Shown: positions 1-64,000 of the stretch, in pieces
How the letters are laid out: each line of letters begins with the position of its first letter
Position numbering within the stretch: the stretch's first letter is position 1
Source: Chamaelirium japonicum
Taxonomy: Eukaryota > Streptophyta > Magnoliopsida > Liliales > Melanthiaceae
DNA: 64,000 nt
Assembly (NCBI GenBank): GCA_947650365.1
Contig: OX393555.1
Location: forward strand, 84,201,995-84,265,994
Direction: 5' to 3'
Translations under genes and position numbers: made by a program
The notes under the pieces: model-generated
What the model was told of the DNA's origin: nothing
What the model saw: the letters and a program-made list of their open reading frames with translations, nothing else
Databases searched by the model: none

Positions 1-130
1 AATGAATTAGAATGGATCGTGCGAATGAATTAGAATGGATCGTACGAATGAATTAGAATGGATCGTACGAATGAACTAGAATGGATAGATTCGTGCGAAT
101 GAATTAGAATGGATCGTACGAATGTAATAC
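1..130 (+). repeat. F block 1
   Basis: About five monomers, one a 28-mer variant (GGATAGATTCGTGC). It enters from outside the window. It matches the end of the F block at 18250-18735, including the GAACTAG monomer and the switch reading into ATTCCTACAATCC. Confidence 0.9.
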
Positions 131-587
131 ATTCCTACAATCCATTCTAATTCATTCGCCCGATCCATTCTAATTCATTTATACGATCCATTCTATTCGA
201 ATGGATCATGCGATCCATTCGAATTCATTCACACGATCCATTCTAATTCATTCATACGATCCATTCTAATTCATTCATACAATGCATTCTAATTCTTTCA
301 CACGATCCATTCTAATTCATTCGTACGATCCATTCTAATTCATTCGTACAATCCATTGTATTTCATTTGTACGATCCATTCTTACTCATTCGTATGATCC
401 ATTCTAATTCATTCGTACGATCCATTCTAATTCATTTGTACGATCCATTCTATTTCATTCGTACGATCCATTCTTACGCATTCGTATGATCCATTCTAAT
501 TCATTCGCACGAATGTATCCATTCTAATTCATTCATACAATCCATTCTAATTCATTCCGTACGATCCATTCTAATTCATTCGTACGA
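131..587 (-). repeat. R block 2
   Basis: Begins ATTCCTACAATCC, holds the hairpin element at 195-224 and the linked variant pair CTATTTC/CTTACGC, and ends at an E-type switch after a one-base-expanded ATTCCGTACG monomer. The same series recurs at 7624-8026, 14740-15217 and 18736-19206. Confidence 0.9.
195..224 (-). repeat. 30-bp hairpin element
   Basis: Perfect 13-bp arms ATTCGAATGGATC and its complement around ATGC, embedded in R monomers: a half-monomer inversion that leaves flanking orientation unchanged. Confidence 0.92.
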
Positions 588-1506
588 TTGTACGAATGAA
601 TTAGAATGGATCGTACGAATTAATTAGAATAGATTGTGCGAATGAATTAGAATGGATCGTACGAATGAATTAGAATGGATCGTACGAATGAATTAGAATG
701 GATCAAACGAATGAGTAAGAATGGATCGTACGAATGAATTAGAATAGATCGTATGAATAAATTAGAATGGATACATTCGTCCGAATGAATTAGAATGGAT
801 CATACGAATGAGTAAGAATGGATCGTACGAATGAAATAGAATAGATTGTACGAATGAATTAGAATGGATCCTATGAATAAATTAGAATGGATCGTGTGAA
901 AGAATTAGAATGGATTGTATGAATGAATTAGAATGGATTCGTACGAATTAATTAGAATGGATACATTCGTGCGAATGAATTAGAATGGATCGTACCAATG
1001 AGTAAGAATGGATCGTACGAATGAAATAGAATGGATTGTGCAAATGAATTAGAATGGATCATACGAATGAATTAGAATGGATCGTGTGAAAGAATTAGAA
1101 TGGATTGTATGAATGAATTAGAATAGATCGTATGAATGAATTTGAATGGATCGTACGAATGAATTAGAATGGATCATACGAATGAATTAGAATGGATCGT
1201 ACGAATGAATTAGAATGGATACATTCGTGCGAATGAATTAGAATGGATACATTCGTGTGAAAGAATTAGAATAGATCGTATGTATGAATTAGAATGGATC
1301 CTATGAATGAATTAGAATGGATCGTGCGAATGAATTAGAATGGATCGTACGAATGAATTAGAATGGATCGTGCTAATGAATTAGAATTGATCGAACGAAT
1401 GAATTAGCATGGATCGTGCTAATGAATTAGAATGGAACGTACGAATGAATTAGAATGGATCGTGTGAAAGAATTAGAATGGATTGTATGAATGAATTAGA
1501 ATGAAT
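588..1506 (+). repeat. F block 3
   Basis: Starts in an E-type switch (CGTACGATTGTACG). It contains two runs of the AGTAAG-AAATAG variant pair, GTGTGAAAG monomers, and the left half of the FB-minus module at 1365. It matches 19207-20073 monomer by monomer over most of its length. Confidence 0.9.
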
Positions 1507-1729
1507 TCATACGATCCATTCGAATTCATTCGCACGATCCATTCTAATTCATTCATACGATCCATTCTAATTCATTCATATAATCCATTCTAATTCTTTC
1601 ACACAATCTATTCTAATTCATTCGTAGGATCCATTCTAATTCATTCGTACAATCTATTCTATTTCATTCGTACGATCCATTCTTACTCATTCGTATGATC
1701 AATTCTAATTCATTCAGATGAATGTATCC
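1365..1729 (-). repeat. FB-minus fold-back module, 365 bp
   Basis: x4-x1, m6, m7 in F, a 15-bp spacer with GAATTC, then the inverted cassette m9'-m1' (1518-1729, exactly 212 bp). Diagnostic order in the cassette: TCGAATTC, CATACG, CATACAATCC, CTTTCACAC, GTAGG, ACAATCT, CTATTTC, CTTACTC, then a 28-mer. This is the reverse complement of the FB-plus modules. Confidence 0.9.
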
Positions 1730-3380
1730 ATTCTAATTTATTCATACGATCCATTCTAATTCATTCGTACGATCCATTCAAATTCATTCGTACGATCCAT
1801 TCTAATTCATTCGTCCGATCCATTCTAATTCATTCGCACGAATGTATCCATTCTAATTCATTCGTACGATCCATTCTAATTCATTCATACGATCCATTCT
1901 AATTCATTCGTAAGATCCATTCTAATTAATTCGTACGATCCATTCTAATTCATTCGTACAATCCATTCTAATTCATTCGCACGAATGTATCCATTCTAGT
2001 TCATTCGTACGATCCATTCTAATTCATTCGTACGATCCATTCTAATTCATTCGCACGATCCATTCTAATTCATTCGTACGATCCATTCTAATTCATTCAT
2101 ACGATCCATTCTAATTCATTCGTACGATCCATTCTAATTCATTCGCACAAATGTATCCATTCTAATTTATTCGTACGATCCATTCTAATTCATTCGCACG
2201 ATCCATTCTAATTCATTCGTACGATCCATTCTAATTCATTCGCACGATCTGTTCTTATTCATTCGCACAATCCATTCTAATTCATTCGCACGAATGTATC
2301 CATTCTAATTCATTTATACGATCCATTCTAATTCATTTGTACGATCCATTCTAATTCATTCGTATGATCTATTCTAATTCATTCGTACGATCCATTCTAA
2401 TTCATTCGCACGATCTGTTCTTATTCATTCGCACAATCCGTTCTAATTCATTCGCACGAATGTATCCATTCTAATTCATTCGTACGATCCATTCTAATTC
2501 ATTTGTACGATCCATTCTAATTCATTCGTATGATCCATTCTAATTCATTCGTATGATCCATTCTAATTCATTCGTACGATCCATTCTAATTCATTCATAC
2601 AATCCATTCTAATTCATTCGCACGAATGTATCCATTATAATTAATTCGTACGATCCATTCTAATTCATTCGTATGATCTATTCTTATTCATTCGCACGAT
2701 CCAGTCTAATTGATTCGCACGATCCATTCTAATTCATTCGCACGAATATATCCATTCTAATTCATTCGTACGATCCATTCTAATTCATTAATATGATCCA
2801 TTCTAATTCATTCGTATGATCCATTCTAATTCATATGCACAAAGGTATCCATTCTAATCCATTCGTAGGATCCATTCTAATCCATCGTACGATCTATTCT
2901 AATTAATTCGCTCGAATGTATCCATTCTAATCCATTCGTACGATCCATTCTAATCCATTCGTACGATCCATTCTAATTCATTCGCATGAATGTAACCATT
3001 CTAATTCATTCATTTGATCCATTCTAATTCATTCGTATGATCCATTCTAATTCATTCGTCCGATCCATTCTAATTCATTCGCACGAATGTATCCATTCTA
3101 ATTCATTCGTACGATCCATTCTAATTCATTCATATGATCCATTCTAATTCATTCGTAAGATCCATTCTAATTCATTCGTACGATCCATTCTAATTCATTC
3201 GTACGATCCATTCTAATTCATTCGCACGAATGTATCCATTCAAGTTCATTCGTACGATCCATTCTAATTCATTCGTACGATCCATTCTAATTCATTCGCA
3301 CGATCCATTCTAATTCATTCGTACGATCAATTCTAATTCATTCGCACGAATGTATCCATTCTAATTCATTCGTACGATCC
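1507..3380 (-). repeat. R block 4
   Basis: Opens inside an FB-minus module. 28-mers recur at intervals of 120, 143, 166, 143, 166, 166, 120, 97, 73 and 74 bp, that is 28+23n with one 1-bp loss. It closes at an H-type switch (GATCCTGAATTAG). It matches 20074-21926. Confidence 0.9.
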
Positions 3381-3546
3381 TGAATTAGAATGGATCGTAC
3401 GAATGAATTAGAATGGATACCTTTGTGTATATTAATTAGAATGGATCGTACGAATGAATTAGAATGGATCATATTAATGAATTAGAATGGATCGTACGAA
3501 TGAATTAGAATGGATACATTCGTGCGAATGAATTAGAATGGATCGT
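3381..3546 (+). repeat. F block 5 (H island)
   Basis: An F island of about 166 bp containing ACCTTTGTG and CATATTAATG variant monomers. It is bounded by GATCCTGAATTAG at left and GTGCAC at right. Islands of nearly the same length and order lie at 21927-22093 and 44355-44521. Confidence 0.9.
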
Positions 3547-6500
3547 GCACGAATGTATCCATTCTAATTCATTCGTACGATCCATTCTAATTCATTAATA
3601 TGATCCATTCTAATTCATTCGTACGATCCATTCTAATTCATATGCACAAAGGTATCTATTCTAATCCATTCGTAGGATCCATTCTAATCCATTCGTACGA
3701 TCCATTCTAATTCATTCGCTCGAATGTATTCATTCTAATCCATTCGTACGATCCATTCTAATCCATTCGTACGATCCATTCTAATTCCTTCGCATGAATG
3801 TAACCATTCTAAATTATTCATTTGATCCATTCTAATTCATTCGTACGATCCATTCTAATTCATTCGACCGATCCATTCTAATTCATTCGCACGAATGTAT
3901 CCATTCTAATTCATTCGTACGATCCATTCTAATTCATTCGTACGATCCATTCTAATTCATTCGTAACATCCATTCTAATTCCTTCGTACGATCCATTCTA
4001 ATTCATTCGTACAATCCATTCTAATTCATTCGTACGATCCATTCTAATTCATTTGCACGAATGTATCATTCTAATTCATTCATACAATCCATTCTATTTC
4101 ATTCGTACGATCCATTCTTACTCATTCGTATGATCCATTCTAATTCATTCGTATGATCCATTCTAATTCATTCGTATGATCCATTCTAATTCATTCGCAC
4201 GATCCATTCTAATTCATTCATACGATCCATTCTAATTCATTCGCCCGATCCATTCTAATTCATTCATACGATCCATTCTATTCGAATGGATCATGCGATC
4301 CATTCGAATTCATTCGCACGATCCATTCTAATTCATTCGTACGATCCATTCTAATTCATTCGTACGATCCATTCTAATTCATTCGTAAGATCCATTCTAA
4401 TTCATTCGTCCGATCTATTCTAATTCATTCGCACGAATGTATCCATTCTAGTTCATTCGTACGATCCATTCTATTTCATTCGTACGATCCATTCTTACTC
4501 ATTCGTATGATCCATTCTAATTCATTTGGACGAATGTATCCATTCTAATTTATTCGTACGATCCATTCTAATTCATTCGTACGATCCATTCTAATTCATT
4601 CGTACGATCCATTCTAATTCATTCGTCTGATCCATCCTAATTCATTCGCACGAATGTATCCATTCTAATTCATTCGTACGATCCATTCAAATTCATTCGT
4701 ACGATCCATTCTAATTCATTCGTAAGATCCATTCTAATTCATTCGTACGATCCATTCTAATTCATTCGTACGATCCATTCTAATTCATTCGCACGAATGT
4801 ATCCATTCTAGTTTATTCGTACGATCCATTCTAATTCATTTGTACGATCCATTCAAATTCATTCGCACGATCCATTCTAATTCATTCGTACGATCAATTC
4901 TAATTCATTCGCACGAATGTATCCATTGTAATTCATTCGTATGATCCATTCTAATTCATTCGTACGATCCATTCTAATTCATTCATACAATCCATTCTAA
5001 TTCTTTCACACGATCCATTCTAATTCATTCGTAGGATCCATTCTAATTCATTCGTACAATCTATTCTATTTCATTCGTACGATCCATTCTTACTCATTCG
5101 TATGATCCATTCTAATTCATTCGCACGAATATATCCATTCTAATTCATTCGTACGAATCCATTCTAATTCATTCGTACAATCCATTTTATTTCATTCGTA
5201 CGATCCATTCTTACTCATTCGTACGATTCATTCTAATTCATTCGTAAGATCCATTCTAATTCATTCGTACGATCCATTCTAATTCATTCGCATGATCCAT
5301 TGTAATTCATTCATACAATCCATTCTAATTCATTCCGTACGATCCATTCTAATTCATTCACTTGAATGTATCCATTCTAATCCATTCGTACGATCCATTC
5401 TAATCCATTCGTACGATCCATTCTAATTCATTCGCATGAATGTAACCATTCTAATTCAATCATTTGATCCATTCTAATTCATTCGTACGATCCATTCTAA
5501 TTCATTAGCACGATCCATGCTAATTCATTCGTTCGATCAATTCTAATTCATTAGCACGATCCATTCTAATTCATTCACACGATCCATTCTAATTCAATCA
5601 TAGGATCTATTCTAATTCATTCATACGATCTATTCTAATTCTTTCGCACGAATGTATCCATTCTAATTCATTCGCACGAATGTATCCATTCTAATTCATT
5701 CGTACGAATCCATTCTAATTCATTCGTACGAATCCATTCTAATTCATTCGTACAATCTATTCTATTTCATTCGTACGATCCATTCAAGTTCATTCGTACG
5801 ATCCATTCTAATTCATTCGTACGATCCATTCTAATTCATTCGTATGATCCATTCTAATTAATTCCTATGATCCATTCTAATTCATTCGTACGATCCATTC
5901 TAATTTATTCATACAATCCATTCTAATTCATTCGCACGAATGTATCCATTCTAATTAATTCGTACGATCCATTCTAATTCATTCGTATGATCCTTTCTTA
6001 TTCATTCGCACGATCCAGTCTATTGGATTCGCACGATCCATTCTAATTCATTCGCACGAATGTATCCATTCTAATTCATTCATACGATCCATTCTAATTC
6101 ATTCGTACGATCCATTCTAATTCATTCGCACAAATGTATCCATTCTAATTCATTCGTACGATCCATTCTAATTCATTCGTACGATCCATTCTAATTCTTT
6201 CACACGATCCATTCTAATTTATTCGTACGATCCATTCTAATTCATTCGCACGATCTATTCTAATTCATTCGTACGATCCATTCTAATTCATTCATACAAT
6301 CCATTCTAATTCATTCGTACGATCCATTCTAATTCATTCGCACAAATTTATCCAATCTAATTCATTCGTACGATCCATTCTTACTCATTCGTATGATCCA
6401 TTCTATTTCATTCGTACGATCTATTCTAATTCATTCGTACGATCCATTCTAATTCATTCGTACGATCCATTCTAATTCCTTCGTACGATCCATTCTAATT

Positions 6501-6684
6501 CATTCGTACGATCCATTCTAATTCATTCATACAATCCATTCTAATTCTTTCACACGATCCATTCTAATTCATTCGTACGATCCATTTTAATTCATTCGTG
6601 CAATCCATTCTATTTCATTCGTACGATCCATTCTTACTCATTCATACGATCCATTCTAATTCATTCACACGAATGTATCTATTC
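3547..6684 (-). repeat. R block 6, longest R run
   Basis: About 3.1 kb in one orientation. It contains AATATG/CACAAAGG variant monomers, TAATCCATTCG monomers near 3.66-3.78 and 5.38-5.42 kb, and the hairpin element at 4280-4309. It ends at a G-type switch. Confidence 0.9.
4280..4309 (-). repeat. 30-bp hairpin element
   Basis: Same 13-bp arms and ATGC loop as at 195-224. Followed by TTCGCACGATCC. Confidence 0.92.
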
Positions 6685-7387
6685 CTACGAATGAATTAGA
6701 ATAGATTGTACGAATGAATTAGAATAGATCGTACGAATGAATTAGAATGGATCGTACGAAGGAATTAGAATGGATCGTACGAATGAATTAGAATGGATCG
6801 TACGAATGAATTTGAATAGATCGTATTAATGAATTAGAATGGATCGTACGAAGGAATTAGAATGGATCGTACGAATGAATTAGACTAGATCGTACGAATG
6901 AATTTGAATGGATACATTTGTGCGAATGAATCTAAATGGATTGTATGAATGAATTACAATGGATCGTGCGAATGAATTAGAATGGATCGTACGAATGAAT
7001 TAGAATAGCTCATACGAATGAATTAGAATGAATCGTATGAATGAATTAGAATGGTTACATTCGTGCGAATGAATTAGAATAGATCGTCAGAATGAATTAG
7101 AATGGATCGTACGAATAAATTAGAATGGATCGTGGGAATGAATTAGAATGGATCGTACGAATGAATTAGAATGGATCCACCGAATGAGTTAGAATGGATC
7201 ATACGAATGAATTAGAATGGATTATACGAATGAATTAGAATGGATTGTGCGAATGAATTAGAATGGATCGTATGAATGAATAAGAATGGATCGTACGAAT
7301 GAATTAGAATGGATCGTGCGAATGAATTAGCATGAATCGTACGAATGTATTAGAATGGATCGTACGAATGAATTAGAATGAATCGTA
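6685..7387 (+). repeat. F block 7
   Basis: Contains GAAGGAATTAG monomers, the rare CCACCGAATGAGTT monomer near 7176 and the TAGCATGAATCG monomer just before the switch. The same order recurs in 13731-14462 and, in part, 29350-30541. Confidence 0.9.
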
Positions 7388-8026
7388 CGATCTATTTTAA
7401 TTCAATCGTCCGATCCATTCTAATTCATTCGCATGAATGTATCCATTCTAATTCATTCGTACAATCCATTCTATTTCATTCGTTCGATCCATTCTTACTC
7501 ATTCGTATGATCCATTCTAATTCATTCGTACGATCCATTCTAATTCATTCGTACGATCCATTCTAGTTCATTCGCACGATCTATTCTAATTCATTCATAC
7601 GATCCATTCTAATTCATTCATACGATCCATTCTAATTCATTCCTACAATCCATTCTAATTCATTCGCCCGATCCATTCTAATTCATTCATACGATCCATT
7701 CTATTCGAATGGATCATGTGATCCATTCGAATTGATTCGCACGATCCATTCTAATTCATTCATACGATCCATTCTAATTCATTCATACAATGCATTCTAA
7801 TTCTTTCACACGATCCATTCTAATTCATTCGTACGATCCATTCTAATTCAATTGTACGATCCATTCTAATTCATTCATACAATCCATTCTATTTCATTCG
7901 TACGATCCATTCTTACTCATTCGTATGATCCATTCTAATTCATTCGCACGAATGTATCCATTCTAATTGATTCATACAATCCATTCTAATTCATTCCGTA
8001 CGATCCATTCTAATTCATTCGTACGA
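7388..8026 (-). repeat. R block 8
   Basis: Begins at a TCGTACGA pivot, carries the hairpin element at 7703-7732, and ends at the centre of the 60-bp palindrome 7997-8056. It corresponds to 14463-15217, which is about five monomers longer. Confidence 0.9.
7703..7732 (-). repeat. 30-bp hairpin element, loop ATGT
   Basis: Arms intact. The loop is ATGT rather than ATGC. Confidence 0.92.
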
Positions 8027-8056
8027 TCGTACGAATGAATTAGAATGGATCGTACG
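7997..8056. repeat. 60-bp perfect palindrome at an E switch
   Basis: Centre ATTCGTACGATCGTACGAAT (8017-8036), R monomers running into F. Pairing is unbroken for 30 bp each side and stops at the extra C of ATTCCGTACG. Confidence 0.9.
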
Positions 8057-8431
8057 AATGAATTAGAACAGATTGTGCGAATGAATTAGAATGGATCATA
8101 CGAATGAATTAGAATGGATCGTACGAACGAATTAGAATGGATCATACGAATAAGTAAGAATGGATCGTACGAATGAATTAGAATGGATCGTACGAATAAA
8201 TTAGAATGGATACATTCATCCGAATGAATTAGAATGGATCATACGAATGAGTAAGAATGAATCATACGAATGAAATAGAATAGATTGTATGAATGAATTA
8301 GAATGGATCCTACGAATGAATTAGAATGGATCGTGTGAAAGAATTAGAATGGATTGTATGAATGAATTAGAATGGATCGTATGAATGAATTAGAATGAAT
8401 CGTGCGAATGAATTCGAATGGATCGTACGAA
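8027..8431 (+). repeat. F block 9
   Basis: Starts at the E palindrome centre and ends in the FB-plus module, whose complete m1-m9 cassette occupies 8208-8419. Confidence 0.9.
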
Positions 8432-8572
8432 TTCATTCTAATTCATTCATACAATCCATTCTAATTCCTTCACACGATCCATTCTAATTCATTCGTACGT
8501 TCCATTCTAATTCATTAGCACAATCCAAGCTAATTCATTCGTTCGATCAATTCTAATTCATTAGCACGATCC
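8208..8572 (+). repeat. FB-plus fold-back module, 365 bp
   Basis: Cassette m1-m9 (8208-8419, 212 bp), a spacer beginning GGATCGTACGA, then inverted m7', m6' and x1-x4. m6-m7 and m7'-m6' form 46-bp inverted arms around 61 bp. Confidence 0.92.
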
Positions 8573-9665
8573 ATTCTAATTCATTCGTACGATCCATTCT
8601 AATTCATTCGCACGATCCATTCTAATTCATTCTTAGGATCCATTCTAATTCATTCATACGATCTATTCTAATTCTTTCGCATGAATGTATCCATTCTAAT
8701 TCATTCGCACGAATATATCCATTCTAATTCATTCGTACGATCCATTCTAATTCATTCGCACGATCCATTCTAATTCATTCGTACGATCAATTCTAATTCA
8801 TTCGCACGAATGTATCCATTCTAATTCATTCGTACGATCCATTCTAATTCATTCAAAGGATCCATTCTAATTCATTCATACAATCCATTCTAATTCATTC
8901 GCACGAATGTATCCATTCTAATTCATTCGTACGATCAGTTCTAATTCATTCGCAAAATCTATTCTAATTCATTCATACGATCCATTCTAATTCATTCACA
9001 CGAATGTATCCATTCTAATTCATTCATACGATCCATTCTAATTCATTCGTACGGTCCATTCTAATTCACTCATACGATCCATTCTAATACATTCATACGA
9101 TCCATTCTAATTCATTTGCACGAATATATCCATTCTAATTCATTCGTACGATTCATTCTAATTCCTTCGTACGATCCATTCTAATTCATTCGTACGATCT
9201 ATTCTATTTTATTCGTACGATCCATTCTTACTCATTCGTACGATCCATTCTAATTCATTCGTCCGATCCATTCTAATTCATTCGTACAATCCATGCTAAT
9301 TCATTCGTTCGATCAATTCTAATTCATTAGCACAATCTATTCTAATTCATTCGTACGATCCATTCTAATTCATTCGCACGATCCATTCTAATTCATTCAT
9401 AGGATCCATTCTAATTCATTCATACGATCTATTTTAATTCTTTCGCACGAATGTATCCATTCTAATTCATTCGCACGAATGTATCCATTCTAATTCATTC
9501 GTACGATCCATTCTAATTCATTCGCACGATCCATTCTAATTCATTCGTACGATCAATTCTAATTCATTAGCACGATCCATTCTAATTCATTCGTACGATC
9601 CATTCAAATTCATTCGCACGATCCATTCTAATTCATTCATACAATCCATTCTATTTCATTCGTAC
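8432..9665 (-). repeat. R block 10
   Basis: Starts with the inverted part of the FB-plus module. It includes a GATCAGTTC/GCAAAATC pair near 8935 (also at 17.96 kb and duplicated at 51.66 kb) and the ACTCATACG-AATACATTC-AATATATCC trio near 9065-9130. Confidence 0.9.
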
Positions 9666-9722
9666 GGATCGTACGAATGAATTAGAATGGATCGTACGAA
9701 TAAACTAGAATGGATACATTCG
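9666..9722 (+). repeat. F block 11, two to three monomers
   Basis: A very short F island entered through CGTACGGATCGTACG and left at ATTCGTACG. It contains a GAATAAACTAG monomer and a 28-mer type end. Confidence 0.85.
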
Positions 9723-10502
9723 TACGATCCATTCTAATTCATTTGTACGATCCATTCTGCACAAAGGTATCCATTCTAATCCATTCGTAGGATCCACTCT
9801 AATCCATTCGTACGATCTATTCTAATTCATTCGTACGATCCATTCTAATTCATTCGCTCGAATGTATCTATTCTAATCCATTCGTACGATCCATTCTAAT
9901 CCATTCGTACGATCCATTCTAATTCATTCGGATGAATGTAACCATTCTAATTCATTCATTTGATCAATTCGAATTCATTCGTACGATCCATTCTAATTCA
10001 TTCGTCCGATCCATTCTAATTCATTCGCACGAATGTATCCATTCTAATTCATTCGTACGATCCATTCTAATTCATTCGTACGATCCATTCTAATTCATTC
10101 GTAAGATCCATTCTAATTCATTCGTACGATCCATTCTAATTCATTTGCACGAATGTATCCATTCTAATTCATTCGTACAATCCATTCTATTTCATTCGTA
10201 CGATCCATTCTTACTTATTCGTATGATCCATTCTAATTCATTCGTATGATCCATTCTAATTCATTCGTACGATCCATTCTAATTCATTCGCACGATCCAT
10301 TCTAATTCATTCATACGATCTATTCTAATTCATTCCGACGATCCATTCTAATTCATTCGCCCGATCCATTCTAATTCATTCATACGATCCATTCTATTCG
10401 AATGGATCATGCGATCCATTCGAATTCATTTGGACGATCCATTCTAATTCATTCATACGATCCATTCTAATTCATTCACACGATCCATTCTAATTCATTA
10501 GC
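9723..10502 (-). repeat. R block 12
   Basis: Carries GCACAAAGG and TAATCCATTCG variants, the GATGAATGTAACC and ATTTGATC monomers, and the hairpin element at 10396-10425. Confidence 0.9.
10396..10425 (-). repeat. 30-bp hairpin element
   Basis: Arms and ATGC loop intact. The downstream flank has TTTGGACG instead of the usual TTCGCACG. Confidence 0.92.
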
Positions 10503-11045
10503 ATGGATCTAATGAATTAGAATGGAATATACGAATGAATTAGAATGGATCGTAGAATGGATCATATGAATGAATTAGAATGAATTAGAATGGATCGTAT
10601 GAATGAATTAGAATGGATCATACGAATGAGTAAGAAAGGATCGTACAAATGAAATAGAATGGATTGTACGAATGAATTAGAATGAATCCTACGAATGAAT
10701 TAGAATGGATCGTGTGAAAGAATTAGAATGGATTGTATGAATGAATTAGAATGGATCGTACAAATAAAATAGAATGGATTGTACGAATGAATTAGAATGG
10801 ATCGTACAAATGAATTAGAATGGATCGTACGAATGAATTAGAATGGATCATACGAATGAGTAAGAATGGATCGTACGAATGAATTAGAATGGATCATACG
10901 AATGAATTAGAATGGATCGTACGAATAAATTAGAATGGATACATTCGTCCGAATGAATTAGAATGGATCATACGAATGAGTAAGAATGGATCGGACGAAT
11001 GAAATATAATAGATTCTACGGACGATTGAATTAGAGTGGATCGTA
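10503..11045 (+). repeat. F block 13
   Basis: Entered by TTAGCATGGATCTAATG, a join resembling 46716. It contains three AGTAAG monomers, each paired with or near AAATAG, and a GTGTGAAAG monomer. The last monomers are irregular (TTCTACGGACGATTG). Confidence 0.88.
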
Positions 11046-12684
11046 CGATTTATTCTAATTCATTCGTACGATCCATTCTAATACATTCGTACGATTCATG
11101 CTAATTCATTCGCACGATCCATTCTAATTCATTCATACGATCCATTCTTATTCATTCATACGATCCATTCTAATTCATTCGCACAATCCATTCTAATTCA
11201 TTCGTACAATCCATTCTAATTCATTCGTATGATCCATTCTAACTCATTCGGTGGATCCATTCTAATTTATTCGTACGATCCATTCTAATTCATTCCCACG
11301 ATCCATTCTAATTTATTCGTACGATCCATTCTAATTCATTCGTACGATCTATTCTAATTCATTCGCACGAATGTAACCATTCTAATTCATTCATACGATT
11401 CATTCTAATTCATTCGTATGAGCTATTCTAATTCATTCGTTCGATCCATTCTAATTCATTCGTCCGATCCATTGTAATTCATTCATACAATCCATTTAGA
11501 TTCATTCGCACAAATGTATCCATTCAAATTCATTCGTACGATCCATTCTAATTCATTCGTACGATCCATTCTAATTCATTCATACGATCTATTCTAATTC
11601 ATTCATACAATCCATTCTAATTCTTTCACACGATCCATTCTAATTCATTCGTACGATCCATTCTAATTCATTCGTACGATCCATTCTAATTCACTCATAT
11701 GATCCATTCTAATACATTCATAAGATCCATTCTAATTCATTTGCACGAATATATTTATTCTAATTCATTCGTACGATCCATTCTATTTCATTCATACGAT
11801 CCATTCTAATTCATTTGCACGAATATATCCATTCTAATTCATTCGTACGATCCATTCTAATTCCTTCGTACGATCCATTCTAATTCGTTCGTACGATCCA
11901 TTCTAATTCATTTGTACGATCCATTCTAATTCATTAATATGATCCATTCTAATTCATTCGTACGATCCATTCTAATTCATTAGCACGATCCATTCTAATT
12001 CATTCGTACGATCCATTCTAATTCATTCGTACGATCCATTCTAATTCATTCGTAAGATCCATTCTAATTCATTCGTACGATCCATTCTAATTCATTGGTA
12101 CGATCCATTCTAATTCATTCGCACGAATGTATCCATTCTAGTTCATTCGTACGATCTATTCTAATTCATTCGTACGATCCATTCTAATTCATTCGCACGA
12201 TCCATTCTAATTCATTCGTACGATCAATTCTAATTCATTCATACGATCCATTCTAATTCATTCGCACGAATGTATCCATTCTAATTCATTCATACGATCC
12301 ATTCTACTTCATTCGTACTATCCGTTCTAATTCACTCATACGATCCTTTCTAATTCATTCATACGATCCATTCTAATTCATTTGCACGAATATATCCATT
12401 CTAATTCATTCGTACGATCCATTCTAATTCCTTCGTACGATCCATTCTAATTCCTTCGTACGATCCATTCTGTTTCATTCGTATGATCCATTCTAATTAA
12501 TTCGTACGATCCATTCTAATTCATTCGTATGATCTATTCTAATTCATTCGTACGATCCATTCTTACTCATTCGTACGATCCATTCTAATTCATTCATACA
12601 ATCCATTCTAATTCATTTCGTACGATCCATTCTAATTCATTCATACGATCTATTCTTTCATACAATCCATTCTAATTCTTTCGT
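11046..12684 (-). repeat. R block 14
   Basis: Includes the inverted form of the CCACCGAATGAGTT monomer (AACTCATTCGGTGG near 11240) and the CTACTTC/ACTATCCG monomers near 12301. It ends at the I-type switch shared with 61224. Confidence 0.9.
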
Positions 12685-12906
12685 TCGAATGAATTAGAAT
12701 GGATACCTTTGTGCATATGAATTAGAATGGATCGTACGAATGAATTAGAATGGATCATATTAATGAATTAGAATGGATCGTACGAATGAATTAGAATGGA
12801 TACATTCATGCGAATGAATTAGAATGGATCGTGCGAAACAATTAGACTGGATCATGCGAATGAATAAGAATAGATCGTGCTAATGAATTAGAATTGATTG
12901 AACGAA
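12685..12906 (+). repeat. F block 15 (I island)
   Basis: Same ACCTTTGTG and CATATTAATG body as the H islands but entered through a different junction. It ends in GAATTGATTGAACGAATTC, a truncated relative of the FB junction that lacks m1-m9. Confidence 0.88.
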
Positions 12907-13730
12907 TTCATTCTAATTCATTCATACAATCCATTCTAATTCTTTCACACGATCCATTCTAATTCATTCGTACGATCCACTCTTACTCATTGGTACGATC
13001 CATTCTAATTCATTCGCACAAATGTATCCATTCTAATTCATTCTTACGAATCCATTCTAATTCATTCGTACAATCTATTCTATTCCATTCTAATTCATTC
13101 GTACGATCCATTCTTACTCATTCGTACGAACCATTCTAATTCATTCGTACGATCCATTCTATTCTAGTTCATTCGTACGATCTATTCTAATTCTTTCGTA
13201 TGATCCATTCTTATTCATTCTTACACATTCGTATGATCCATACTAATTCATTCGGACGAATGTATCCATTCTAATTTATTCGTACGATCCATTCTAATTC
13301 ATTCGTACGATCCATTCTAATTCATTCGTAAGATCCATTCTAATTCATTCGTACGATCCATTCTAATTCATTCGTACGATCCATTCTAATTCATTCGTAC
13401 GATCCATTCTAATTCATTCATACGATCTATTCTAATTCATTCATTCGTACGATCCATTCTAATTCATTCGTACGATCCATTCTAATTCATTCGCACGATC
13501 CATTCTAATTCATTCATAGGATCCATTCTAATTCATTCGTACAATCCATTCTAATTCTTTTATACGATCCATTCTAATTCATTCGTACGATCCATTCTAA
13601 TTCACTCATACGATCCATTCTAATACATTCATACGATCCATTCTAATTCATTTGCACGAATATATCCATTCTAATTCATTCGTACGATCCATTCTAATTC
13701 ATTCGTATGATCCATTCTAATTCCTTCGTA
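12907..13730 (-). repeat. R block 16
   Basis: Contains several truncated joins (CTATTCCATTC near 13080, CTATTCTAG near 13155) that break the 23-bp register. It also carries the ACTCATACG-AATACATTC-AATATATCC trio near 13605-13670. Confidence 0.88.
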
Positions 13731-14462
13731 CAAATGAATTAGAATGGATACATTTGTGCGAATGAATTAGAATGCATCGTACGAATGAATTAGAATGGAT
13801 CGTATGAATGAATTAGAATGGATCGTACGAATGAATTAGAATGGATCTTACGAATGAATTAGAATGGATCGTACGAATGAATTAGAATGCATCGTACGAA
13901 AGAATTAGAATGGATATATTCGTGCGAATGAATTAGAATGGATCGTACGAATGAATTAGACTGGATCGTACAAATGAATTTGAATGGATACATTTGAGCG
14001 AATGAATCTAAATGGATTGTATGAATGAATTACAATGGATCGTACGAATGAATTAGAATGGATCGTACGAATGAATTAGAATAACTCATACGAATGAATT
14101 AGAATGAATCGTATGAATGAATTAGAATGGTTATATTCGTGCGAATGAATTAGAATAGATCGTACGAATGAATTAGAATGGATCGTACGAATAAATTAGA
14201 ATGGATCGTGGGAATGAATTAGAATGGATCGTACGAATGAATTAGAATGGATTCACCGAATGAGTTAGAATGGATCATACGAATGAATTAGAATGGATTG
14301 TACGAATGAATTAGAATGGATTGTGCGAATGAATTAGAATGGATCGTATGAATGAATAAGAATGGATCGTACGAATGATTTAGAATGGATCGTGCGAATG
14401 AATTAGCATGAATCGTACGAATGTATTAGAATGGATCGTACGAATGAATTAGAATGAATCGT
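13731..14462 (+). repeat. F block 17
   Basis: Copy of block 7 about 7.07 kb away: same TAAATGG, CCGAATGAGTT (here TTCACCG) and TAGCATGAATCG monomers in the same order. Confidence 0.9.
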
Positions 14463-15217
14463 ACGATCCATTCTAATTCAATCGTCTGATCCATTCTAAT
14501 TCATTCGCATGAATGTATCCATTCTAATTCATTCGTACAATCCATTCTATTTCATTCGTACGATCCATTCTTACTCATTCGTATGATCCATTCTAATTCA
14601 TTCGTATGATCCATTCTAATTCATTCGTACAATCCATTCTAATTCATTCGTACGATCCATTCTAATTCATTCGCACGATCCATTCTAATTCATTCATACG
14701 ATCCATTCTAATTCATTCATACGATCCATTCTAATTCATTCCTACAATCCATTCTAATTCATTCACCCGATCCATTCTAATTCATTCATACGATCCATTC
14801 TATTCGAATGGATCATGCGATCAATTCGAATTCATTCGTACGATCCATTCTAATTCATTCATATAATCCATTCTAATTCATTCATACAATGCATTCTAAT
14901 TCTTTGACACGATCCATTCTAATTCATTCGTACGATCCATTTTAATTCATTCGTACAATCCATTCTATTTCATTTGTACGATCCATTCTTACTCATTCGT
15001 ATGATCCATTCTAATTCATTCGTATGATCCATTCTAATTCATTTGTACGATCCATTCTAATTCATTCGTACAATCCATTCTATTTCATTCGTACGATCCA
15101 TTCTTACTCATTCGTATGATCCATTCTAATTCATTCGCACGAATGTATCTATTCTAATTCATTCATACAATCCATTCTAATTCATTCTGTACGATCCATT
15201 CTAATTCATTCGTACGA
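14463..15217 (-). repeat. R block 18
   Basis: Copy of block 8 with about five extra monomers. Hairpin element at 14802-14831. Ends at the centre of the 58-bp palindrome 15189-15246. Confidence 0.9.
14802..14831 (-). repeat. 30-bp hairpin element, one arm mismatch
   Basis: The right arm reads GATCAATTCG, one mismatch. Loop ATGC. Confidence 0.9.
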
Positions 15218-15246
15218 TCGTACGAATGAATTAGAATGGATCGTAC
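15189..15246. repeat. 58-bp perfect palindrome at an E switch
   Basis: Same E centre as at 8017-8036. Perfect for 29 bp each side. Confidence 0.9.
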
Positions 15247-16253
15247 GAATGAATTAGAATAGATTGAGCGAATGAATTAGAATGGATCGTACGAATGAAT
15301 TAGAATGGATCGTACGAATGAATTAAAATGGATCGTACGAATGAGTAAGAATGGATCGTACGAATGAATTAGAATGGATCGTACGAATGAATTAGAATGG
15401 ATCGTACGAATAAATTAGAATGGATATATTCGTCCGAATGAATTAGAATGGATCATACGAATGAGTAAGAATGGATCGTACGAATGAAATAGAATGGATA
15501 GTGCGAATAAATTAGAATGGACCGTACGAATGAATTAGAATGGATACATTCGTGCGAATGAATTAGAATGGATCGGACGAATGAATTAGAATGGATCGTA
15601 CGAATGAATTAGAATGGATCGTACGAATGAATGAATTAGAATAGATCGTATGAATGAATTAGAATGGATCGTCCGAATGAATTAGAATGGATCGTACGAA
15701 TGAATTAGAATGGATCATACGAATGAATTAGAATGGATCGTACGAATGAATTAGAATGGATTGTGCGAATGAATTAGAATGGACCGTACGAATGAATTAG
15801 AATGGATACATTCGTGCGAATGAATTAGAATGGATCGGACGAATGAATTAGAATGGATCGTACGAATGAATTAGAATGGATCGTACGAATAAATTAGAAT
15901 GGATACATTCGTCCGAATGAATTAGAATGGATCATACGAATGAGTAAGAATGGATCGTACGAATGAAATAGAATAGATTGTACGAATGAATTAGAATGGA
16001 TCCTACGAATGAATTAGAATGGATCGTGTGAAAGAATTAGAATGGATTATATGAATGAATTAGAATTGATCGTGCGAATGAATTAGAATGGATCGTACGA
16101 ATGAATTAGAATGGATCGTGCTAATGAATTAGAATTGATCGAACGAATGAATAAGCATGGATCGTGGTAATAAATTAGAATAGAACGTACGAATGAATTA
16201 GAAAGGATCGTGTGAAAGAATTAGAATGGATTGTATGAATGAATTAGAATGAA
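15218..16253 (+). repeat. F block 19
   Basis: Holds two 28-mer/CGGACG units near 15.54 and 15.81 kb in closely similar contexts about 270 bp apart, a nearly full m1-m7 run near 15.90-16.06 kb, and the left half of the FB-minus module at 16113. Confidence 0.9.
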
Positions 16254-16477
16254 TTCGTACGATCCATTCGAATTCATTCGCATGATCCATTCTAAATCAT
16301 TCATACGATCCATTCTAATTCATTCATACAATCCATTCTAATTCTTTCACACGATCCATTCTAATTCATTCGTAGGATCCATTCTAATTCATTCGTACAA
16401 TCTATTCTATTTTATTCGTGCGATCCATTCTTACTCATTCGTATGATCTATTCTAATTCATTCGGACGAATGTATCC
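16113..16477 (-). repeat. FB-minus fold-back module, 365 bp
   Basis: Complete copy. Inverted cassette 16266-16477 is 212 bp. x-type GTGCTAATG and GATCGAACG monomers lie at left. Confidence 0.92.
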
Positions 16478-16692
16478 ATTCTAATTTATTCGTACGATCC
16501 ATTCTAATTCATTCGTACGATCCATTCTAATTCATTCATATGATCCATTCTAATTCATTCGTTCGATCCATTCTAATTCAATCGCACGAATGTATCCATT
16601 CTAATTCATTCGTACGGTCCATTCTAATTTATTCGCACAATGCATTCTATTTCATTCGTACGATCCATTCTTACTCATTCGTATGATCCATT
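16254..16692 (-). repeat. R block 20
   Basis: Inverted m9'-m1' cassette at 16266-16477, followed by more monomers, ending at a D-type pivot CCATTATGG (16688-16696). Confidence 0.9.
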
Positions 16693-17189
16693 ATGGATAC
16701 ATTCGTGCGAATGAATTAGAATGGATCATATGAATGAGTAAGAATGGATCGTACGAATGAAATAGAATGGATTGTGCGAATGAATTAGAATGGATCGTAC
16801 GAATGAATTAGAATGGATCGTGTGAAAGAATTAGAATGGATTGTTTGAATGAATTAGAATAGATCGTATGAATGAATTTGAATGGATCATATGAATGAAT
16901 TAGAATGGATCGTACGAATGAAATAGAATGAATCGTACGAATGAATTAGAATGGATCTTACGAATGAATTCGAATGGATCGTACGAATGAATTAGAATGG
17001 ATCGTACGAATAAATTAGAATGGATACATTCGTCCGAATGATTAGAATGGATCATACGAATGAGTAAGAATGGATCGTACGAATGAAATAGAATAGATTG
17101 TACGAATGAATTAGAATGGATCCTACGAATGAATTAGAATAGATCGTGTGAAAGAATTAGAATGGATTGTATGAATGAATTAGAATGAA
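16693..17189 (+). repeat. F block 21
   Basis: Starts GGATACATTCGTGC after the D pivot and ends with the F arm (m1-m7) of the S hairpin at 17022. Confidence 0.9.
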
Positions 17190-17413
17190 TTCGTACGATG
17201 CATTCGAATTCATTCGCACGATCCATTCTAATTCATTCATACGATCCATTCTAATTCATTAATACAATCCATTCTAATTCTTTCACACGATCCATTCTAA
17301 TTCATTCGTAGGATCCATTCTAATTCATTCGTACAATCTATTCTAATACATTCGTACGATCCATTCTTACTCATTTGTATGATCCATTCTAATTCATTCG
17401 GACGAATGTATCC
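17022..17413 (-). repeat. S module: long hairpin with 165/166-bp arms
   Basis: m1-m7 in F (17022-17186, one base short), a 61-bp loop (17187-17247), then m7'-m1' in R (17248-17413). I count about six differences between the arms. Confidence 0.9.
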
Positions 17414-18249
17414 ATTCTAATTTATTCGTACGATCCATTCTAATTCATTCGTACGATCCATTCTAATTCATTCGTACGATCCATTTTAATTTATTCGTCC
17501 GATCCATTCTAATTCATTCGCACGAATGTATCTATTCTAATTCATTCGTACGATCCATTCTAATTTATTCGTACGATCCATTCTAATTCATTCGTCAGAT
17601 CCATTCTAATTCATTCGTACGATCCATTCTAATTCATTCGCACGAATGTATCCATTCTAGTTCATTCGTACGATCCATTCTAATTCATTCGTACGATCCA
17701 TTCTAATTCTTTCGTACGATCCATTCTAATTCATTCGTACGATCTATTCTAATTCATTCGTACGATCCATTCTAATTCATTCGTACGATCCATTCTAATT
17801 CCTTCGTATGATCCATTCTAATTCATTCGTACGATCCATTCTAATTCCTTCGTATGCATTCTAATTCACTCATACGATCCATTCTAATTCATTCGTACGA
17901 TCTATTCTAATTCATTCATACAATCCATTCTAATTCATTCGCACGAATGTATCCATTCTAATTCATTCGTACGATCAGTTCTAATTCATTCACAAAATCT
18001 ATTCTAATTCATTCATACGATCCATTCTAATTTATTCACACGAATGTATCCATTCTAATTCATTCATATGATCCATTCTAATTCATTCGTACGATCCATT
18101 CTAATTCACTCATACGATCCATTCTAATACATTCATACGATCCATTTTAATTCATTTGCACGAATATATCCATTCTATTTCATTCGTACGATCCATTCTT
18201 ACTCATTCGTACGATCCATTCTAATGCATTCACACGATTGTATCCATTT
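17190..18249 (-). repeat. R block 22
   Basis: Opens with the R arm of the S hairpin and includes the GATCAGTTC/ACAAAATC pair near 17968. It ends at a G-type switch, here with T in place of C (CCATTTGTACGAATG). Confidence 0.9.
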
Positions 18250-18735
18250 GTACGAATGAATTAGAATAGATTGTACGAATGAATTAGAATGGATCGTACG
18301 AATGAATTAGAATGGATCGTACAAAGGAATTAGAATGGATCGTATGAATGAATTAGAATGGATCGTACGAATGAACTAGAATGGATCGTACGAATGAATT
18401 AGAATGGATCGTACGAAGGAATTAGAATGGATCGTACGAATGAATTAGAATGGATATATTCGTGCAAATGAATTAGAATGGATCATATGAATGTATTAGA
18501 ATAGATCGTATGAGTGAATTAGATTGGATCGTACGAATGAATTAGAATGGATCGTATGAATGAATTAGAATGGATACATTCGTGCGAATGAATTAGAATT
18601 GATCGTACAAATGAATTAGAATGGATCGTGCGAATGAATTAGAATGGATCGAACGAATGAATTAGAATGGATCGTACGAATGAACTAGAATGGATACATT
18701 CGTGCGAATGAATTAGAATGGATCGTACGAATATA
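18250..18735 (+). repeat. F block 23
   Basis: Includes GAAGGAATTAG monomers and the TATATTCGTGCAAATG-GTATTAG-GAGTGAATTAG trio near 18440-18520. Its end matches window positions 1-130. Confidence 0.9.
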
Positions 18736-19206
18736 ATTCATTCCTACAATCCATTCTAATTCATTCGCCCGATCCATTCTAATTCATTCATACGATCCAT
18801 TCTATTCGAATGGATCATGCGATCCATTCGAATTCATTCGCACGATCCATTCTAATTCATTCATACGATCCATTCTAATTCATTCATACAATGCATTCTA
18901 ATTCATTCTAATTCATTCGTACAATCCATTCTAATTCATTCGTACAATCCATTCTATTTCATTTGTACGATCCATTCTTACTCATTCGTATGATCCATTC
19001 TAATTCATTCGTATGATCCATTCTAATTCATTTGTACGATCCATTCTAATTCATTCGTACAATCCATTCTATTTCATTCGTACGATCTATTCTTACTCAT
19101 TCGTATGATCCATTCTAATTCATTTGCACGAATGTATCCATTCTAATTCATTCATACAATCCATTCTAATTCATTCCGTACGATCCATTCTAATTCATTC
19201 GTACGA
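18736..19206 (-). repeat. R block 24
   Basis: Copy of block 2 displaced by about 18.6 kb. Hairpin element at 18804-18833. Ends at an E-type switch with one mismatch in the core. Confidence 0.9.
18804..18833 (-). repeat. 30-bp hairpin element
   Basis: Arms intact, loop ATGC. About 18.6 kb from the copy at 195-224, with matching flanks. Confidence 0.92.
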
Positions 19207-20073
19207 TCATACGAATGAATTAGAATGGATCGTACAAATGAATTAGAATAGATTGTGCGAATGAATTAGAATGGATCGTACGAATGAATTAGAATGGATC
19301 GTACGAATGAATTAGAATGGATCATACGAATGAGTAAGAATGGATCGTACGATTGAATTAGAATAGATCGTACGAATAAATTAGAATGGATACATTCTTC
19401 CGAATGAATTAGAATGGATCATACGAATGAGTAAGAATTGATCGTACGAATGAAATAGAATAGATTGTACGAATGAATTAGAATGGATCCTACGAATAAA
19501 TTAGAATGGATCGTGTGAAAGAATTAGAATGGATTGTATGAATGAATTAGAACGGATTCGTACGAATGAATTAGAATGTATACATTCGTGCGAATGAATT
19601 AGAATGGATCGTACCAATGAGTAAGAATGGATCGTACGAATGAAATAGAATGGATTGTGCGAATGAATTAGAATGGATCATACGAATGAATTAGAATGGA
19701 TCGTGTGAAAGAATTAGAATGGATTGTATGAATGAATTAGAATAGATCGTATGAATGAATTTGAATGGTTCGTACGAATGAATTAGAATGGATCATACGA
19801 ATGAATTAGAATGGATCGTACGAATGAATTAGAATGGATACATTCGTGTGAAAGAATTAGAATAGATCGTATAAATGAATTAGAATGGATCCTATGAATG
19901 AATTAGAATGGATCGTGCAAATGAATAAGAATGGATCGTACGAATGAATTAGAATTGATCGAACGAATGAATTAGCATGGATCGTGCTAATGAATTAGAA
20001 TGGAACGTACGAATGAATTAGAATGGATCGTGTGAAAGAATTAGAATGGATTATATGAATGAATTAGAATGAA
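19207..20073 (+). repeat. F block 25
   Basis: Copy of block 3, about two monomers shorter. Ends in the FB-minus module at 19933, whose first monomer has lost the GTGCTAATG variant. Confidence 0.9.
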
Positions 20074-20297
20074 TTCATACGATCCATTCGAATTCATTCT
20101 CACGATCCATTCTACTTCATTCATACGATCCATTCTAATTCATTCATACAATCCATTCTAATTCTTTCACACGATCCATTCTAATTCATTCGTAGGATCC
20201 ATTCTAATTCATTCGTACAATCTATTCTATTTCATTCGTACGATCCATTCTTACTCATTCGTATGATCAATCCTAATTCATTCGGACGAATGTATCC
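19933..20297 (-). repeat. FB-minus fold-back module, 365 bp
   Basis: Full length. The leftmost monomer reads GTACGAATG instead of GTGCTAATG. Inverted cassette 20086-20297. Confidence 0.9.
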
Positions 20298-21926
20298 ATT
20301 CTAATTTATTCGTACGATCCATTCTAATTCATTCGTACGATCCATTCTAATTCATTCGTCCGATCCATTCTAATTCATTCGCACGAAAGTATCCATTCTA
20401 ATTCATTCATACGATCCATTCTAATTCATTCGTACGATCCATTCTAATTCATTCGTAAGATCCATTCTAATTCATTCGTACGATCCATTCTAATTCATTC
20501 GTACAATCCATTCTAATTCATTCGCACGAATGTATCCATTCTAGTTCATTCGTACGATCCATTCTAATTCATTCGTACGATCCATTCAAATTCATTCGCA
20601 CGATCCATTCTAATTCATTCGTACGATCCATTCTAATTCATTCATACGATCCATTCTAATTCATTCGTACGATCCATTCTAATTCATTCGCACAAATGTA
20701 TCTATTCTAATTCATTCGTACGATCCATTCTAATTCATTCACACGATCCATTCTAATTCATTCGTACGATCCATTCTAATTCATTCGCACGATCTGTTCT
20801 TATTCATTCGCACAATCCATTCTAATTCATTCGCACGAATGTATCCATTCTAATTCATTTGTACGATCCATTCTAATTCATTTGTACGATCCATTCTAAT
20901 TCATTCGTATGATCCATTCTAATTCATTCGTACGATTCATTCTAATTCATTCGCACGATCTGTTCTTATTCATTCGCACAATCCGTTCTAATTCATTTGC
21001 ACGAATGTATCCATTCTAATTCATTCGTACGATCCATTCTAATTCATTTGTATGATCCATTCTAATTCATTTGTATGATCCATTCTAATTAATTCGTATG
21101 ATCCATTCTACTTCATTCGTACGATCTATTCTAATTCATTCATACAATCCATTCTAATTCATTCGCACGAATGTATCCATTCTAATTAATTCGTATGATC
21201 CATTCTAATTCATTCGTATGATCTATTCTTATTCATTCGCACGATCCAGTCTAATTGATTCGCACGATCCATTCTAATTCATTCGCATGAATGTATCAAT
21301 TCTAATTCATTCGTACGATCCATTCTAATTCATTAATATGATCCATTCTAATTCATTCGTATGATCCATTCTAATTCATATGCACAAAGGTATCCATTCT
21401 AATCCATTCGTAGGATCCATTCTAATCCATTCGTACGATCCATTCTAATTCATTCGCTCGAATGTATCCATTCTAATCCATTCGTACGATCCATTCTAAT
21501 CCATTCGTACGATCCATTCTAATTCATTCGCATGAATGTAACCATTCTAATTCATTCATTTGATCCATTCTAATTCATTCGTATGATCCATTCTAATTCA
21601 TTCGTCCGATCCATTCTAATTCATTCGCACGAATGTATCCATTCTAATTCATTCGTACGATCCATTCTAAATCATTCGTACGATCCATTCTAATTCATTC
21701 GTAAGATCCATTCTAATTCATTCGTACGATCCATTCTAATTCATTCGTACGATCCATTCTAATTCATTCGCACGAATATATCCATTCAAGTTCATTCCTA
21801 CGATCCATTCTAATTCATTCGTACGATCCATTCTAATTCATTCGCACGATCCATTCTAATTCATTCGTACGATCAATTCTAATTCATTCGCATGAATGTA
21901 TCCATTCTAATTCATTCGTACGATCC
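20074..21926 (-). repeat. R block 26
   Basis: Copy of block 4 with the same succession of 28-mers, GATCTGTTC, GATCCAGTC, AATATG and CACAAAGG monomers. Ends at an H-type switch. Confidence 0.9.
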
Positions 21927-22093
21927 TGAATTAGAATGGATCGTATGAATGAATTAGAATGGATACCTTTGTGCATATGAATTAGAATGGATCGTACGAA
22001 TGAATTAGAATGGATCATATTAATGAATTAGAATGGATCGTACGAATGAATTAGAATGTATACATTCGTGCGAATGAATTAGAATGGATCGTG
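21927..22093 (+). repeat. F block 27 (H island)
   Basis: 167-bp island with the same monomer order as 3381-3546, 18546 bp downstream at both edges. Confidence 0.9.
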
Positions 22094-23306
22094 CACAAAT
22101 GTATCCATTCTAATTCATTCGTACGATCCATTCTAATTCATTAATATGATCCATTCTAATTCATTCGTACGATCCAGTCTAATTCATATGCACAAAGGTA
22201 TCTATTCTAATCCATTCGTAGGATCCATTCTAATCCATTCGTACGATCCATTCTAATTCATTCGCTCGAATGTATTCATTCTAATCCATTCGTACGATCC
22301 ATTCTAATCCATTCGTACGATCCATTCTAATCCATTCGTACGATCCATTCTAATTCATTCGCATGAATGTAACCATTCTAATTCATTCATTTGATCCATT
22401 CTAATTCATTCGTACGATCCATTCTAATTCACTCGTCCGATCCATTCTAATTCATTCGCACGAATGTATCCATTCTAATTCATTCGTACGATCCATTCTA
22501 ATTCATTCGTACGATCCATTCTAATTCATTCGTACGATCCATTCTAATTCATTCGCACGAATGTATCCATTCTAGTTCATTCGTACGATCCATTCTAATT
22601 CATTCGTACGATCCATTCTAATTCATTCGCACGATCCATTCTAATTCATTCGTACGATCAATTCTAATTCATTCGCACGAATGTATCCATTCTAATTCAT
22701 TCATACGATCCATTCAAATTCATTCATACGATCCATTCTAATTCATTCGTACGATCCATTCTAATTCATTCGTACGATCTATTCTAATTCATTCGCACGA
22801 ATGTATCCATTCTAGTTCATTCGTACGATCCATTCTAATTCATTCGCACGATCCATTCTAATTCATTCGTACGATCAATTCAAATTCATTCGTACGATCC
22901 ATTCTAATTCACTCATACGATCCATTCTAATACATTCATACGATCCATTCTAATTCATTTGCACGAATATATCCATTCTAATTCATTCGTACGATCCATT
23001 CTAATTCCTTCGTATGACCATTCTAATTCATTCGTACGATCTATTCTAATTCATTCGTATGATCCATTCTAATTCATTCGTACGATCCATTCTAATTATT
23101 TCATACGATCCATTCTAATTCATTCGTACGATCCATTCTAATTCATTCATACAATCTATTCTAATTCTTTCACACGATCCATTCTAATTCATTCGTACGA
23201 TCCATTCAAATTCATTCGTGCAATCCATTCTATTTCATTCGTACGATCCATTCTTACTCATTCGTACGATCCATTCTAATTCATTCACACGAATGTATCC
23301 ATTCGT
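22094..23306 (-). repeat. R block 28
   Basis: The first about 440 bp continue the match to 3547-3960, then diverge. Carries the ACTCATACG-AATACATTC-AATATATCC trio near 22910-22975. Ends at a G-type switch with ATTCGTACGAAT at 23301-23312. Confidence 0.9.
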
Positions 23307-24751
23307 ACGAATGAATTAGAATCGATTGTACGAATGAATTAGAATGGATCGTACGAATGAATTAGAATGGATCGTACGATGGAATTAGAATGGATCGTAC
23401 GAATGAATTAGAATAGATCGTACGAATGAATTAGAATAGATCGTATGAATGAATTAGAATGGATCGTACGAAGGAATTAGAATGAATCGTACGAATGAAT
23501 TAGAATGGATATATTCGTGCAAATGAATTAGAATGGATCGTATGAATGTATTAGAATGGATCGTATGAGTGAATTAGAATGGATCGTACGAATGAATTAG
23601 AATGGATTGTATGAATTAATTAGAATGGATCGTACGAATGAATTAGAATGGATCATACGAATTAATTAGAATGGATCATACCAATGAATTAGAATGGATC
23701 GTACGATTGAATTAGAATGGATCGTACGAAAGAATTAGAATGGATACATTCGTGCGAATGAATTAGAATGGATTGTGCGAAAGAATAAGAACAGATCGTG
23801 CGAATGAATTAGAATGGATCGTACGAATAAATTAGAATGGATCGTGGTGCGAATGAATTAGAATGGATCGTACGAATGAATTAGAATGGATACATTTGTG
23901 CGAATGAATTAGAATGGATCGTACGAATGAATTAGAATGGATCGTATGAATGAATTAGAATGGATCGTACGAATGAATTAGAATGGATCATGCGAATGAA
24001 TTAGAATGGATCGTACGAATGAATTAGAATGGATCGTGTGAAAGAATTAGAATGGATCGTACGAATGAATTAGAATGGATCGTGCGAATGAATTAGAATG
24101 GATCGTACGAATGAATTAGAATGGATACATTTGTGCGAATGAATTAGAATGGATCGTACAAATGAATTAGAATGGATCGTATGAATGAATTAGAATGGAT
24201 CGTACGAATGAATTAGAATGGATCGTGCTAATGAATTATAATGGATCGTACGAATGAATTAGAATGGATCGTACGAATGAACTAGAATGGATACATTCGT
24301 GCGAATGAATTAGAATGGATCGTACGAATGAATTAGAATGGATCGTACGAATAAATTAGAATGGATCTTACGAACGAATTAGAATGGATCGTATGAATGA
24401 ATTAGAATGGATCGTACGAATAAATTAGAATGGATACATTCGTGCGAATGAATTAGAATGGATCGGACGAATGAATTAGAATGGATCGTACGAATGAATT
24501 AGAATGGATCGTACGAATAAATTAGAATGGATACATTCGTCCGAATGAATTAGAATGGATCATACGAATGAGTAAGAATGGATCGTACGAATGAAATAGA
24601 ATAGATTGTACGAATGAATTAGAATGGATCCTACGAATAAAATAGAATGGATCGTGTGAAAGAATTAGAATGGATTGTATGAATGAATTAGAATGGATCG
24701 TATGAATGAATTAGAATGGATCGTGCAAATGAATTCGAATGGATCGTACGA
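23307..24751 (+). repeat. F block 29
   Basis: 1.4 kb of F monomers starting with GAAGG-type and TATATTCG trio monomers, with several 28-mers, ending in a complete FB-plus module at 24529. Confidence 0.9.
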
Positions 24752-24893
24752 ATTCATTCTAATTCATTCATACAATCCATTCTAATTCTTTCACACGATC
24801 CATTCTAATTCATTCGTACGTTCCATTCTAATTCATTAGCACGATCCATGCTAATTCATTCGTTCGATCAATTCTAATTCATTAGCACGATCC
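24529..24893 (+). repeat. FB-plus fold-back module, 365 bp (type copy)
   Basis: Cassette 24529-24740: m1 28-mer with GTCCG, m2 CATACG/AGTAAG, m3 AAATAG, m4 TTGTACG, m5 CCTACG, m6 GTGTGAAAG, m7 TTGTATG, m8 CGTATG, m9 TTCGAAT. Spacer 24741-24755. Inverted monomers 24756-24893. Confidence 0.93.
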
Positions 24894-25291
24894 ATTCTAA
24901 TTCATTCGTATGATCCATTCTAATTCATTCGCACGATCCATTCTAATTCATTCATAGGATCCATTCTAATTCATTCATACGATCTATTCTAATTCTTTCG
25001 CACGAATGTATCCATTCTAATTCATTCGTACAAATGTATCCATTTTAATTCATTCGTACGATCCATTCTAATTCATTCGTACAATCCATTCTAATTCATT
25101 CATACAATCTATTCTAATTCATTCATACAATCCATTCTAATTCTTTCACACGATCCATTCTAATTCATTCGTACGATCCATTCTAATTCATTCGCATAAT
25201 CCATTCGCATAATCCATTCTATTTCATTCGTACGATCCATTCTTACTCATTCGTATGATCCATTCTAATTCATTCACACGAATGTATCCAT
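24752..25291 (-). repeat. R block 30
   Basis: Begins with the inverted part of the FB-plus module and ends at the D' pivot CCATAATGG (25288-25296), the reverse complement of the D pivots elsewhere. Confidence 0.9.
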
Positions 25292-25444
25292 AATGGATCA
25301 TACAAATGAGTAAGAATGGATCGTACGAATGAAATAGAATGGATTGTGCGAATAAATTAGAATGGACCGTACGAATGAATTAGAAAGGATACATTCGTGC
25401 GAATAAATTAGAATGGATCATACGAATGAGTAAGAATGGATCGT
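25292..25444 (+). repeat. F block 31
   Basis: Short island with two AGTAAG monomers. It ends abruptly at GATCGTCATTC, where F and R monomers are joined out of register. Confidence 0.87.
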
Positions 25445-28187
25445 CATTCTAATTCATTCGTATGATCCATTCTAATTCATTTGTATCCATTCTATTTCAT
25501 TCGCACGATCCATTTTAATTCATTCGCGCAATCTATTCTAATTCATTTGTACGATCCATTCTAATTCATTCGTACGATCCATTCTAATTCTTTCATACAA
25601 TCCATTCTAATTTATTCGCACGAATGTATCCTTTCTAATTCATTCGTACGATCCATTCTAATTCATTCGTACAATCTATTCTAATTCATTCATACGATCC
25701 ATTCTAATTCATTCGCACGAATGTATCCATTCTAATTCATTCATACGATCCATTCTACTTCATTCATACTATCCGTTCTAATTCACTCATACGATCCATT
25801 CTAATTCATTCATACGATCCATTCTAATTCATTTGCACGAATATATCCATTCTAATTTATTCGTACGATCCATTCTAATTCCTTCGTACGATCCATTCTA
25901 ATTCCTTCGTACGATCCATTCTATTTCATTCGTAAGATCCATTCTAATTCCTTCGTATGATCCATTCTAATTCCTTCGAATCCATTCTAATTCACTCATA
26001 CGATCCATTCTAATTCATTCGTACGATCCATTCTAATTCATTCATACAATCCATTCTAATTCATTCGCACGAATGTATCCATTCCAATCCATTCGTACGA
26101 TCCATTCTAATTCATTCGTACGATCCATTCTAATTCATTCGCATGAATGTAACCATTCTAATTCATTCATTTGATCCATTCTAATTCATTCGTACGATCC
26201 ATTCTAATTCATTCGTACGATCTATTCTAATTCATTCGCACGAATGTATCCATTCTAGTTCATTCATACGATCCATTCTAATTCATTCGTACGATCCATT
26301 CTAATTCATTCGCACGATCCATTCTAATTCATTCGTACGATCCATTCTAATTCATTCATACGATCCATTCAAATTCATTCGTACGATCCCTTCTAATTCA
26401 TTCGCACAAATGTATCCATTCTAATTCATTCGTACGATCCATTCTAATTCATTCGCACGATCCATTCTAATTCACTCTAATTCATTCGTACGATCCATTC
26501 TAATTCATTCGTACGATCCATTCTTACTCATTCGTATGATCCATTCTAATTCATTCGTACGATCCATTCTAATTCATTCGCACGAATGTAACCATTCTAA
26601 TTAATTCGTACGATCCATTCTAATTCATTCGCACAAATGTATCCATTCTAATTAATTCGTACGATCCATTCTAATTCATTCGCACGATCCATTCTAATTC
26701 ATTCGTACGATCTATTCTAATTCTTTCACACGATCCATTCTAATTCATTCGTACGATCCATTCTAATTCATTCGCACGATCCATTCTAATTCATTCATAG
26801 GATCAATTCTAATTCATTCATACGATCTATTCTAATTCTTTCGCACGAATGTATCCATTCTAATTCATTCGCACGAATGTATCAATTCTAATTCATTCGT
26901 ACGATCCATTCAATTTCATTCGTACGATCCATTCTAGTTCATTCGTACGATCCATTCTAATTCATTCGTACGATCCATTCTAATTCATTCGTATGATCCA
27001 TTCTAATTAATTCGTATGATCTATTCTAATTCATTCGTACGATCCATTCTAATTCATTCATACAATCCATTCTAATTCATTCGCACGAATGTATCCATTC
27101 TAATTAATTCGTACGATCCATTCTAATTCATTCGTATGATCCATTCTTACTCATTCGCACGATCCAGTCTAATGGATTCGCACAATCCATTCTAATTCAT
27201 TCGCACGAATGTATCCATTCTAATTCATTCGTACGATCCATTCTAATTTATTAATATGATCCATTCTAATTCATTCGTACGATCCATTCTAATTCATATG
27301 CACAAAGGTATCCATTCTAATCCATTCGTAGGATCCATTCTAATTCATTCGTACGATCCATTCTAATTCATTCGTAAGATCCATTCTAATTTATTCGTAC
27401 GATCCATTCTAATTCATTCGCACGAATGTATCCATTCTAGTTCATTCGTACGATCCATTCTAATTCATTCGTACGATCCATTCTAATTCATTCGTACGAT
27501 CCATTCTCATTCATTCGTATGATCCATTCTAATTAATTCGTACGATCCATTCTCATTCATTCGTACGATCCATTCTCATTCATTCGTACGATCCATTCTA
27601 ATTCATTCGTACGATCCATTCTAATTCACTCATACGATCCATTCTAATACATTCATACGATCCATTCTAATTCATTTGCACGAATATATCCATTCTAATT
27701 CATTCGTACGATCCATTCTAATTCCTTCATACGATCCATTCTAATTCATTCGTACGATCTATTCTAATTCATTCGTACGATCCATTCTAATTCTTTCGTA
27801 CGATCCATTCTAATTTCTTCGTACGATCCATTCTAATTCATTCGTACGATCCATTCTAATTCATTCGTAGGATCCATTCTAATTCATTCGTGCAATCTAT
27901 TCTATTTCATTCGTACGATCCATTCTTACTCATTCGTATGATCCATTCTAATTCATTCGGACGAATGTATCCATTCTAATTTATTGGTACGATCCATTCT
28001 AATTCATTCGTACGATCCATTCTAATTCATTCGTATGATCCATTCTAATTCATTCGTCCGATCCATTCTAATTCATTCGCACGAATGTATCCATTCTAAT
28101 TCATTCGTACGGTCCATTCTAATTCATTCGCACAATCCATTCTATTTCATTCGTACGATCCATTCTTACTCATTCGTATGATCCATT
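25445..28187 (-). repeat. R block 32
   Basis: 2.7 kb of R monomers holding CTACTTC/ACTATCCG (25753), AACCATTC and CACAAAGG (27303) variants and the ACTCATACG trio near 27630. It ends at a D pivot (28183-28191). Confidence 0.9.
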
Positions 28188-29017
28188 ATGGATACATTCG
28201 TGCAAATGAATTATAATGGATCATACGAATGAGTAAGAATGGATCGTACGAATTAAATAGAATGGATTGTGCGAATGAATTAGAATGGATCGTACGAATG
28301 AATTAGAATGGATCGTGTGAAAGAATTAGAATGGATTGTATGAATGAATTAGAATAGATCGTATGAATGAATTAGAATGGATCGTACGAATGAATTAGAA
28401 TGGATCGTACGAATGAACTAGAATGGATACATTCGTGCGAATGAATTAGAATGGATCGTACGAATGAATTAGAATGGGTCATACGAATGAATTAGAATGG
28501 ATCATACGAATGAGTAAGAATGGATCGTACGAATGAAATAGAATGGATTGTACGAATGAATTAGAATGGATCGTACGAATGAATTAGAATGGATCGTGTG
28601 AAAGAATTAGAATGGATTGTATGAATGAATTAGAATGGATCATATGAATGAATTAGAATGAATCGTGCGAATGAATTCGAATGGATCGTACGAATGAATT
28701 AGAATGGATCGAACGAATGAATTAGAATGGATACATTCGTGCGAATGAATTAGAATGGATACATTCGTGCAAAAAAATTAGAATAGATCGTATGAATGAA
28801 TTAGAATGAATCCTATGAATGAATTAGAATGGATCGTGCGAATGAATTAGAATGGATCGTACGAATGAATTAGAATGGATCGTGCTAATGAATTAGAATT
28901 GATCAAACAAATGAATTAGCATGGATCGTGCTAATGAATTAGAATGGAACGTATGAATGAATTAGAATGGATCGTGTGAAAGAATTAGAATGGATTGTAT
29001 GAATGAATTAGAATGAA
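28188..29017 (+). repeat. F block 33
   Basis: Opens like block 21 after the same D pivot and ends in the left half of the short FB-minus module at 28877. Confidence 0.9.
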
Positions 29018-29218
29018 TTCGTACGATCCATTCGAATTCATTCGCACGATCCATTCTAATTCATTCATACGATCCATTCTAATTCATTCATATAATCCAT
29101 TCTAATTCTTTCACACAATCCATTCTAATTCATTCGTACAATCTATTCTATTTCATTCGTACGATCCATTCTTACTCATTCGTATGATCCATTCTAATTC
29201 ATTCGGACGAATGTATCC
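28877..29218 (-). repeat. FB-minus fold-back module, 342 bp
   Basis: As the others, but the m5' (GTAGG) monomer is missing, making the cassette 189 bp (29030-29218): exactly one 23-bp unit lost. Confidence 0.9.
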
Positions 29219-29349
29219 ATTCTAATTCATTCGTACGATCCATTCTAATTCTTTAATATGATTCATTCTAATTCATTCGTACGATCCATTCTAATTCATA
29301 TGCACAAAGGTATCCATTCTAATTCATTCGTACGATCCATTCTAATTCA
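29018..29349 (-). repeat. R block 34
   Basis: Opens with a 189-bp cassette (the m5' monomer is absent). Contains AATATG/CACAAAGG and ends at a K-type switch (AATTCAGGATCG), the reverse complement of H. Confidence 0.9.
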
Positions 29350-30541
29350 GGATCGTACGAATGAATTAGAATCGATACATTCGTGCGAATGAATTAGAAT
29401 TGATCGTACGAATAAATTAGAATGGATCGTGCAAATGAATTAGAATGGATCGTACGAATGAATTAGAATGGATCGTATGAATGAACTAGAATGGATACAT
29501 TCGTGCGAATGAATTAGAATGGATCGTACGAATGAATTAGAATTGATCGTACGAATGAATTAGAATGGATCTTACGAATGAATTAGATTGGATTGTGCGA
29601 ATGAATTAGAATGGACCGTACGAATGAATTAGAATGGATCGTATGAATGAATTAGAATGGATACATTCGTGCGAATGAATTAGAATGGATCGGACGAATG
29701 AATTAGAATGGATCGTACGAATGAATTAGTATGGATCAAATGAATGAATTAGAATGGTTATATTCATGAGAATGAATTAGAATGGATCGTACGAATGGAT
29801 TAGAATGGATCGTACGAATGAATTAGAATGGATCATACAAATGAGTAAGAATGAATCGTACGAATGAATTAGAATGGATACATTTGTGCGAATGAATTAG
29901 AATGGATCGTACGAATGAATTAGAATGGATACATTTGTGCGAATGAATTAGAATGGACCGTACGAATGAATTAGAATGGATCGTATGAATGAATTAGAAT
30001 GGATCGTACGAATGAATTAGAATGGATCGTACGAATAAATTAGAATGGATCGTACGAATGAATTAGACTGGATCGTACGAATGAATCTAAATGGATTGTA
30101 TGAATGAATTACAATGGATCGTACGAATGAATTAGAATGGATCGTACGAATGAATTAGAATAGCTCATACGAATGAATTAGAATGAATCGTATGAATGAA
30201 TTAGAATGGTTACATTCGTGCGAATGAATTAGAGTAGATCGTATGAATGAATTAGAATTGATCGTACGAATAAATTAGAATGGATCGTGGGAATGAATTA
30301 GAATGGATCGTACCAATGAATTAGAATGGATCCACCGAATGAGTTAGAATGGATCATACGAATGAATTAGAATGGATTGTACGAATGAATTAGAATGGAT
30401 TATGTGAATGAATTAGAATGGATCGTATGAATGAATAAGAATGGATCGTACGAATAAATTAGAATGGATCGTGCGAATGAATTAGCATGAATCGTACGAA
30501 TGTATTAGAATGGATCGTACGAATGAATTAGAATGAATCGT
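29350..30541 (+). repeat. F block 35
   Basis: Contains the AAATGAATG-GTTATATTCATG pair near 29735. Its second half repeats the order of blocks 7 and 17 (TAAATGG, CCACCGAATGAGTT near 30330, TAGCATGAATCG). Confidence 0.9.
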
Positions 30542-31336
30542 ACGATCCATGCTAATTCATTCGCACGAATGTATCCATTCTAGTACATTCGTACGATCCA
30601 TTCTAGTTCATTCGTACGATCCATTCTAATTCATTCGTACGATCCATTCTAATTCATTCGTATGATCCATTCTAATTAATTCGTATGATCCATTCTAATT
30701 CATTCGTACGATCCATTCTAATTCATTCATACCATCTATTCTAATTCATTTACACGAATGTATCCATTCTAATTAATTCGAACAATCCATTCTAATTCAT
30801 TTGTATGATCCATTCTTATTCATTCGCACGATCCAGTCTAATGGATTCGCACGATCCATTCTCATTCATTCGCACGAATGTATCGATTCTAATTCATTCG
30901 TACGATCCATTCTAATTCATTAATATGATCCATTCTAATTCATTCGCACGATCCATTCTAATTGATTCGTACGATCAATTCTAATTCATTCGTACGATCC
31001 ATTCTAATTCATTCGCACGATCCATTCTAATTCATTCGTACAATCTATTCTATTTCATTCGTACGATCCATTCTTACTCATTCGTATGATCCATTCTAAT
31101 TCATTCGGACGAATGTATCCATTCTAATTTATTCGTACGAACCATTCTAATTCATTCGTACGATGCATTCTAATTCATTCGTACGATCCATTATAATTCA
31201 TTCGTCCGATCCATTCTAATTCATTCGCACGAATGTATCCATTCTAATTCATTCATACGGTCCATTCTAATTCATTCGCACAATCCATTCTATTTCATTC
31301 GTACGATCCATTCTTACTCATTCGTATGATCCATTA
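30542..31336 (-). repeat. R block 36
   Basis: Contains GATCCAGTC, GGACGAATG and CTATTTC-CTTACTC monomers. Ends at a D pivot (31331-31339). Confidence 0.9.
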
Positions 31337-31683
31337 TGGATACATTCGTGCGAATGAATTAGAATGGATCATACGAATGAGTAAGAATGGATCGTACAAA
31401 TGAAATAGAATGGACTGTGCGAATGAATTAGAATGGATCGTACGAATGAATTAGAATGGATCGTGTGAAAGAATTAGAATGGATTGTATCAATGAATTAG
31501 AATAGATCGTATGAATGAATTAGAATGGATCGTACGAATGAATTAGAATGGATCGTAAGAATGAACTAGAATGGATACATTCGTGCGAATGAATTAGAAT
31601 GGATCGTACGAATGAATTAGAATGGATCGTACGAATGAATTAGAATGGATCTTACGAATGAATTATAATGGATCGTACAAATG
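31337..31683 (+). repeat. F block 37
   Basis: Third copy of the post-D F segment (compare 16693 and 28188). Ends at ATGCACGATCC, joined to FB-derived x monomers in R. Confidence 0.88.
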
Positions 31684-32275
31684 CACGATCCATGCTAATT
31701 CATTCGTTCGATCAATTCTAATTCATTAGCACCATCCATTCTAATTCATTCGTACGATCCATTCTAATTCATTCGCACGATCCATTCTAATTCATTCGTA
31801 CGATCCATTCTAATTCTTTCACACGATCCATTCTAATTCATTCGTACAATCCATTCTAATTCATTCGTAAGATCTATTCTAATTCATTCGTACGATCCAT
31901 TCTAATTTCATTCGTACGATCCATTCTAATTCATTCGCTCGAATATATCCATTCTAATCCATTCGTATGATCCATTCTAATTTATTCGCATGAATGTCAC
32001 CATTCTAATTCATTCATTTGATTCATTCTAATTCATTCGTACGATCCATTCTAATTCATTCATCCGATCCATTCTAATTCATTCGCACGAATGTATCCAT
32101 TCTAATCCATTCGTAAGATCCATTCTAATTCATTCGTACGATCCATTCTAATTCATTCGTACGATCCATTCTAATTCATTAATATGATCCATTCTAATTC
32201 ATTCGTACGATCTATTCTAATTCATATGCACAAAGGTATCCATTCCAATTCATTCGTACGATTCATTCTAATTCA
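31684..32275 (-). repeat. R block 38
   Basis: Begins with x3/x4-type monomers (CATGCTAATTC, GTTCGATCA, TTAGCACC) detached from any FB junction. Ends at a K-type switch. Confidence 0.88.
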
Positions 32276-33077
32276 GGATCGTACGAATGAATTAGAATGG
32301 ATACATTCGTGCGAATGAATTAGAATTGATCGTACGAATGAATTAGAATGGATCGTGTGAATGAATTAGAATGGATCGTACGAATGAATTAGAATGGATC
32401 GTACGAATGAACTAGAATGTATACATTCGTGCGAATGAATTAGAATGGATCGTACGAATGAATTAGAATGGATCGTACGAATGAATTAGAATGGATCTTA
32501 CGAATGAATTAGAATGGATCGTACGAATGAATTAGAATGGATACATTCGTGCGAATGAATTAGAATGGATCAGACGAATGAATTTGAATGGATCGTACGA
32601 ATGAATTAGAATGGATCAAATGAATGAATTAGAATGGTTACATTCATGCGAATGAATTAGAATGGATCGTACGAATGGATTAGAATGGATCGTACGAATG
32701 GATTAGAATGGATACATTCGAGCGAATGAATTAGAATGGATCGTACGAATGAAATTAGAATGGATCGTACGAATGAATTAGAATAGATCGTACGATTGAT
32801 TTAGAATGGATCGTACGAATGAATTAGAATAGAACGTACGAATAAATTAGAATGGATACATTCGTCCGAATGACTTAGAATGGATCATACACATGAGTAA
32901 GAATGGATCGTACGAATGAAATAGAATAGATTGTACGAATGAATTAGAATGGATCCTACGAATGAATTAGAATGGATCGTGTGAAAGAATTAGAATGGAT
33001 TGTATGAATGAATTAGAATGGATCGTATGAATGAATTAGAATGGATCGTGCGAATGAATTCAAATGGATCGTACGAA
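32276..33077 (+). repeat. F block 39
   Basis: Contains AAATGAATG-GTTACATTCATG near 32620, a GAACGTACGAATAAATTAG monomer and the FB-plus cassette 32854-33065. It is the first half of the 1.14-kb tandem duplication. Confidence 0.9.
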
Positions 33078-33218
33078 TTCATTCTAATTCATTCATACAA
33101 TCCATTCTAATTCTTTCACACGATCCATTCTAATTCATTCGTACGTTCCATTCTAATTTATTAGCACGATCCATGCTAATTCATTCGTTCGATCAATTCT
33201 AATTCATTAGCACGATCC
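32854..33218 (+). repeat. FB-plus fold-back module, 365 bp
   Basis: Cassette 32854-33065 with GACTTAG in m1 and TTCAAAT in m9, differences shared with 33969 and 39627. Confidence 0.92.
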
Positions 33219-33377
33219 ATTCTAATTCATTCGTACGATCCATTCTAATTCATTCGAACGATCCATTCTAATTCATTCGTACGATCCATTCTAATTCATT
33301 CGTACGATCCATTCTAATTAATTCGTACGATCCATTCTAATTCATTCGTACGAATGTATCCATTCTAGTTCATTTGT
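33078..33377 (-). repeat. R block 40
   Basis: Inverted part of the FB-plus module followed by six monomers, ending at the L switch (CATTTGTACGAATGAAATAG). Confidence 0.9.
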
Positions 33378-34191
33378 ACGAATGAAATAGAATAGATTGT
33401 ACGAATGAATTAGAATAGATTAGAATGAATTAGAATGGATCGTGTGAAAGAATTAGAATGGATCGTACAAATGAATTAGAATGGATTAGAATGGATCGTG
33501 CGAATGAATTAGAATGGATCGTACGAATGCATTAGAATGGATTGTATGAATGAATTAGAATGGATCTTACGAATGAATTAGAATGGATCGTACGAATGAA
33601 TTAGAATGGATCGTACGAATGAATTAGAATGGATCTTACGAATGAATTAGAATGGATCGTACGAATGAATTAGAATGGATACATTCGTGCGAATGAATTA
33701 GAATGGATCGGACGAATGAATTAGAATGGATCAAATGAATGAATTAGAATGGTTACATTCATGCGAATGAATTAGAATGGATCGTACGAATGGATTAGAA
33801 TGGATCGTACGAATGGATTAGAATGGATACATTCGAGCGAATGAATTAGAATGGATCGTACGAATGAAATTAGAATGGATCGTACGAATGAATTAGAATA
33901 GATCGTACGAATGAATTAGAATGGATCGTACGAATGAATTAGAATAGAACGTACGAATAAATTAGAATGGATACATTCGTCCGAATGACTTAGAATGGAT
34001 CATACCAATGAGAAAGAATGGATCGTACGAATGAAATAGAATAGATTGTACGAATGAATTAGAATGGATCCTACGAATGAATTAGAATGGATCGTGTGAA
34101 AGAATTAGAATGGATTGTATGAATGAATTAGAATGGATCGTATGAATGAATTAGAATGGATCGTGCGAATGAATTCAAATGGATCGTACGA
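33378..34191 (+). repeat. F block 41
   Basis: Begins with GAAATAG and a shortened GGATTAGAATG join, then repeats block 39 with one monomer fewer. FB-plus cassette at 33969-34180. Confidence 0.9.
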
Positions 34192-34333
34192 ATTCATTCT
34201 AATTCATTCATACAATCCATTCTAATTCTTTCACACGATCCATTCTAATTCATTCGTACGTTCCATTCTAATTTATTAGCACGATCCATGCTAATTCATT
34301 CGTTCGATCAATTCTAATTCATTAGCACGATCC
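33969..34333 (+). repeat. FB-plus fold-back module, 365 bp
   Basis: Tandem sister of 32854-33218. Shares GACTTAG and TTCAAAT. Cassette 33969-34180. Confidence 0.92.
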
Positions 34334-34515
34334 ATTCTAATTCATTCGTACGATCCATTCTAATTCATTCGTACGATCTATTCTAATTCATTCGTACGAT
34401 CCATTCTAATTCATTCGTACGATCCATTCTAATTCATTCGTACGATCCATTCTAATTAATTCGTATGATCCATTCTAATTCATTCGTACGAATGTATCCA
34501 TTCTAGTTTATTTGT
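34192..34515 (-). repeat. R block 42
   Basis: Repeat of block 40 with one monomer more, ending at the second L switch (TATTTGTACGAATGAAATAG). Confidence 0.9.
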
Positions 34516-35039
34516 ACGAATGAAATAGAATAGATTGTACGAATGAATTAGAATGGATTATAATGAATTAGAATAGATCGTGTGAAAGAATTAGAATGGA
34601 TCGTACAAATGAATTAGAATGGATTAGAATGGATCGTGCGAATGAATTAGAATGGATCGTACGAATGCATTAGAATGGATTGTATGAATGAATTAGAATG
34701 GATCGTGCGAACGAATTAGAATAGATCGTACGAATGAATTAGAATGGATCTTACGAATGAATTAGAATGGATCTTACGAATGAATTAGAATGGATCGTAC
34801 GAATGAATTAGAATAGCTCATACGAATGAATTAGAATGAATCGTACGAATGAATCAGAATGGATCGTATGAATGAATTAGAATGCATACATTCGTGCGAA
34901 TGAATTAGAATGGATCGTATGAATGAATTAGAATAGATTTTGTGAATGAATTAGAATGGATCGTACGAATGAATTAGAATAGATCCTATGAAGTAGAATG
35001 GATCGTACGAATTAATTAGAATGGAAACATTCGTGCGAG
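34516..35039 (+). repeat. F block 43
   Basis: Its first about 190 bp match 33378-33578, closing the tandem duplication. Ends with a shortened GATCCTATGAAGTAG monomer and an AAACATTCG 28-mer variant. Confidence 0.88.
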
Positions 35040-35086
35040 CACAAAGGTATCCATTCTAATTCATTCGTACGATCCATTCTAATTCA
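35040..35086 (-). repeat. R block 44, two monomers
   Basis: Isolated R fragment reading CACAAAGGTATCC through AATTCAGGATCG. It is the exact reverse complement of the start of the H islands, so this is a K junction preserved with only two monomers. Confidence 0.9.
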
Positions 35087-35513
35087 GGATCGTACGAATA
35101 AATTAGAATGGATATATTCGTGCAAATGAATTAGAATGGATCGTATGAATGAATTAGAATGGATCGTATAAGTGAATTAGAACGGATAGTACGAATGAAG
35201 TAGAATGGATCGTATGAATGAATTAGAATGGATATATTCGTGCGAATGAATTAGAATGGATCATATGAATGAATTAGAATAGATTGTGCGAATGAATTAG
35301 AATGGATCATACGAATGAATTAGAATGGATACATTCGTACGAATAAATTAGAATGGATTGTATGAATGAATTAGAATGGATCGTACGAATGAATTAGAAT
35401 GGATCGTACGAATGAATTAGAATAGATTGCGCGAATGAATTAGAATGGATCGTGCGAATGAAATAGAATGGATACAAATGAATTAGAATGGATCATACGA
35501 ATGAATTAGAATG
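35087..35513 (+). repeat. F block 45
   Basis: Carries GAACGGATAGTACG and GAAGTAG monomers near 35180, the reverse complement of CTACTTC/ACTATCCG in R blocks. Ends in an out-of-register join ATGACGATCC. Confidence 0.88.
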
Positions 35514-35682
35514 ACGATCCATTCTTACTCATTCGTATGATCCATTCTAATTTATTCGCACGAATGTATCCATTCTAATTCATTCGTACGTCTAATTCAT
35601 TCGTACGGTCCATTCTAATTCATTCACACAATCCATTCTATTTCATTCGTCCGATCCATTCTTACTCATTCGTATGATCCAT
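35514..35682 (-). repeat. R block 46
   Basis: Seven monomers with an internal truncated join near 35590 (GTACGTCTAATTC). Ends out of register at GATCCATAAAGAATTAG. Confidence 0.85.
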
Positions 35683-36764
35683 AAAGAATTAGAATGGATA
35701 TATTCGTGCGAATGAATTAGAATGGATACATTCGTGCGAAAGAATTAGAATAGATCGTATGAATGAATTAGAATGGATCCTATGAATGAATTAGAATGGA
35801 TCGTGTGAATGAATTAGAATGGATCGTACGAATGAATTAGAATGGATACATTCGTGCGAATGAATTAGAATGGATCGGACGAATGAATTAGAATGGATCG
35901 TACGAATGAATTAGAATGGATCAAATGAATGAATTAGAATGGTTACATTCATGCGAATGAATTAGAATGGATCGTACGAATGGATTAGAATGGATCGTAC
36001 GAATGGATTAGAATGGATACATTTGAGCGAATGAATTAGAATGGATCGTACGAATGAATTAGAATGGACCGTACGAATGAATTAGAATGGATCGTACGAA
36101 TGAATTAGAATAGATCGTATGAAAGAATTAGAATGTATTGTATGAATAAATTAGAATAGATCGTATGAATGAATTAGAATGGATCGTACGAATGAATTAG
36201 AATGGATCGTACGAATGAATTAGAATGGATACATTCGTGCGAATGAATTAGAATGGATACATTCGTGCGAAAGAATTAGAATAGATCGTATGAATGAATT
36301 AGAATGGATCCTATGAATGAATTAGAATGGATCGTGCTAATGAATTAGAATGGATCGTACGAATGAATTAGAATGGATCGTGCGAAAGAATTAGAATGGA
36401 TCGTACGAATGAATTAGAATGGATCGTGCGAATGAATTAGAATGGATCGTACGAATGAATTAGAGTAGATACATTTGTGTGAATGAATTAGAATGGATCG
36501 TACGAATGAATTAGAATGGATCGTGCTAATGAATTAGAATTGATCGAACGAATGAATTAGCATGGATCGTGCTAATGAATTAGAATGGATCGTACGAATG
36601 AATTAGAATGGATCGTGCGAATGAATTAGAATGGATCGTACGAATGAATTAGAATGGATACATTTGTGCGAATGAATTAGAATGGATCATACGAATGAAT
36701 TAGAATGGATCGTATGAATGAATTAGAATGGATCGTGCGAATGAATTCGAATGGATCGTACGAA
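35683..36764 (+). repeat. F block 47
   Basis: Contains AAATGAATG-GTTACATTCATG near 35920 and many 28-mers. Near 36.5 kb, x-type GTGCTAATG/GATCGAACG monomers lie without an FB junction. Ends in a partial FB-plus module. Confidence 0.9.
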
Positions 36765-36905
36765 TTCATTCTAATTCATTCATACAATCCATTCTAATTC
36801 TTTCACACGATCCATTCTAATTCATTCGTACGTTCCATTCTAATTCATTAGCACGATCCATGCTAATTCATTCGTTCGATCAATTCTAATTCATTAGCAC
36901 GATCC
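36707..36905 (+). repeat. Partial FB-plus fold-back module
   Basis: Only m8-m9 on the F side, preceded by unrelated monomers. Spacer 36753-36767, then a complete m7', m6', x1-x4 (36768-36905). Confidence 0.88.
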
Positions 36906-37496
36906 ATTCTAATTCATTCGTACGATCCAATCTAATTCATTCGCACGATCCATTCTAATTCATTCATATGATCCATTCTAATTCATTCATACGATCTATT
37001 CTAATTCTTTCGCACGAATGTATCCATTCTAATTCATTCGCACGAATGTATCCATTCTAATTCATTCGTACGATCCATTCTAATCCATTCAATTTCATTA
37101 GCACGATCCATTCTAATTCATTCGTACGATCCATTCTAATTCATTCGCACGATCCATTCTAATTCATTCGTACGATCCATTCTAATTCTTTCACACGATC
37201 CATTCTAATTCATTCGTACGATCTATTCTAATTCATTCGTATGATCCATTCTAATTCATTCGTACGATCCATTCTATTTCCTTCGTACGATCCATTCTAA
37301 TTCATTCATACAATCTATTCTAATTCATTCATACAATCCATTCTAATTCGTTCACACGATCCATTCTAATTCTTTCATACGATCCATTCTAATTCATTAG
37401 CACAATCCATTCTAATTCATTCGCACGAATGTATCCATTCTAAATCATTCGTACAATCCATTCTTTTTCATTCGTACGATTCATTCTTACTCATTG
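36765..37496 (-). repeat. R block 48
   Basis: Starts with m7', m6' and x1-x4 (36768-36905). A truncated join lies near 37090 (CCATTCAATTTC). Leaves at ACTCATTGCACGAATG. Confidence 0.88.
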
Positions 37497-37820
37497 CACG
37501 AATGAATTAGAATGGATCCTACGAATGATTTAGAATGGATCGTGTGAAAGAATTAGAATGGATTGTACGAATGAATTAGAATGGATCGTACGAATGAATT
37601 AGAATGGATCGTACGAATGAATTAGAATGGATCGTACGAATAAATTAGAATGGATACATTCGTCCGAATGAATTAGAATGGATCATACGAATGAGTAAGA
37701 ATGGATCGTACGAATGAAATAGAATAGATTGTACGAATGAATTAGAATGGATCCTACGAATGAATTAGAATAGATCGTGTGAAAGAATTAGAATGGATTG
37801 TATGAATGAATTAGAATAAA
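37497..37820 (+). repeat. F block 49
   Basis: Contains the F arm of the S hairpin, 37652-37817, preceded by m5/m6-type monomers. Confidence 0.9.
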
Positions 37821-38044
37821 TTCGTACGATCCATTCGAATTCATTCGCACGATCCATTCTAATTCATTCATACGATCCATTCTAATTCATTCATACAATC
37901 CATTCTAATTCTTTCACATGATCTATTCTAATTCATTCGTAGGATCCATTCTAATTCATTCGTACAATCTATTCTATTTCATTCGTACGATCCATTCTTA
38001 CTCATTCGTATGATCCATTCTAATTCATTCGGACGAATGTATCC
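37652..38044 (-). repeat. S module: near-perfect 166-bp hairpin
   Basis: m1-m7 at 37652-37817, loop 37818-37878 (61 bp), m7'-m1' at 37879-38044. Read monomer by monomer, the arms differ at one position only (in m6). Total 393 bp. Confidence 0.92.
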
Positions 38045-38997
38045 ATTCTAATTTATTCGTACGATCCATTCTAATTCATTCGTACGATCCATTCTAATTC
38101 ATTCGTACGATCCATTCTAATTCATTCGTACGATCCATTCTAATTCATTCATACAATCCATTCTAATTTATTCGCACGAATGTATCCATTCTAATTCATT
38201 CGTATGATCCATTCTAATTCATTCGCACAATCTATTCTAATTCATTCATACGATCCATTCTAATTCATTCGCACGAATGTATCCATTCTAATTCATTCAT
38301 ACGATCCATTCTACTTCATTCGTACTATCCGTTCTAATTCACTCATACGATCCATTCTAATTCATTTATACGATCCATTCTAATTCATTTGCACGAATAT
38401 ATCCATTCTAATTCATTCGTACGATCCATTCTAATTCCTTCGTACGATCCATTCTAATTCCTTCGTACGATCCATTCTATTTCATTCGTATGATCCATTC
38501 TAATTCCTTCGTACGATCCATTCTAATTCCTTCGTATCCATTCTAATTCACTCATACGATCCATTCTAATTCATTCGTACGATCCATTCTAATTCATTCA
38601 TACAATCCATTCTAATTCATTCGCACGAATGTATCCATTCTAGTTCATTCGTACGATCCATTCTAATTCATTCGTACGATCCATTCTAATTCATTCGCAC
38701 GATCCATTCTAATTCATTCGTATGATCCATTCTAATTCATTCGTACGATCCATTCTAATTCATTCGTACGATCCATTCTAATTCATTCGCACAAATGTAT
38801 CCATTCTAATTCATTCGTACGATCCATTCTAATTCATTCATACAATCCATTCTAATTCTTTCACACGATCCATTCTAATTCATTCGTACGATCCATTCTA
38901 TTCATTCGTGCAAGCCATTCTATTTCATTCATACGATCCATTCTTACTTATTTGTACGATCCATTCTAATTCCATTCACACGAATGTATCCATTCGT
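37821..38997 (-). repeat. R block 50
   Basis: Begins with the R arm of the S hairpin. Includes CTACTTC/ACTATCCG near 38308 and ends at a G-type switch with ATTCGTACGAAT at 38992-39003. Confidence 0.9.
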
Positions 38998-39850
38998 ACG
39001 AATGAATTAGAATAGATTGTACGAATGAATTAGAATGGATCGTATGAATGAATTAGAATGGATCGTACGAAGGAATTAGAATGGATCGTACGAATAAATT
39101 AGAATGGATCGTACGAATGAACTAGAATAGATCGTACGAATGAATTAGAATGGATCGTACGAAGGAATTAGAATGGATCGTACGAATGAATTAGAATGGA
39201 TATATTCGTGCAAATGAATTAGAATGGATCGTATGAATGTATTAGAATGGATCGTATGAGTGAATTAGAATGGATCGTACGAATGAATTAGAATGGATTG
39301 TATGAATGAATTAGAATGGATCGTACGAATGAATTAGAATGGATCGTATGAATGAATTAGAATGGATCGTACGAATGAATTAGAATGGATCGTATGAATG
39401 AATTAGAATGGTTACATTCATGCGAATGAATTAGAATGGATCGTACGAATGGATAAGAATGGATCGTACGAATGGATTAGAACGGATACATTCTAGCGAA
39501 TGAATTAGAATGGATCGTACCAATGAGTAAGAATGGATCATACGAATGAAATAGAATGAATTAGAATGGATCGTACGAATGGATCGTACGAATGAATTAG
39601 AATAGAACGTACGAATAAATTAGAATGGATACATTCGTCCGAATGACTTAGAATGGATCATACCAATGAGTAAGAATGGATCGTACGAATGAAATAGAAT
39701 AGATTGTACGAATGAATTAGAATGGATCCTACGAATGAATTAGAATGGATCGTGTGAAAGAATTAGAATGGATTGTATGAATGAATTAGAATGGATCGTA
39801 TGAATGAATTAGAATGGATCGTGCGAATGAATTCAAATGGATCGTACGAA
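38998..39850 (+). repeat. F block 51
   Basis: GAAGG-type monomers, the TATATTCG trio near 39205, GTTACATTCATG near 39410, then a third copy of the 39/41 block ending with the FB-plus cassette at 39627. Confidence 0.9.
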
Positions 39851-39991
39851 TTCATTCTAATTCATTCATACAATCCATTCTAATTCTTTCACACGATCCA
39901 TTCTAATTCATTCGTACGTTCCATTCTAATTTATTAGCACGATCCATGCTAATTCATTCGTTCGATCAATTCTAATTCATTAGCACGATCC
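39627..39991 (+). repeat. FB-plus fold-back module, 365 bp
   Basis: Cassette 39627-39838. Carries the GACTTAG/TTCAAAT differences that link it to the 32.8-34.3 kb copies. Confidence 0.92.
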
Positions 39992-40145
39992 ATTCTAATT
40001 CATTCGTACGATCCATTCTAATTCATTCGTACGATCTATTCTAATTCATTCGTACGATCCATTCTAATTCCTTCGTACGATCCATTCTTATTCCTTCGTA
40101 CGATCCATTCTAATTCATTCGTACAATCTATTCTAATTCATTCGT
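39851..40145 (-). repeat. R block 52
   Basis: Inverted part of the FB-plus module, then CTTATTCCTTCG monomers, ending at a J-type switch (40140-40151), the reverse complement of G. Confidence 0.9.
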
Positions 40146-40590
40146 ACGAATGGATACATTCGTGTGAATGAATTAGAATGGATCGTACGAATGAGTAAGA
40201 ATGGATCGTACGAATGAAATAGAATGGATTGCACGAATGAATTAGAATGGATCGTACGAATGAATTAGAATGGATCGTGTGAAAGAATTAGAATGGATTG
40301 TATGAATGAATTAGAAAGGATCGTACGAATGAATTAGAATGGATCGTACGAAGGAATTAGAATGGATCGTACGAATGAATTAGAATGGATCGTACAAATG
40401 AATTAGAATAGATCGTACGAATGAATTAGAATGGATCGTACGAAGGAATTAGAATGGATCGTACAAATGAATTAGAATGGATATATTCGTGCAAATGAAT
40501 TAGAATGGATCGTATGAATGTATTAGAATGGATCGTATGAGTGAATTAGAATGGATCGTACGAATGAATTAGAATGGATTGTATGAATGA
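40060..40590. repeat. 5.36-kb-spaced duplicate, copy 1
   Basis: R end with CTTATTCCTTCG, J switch, then TTGCACG, GTGTGAAAG, GAAAGG and GAAGG monomers. It differs from 45418-45948 at only a few positions by eye. Confidence 0.85.
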
Positions 40591-42802
40591 ATTAGAATGG
40601 ATCGTACGAATGAATTAGAATGGATCGTATGAATGAATTAGAATGGATCGTACGAATGAATTAGAATGGATCGTACGAATGAACTAGAATGGATACATTC
40701 GTGCGAATGAATTAGAATGGATCGTACGAATGAATTAGAATGAATCGTACGAATGAATTAGAATTGATCGTACGAATGGATTAGAATGGATCATACGAAT
40801 GAATTATAATGGATCGTGCGAATGAATTAGAATGGATCGAACGAATGAATTAGAATGGATATATTCGAGCGAAATAATTAGAATAGATCGTAGGAATGAA
40901 TTAGAATGGATCATACGATTGAATTAGAATGGATCGTACGAACGAATTAGAATGGATCATACGAACGAATTAGAATGGATCATATGAACGAATTAGAATG
41001 GATCGTACGAATGAATTAGGATAGATACATTCGAGCGAATGAATTAGAATGGATCGTACTAATGAATTAGAATAGATCATAGGAATGAATTAGAATGGAT
41101 CGTGCAAATGAATTAGAATGGATACACTCGTGCGAATGAATTAGAATGGATCGTGCGAATGAATTAGAATGGATCGTACGAATGAATTAGAATGGATATA
41201 TTTGAACGAATAAATTAGAATGGATCATACGAATGAATTAGAATGGATCGTACGAATGAATTAGAATGGATAGTGCGAATGAATTAGAATGGATCGTACG
41301 AATGAATTAGAATGGATACATTCGTGCGAATGAATTAGAATGGATCATACGAATGAGTAAGAATGGATCGTACGAATGAAATAGAATGGATTATACAAAT
41401 GAATTAGAATGGATACATTCGTGCGAATGAATTAGAATGGATCGTATATACGAATGAATTAGAATGGATACATTCGTGCGAATGAATTAGAACGGATCGT
41501 ACGAATGAATTAGAATGGATCGTGCGAATGAATTAGAATGGATCGTACGAATGAATTAGAATGGATCGTACGAATGAACTAGAATGGATACATTCGTGCG
41601 AATGAATTAGAATGGATCGTACGAATGAATTAGAATGGATCGTACGAATAAATTAGATTGGATCTTACGAATGAATTAGAATGGATTGTACGACTAAATT
41701 AGAATGGATCGTATGAATGGTTTAGAATGGATACATTCGTGCGAATGAATTAGAATGGATCGGATGAATGAATTAGAATGGATCGTACGAATGAATTAGA
41801 ATGGATCAAATGAATGAATTAGAATGGTTACATTCATGCGAATGAATTAGAATGGATCGTACGAATGGATTAGAATGGATCGTACGAATGGATTTGAATG
41901 GATACATTCGTGCGAATGAATTAGAATAGATCATACAAATGATTAAGAATGGATCGTACGAATGAAATAGAATGGATTGTACGAATGAATTAGAATGGAT
42001 CGTGCGAATGAATTTGAATGGATCATACGAATGAATTAGAATGGATCGTGCTAATGAATTAGAATTGATCGTACGAATGATATTGAATGGATTGCACGAA
42101 TGATTTAGAATGGATCGTACGAATGAATTAGAATGGATCGTACGAATGATTTAGAATGGATACATTCGTGCGAATGAATTAGAATGGATCATACGAATGA
42201 GTAAGAATGGATCGTACGAATGAAATAGAATGGATTGTACGAATGAATTAGAATGGATTCGTACGAATGAATTAGAATGGATACATTCGTGCGAATGAAT
42301 TAGAATGAATCGTACCAATGAGTAAGAATGGATCGTACGAATGAAATAGAATGGATTGTGCGAAAGAATTAGAATGGATCGTACGAATGAATTAGAATGG
42401 ATCGTGTGAAAGAATTAGAATGGATTGTATGAATGAATTAGAATAGATCGTATGAATGAATTAGAATGAATCGTACGAATAAATTAGAATGGATCGTACG
42501 AATGAATTAGAATGGATACATTAGTGCGAATGAATTAGAATGGATACATTCGTGCGAAAGAATTAGAATAGATCGTATGAATGAATTAGAATGGATCCTA
42601 TGAATGAATTAGAATGGATCGTGCGAATGAATTAGAATAGATCGTACGAATGAATTAGAATGGATCGTGCTAATGAATTAGAACTGATCGAACGAATGAA
42701 TTAGCATGGATCGTGGTAATGAATTAGAATGGAACGTACGAATAAATTAGAATGGATCGTGTGAAAGAATTAGAATGGATTGTATGAATGAATTAGAATG
42801 AA
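40146..42802 (+). repeat. F block 53, second-longest F run
   Basis: 2.66 kb in one orientation. The first 450 bp nearly equal 45504-45950. Later parts hold a GATCGTATATACGAATG join near 41447 and an AAATGAATG-GTTACATTCATG pair near 41806. The FB-minus module begins at 42662. Confidence 0.9.
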
Positions 42803-43026
42803 TTCGTACGATCCATTCGAATTCATTCGCACGATCCATTCTAATTCATTCATACGATCCATTCTAATTCATTCATACAATCCATTCTAATTCTTTCACA
42901 CGATCCATTCTAATTCATTCGTAGGATCCATTCTAATTTATTCGTACAATCTATTCTATTTCATTCGTACGATCCATTCTTACTCATTCGTATGATCCAT
43001 TCTAATTCATTCGGACGAATGTATCC
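42662..43026 (-). repeat. FB-minus fold-back module, 365 bp
   Basis: Inverted cassette 42815-43026, exactly 212 bp. Left x monomers read GTGCTAATG, GATCGAACG and GTGGTAATG. Confidence 0.92.
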
Positions 43027-44354
43027 ATTCTAATTTATTCGTACAATCCATTCTAATTCATTCGTATGATCCATTCTAATTCATTCGTACGATCCATTCT
43101 AATTCATTCGTCTGATCCATTCTAATTCATTCGCACGAATGTATCCATTCTAATTTATTCGTACGATCCATTCTAATTCATTCGTACGATCCATTCTAAT
43201 TCATTCGTAAGATCTAATCTAATTCATTCGTACGATCCATTCTAATTCATTCATACGATCCATTCTAATTCATTCGCACGAATGTATCCATTCTAGTTCA
43301 TTCGTACGGTCCATTCTAATTCATTCGTACGATCCATTCTAATTCATTCGCACGATCCATTCTAATTCAATCGTACGATCCATTCTAATTCATTCATACG
43401 ATCCATTCTAATTCATTCTTATGATCCATTCTAATTCATTCGCACAAATGTATCCATTCTAATTCATTCGTACGATCCATTCTAATTCATTCGCACGATC
43501 CATTCTAATTCATTCGTACGATCCATTCTAATTCATTCGCACGATCTATTCGTATTCATTCGCACAATCCATTCTAATTCATTCGCATGAATGTATCCAT
43601 TCTAATTCATTTGCACAAATGTATCCATTCTAATTCATTCGTACGATCCATTCTAATTCATTCGTACGATCCATTCTAATTCATTCGTATGATCCATTCT
43701 AATTAATTCGTATGATCCATTCGAATTCATTCGTATGATCCATTCTAATTCATTCATACAATCCATTCTAATTCATTCGCACGAATGTATCCATTCTAAT
43801 TAATTCGTACAATCCATTCTAATTCATTCGTATGATCTATTCTCATTCATTCGCACGATCTAGTCTAATTGATTCGCACGATCCATTCTAATTCATTCGC
43901 ACGAATGTATCCATTCTAATTCATTCGTACGATCCATTCTAATTCATTAATATGATTCATTATAATTTATTCGTATGATTCATTCGTACGATCCATTCTA
44001 ATTCATTCGTACGATCCATTCTAATTCATTCGTCCGATCCATTCTAATTCATTCGCACGAATGTATCCATTCTAATTCATTCGTACGATCCATTCTAATT
44101 CATTCGTACGATCCATTCTAATTCATTCGTAAGATCCATTCTAATTCATTCGTACGATCCATTCTATTTCATTCGTACGATCCATTCTAATTCATTCGCA
44201 CGAATGTATCCATTCTAGTTCATTCGTACGATCCATTCTAATTCATTCGTATGATCCATTCTAATTCATTCGCACGATCCATTCTAATTCATTCGTACGA
44301 TCAATTCTAATTCATTCGCATAAATGTATCCATTCTAATTCATTCGTACGATCC
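42803..44354 (-). repeat. R block 54
   Basis: Inverted cassette 42815-43026, then the same order as blocks 4 and 26 but about 300 bp shorter. Ends at an H-type switch. Confidence 0.9.
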
Positions 44355-44521
44355 TGAATTAGAATGGATCGTACGAATGAATTAGAATGGATACCTTTGT
44401 GCATATGAATTAGAATGGATCGTACGAATGAATTAGAATGGATCATATTAATGAATTAGAATGGATTGTACGAATGAATTAGAATGGATACATTCGTGCG
44501 AATGAATTAGAATGGATCGTG
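44355..44521 (+). repeat. F block 55 (H island)
   Basis: 167-bp island, third copy of 3381-3546, both edges displaced by about 40.97 kb. Confidence 0.9.
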
Positions 44522-45503
44522 CACGAATGTATCCATTCTAATTCATTCGTACGATCCATTCTAATTCATTATTATGATCCATTCTAATTCATTCTTACGA
44601 TCCATTCTAATTCAAATTCACAATGGTATCCATTCTAATCCATTCGTAGGATCCATTCTAATCCATTCGTACGATCCATTCTAATTCATTCGTACGATCC
44701 ATTCTAATTCATTCGCTCAAATGTATCCATTCTAATCCATTCGTACGATCCATTCTAATCCATTCGTACGATCCATTCTAATTCATTCGCATGAATGTAA
44801 CCATTCTAATTCATTCATTTGATCCATTCTAATTCATTCGTACGATCCATTCTAATTCATTCATCCGATCCATTCTAATTCATTCGCACGAATGTATCCA
44901 TTCTAATTCATTCGTACGATCCATTCTAATTCATTCATCCGATCCATTCTAATTCATTCGCACGAATGTATCCATTCTAATTCATTCGTACGATCCATTC
45001 TAATTCATTCGTACGATCCATTCTAATTCATTCGTAAGATCCATTCTAATTCATTTGTACGATCCATTCTATATCATTCGTACGATCCATTCTAATTCAT
45101 TCGCACGAATGTATCCATTCTAGTTCATTCGTACGATCCATTCTAATTCATTCGTACGATCAATTCTAATTCATTCGCACGAATGTATCCATTCTAATTC
45201 ATTCATACGATCCATTCTAATTCATTCGTTTGATCCATTCTAATTCACTCATACGATCCATTCTAATACATTCATACTATCCATTCTAATTCACTTGCAC
45301 GAATATATCCATTCTAATTCATTCGTACGATCCATTCTAATTCCTTCGTACGGATCGATTCTAATTCATTCGTACGATCTATTCTAATTCATTCGTACGG
45401 TCCATTCTAATACGATCCATTCTAATTCCTTCGTACGATCCATTCTTATTCCTTCGTACGATCCATTCTAATTCATTCGTACAATCTATTCTAATTCATT
45501 CGT
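44522..45503 (-). repeat. R block 56
   Basis: Continues the H-cassette copy with diverged AATTATTATG and AAATTCACAATGG monomers. Carries the ACTCATACG trio near 45245 and ends at a J-type switch. Confidence 0.9.
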
Positions 45504-45948
45504 ACGAATGGATACATTCGTGTGAATGAATTAGAATGGATCGTACGAATGAGTAAGAATGGATCGTACGAATGAAATAGAATGGATTGCACGAATGAAT
45601 TAGAATGGATCGTACGAATGAATTAGAATGGATCGTGTGAAAGAATTAGAATGGATTGTATGAATGAATTAGAAAGGATCGTACGAATGAATTAGAATGG
45701 ATCGTACGAAGGAATTAGAATGGATCGTACGAATGAATTAGAATGGATCGTACAAATGAATTAGAATAGATCGTACGAATGAATTAGAATGGATCGTACG
45801 AAGGAATTAGAATGGATCGTACGAATGAATTAGAATGGATATATTCGTGCAAATGAATTAGAATGGATCGTCTGAATGTATTAGAATGGATCGTATGAGT
45901 GAATTAGAATGGATCGTACGAATGAATTAGAATGGATCGTATGAATGA
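45418..45948. repeat. 5.36-kb-spaced duplicate, copy 2
   Basis: Near-identical to copy 1 across the J switch. Post-J segments at 52175 and 56035 are more diverged relatives. Confidence 0.85.
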
Positions 45949-46695
45949 ATTAGAATGGATACATTCGTGTGAATGAATTAGAATGGATCGTATGAATGAA
46001 TTAGAATAGATTTTGTGAATGAATTAGAACTGATCGTACGAATGAATTAGAATGGATTGTATGAGTGCATTAGAATGGATACGAAGGAATTAGAATGGAT
46101 CGTACGAAGGAATTAGAATGGATCATACGAATGAAATAGAATGGATCGTACGAAGGAATTAGAATGGATCGTACGAAGGAATTAGAATGGATCGTACGAA
46201 GGAATTAGAATGGATCGTACGAATGAATTAGAATGGATATAATCGTGCAAATGAATTAGAATGGATCGTATGAATGAATTAGAATGGATCGTATGAGTGA
46301 ATTAGAACGGATAGTACGAATGAAGTAGAATGGATCGTATGAATGAATTAGAATGGATACATTCGTGCGAATGAATTAGAATGGATCGTATGAATGAATT
46401 AGAATAGATTGTGCGAATGAATTAGAATGGATCGTACGAATGAATTAGAATAGATATATTCGTGCGAATAAATTAGAATGGATTGTATGAATTAATTAGA
46501 ATGGATCGTAGGAATGAATTAGAATGGATCGTACGAATGAATTAGAATAGATTGCGCGAATGAATTAGAATGGATCGTACGAATGAATTAGAATGGATCG
46601 TACGAATGAATTAGAATGGATCGTACGATTGAATTAGAATGGATCATACGAATGAGTAAGAATGGATCGTATGAATGAATTAGATTGGATCGTAC
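45504..46695 (+). repeat. F block 57
   Basis: Near copy of 40146-40590 at +5358 bp. Then GAAGG monomers repeated in a run near 46.08-46.20 kb and the GAACGGATAGTACG/GAAGTAG monomers near 46310. Confidence 0.9.
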
Positions 46696-46715
46696 GATCC
46701 ATTCTAATTTATTAG
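46696..46715 (-). repeat. R block 58, single monomer
   Basis: One inverted monomer between GATCGTACGATCC and TTAGCATGG, the shortest inversion apart from the hairpin elements. Confidence 0.85.
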
Positions 46716-47280
46716 CATGGATCGTGCTAATGAATTAGAATGGAATATACGAATGAATTAGAATGGATCGTACGAATGAATTAGAATGAATTAGAATGGA
46801 TCGTACGAATGAATTAGAATAGATCATAGGAATGAATAAGATTGGATCGTGCAAATGAATTAGAATGGATACATTCGTGCGAATGAATTAGAATGGATCG
46901 TGCGAATGAATTAGAATGGATCGTACGAATGAATTAGAATGGATATATTTGAACGAATAAATTAGAATGGATCATACGAATGAATTAGAATGGATCGTAC
47001 GAATGAATTAGAATGGATAGTGTGAATGAATTAGAATCGATCGTACGAATGAATTAGAATAGATCGTACGAATGAATTAGAATGGATCATACGAATGAGT
47101 AAGAATGGATCGTACGAATGAATTAGAATGGATCGTACGAATGAATTAGAATGGATCGTACGAATAAATTAGAATGGATACATTCGTCTGAATGAATTAG
47201 AATGGATCATACGAATGAGTAAGATTGGATCGTACGAATGAAATAGAATAGATTGTACGAATGAATTAAAATGGATCCTA
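46716..47280 (+). repeat. F block 59
   Basis: Includes GTGCTAATG and GGAATATACG monomers (as at 10503), then m1-m4 of the cassette ending at GGATCCTAGTACG, where the cassette is cut by a switch. Confidence 0.88.
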
Positions 47281-47484
47281 GTACGATCCATTCTAATTCA
47301 TTCGTACGATCCATTCTAATTCATTCATACAATCCATTCTAATTCTTTCACACGATCCATTCTAATTCATTCGTACGATCCATTCTAATTCATTCGTGTA
47401 ATCCATTCTATTTCATTCGTACGATCCATTCTTACTCATTCGTACGATCCATTCTAATTCATTCACACGGATGTATCCATTCGT
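47281..47484 (-). repeat. R block 60
   Basis: Nine monomers including a CTATTTC-CTTACTC pair, ending at a G-type switch in which GTAC has become GTAT. Confidence 0.88.
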
Positions 47485-48876
47485 ATGAATGAATTAGAAT
47501 AGATTGTACGAATGAATTAGAATGGATCGTACGAATGAATTAGAATGGATCGTACGAAGGAATTAGAATGGATCGTACGAATGAATTAGAATGGATCGTA
47601 CGAATGAATTAGAATAGATCGTACGAATGAATTAGAATGGATCGTACGAAGGAATTAGAATGGATCGTACAAATGAATTAGAATGGATATATTCGTGCAA
47701 ATGAATTAGAATGGATCGTATGAATGTATTAGAATGGATCGTATGAGTGAATTAGAATGGATCGTACGAATGAATTAGAATGGATTGTATGAATGAATTA
47801 GAATGGATCGTACGAATGAATTAGAATGAATCATATGAATTAATTAGAATGGATCATACGAATGAATTAGAATGGATCGTACGAATGAATTAGAATGGAT
47901 ACATTCGTGCGAATGAATTAGAATAGATTGTGCGAATGAATAATAACATATCGTGCGAATGAATTAGATTAGATCGGACGAATGAATTAGAATGGATCGT
48001 GCGAATGAATTAGAATGGATCGTACGAATGAATTAGAATGGATCGTATGAATGAATTAGAATGGATCGTACGAATGAACTAGAATGGATCGTGCGAATGA
48101 ATTAGAATGGATCGTACAAATGAATTAGAATGGATCGTGTGAAAGAATTAGAATGGATCGTACGAATTAATTAGAATGGATCGTGCGAATGAATTAGAAT
48201 GGATCGTACGAATGAATTAGATTGGATACATTTGTGCGAATGAATTAGAATGGATCGTACGAATGAATTAGAATGGATCGTATGAATGAATTAGAATGGA
48301 TCGTACGAATGAATTAGAATGGATCGTGCGAATGAATTAGAATGGATCGTACGAATGAATTAGAATGGATCGTACGAATGAACTAGAATGGATACATTCA
48401 TGCGAATGAATTAGAATGGATCGTACGAATGAATTAGAATGGATCATACGAATGAATTAGAATGGATCTTACAAATGAATTAGAATGGATCGTACGAATG
48501 AATTAGAATGGATCGAACGAATGAATTAGAATGGATACATTCGTGCGAATGATTTAGAATGGATCGGACAAATGAATTAGAGTGGACCATACGAATGAAT
48601 TAGAATGGATCGTACGAATGAATTAGAATGGATCGTACGAATAAATTAGAATGGATACATTCGTCCGAATGAATTAGAATGGATCATACGAATGAGTAAG
48701 AATGGATCGTACGAAGGAAATAGAATAGATTGTACGAATGAATTAGAATGGATCCTATGAATGAAATAGAATGGATCGTGTGAAAGAATTAGAATGGATT
48801 GTATGAATGAATTAGAATGGATCGTACGAATGAATTAGAATGGATCGTGCGAATGAATTCGAATGGATCGTACGAA
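47485..48876 (+). repeat. F block 61
   Basis: Opens like blocks 29 and 51 after the same G switch, with the TATATTCG trio near 47693. Ends with the FB-plus cassette 48653-48864. Confidence 0.9.
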
Positions 48877-49017
48877 TTCATTCTAATTCATTCATACAAT
48901 CCATTCTAATTCTTTCACACGATGCATTCTAATTCATTCGTACGTTCCATTCTAATTCATTAGCACGATCCATGCTAATTCATCCGTTCGATCAATTCTA
49001 ATTCATTAGCACGATCC
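48653..49017 (+). repeat. FB-plus fold-back module, 365 bp
   Basis: Cassette 48653-48864 with a GAAGGAAATAG variant in m3. Inverted part 48880-49017. Confidence 0.92.
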
Positions 49018-49757
49018 ATTCTAATTCATTCGTACGATCCATTCTAATTCATTCGCATGTTCCATTCTAATTCATTCATAGGATCCATTCTAATTCATTC
49101 ATACGATCTATTCTAATTCTTTCGCACGAATGTATCCATTCTAATTCATTCGCACGAATGTATCCATTCTAATTCATTCGTATGATCCATTCTAATTCAT
49201 TCGTACGATCCATTCTAATTCAATCGTACGATCCATTCTAATTCATTCGTATGATCAATTCTAATTCATTCGCACGAATGTATCCATTCTAATTCATTCG
49301 TACATACGATCCATTCTTATTCATTCGCACGAATGTATCCATTCTAATTCATTAGTATAATCCATTCTATTTCATTCGTACGATCCATTCTAACTCATTC
49401 GTATGATCCATTCTAATTCATTCGCACGAATGTATCCATTCTAATTCATTCGTACGATCCATTCTAATTCATTCGCACAATCCATTCTATTTCATTCGTA
49501 TGATCCATTCTTACTCATTCGTATGATCCATTCTAATTCCTTCGTACGATCCATTCTATTTCATTCGTATGATCCATTCTAATTCCTTCGTACGATCCAT
49601 TCTAATTCCTTCGTATCCATTCTAATTCACTAAAATGATCCATTCTATTCATTCGGACGATCCATTCTAATTCATTTGCACCAATATATCCATTCTAATT
49701 CATTCGCACGATCTATTCTAATTCATTCGCACGATCCATTCTAATTAATTCGTACGA
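48877..49757 (-). repeat. R block 62
   Basis: Starts with the inverted FB-plus part. Truncated joins near 49310 (GTACATACG) and 49615 (CTTCGTATCC). Ends at ACGATCGTGCTAG. Confidence 0.88.
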
Positions 49758-49816
49758 TCGTGCTAGTGAATTAGAATGCATCGTACGAATGAATTAGAAT
49801 GGATACATTCGTGCGA
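49758..49816 (+). repeat. F block 63, short island
   Basis: Two to three F monomers ending in a 28-mer end joined directly to ATCCATTC. Confidence 0.85.
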
Positions 49817-50624
49817 ATCCATTCTATTTCATTCGTACGATCCATTCTAATTCATTCATACGATCCATTCTCACTCATTCGTACGATCCATTCTAATTCA
49901 TTCATACGATCCATTCTAATTCATTCGTACGATCCATTCTAATTCATTCGTATAATCTATTCTAATTCTTTCACACGATCCATTCTAATTCATTCGTACG
50001 ATCTATTCTAATTCATTCGTACGATCCATTCTAATTCTTTCACATGATCCATTCCAATTCATTCGTACGATCCATTCCAATTCATTCGTACGATCCATTC
50101 TAATTCATTCGTATGATCCATTCTAATTTATTCGTACGATCCATTCTAATTCCTTCGTACGATCAATTCTAATTCCTTCCATTCTAATTCATTCGTACGA
50201 TCCATTCTAATTCATTCGCACGATCCATTCTAATTTATTCATACAATCCATTCTAATTTATTCGTATGATCCATTCTAATTCATTCGTACGATCCATTCT
50301 AATTCCTTCGTACGATCCATTCTAATTCCTTCGTACGATCCATTCTACTTCCTTTGTACGATCCATTCTAATTCCTTCGCACGATCCATTCTAATTCATT
50401 CATACGATCCAATCTAATTCATTCCTACGATCCATCTTAATTCATTCGCACGATCCATTCTAATTCATTCGCACGATCTATTCTAATTCATTCGTACGAT
50501 CCATTTTAATTCCTTCGTACGATCCATTCTAATTCATTCGCACGATCCATTCTAATTCATTCATACGATCCAATCTAATTCATTCATACGATCCATTCTA
50601 ATTCATTCGTATGATCCATTCTAA
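49817..50624 (-). repeat. R block 64
   Basis: Almost all 23-mers with CTTCG and CCAATC variants and very few 28-mers, unlike neighbouring R blocks. Ends at the palindrome CTAATTAG (50621-50628). Confidence 0.88.
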
Positions 50625-50733
50625 TTAGAATGGATCGTGCGAATGAATTAGAATGGATCATACGAATTAATTAGAATAGATTATGCGAATGAATTAGAAT
50701 GGATCGTGCGAATGAATTAGAATGGATCGTACG
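50625..50733 (+). repeat. F block 65
   Basis: Five F monomers between CTAATTAG and ACGGTACG. Confidence 0.87.
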
Positions 50734-51012
50734 GTACGATCCATTCTAATTTATTCGCACGATCCATTCTAATTCATTCATACGATCCAATCTAAATCAT
50801 TCATACGATCCATTCTTACTCATTCGTATGATCCATTCTAATTCATTCGTACAATCCATTCTTATTCATTCGTACAATCCATTCTATTTCATTCGTACGA
50901 TCGATTCTAATTCATTCGTACAATCCAGTCTAATTCATTCGTACGATCCATTCTACGATCCATTCTAATTCATTCGTATATTCCATTCTAATTCATTAGC
51001 ACGATCCATGCT
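50734..51012 (-). repeat. R block 66
   Basis: Contains a shortened join CCATTCTACGATCC near 50950 and ends in an x-type CATGCTAATG monomer. Confidence 0.87.
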
Positions 51013-51034
51013 AATGAATTAGAATGGATCGTAC
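51013..51034 (+). repeat. F block 67, single monomer
   Basis: One F monomer (GAATTAGAATGGATCG) embedded in R sequence and returning through GATCGTACGATC. Confidence 0.85.
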
Positions 51035-51660
51035 GATCCAATTTAATTCATTCATACGATCCATTCTTACTCATTCGTATGATCCATTCTAATTCAATCG
51101 TACGATCCATTCTAATTCATTCGTACGATCCATTCAAATTCATTCGTACGATCCATTCTAATTTGTTCATACAATCCATTCTAATTTATTCGCACGAATG
51201 TATCCATTCTAATTCATTCGTACGATCCATTCTAATTCATTCGCCCAATCTATTCTAATTCTTTCATACGATCCATTCTAATTCATTCGCACGAATGTAT
51301 CCATTCTAATTCATTCATACGATCCATTCTACTTCATTCGTACTATCCGTTCTAATTCTCTCTTACGATCCATTCTAATTCATTCGTACGATCCATTCTA
51401 ATTCATTTGCACGAATATATCCATTCTAATTCATTCGTACGATCCATTCTAATTCCTTCGTACGATCCATTCTAATTCCTTCGTAAGATCCATTCTATTT
51501 CATTCGTATGATCCATTTTAATTCCTTCGTACGATCCATTCTAATTCCTTCGTATCCATTCTAATTCACTCATACGATCCATTCTAATTCATTCGAACGA
51601 TCCATTCTAATTCATTCATACAATCCATTCTAATTCATTCATACAATCCATTTTAATTCA

Positions 51661-51785
51661 TTCGCACGAAAGTATCCATTCTAATTCATTCGTACGATCA
51701 GTTCTAATTCATTCACAAAATCTATTCTAATTCATTCATACGATCCATTCTAATTCATTCACACGAATGTATCCATTCTAATTCA
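51661..51785 (-). repeat. 125-bp exact tandem duplication, copy 1
   Basis: Five monomers (28+23+23+23+28) including CGAAAGTATCC, GATCAGTTC and ACAAAATC variants. I find no difference from 51786-51910. Confidence 0.95.
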
Positions 51786-51910
51786 TTCGCACGAAAGTAT
51801 CCATTCTAATTCATTCGTACGATCAGTTCTAATTCATTCACAAAATCTATTCTAATTCATTCATACGATCCATTCTAATTCATTCACACGAATGTATCCA
51901 TTCTAATTCA
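51786..51910 (-). repeat. 125-bp exact tandem duplication, copy 2
   Basis: Identical to the preceding 125 bp. A whole-number monomer length is what unequal exchange between in-register monomers would give. Confidence 0.95.
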
Positions 51911-52174
51911 TTCATACGATCCATTCTAATTCATTCATACGATCCATTCTAATTCACTCATACGATCCATTCTAATACATTCATACGATCCATTCTAATT
52001 CATTTGCCTGAATATATCCATTCTAATTCATTCGTACGATCTATTCTAATTCCACCGTACGATCCATTCTAATTCATTCGTACGATCTATTCTAATTCAT
52101 TCGTACGATCCATTCTAATTGCTTCGTACGATCCATTCTAATTCATTCGCACAATCTATTCTAATTCATTCATA

Positions 52175-52555
52175 CGAATGGATACATTCGTGTGAATGAA
52201 TTAGAATGGATCGTACGAATGAGTATGAATGGATCGTACGAATGAAATAGAATGGATTGCACGAATGAATTAGAATGGATCGTACGAATGAATTAGAATG
52301 GATCGTGTGAAAGAATTAGAATGGATTGTATGAATGAATTAGAATGGATCGTATGAATGAATTAGAATGGATCGTACGAATGAATTAGAATGGATCGTAC
52401 GAATGAATTAGAATGGATACATTCGTGCGAATGAATTAGAATGGATCATACGAATGAGTAAGAATGGATCGTACGAATGAAATAGAATGGATTGTACGAA
52501 TGAATTAGAATGGATCATACGAATGAATTAGAATAGATTGTATGAATGAATTGGA
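52175..52555 (+). repeat. F block 69
   Basis: Opens as the other post-J segments (ACATTCGTGTG, AGTATG/AAATAG, TTGCACG). Ends out of register at TTGGAATGTATCC. Confidence 0.88.
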
Positions 52556-52944
52556 ATGTATCCATTCTAATTGATATGTACGATCCATTCTATTACATTC
52601 ATACGATCCATTCTAATTCATTCATACGATCCATTCTAATTCATTTATTCAATCCATTCTAATTCTTTCACACGATCCATTCTAATTCATTCGTACGATC
52701 CATTCTAATTCATTCGTACAATCCATTCTATTTCATTCGTACGATCTATTCTTACTCATTCGTACGATCCATTCTAATTCAATCCATTCTAATTCTTTCA
52801 CACGATCCATTCTAATTCATTCGTATGATCCATTCTAATTCCTTCATACGATCCATTCTATTTCATTCATATGATGCATTCTTACTCATTCGTATGATCC
52901 ATTCTAATTCATTTGCACGAATATATCCATTCTAATTCATTCGT
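52556..52944 (-). repeat. R block 70
   Basis: Contains a truncated AATTCAATCC join near 52780 and ends at ATTCGTACGAAT (52939-52950), leading into GAAATAG. Confidence 0.88.
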
Positions 52945-54529
52945 ACGAATGAAATAGAATGGATTGTACGAATGAATTAGAATGGATCGTACGAATGAAT
53001 TAGAATGGATACATTCGTGCGAATGAATTAGAATGGATCGTATGAATGAATTAGAATGGATCGTACGAATGAATTAGAATGGATCGTATGAATGAATTAG
53101 AATAGATTGTGCGAATAAATTAGAATGGATCGTAAGAATTATTTAATGAATTAGAATGGATCGTACAAAGGAATAAGAATGGATTGTACGAATGAATTAG
53201 AATGGATCATACGAATGAATTAGAATGGATACATTCGTGCGAATGAATTAGAATGGATCGTGCGAAAGAATTCGAATGGATCGTGCGAATGAATTAGAAT
53301 GGATCGTATGAATGAATTAGAATGGATCGTGCGAATGAATTCGAATGGATCGTGCGAATGAATTAGAATGGATTGTATGAATGAATTAGAATGGATCGTC
53401 TGAATGAATTAGAATGGATCATACGAAAGAATTAGAATGGATCGTACGAATGAATTAGAATGGATAAATTCGTGCGAATGAATTAGAATGGATCATACGA
53501 ATGAGTAAGAATGGATCATACGAATGAAATAGAATGGATTGTACGAATGAATTAGAATGGATCGTACGAATGAATTAGAATGGATCGTGTGAAAGAATTA
53601 GAATGGATTATATGAATGAATTAGAATGGATCGTACGAATGAATTAGAATGGATACAATCGTGCGAAGGAATTAGAATGGATCATACGAATGAGTTAGAA
53701 TGGATCGTACGAATGAAATAGAATGGATTGTACGAATGAATTAGAATGGATCGTGTGAATGAATTTGAATGGATCGTACGAATGAATTAGAATGGATCGT
53801 GCGAATGAATTAGAATTGATCGTACGATTGATTAGAATGGATCGTACTAATGATTTAGAATGGATACATTTGTGCGAATGAATTAGAATGGATCATACGA
53901 ATGAGTAAGAATGGATCGTACGAATGAAATAGAATGGATTGTACGAATGAATTAGAATGGATTCGTACGAATGAATTAGAATGGATACATTCGTGCGAAT
54001 GAATTAGAATGGATCGTACCAATGAGTAAGAATGGATCGTACGAATGAAATAGAATGGATTGTGCGAATGAATTAGAATGGATCGTACGAATGAATTAGA
54101 ATGGATCGTGTGAAAGAATTAGAATAGATTGTATGAATGAATTAGAATAGATCGTATGAATAAATTTGAATGGATCGTATGAATGAATTAGAATGGGTCG
54201 TACGAATGAATTAGAATGGATCGTACGAATGAATTAGAATGGATACATTCGTGCGAATGAATTAGAATGGATACATTCGTGCGAAAGAATTAGAATAGAT
54301 CGTATGAATGAATTAGAATGGATCCTATGAATGAATTAGAATGGATCGTGCGAATGAATTAGAATGGATCGTACGAATGAATTATAATGGATCGCGCTAA
54401 TGAATTAGAATTGATCAAATGAATGAATTTGCATGGATCGTGCTAATGAATTAGAATGGAACGTACGAATGAATTAGAATGGATCGTGTGAAAGAATTAG
54501 AATGGATTGTATGAATGAATTAGAATAAA
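52945..54529 (+). repeat. F block 71
   Basis: 1.6 kb of F monomers with four AGTAAG-AAATAG pairs. From about 53955 it matches 42257 onward and ends in the FB-minus module at 54389. Confidence 0.9.
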
Positions 54530-54753
54530 TTCGTACGATCCATTCGAATTCATTCGCACGATCCATTCTAATTCATTCATACGATCCATTCTAATTCATT
54601 CATACAATCCATTCTAATTCTTTCACACGATCCATTCTAATTCATTCGTAGGATCCATTTTAATTCATTCGTACAATCTATTCTATTTCATTCGTACGAT
54701 CCATTCTTACTCATTCGTATGATCCATTCTAATTCATTCGGACGAATGTATCC
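54389..54753 (-). repeat. FB-minus fold-back module, 365 bp
   Basis: Inverted cassette 54542-54753. The spacer reads AAATTC rather than GAATTC, as at 37818. Confidence 0.9.
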
Positions 54754-54957
54754 ATTCTAATTTATTCGTACGATCCATTCTAATTCATTCGTACGATCCA
54801 TTCTAATTCATTCGTACGATCCATTCTTACTCATTCGTATGATCCATTCTAATTCATTCGTACGATCCATTCTAATTCATTCGTACGATGCATTCTAATT
54901 CATTCGCATAATCAATTCTAATTCATTCGTACGATCCATTCTAATTCATTCGTACGA
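54530..54957 (-). repeat. R block 72
   Basis: Inverted cassette 54542-54753 followed by a second CTTACTC monomer. Ends at the centre of the 50-bp palindrome 54933-54982. Confidence 0.9.
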
Positions 54958-54982
54958 TCGTACGAATGAATTAGAATGGATC
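54933..54982. repeat. 50-bp perfect palindrome at an E switch
   Basis: Same E centre without the preceding ATTCCGTACG monomer. Perfect for 25 bp each side. Confidence 0.88.
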
Positions 54983-55720
54983 ATACGGAATGAATTAGAA
55001 TGGATTGTATGAATGAATTAGAATGGATACATTCGTGCGAATGAATTAGAATGGATCATACGAATGAGTAATAATGGATCGTACGAATGAAATAGAATGG
55101 ATTGTACGAATGAATTAGAATGGATCGTACAAATGAATTAGAATGGATCGTACGAATGAATTAGAATGGATCGTACAAATGAATTAGAATGGATCGTACG
55201 AATGAATTAGAATGGATCATACGAATGAGTAAGAATGGATCGTACAAATGAAATAGAATGGATTGTACGAATAAATTAGAATGGATCGTACGAATGAATT
55301 AGAATGGATCGTGTGAAAGAATTAGAATGCATTGTATGAATGAATTAGAATGGATCGTATGAATGAATTAGAATGGATCGTGCGAATGAATTCGAATGGA
55401 TCGCATGATCCATTCGAATAGAATGGATCGTATGAATGAATTAGAAAGGATCGGGCGAATGAATTAGAATGGATTGTAGGAATGAATTAGAATGGATCGT
55501 ATGAATGAATTAGAATGGATCGTTTGAATGAATTAGAATGGATCGTGCGAATGAATTAGAATGGATCGTACGAATGAATTAGAATGGATCGTACGAATGA
55601 ATTAGAATGGATCATATGAATGAGTAAGAATGGATCGTACGAATGAAATAGAATAGATTGTATGAATGAATTAGAATGGATTCTACGAATGAATTAGAAT
55701 GGATCGTGTGAAAGAATTAG
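54958..55720 (+). repeat. F block 73
   Basis: Holds the hairpin element in F orientation at 55390-55419 and GATCGGGCG/TTGTAGG monomers just after it, as at 63.1 kb. Confidence 0.9.
55390..55419 (+). repeat. 30-bp hairpin element, inverted copy
   Basis: Loop GCAT, the complement of ATGC, and flanks (GAATGAATTCG at left, GAATAGAATGG at right) that are the reverse complement of the R copies. The element was therefore inverted with its surroundings. Confidence 0.92.
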
Positions 55721-56034
55721 ATCCATTCGTACAATCCATTCTATTTCATTCGTACGATCCATTCTTTCTCATTCGTATGATCCATTCTAATTCATTCGCA
55801 CGAATGTATCCATTCTAATTCATTCGTACGATCCATTCTAATTCATTCGTACGATCCATTCTAATTCCTTCATACAATCCATTCTAATTCTTTCACACGA
55901 TCTATTCTAATTCATTCGTACGATCTATTCTAATTCATTCGTACGATCCATTCTAATTCCTTCGTAAGATCTATTCTAATTCATTCGTACGATCCAGTCT
56001 AATTCATTCGTACAATCTATTCTAATTCATTCGT
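55721..56034 (-). repeat. R block 74
   Basis: Entered out of register at TTAGATCCATTC. Ends at a J-type switch with ATTCGTACGAAT at 56029-56040. Confidence 0.88.
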
Positions 56035-57303
56035 ACGAATGGATACATTCGTGTGAATGAATTAGAATGGATCGTACGAATGAGTAAGAATGGATCGTAC
56101 GAATGAAATAGAATGGATTGCACGAATGAATTAGAATGGATCGTACAAATGAATTAGAATAGATCGTGTGAAAGAATTAGAATGGATCGTACGAATGAAT
56201 TAGAATGGATCGTACGAATGAATTAGAATGGATCGTACAAATGAATTAGAATAGATCGTACGAATGAATTAGAATGGATCGTACGAAGGAATTAGAATGG
56301 ATCCTACGAATGAATTAGAATGGATATATTCGTGCAAATGAATTAGAATGGATCGTATGAATGTATTAGAATGGATCGTATGAGTGAATTAGAATGGATC
56401 GTACGAATGAATTAGAATAGATCGTATGAATGAATTAGAATGGATACATTCGTGTGAATGAATTAGAATGGATTGTATGAATAAATTAGAATAGATTTTG
56501 TGAATGAATTAGAACTGATCGTACGAATGAATTAGAATGGATACATTCGTGCGAATGAATTAGAATAGATTGTATGAATGAATTAGAATGGATCGTATGA
56601 ATGAATTAGAATGGATCGTATGAGTGAATTAGAATGGATACGAAGGAATTAGAATGGATCGTGCGAATGAATTAGAATGGATCGTACGAAGGAATTAGAA
56701 TGGATCGTACGAATGAATTAGAATGGATCGTACAAATGAATTAGAATAGATCGTACGAATGAATTAGAATGGATCGTACGAAGGAATTTGAATGGATCGT
56801 ACGAATGAATTAGAATGGATCGTACGAATGAACTAGAATGGATACATTCGTGCGAATGAATTAGAATGGATCGTACGAATGAATTAGAATAGATCGTACG
56901 AAGGAATTAGAATGGATCTTACAAATGAATTAGAATGGATCGTACGAATGAATTAGAATGGATACATTCGTGCGAATGAATTAGAATGGATCGGACGAAT
57001 GAATTAGAATGGATCGTACGAATGAATTAGAATGGATCGTACGAATGAATTAGAATGGATCGTACGAATAAATTAGAATGGATACATTCGTCCAAATGAA
57101 TTAGAATGGATCATACGAATGAGTAAGAATGGATCGTACGAATGTATTAGAATAGATTGTACGAATGAATTAGAATGGATTAGACGAATGAATTAGAATG
57201 GATCGTGTGAAAGAATTAGAATGGATTGTATGAATGAATTAGAATGGATCGTATGAATGAATTAGAATGGATCGTGCGAATGAATTCGAATGGATCGTAC
57301 GAA
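56035..57303 (+). repeat. F block 75
   Basis: Fourth post-J segment, with the TATATTCG trio near 56330 and GAAGG monomers. Ends with the F arm of the S hairpin starting at 57080. Confidence 0.9.
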
Positions 57304-57472
57304 TTCATTCTAATTTATTCATACAATCCATTCTAATTCTTTCACATGATCTATTCTAATTCATTCGTAGGATCCATTCTAATTCTTTCGTACAATCTAT
57401 TCTATTTCATTCGTACGATCCATTCTTACTCATTCGTATGATCCATTCTAATTCATTCGGACGAATGTATCC
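57080..57472 (+). repeat. S module: long hairpin with 166-bp arms
   Basis: m1-m7 at 57080-57245, 61-bp loop, m7'-m1' at 57307-57472. About ten arm differences by eye. It is the reverse complement, in layout, of the S modules at 17022 and 37652. Confidence 0.9.
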
Positions 57473-57632
57473 ATTCTAATTTATTCGTACGATCCATTCT
57501 AATTCATTTGTACGATCCATTCTAATTCCTTCGTACGATCCATTCTAATTCATTCGTACGATCCATTCTAATTCATTCGTACGATCCATTCTAATTCATT
57601 CGCACAAATGTATCCATTCTAATTCATTCGTA
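57304..57632 (-). repeat. R block 76
   Basis: R arm of the S hairpin (57307-57472) and seven further monomers. Ends at ATTCGTACGAAGG. Confidence 0.9.
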
Positions 57633-57970
57633 CGAAGGAATTAGAATGGATCGTATGAATGAATTAGAATGGATCGTACGAATGAATTAGAATGGATATA
57701 TTCGTGCAAATGAATTAGAATGGAACGCATGAATGTATTAGAATGGATCGTATGAGTGAATTAGAATGGATCGTACGAATGAATTAGAATGGATCATATG
57801 AATAAATTAGAATGGTTACATTCGTGCGAATGAATTAGAATAGATTGTACGAATGAATTAGAATGGATCGTACTGATAAATTAGAATGGATCGTGGGAAT
57901 GAATTAGAATGGATCGTACGAATGAATTAGAATGGATCCACCGAATGAGTTAGAATGGATCATACGAATG
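57633..57970 (+). repeat. F block 77
   Basis: TATATTCG trio near 57690-57760, then CCACCGAATGAGTT near 57938. Ends GAATGATCC, cut within a monomer. Confidence 0.88.
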
Positions 57971-58388
57971 ATCCATTCTAATTCATTCATACGATCCATT
58001 CTAATTCATTTTCACGAATATATCCATTCTAATTCATTCGTACGATCCATTCTAATTCCTTCGTACGATCCATTCTAATTCCTTCGTACGATCCATTCTA
58101 ATTCCTTCATACGATCCATTCTATTTCATTCGTATGATCCATTCTAATTCCTTTGTACGATCCATTCTAATTCCTTCGTATCCATTCTAATTCATTCATA
58201 CGATCTATTCTAATTCATTCATACAATCCATTCTAATTCTTTCACACGATCCATTCTAATTCATTCGTACGATCCATTCTAATTCATTCGCACAATCCAT
58301 TCTATTTCATTCGTACAATCCATTCTTACTCATTGGTACGATTCAGTCTAACTCATTCGCACGAATGTATCCATTCTAATTCATTCGT
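57971..58388 (-). repeat. R block 78
   Basis: CCTTCG-rich monomers with one truncated CTTCGTATCC join. Ends at ATTCGTACGAAT (58383-58394). Confidence 0.88.
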
Positions 58389-59325
58389 ACGAATGAATTA
58401 GAATGGATCGTATGAATGAATTAGAATGGACCGTGCGAATGAATTAGAATGGATCGTACGAATGAATTAGAATGGATCGTACGAATGAACTAGAATGGAT
58501 ACATTCGTGCGAATGAATTAGAATGGATCGTACGAATGAATTAGAATGGATCGTACGAATGAATTAGAATGGATCTTACGAATGAATTAGAATGGATCGT
58601 ACGAATAAATTAGAATGGATCGTATGAATGGTTTAGAATGGATACATTCGTGCGAATGAATTAGAATGGATCGGACGAATGAATTAGAATGGATCGTACG
58701 AATGAATTAGAATGGATCAAATGAATGAATTAGAATGGTTACATTCATGCGAATGAATTAGAATGGATCGTAGGAATGGATTAGAATGGATACATTCGTG
58801 CAAATGAATTAGAATGGATCATACGAATGAGTAAGAATGGATCGTACGAATGAAATAGAATGGATTGTACAAATGAATTAGAATGGATCGTGCGAATGTA
58901 TTTGAATGGATCGTACGAATGAATTAGAATGGATCGTGCTAATGAATTAGAATTGATCGTACGAATGAAATAGAATGGATTGTATGAATGATTTAGAATG
59001 GATCGTACGAATGAATTAGAATGGATCGTACGAATGATTTAGAATGGATACATTCGTGCGAATGAATTAGAATGGATCATACGAATGAGTAAGAATGGAT
59101 CGTACGAATGAAATAGAATGGATTGTACGAATGAATTAGAATGGATTCGTACGAATGAATTAGAATGGATACATTCGTGCGAATGAATTAGAATGGATCG
59201 TACCAATGCGTAAGAATGGATCGTACGAATGAAATAGAATGGATTGTGTGAATGAATTAGAATGGATCATACGAATGAATTAGAATAGATCGTGTGAAAG
59301 AATTAGAATAGATCGTGTGAAAGAA
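58389..59325 (+). repeat. F block 79
   Basis: From about 58430 to 59100 it closely follows 41520-42240, including GGTTTAG, AAATGAATG-GTTACATTCATG and GATTTAG monomers. Ends in two GTGTGAAAG monomers and GAATTC. Confidence 0.9.
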
Positions 59326-61224
59326 TTCATTCGTAGGATCCATTCTAATTCATTTGTACAATCTATTCTATTTCATTCGTATGATCCATTCTTACTCATT
59401 GGTACGATCCATTCTAATTCATTCGCTAGAATGTATCCGTTCTAATCCATTCGTACGATCCATTCTTATCCATTCGTACGATCCATTCTAATTCATTCGC
59501 ATGAATGTAACCATTCTAATTCATTCATACGATCCATTCTAATTCATTCGTACGATCCATTCTAATTCATTCGTACGATCCTTTCTAATTCATTCGTACG
59601 ATCCATTCTAATTCATTCGCACGAATGTATCCATTCTAATTCATTCATATGATCCATTCTAATTCATTCATACAATCCATTCTAATTCGTTCACATGATC
59701 CATTCTAATTCATTCGTACGATCCATTCTAATTCATTCATACAATCCATTCTAATTCATTCGCACGAATGTATCCATTCTAATTCATTCATACGATCCAT
59801 TCTAATTCATTCGTACGATCCATTCTAATTTCTTCGTACGATCCATTCTAATTCATTCGTACGATCTATTCTAATTTATTCATACGATCCATTCTAATTC
59901 ATTCGTAGGATCCATTCTAATTCATTCGTACGATCCATTCTAATTCATTCGTACGATCCATTCTAATTCATTCGCACGAATGTATCCATTCTAGTTCATT
60001 CGTACGATCCATTCTAATTCATTCGTACGATCCATTCTAATCCATTCGTACGATCCATTCTAATTCATTCATATGATCCATTCTAATTCATTCATACAAT
60101 CCATTCTAATTCTTTCACACGATCCATTCTAATTCATTCGTAGGATCCATTCTAATTCATTCGTACAATCTATTCTATTTCATTCGTACGATCCATTCTT
60201 ACTCATTCGTATGATCCATTCTAATTCATTCGGACGAATGTCTCCATTCTAATTTATTCGTACGATCCATTCTAATTTATTCGTACGATCCATTCTAATT
60301 CATTCGACGATCCATTCTTTCTCATTCGTATGATCCATTCTAATTCATTCGTACGATCCATTCTAATTCATTCGTACGATCGATTCTAATTCATTCGCAC
60401 TATCCATTCTAATTTATTCATACGATCCATTCTAATTCATTCGTATGATCCATTCTAATTTATTCGTTCAAATATATCCATTCTAATTCATTCCGTACGA
60501 TCCATTCTAATTCATTCGTACGATCCATTCTAATTCATTCGTACGAATGTATCCATTCTAATTCATTCGTACGATCCATTCTAATTCATTCGTACGATCC
60601 ATTCTAATTCATTCGGACGAATGTATCCATTCTAATTTATTCGTACGATCCATTCTAATTCTGTCATTTGATCCATTCTAATTCATTCGTAAGATCCATT
60701 CTAATTCATTCGTACGATCCATTCTAATTCATTCATACGATCAATTCTAATTAATTATCACGATCCATTCTAATTCATTCGTACGATCCATTCTAATTCA
60801 TATATACGATCCATTCTAATTCATTCGCACGAATGTATCCATTCTAATTCATTCATACGATCCATTCTACTTCATTCGTACTATCCATTCTAATTCACTC
60901 ATACGATCCATTCTAATTCATTCATACGATCCATTCTAATTCATTTGCACGAATATATCCATTCTAATTCCTTCGTACGATCCATTCTAATTCCTTCGTA
61001 CGATCCATTCTATTTCATTCATATGATCCATTCTAATTAATTCGTACGATCCATTCTAATTCATTCGTATGATCCATTCTAATTCATTCGTACGATCCAT
61101 TCTTACTCATTCGTACGATCCATTCTAATTCATTCATACAATCCATTCTAATTCATTCCGTATGATCCATTCTAATTCATTCGTACGATCTATTCTTTCA
61201 TACAATCCATTCTAATTCTTTCGT
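59326..61224 (-). repeat. R block 80
   Basis: Holds most of an inverted cassette near 60.06-60.25 kb without an FB junction, and CTACTTC/ACTATCC near 60866. Ends at the I-type switch shared with 12684. Confidence 0.9.
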
Positions 61225-64000
61225 GCGAATGAATTAGAATGGATACCTTTGTGCATATGAATTAGAATGGATCGTACGAATGAATTAGAATGGATCATAT
61301 TAATGAATTAGAATGGATCGTACGAATGAATTAGAATGGATACATTCGTGCGAATGAATTAGAATGGATCGTGCGAATCAATTAGACTGGATCGTGCGAA
61401 TGAATAAGAATAGATCATACGAATGAATTAGAATGGATCGTACGAATTAATTAGAATGGGTACATTCGTGCGAATGAATTAGAATGGATTGTATGAATGA
61501 ATTAGAATGGATCATACGAATGAATTAGAATGGATCATACGAATTAATTAGAATTGATCGTACGAATGAATTAGAATGGATCGTACGAATGAATTAGAAT
61601 TGATCGTGCGAATGAATTAGAATGGATCGTACGAATGAATTAGAATGGATACATTTGTGCGAATCAATTAGAATGGATCGTACGAATGAATTAGAATGGA
61701 TCGTATGAATGAATTAGAATGGATCGTACGAATGTATTAGATTGGATCGTGCGAATGAATTATAATGGATCGTACGAATGAATTAGAATGGATCGTGTGA
61801 AAGAATTAGAATGGATCGTACGAATGAATTAGAATGGATCGTGCGAATGAATTAGAATGGATCGTACGAATGAATTAGAATAGATACATTTGTGCGAATG
61901 AATTAGAATGGATCGTACGAATGAATTAGAATGGATCGTATGAATGAATTAGAATAGATCGTACGAATGAATTAGAATAGATCGTGCGAATGAATTAGAA
62001 TGGATCGTACGAATGAATTAGAATGGATCGTACGAATGAACTAGAATGGATACATTCGTGCGAATGAATTAGAATGGATCGTACGAATGAATTAGAATGG
62101 ATCGTACGAATGAATTAGAATGGATCGTACGAATGGATTAGAATGGATCATACGAATGAATTAGAATGGATCGTGCGAATGAATTAAAATGGATCGAACG
62201 AATGAATTAGAATGGATATATTCGAGCGAATGAATTAGAATAGATCATAGGAATGAATTAGAATGGATCATACGAATGAATTACAATGGATCGTACGAAT
62301 GAATTAGAATGGATCATGTGAATGTATTAGAATGGATACATTCATGCGAATGAATTAGAATGGATCGTACGAATGGATTAGAATGGATCGTACGAATGAA
62401 TTAGAATGGATACATTTGTGCGAATGGATTATAATGGATCGTACGAATGAATTAGAATGGATCGTATGAATGAATTAGAATGGATACATTCTTGCGAATG
62501 AATTAGAATGGATCGGACGAATGAATTAGAATGGATCGTACGAATGAATTAGAATGGATCAAATGAATGAATTAGAATGGTTACATTCATGCGAATGAAT
62601 TAGAATGGATCGTACGAATGGATTAGAATGGATACATTCGAGCGAATGAATTAGAATTGATCGTACGAATGAATTAGAATGGATCGTACGAATGGATTAG
62701 AATGGATGCTACGAATGGATTAGAATGGATACCTTTGTGCAAATGAATTAGAATGGATCGTACGAATAAATTAGAATGGATCATATTAATGAATTAGAAT
62801 GGATCGTACGATTGAATTAGAAAGGATCGTACGAATGAATTAGAATGGATCGTACGAAGGAATTAGAATGGATCGTACGAATGAATTAGAATGGATCGTA
62901 CGAATGAATTAATAAAGATCGTACGAATGAATTAGAATGGATCGTACGAAGGAATAAGAATGGATCGTACGAATGAATTAGAATGGATATATTCGTGCAA
63001 ATGAATTAGAATGGATCGTATGTATGAATTAGAATGCATTGTATGAATGAATTAGAATGGATCGTATGAATGAATTAGAATGGATCGTGCGAATGAATTC
63101 GAATGGATCGCATGATCCATTCGAATAGAATGGATCGTATGAATGAATTAGAATAGATCGGGCGAATGAATTAGAATGGATTGTAGGAATGAATTCAAAT
63201 GGATCGTATGAATAAATTAGAATTGATCGTATGAATGAATTAGAATGGATCGTGTGAATGAATTAAAATGGATCGTACGAATGAATTAGAATGGATCGTA
63301 CGAATGAATTAGAATGGATCATACGAATGAATTAGAATGGATCGTACGAATGAATTAGAATGGATCATACGAATAAATTAGAATAGATCGTACGAATGAA
63401 TTAGAATGGATCGTACGAAGGAATTAGAATTGATCGTACGAATGAATTAGAATGGATCGGACGAATGAATTAGAATGGATCGTACGAATGAATTAGAATG
63501 GATCAAATGAATGAATTAGAATGGTTACATTCATGCGAATGAATTAGAATGGATCGTAGGATCGTATGAATGAATTAGAATGGATCGTGCGAAAGAATTA
63601 GAATAGATCATATGAATGAATTAGAATGGATTGTACGAATGAATTAGAATGGATCGTACGAATGAATTAGAATAGATCGTACGAATGAATTAGAATGGAT
63701 CGTACGAAGGAATTAGAATGGATCGTACGAATGAATTAGAATGGATATATTTGTGCAAATGAATTAGAATGGATCGTATGAATGTATTAGAATGGATCGT
63801 ATGAATGAATTAGAATGGATTCGTACGAATGAATTAGAATGGATACATTCGTGCGAATGAATCAGAATGGATCGGACGAATGAATTAGAATGGATCATAC
63901 GAATGAATTAGAATGGATCAAATGAATGAATTAGAATGGTTACATTCATGCGAATGAATTAGAATGGATCGTACGAATGGATTAGAATGGATCGTACGAA
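61225..64000 (+). repeat. F block 81, longest F run
   Basis: At least 2.78 kb in one orientation, continuing past the window. Starts as the I island, contains two AAATGAATG-GTTACATTCATG segments (63500 and 63915) and one at 62556, and the hairpin element at 63097-63126. Confidence 0.9.
63097..63126 (+). repeat. 30-bp hairpin element, inverted copy
   Basis: Second F-orientation copy, loop GCAT, same flanks as 55390-55419 including downstream GATCGGGCG and TTGTAGG monomers. Confidence 0.92.

Follow-up and report, generated by a model that had tools for sequence, protein, structure and literature searches.

Satellite arrays in which the strand changes frequently are known; how a single strand switch is born, and how it then rises across a genome, is an open question. 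It is posed in a concrete form by the 64,000-bp stretch analysed here, called the window throughout (C7:84,201,995-84,265,994 of an assembly of 1.519 Gb in 3253 contigs). A preliminary description, made from the letters of the window, had picked out a 365-bp module at 16 of the 40 switches from forward to reverse runs (F>R), and had proposed that this module is itself the unit of amplification. The explanation that we consider probable, though well short of certain, is that the module is a fossil fold-back inversion junction in a centromeric minisatellite, which was later made asymmetric and has spread mostly inside larger segments.

The satellite and its recurring junction

A satellite with a unit of 23 bp spans the window nearly end to end (Tandem Repeats Finder), a 28-bp monomer form is recognisable by eye, and an independent two-state segmentation places 80 strand changes, 40 F>R and 40 from reverse to forward (R>F).

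1..64000, no strand assigned: Chio-type satellite array, 23-bp monomer with 28-bp variants, in 81 runs of alternating strand

In Chionographis japonica the satellites Chio1 (23 bp) and Chio2 (28 bp) have been reported to be distinguished from each other by a 5-bp indel and a single base, and to form mixed forward and reverse arrays (PMC10264360), and the 9-mer TTCGTACGA is the motif given for Chio in PMC12722358. The window likewise has a 23-bp monomer and a 28-bp variant with a 5-bp indel and one substitution, TTCGTACGA lies inside its monomer, and mixed-orientation arrays occur on many chromosomes. Matched in this way to the published description rather than to consensus letters, the satellite is very probably Chio1/Chio2, and the window very probably centromere DNA of Chionographis japonica, a species in which the CENH3-interacting share amounts to about 17% of the genome and the contigs total 1,526,137,861 bp (PMC10264360). 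On scaffold C7 the satellite was present in all seven samples between 83.0 and 84.4 Mb, and the samples at 84.7 and 85.2 Mb were not satellite; degenerate TTTAGGG-like letters, as a plant would have, were seen by eye at the scaffold end, and C7:1-6000 reads as N throughout, either a gap or withheld sequence. Rfam gave zero matches in the window, and a bacterial-type scan of positions 24000-26000, which carries little weight in a plant, gave 12 promoter-like sites against 15.5 in shuffles and no terminator-like sites.

The copies of the module in the window take an asymmetric full form or a symmetric form, termed S:

24529..24893, + strand: fold-back module, full form, the copy of the original finding (by gapless alignment and identity)
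8208..8572, + strand: full form
32854..33218, + strand: full form, near the rare-variant subfamily, not an exact match of its 44-mer
33969..34333, + strand: full form, rare-variant subfamily, 1115 bp after the 32854 copy
39627..39991, + strand: full form, rare-variant subfamily
48653..49017, + strand: full form
1365..1729, - strand: full form
16113..16477, - strand: full form
19933..20297, - strand: full form
42662..43026, - strand: full form
54389..54753, - strand: full form
28877..29218, - strand: full form minus one 23-bp monomer
36707..36905, + strand: partial copy; this part is consensus-identical, the left arm is different
17049..17413, - strand: S form, ungapped symmetry stopping near module position 28
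37680..38044, - strand: S form, the most symmetric copy of the window
57080..57444, + strand: S form

The structural claims of the preliminary description stand. All eleven copies that it had called full lie where it placed them and align without gaps at exactly 365 bp, which upholds the fixed order and length of their monomers; they are 95.1-99.7% identical to one another and 97.3-99.2% identical to their consensus, the 99.9th percentile of ungapped matches across the window being 0.76-0.77. A 43-bp junction sequence, allowed up to 3 mismatches, matches the window at exactly 16 places, as many as the F>R switches at which a junction had been seen. The copy at 28877, said to be one monomer short, lacks exactly one 23-bp monomer (342 bp); that at 36707, said to be partial, is identical to the consensus from 36707 to the module end and differs in its left arm; and the three copies described as S forms, at 17049 (-), 37680 (-) and 57080 (+), are 93-95% identical. 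A seventeenth switch, at 12904, resembles the module mainly on its right side.

At its own scale the module is the most repeated piece of the window. Chunks of 368 bp that overlap it by at least 250 bp have a mean of 10.1 copies at 93% identity or above (n=80 chunks), against 1.97 for chunks that overlap it by at most 30 bp (n=1153), with divergence from the satellite consensus alike in both sets (0.106 and 0.110), and the maximum is 14 copies for the module against 11 among 1128 module-free chunks. At a scale of 184 bp it is not at the top: its switches have 13-16 copies, and other places reach up to 84. Nor is the order of its core monomers exclusive to it, as 24 additional places in the window match the following six-monomer core at 0.95 or better (rounded):

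24557..24695, + strand: six-monomer core cassette, module positions 29-167, also found outside the module

Two places outside the module, at 4970-5108 and 60079-60217 on the minus strand, carry this cassette with 100% identity to the consensus.

Counting in the rest of the genome, a check that the preliminary description had called for, located the 43-bp junction (up to 3 mismatches) at 23,325 places, 11,663 forward and 11,662 reverse, with 0 in a reversed-letter control, and an exact 179-bp half of the module at 718 plus-strand and 698 minus-strand places. This corresponds to about one junction per 10.5 kb of satellite, the latter estimated at 16.11% of 1.519 Gb, whereas the window has one every 4 kb. 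The junctions are unevenly distributed: they make up 26 of 97 F>R switches in the window and the loci not picked by the module, but just 1 of 25 in the eight of these array loci that lie outside C7, which weighs against the reading that we prefer. In this census, L032 (0.48 satellite) and L038 (no satellite) were omitted, L020-L028 were counted separately since they were not blindly chosen, and L029-L037 have round coordinates near places already indicated by an earlier genome search. An apparent strand bias at C1:1.37-2.50 Mb, where 50 of 50 among the matches listed were on the plus strand, was rejected, as exact minus-strand copies occur there.

Segments that carry the junction

The further analysis used 43 copies (31 full, 12 S) from fetched loci and the window itself, all at 93% identity or above to the window consensus; the tight identity of their core is thus partly built in, and the short and partial copies at 28877 and 36707 are absent owing to the same threshold. 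Copies from five loci (L039-L043) that were picked via a rare variant are included among the 31 full ones and in the 903 copy pairs, and are omitted from diversity, tree, nearest-relative and flank-versus-identity counts.

Across the 903 pairs, homology continues past the 365 bp by a median of 417 bp to the left and 158 bp to the right; it ends within 25 bp of the module edge in 31 pairs on the right and in 0 on the left. The length of 365 bp is not a natural boundary of homology. A flank profile from 27 of the 37 copies with long flanks (6 of the 43 had too little flank) shows a conserved block from about -310 to +612 around the module. The nearest relative of a copy lies on its own scaffold in 14 of 33 cases, the shuffled mean being 16.4 (sd 3.9) for this set of copies from C7 (21), C1 (11) and C18 (1).

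Larger pieces recur as well. The rare module variant has 26 exact places, on C5, C6, C7, C8, C32 and C200, 16 of which make 8 pairs 1092, 1115 or 1138 bp apart, a spacing that resembles that of the copies at 32854 and 33969 in the window (1115 bp). Five rare-variant surroundings, compared with window 28.5-38.5 kb, are 98.5, 98.9, 98.7, 97.9 and 96.0% identical over 6412, 6849, 6634, 5535 and 4785 aligned bp, respectively. A locus about 147 kb from its match (L014, C7:84100000-84109999) repeats 18 switches of window 45.5-55.7 kb with their order kept, 17 of them with the same family label, at 95.8% identity to window 45503-55718 over 7754 aligned bp and with changed strand-run lengths. Of the 24 chunks of 500 bp in six 2-kb samples from C7:1.765-1.824 Mb, 22 have best matches that follow the window collinearly but inverted, running from 63.8 kb to 3.3 kb, with an identity of 0.978-0.998 for 21 of these and of 0.936 for the other, and the remaining 2 find their best match elsewhere; at C5:84.464-84.488 Mb, 7 of 8 chunks are collinear with window 48.9-23.4 kb. 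As a baseline, chunks of the window compared with the rest of the window find a best match with a median of 0.909 (n=32). Blocks of 5 kb recur elsewhere at 96-99% identity and so, judged from samples, do blocks of up to about 60 kb.

The junction is moreover one of several that are abundant. An R>F type has 15,184 places (7453 and 7731 on the two strands) and another F>R type 16,103 (8166 and 7937). In a census that includes some loci not blindly chosen, the module family accounts for 46 of 136 F>R switches, the next-largest family for 7, and the largest families among 139 R>F switches have 20, 17, 15, 11 and 10 members. Twelve families with at least 5 members have mean pairwise identities of 0.89-0.99 over 46 bp on each side of the junction, a high level that is favoured by clustering on near-junction similarity; conservation in family b2 is lower than in the rest. 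Identity decays outward in A0, b0, b1, A1 and A4, and in b3 on the right, and does so slightly in b2, b5, b6, A2 and A3. What sets the module apart from other junctions is mainly its number.

The preliminary interpretation is borne out in part. The module's fixed order and length, its rank as the top 368-bp repeat and its genome-wide occurrence are supported; the proposal that it is the amplified unit in its own right finds partial support at most, as homology runs past the module edges, the core is also found outside the module, other junctions are abundant and larger blocks recur. A version in which a module of about 365 bp to 1 kb was copied as a unit, via short gene-conversion tracts or small circles, would explain why copies that are 98.6-99.7% identical (11 pairs) have a median total matching flank of just 766 bp and why many different junction types adjoin the module. 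It would also accommodate the observation that identity and flank length are hardly related (Spearman 0.09), which speaks against spread inside larger segments and leaves room for tracts of about 1 kb moving alone, although changes in strand-run length likewise shorten flank extensions. Against such unit copying, the edges of homology vary between pairs and mostly do not lie at 365 bp, module pairs and blocks of several kb or more recur jointly, and the other junction families behave similarly; we regard it as rather unlikely.

Symmetric and asymmetric forms

The case for spread of a fold-back junction rests on the S form, in which each left-arm position p has its partner at 394-p in the right arm. 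In the most symmetric copy of the window, coordinates derived by hand from this pairing are:

37583..37818, no strand assigned: S-form arm, module positions 227 to 462
37819..37877, no strand assigned: S-form loop, 59 bp
37878..38113, no strand assigned: other S-form arm, module positions 167 down to -68

In the consensus of 10 S copies (L021_6314 and L023_3327 were omitted here and from the arm mismatch count), 235 of 236 bases agree between the arms, from p = 167 to p = -68, on either side of a 59-bp loop. Past the right edge of the module lie 85 of these 236 positions, and in the consensus of all 12 S copies 85 of 85 agree. The arms of the S consensus are thus inverted copies of one sequence, as a fold-back inversion would leave them. 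Individually, 7 of the 12 S copies hold a symmetry of at least 0.83 out to -68 in an ungapped test, and 5 lose it before that point, which counts against a fold-back origin. In all 31 full copies symmetry is 0.91-1.00 at positions 121-166, 0.65-0.83 at 29-97 and at most 0.48 at -22 to 0. The division is less sharp when gaps are allowed, and this too tells against our reading: gapped arm scores overlap (120-278 in S, 41-148 in full), and the gapped arms of full copies exceed 200 bp in 14 of 31 and end at 64-83 bp in the other 17. A further point on that side is that no priming short inverted repeat was recognised by eye at the base of the loop, within module positions 150-240.

Mismatches between the arms of single S copies (41 of 1390, or 2.9%, in 10 copies) are about as frequent as differences between copies (2.65%), which suggests that the fold-back is of about the same age as the spread. 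Variant sites are almost never mirrored in the opposite arm (1 of 70 sites in the 12 S copies and 0 of 20 in the 31 full ones), so that the arms have not corrected one another, and correction from arm to arm via a hairpin was rejected. Fold-back birth is shown for the module only, as mirror scores at the other switches do not rise above those of random pairing. The 95% point of the null is exceeded, among all switches, at 14 of 128 F>R, mostly module cases, and at 9 of 135 R>F. A fold-back origin of all switches was rejected, since the arm symmetry of the others is no better than random pairing.

Genome-wide, the asymmetric form is the commoner one, with 12,442 full against 3,659 S places (up to 3 mismatches over 134 bp in each case). 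Double counting is impossible because the two 134-bp patterns differ at 8 positions, and the S count is somewhat low as its pattern and the S consensus disagree at module position 273 (C in the pattern, T in the consensus). Together the two forms make 16,101 of the 23,325 junctions, the other 7,224 being neither form at that stringency. Exact S places occur on C1, C2, C3, C4, C5, C7, C10 and C12 and on many smaller contigs.

These observations bear on the idea that selection keeps the module because its hairpin or loop serves the centromere, for example as a landmark for CENH3 or replication. The core is very highly conserved (in copies pre-selected at 93%), the module is predicted to fold strongly as a single strand (-115.5 kcal/mol, z -20, for one stretch), and the authors of PMC13081366 read conserved inversion sites of Tribolium madens in a similar way. 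Such folding is not special to the module, as another switch has a predicted fold of -145.5 (z -27), a plain array stretch being weak at -42.3 (z -5; one stretch each), and folding strength was for that reason rejected as the cause of the module's success. Furthermore, the commoner form is the less symmetric one, the near-absence of mirrored variants means that compensating changes in the arms are lacking, and the module is scarce in several of the sampled arrays. Selection for such a role we therefore think unlikely, and a function is not required for the observed pattern.

The asymmetry of the full form may be traced to sequence found elsewhere in the arrays:

5498..5562, + strand: plain R-run, module-free, in which 65 of 65 bases match the full form's outer right arm

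Four plain R-run places (window 5498, L015 9265, L024 6170 and L025 4347) match the full consensus at 0.93-0.96 over module positions 274-300, at 0.98-1.00 over 301-365 and at 0.85-0.98 over 366-457, and in one of them a match of 0.87-0.93 continues to position 595; inward of position 250 the same four places match at just 0.33-0.42. Among all matches to the outer arm, 39 of 103 are without the junction, a figure that includes some register-shifted matches of one place, at least 4 places that retain the module's inner right arm, and window 36518, which adjoins the partial copy. Since the R-run match breaks where S and full diverge, S is the likelier ancestor and the full form a copy with a swapped right side; plain R runs could in principle also have been derived from a full copy.

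The opposite order, in which the full form is older and S arose later as the left arm was copied onto the right through a hairpin, gains from the equal diversity of the two forms (0.0265 among 12 S, 0.0267 among 21 full copies) and from a tree of 33 copies that is without resolution and nests neither form in the other, an outcome that weighs against our own reading. It is countered by the fact that the outer right arm and flank of the full form are those of plain R runs without the module, with the break at 250-274, and that S symmetry reaches past the module edges. We hold this order to be decidedly improbable.

Proposed origin and comparison with known systems

In the fold-back origin that we favour, a stretch of F strand containing the six-monomer cassette would have been copied back onto itself, either where a broken end folded back or where a stalled fork switched strands. 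The product would be an inverted duplication, its arms at least 236 bp long and its loop 59 bp: the S form. The outer right arm of one copy would then have been exchanged, from about position 274, for an R-strand stretch present elsewhere in the arrays without the module, yielding the full form; the direction of this step is the likely one rather than a certain one. Both forms are found over many scaffolds, to which they would have been carried mostly by segment copying and exchange, on scales of about 1 kb to several kb and, from samples, also of 25-60 kb. The full form may outnumber S by chance or through the instability of long near-perfect palindromes; longer and more similar arms with shorter spacers have been associated with greater risk to genome stability (reviewed in PMC7999016).

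A bolder variant would make the junction a self-favouring, conversion-driven selfish centromere element, in which S provokes breaks and templated repair and so seeds other chromosomes, and the asymmetric derivative escapes palindrome instability and takes over. We give this little credence; if it were true, the counts of S and full would record the process.

Finally, that the repetition is an artefact of assembly (duplicated or misplaced haplotigs, or chimeric palindromic reads) is scarcely credible: an inverted near-copy at about 99% identity at the other end of C7 does resemble a misplaced second haplotype, and the published primary assembly of 1.526 Gb exceeds the measured 1C of 1368 Mb (PMC10264360), but 16 differently flanked copies in one window, together with the rare variant's occurrences on C5, C6, C7, C8 and two other contigs, cannot all be put down to two haplotypes, and one shared 59-bp loop, present thousands of times, would not be expected of read chimeras. 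The near-copy itself covers most of the window (3307-63800) and lies in the sampled region C7:1765001-1824000 (L044-L049 and L040); it may have come from exchange involving two end units, or be a second haplotype that was misplaced, an explanation that could not hold for all of the places on C5, C6, C7 and C32.

Two familiar kinds of element were rejected as models. In higher-order repeats of the alpha-satellite type, variant monomers stand in fixed order and copies of high identity follow one another head to tail with a constant period. The module shares the fixed order of variant monomers and the high identity, but its starts are 936-7905 bp apart, in both orientations and with no constant period. 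Foldback transposons have inverted arms of short tandem repeats, like the module, together with defined ends and insertion with target duplication; no edge of the module in foreign sequence was seen, satellite lies on both sides of it, and homology passes its edges in nearly all 903 pairs.

The nearest known case is that of the conserved satellite inversion sites of Tribolium madens, where inversion points of putatively (peri)centromeric satellites are conserved at 98.2-98.9% in thousands of copies, with no pronounced contig-specific clustering and with possible hairpins, and spread by exchange has been proposed (PMC13081366). The present module resembles them in that one junction is conserved in thousands of copies (23,325 at up to 3 mismatches in 43 bp, 12,442 at up to 3 in 134 bp) and that the nearest-relative counts given above show no contig-specific clustering. 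It differs in being a single dominant F>R junction, with numerous lesser ones and several R>F types beside it, in belonging to a 23-bp plant minisatellite, and in that the symmetric birth form is outnumbered by an asymmetric one. Fold-back inversions at DNA breaks in yeast, described with inverted repeats separated by 6-bp and 35-bp spacers, likewise have two inverted arms and a short spacer (59 bp in the module); unlike the module, which measures a few hundred bp within a satellite, occurs in thousands of copies and has no recognised primer repeat, they are large chromosome rearrangements, frequent in repair mutants (PMC10622511). For Chionographis, the accessible portions of PMC10264360 and PMC12722358 do not describe a recurring fold-back module or its two forms, and, among the papers listed, titles and abstract openings contain no other plain description of such a module. 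The cluster CL73 of Kuo et al. (PMC10264360) may be related to the module or overlap with it.

Since newborn-like S and altered full forms coexist in thousands of copies, public reads make it possible to measure how old exchange among centromere units is, which way it ran and over what scale. The junction can serve as a probe for exchange among the approximately 100 centromere units reported for this holocentric plant, and also to ask whether CENH3 treats inversion points differently.

Some further observations concern the other switches. Centred on the dyad TCGTACGA are 19 of 136 F>R switches, for example at window 7386, 14462, 30541 and 46693, perhaps independent switches at the same 8-bp palindrome; the register of the module junction is one off. 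The R>F junction with 15,184 places is exemplified in the window at 40145, 45503, 52173 and 56034, and the one that was tested outfolds the module. On C1, among the matches listed, places of this R>F junction at 2.51-2.55 Mb and 2.68-2.72 Mb are offset by about 164-170 kb with inner steps of about 3.0-3.3 kb, which suggests a duplicated block of about 33-39 kb with a local higher-order repeat.
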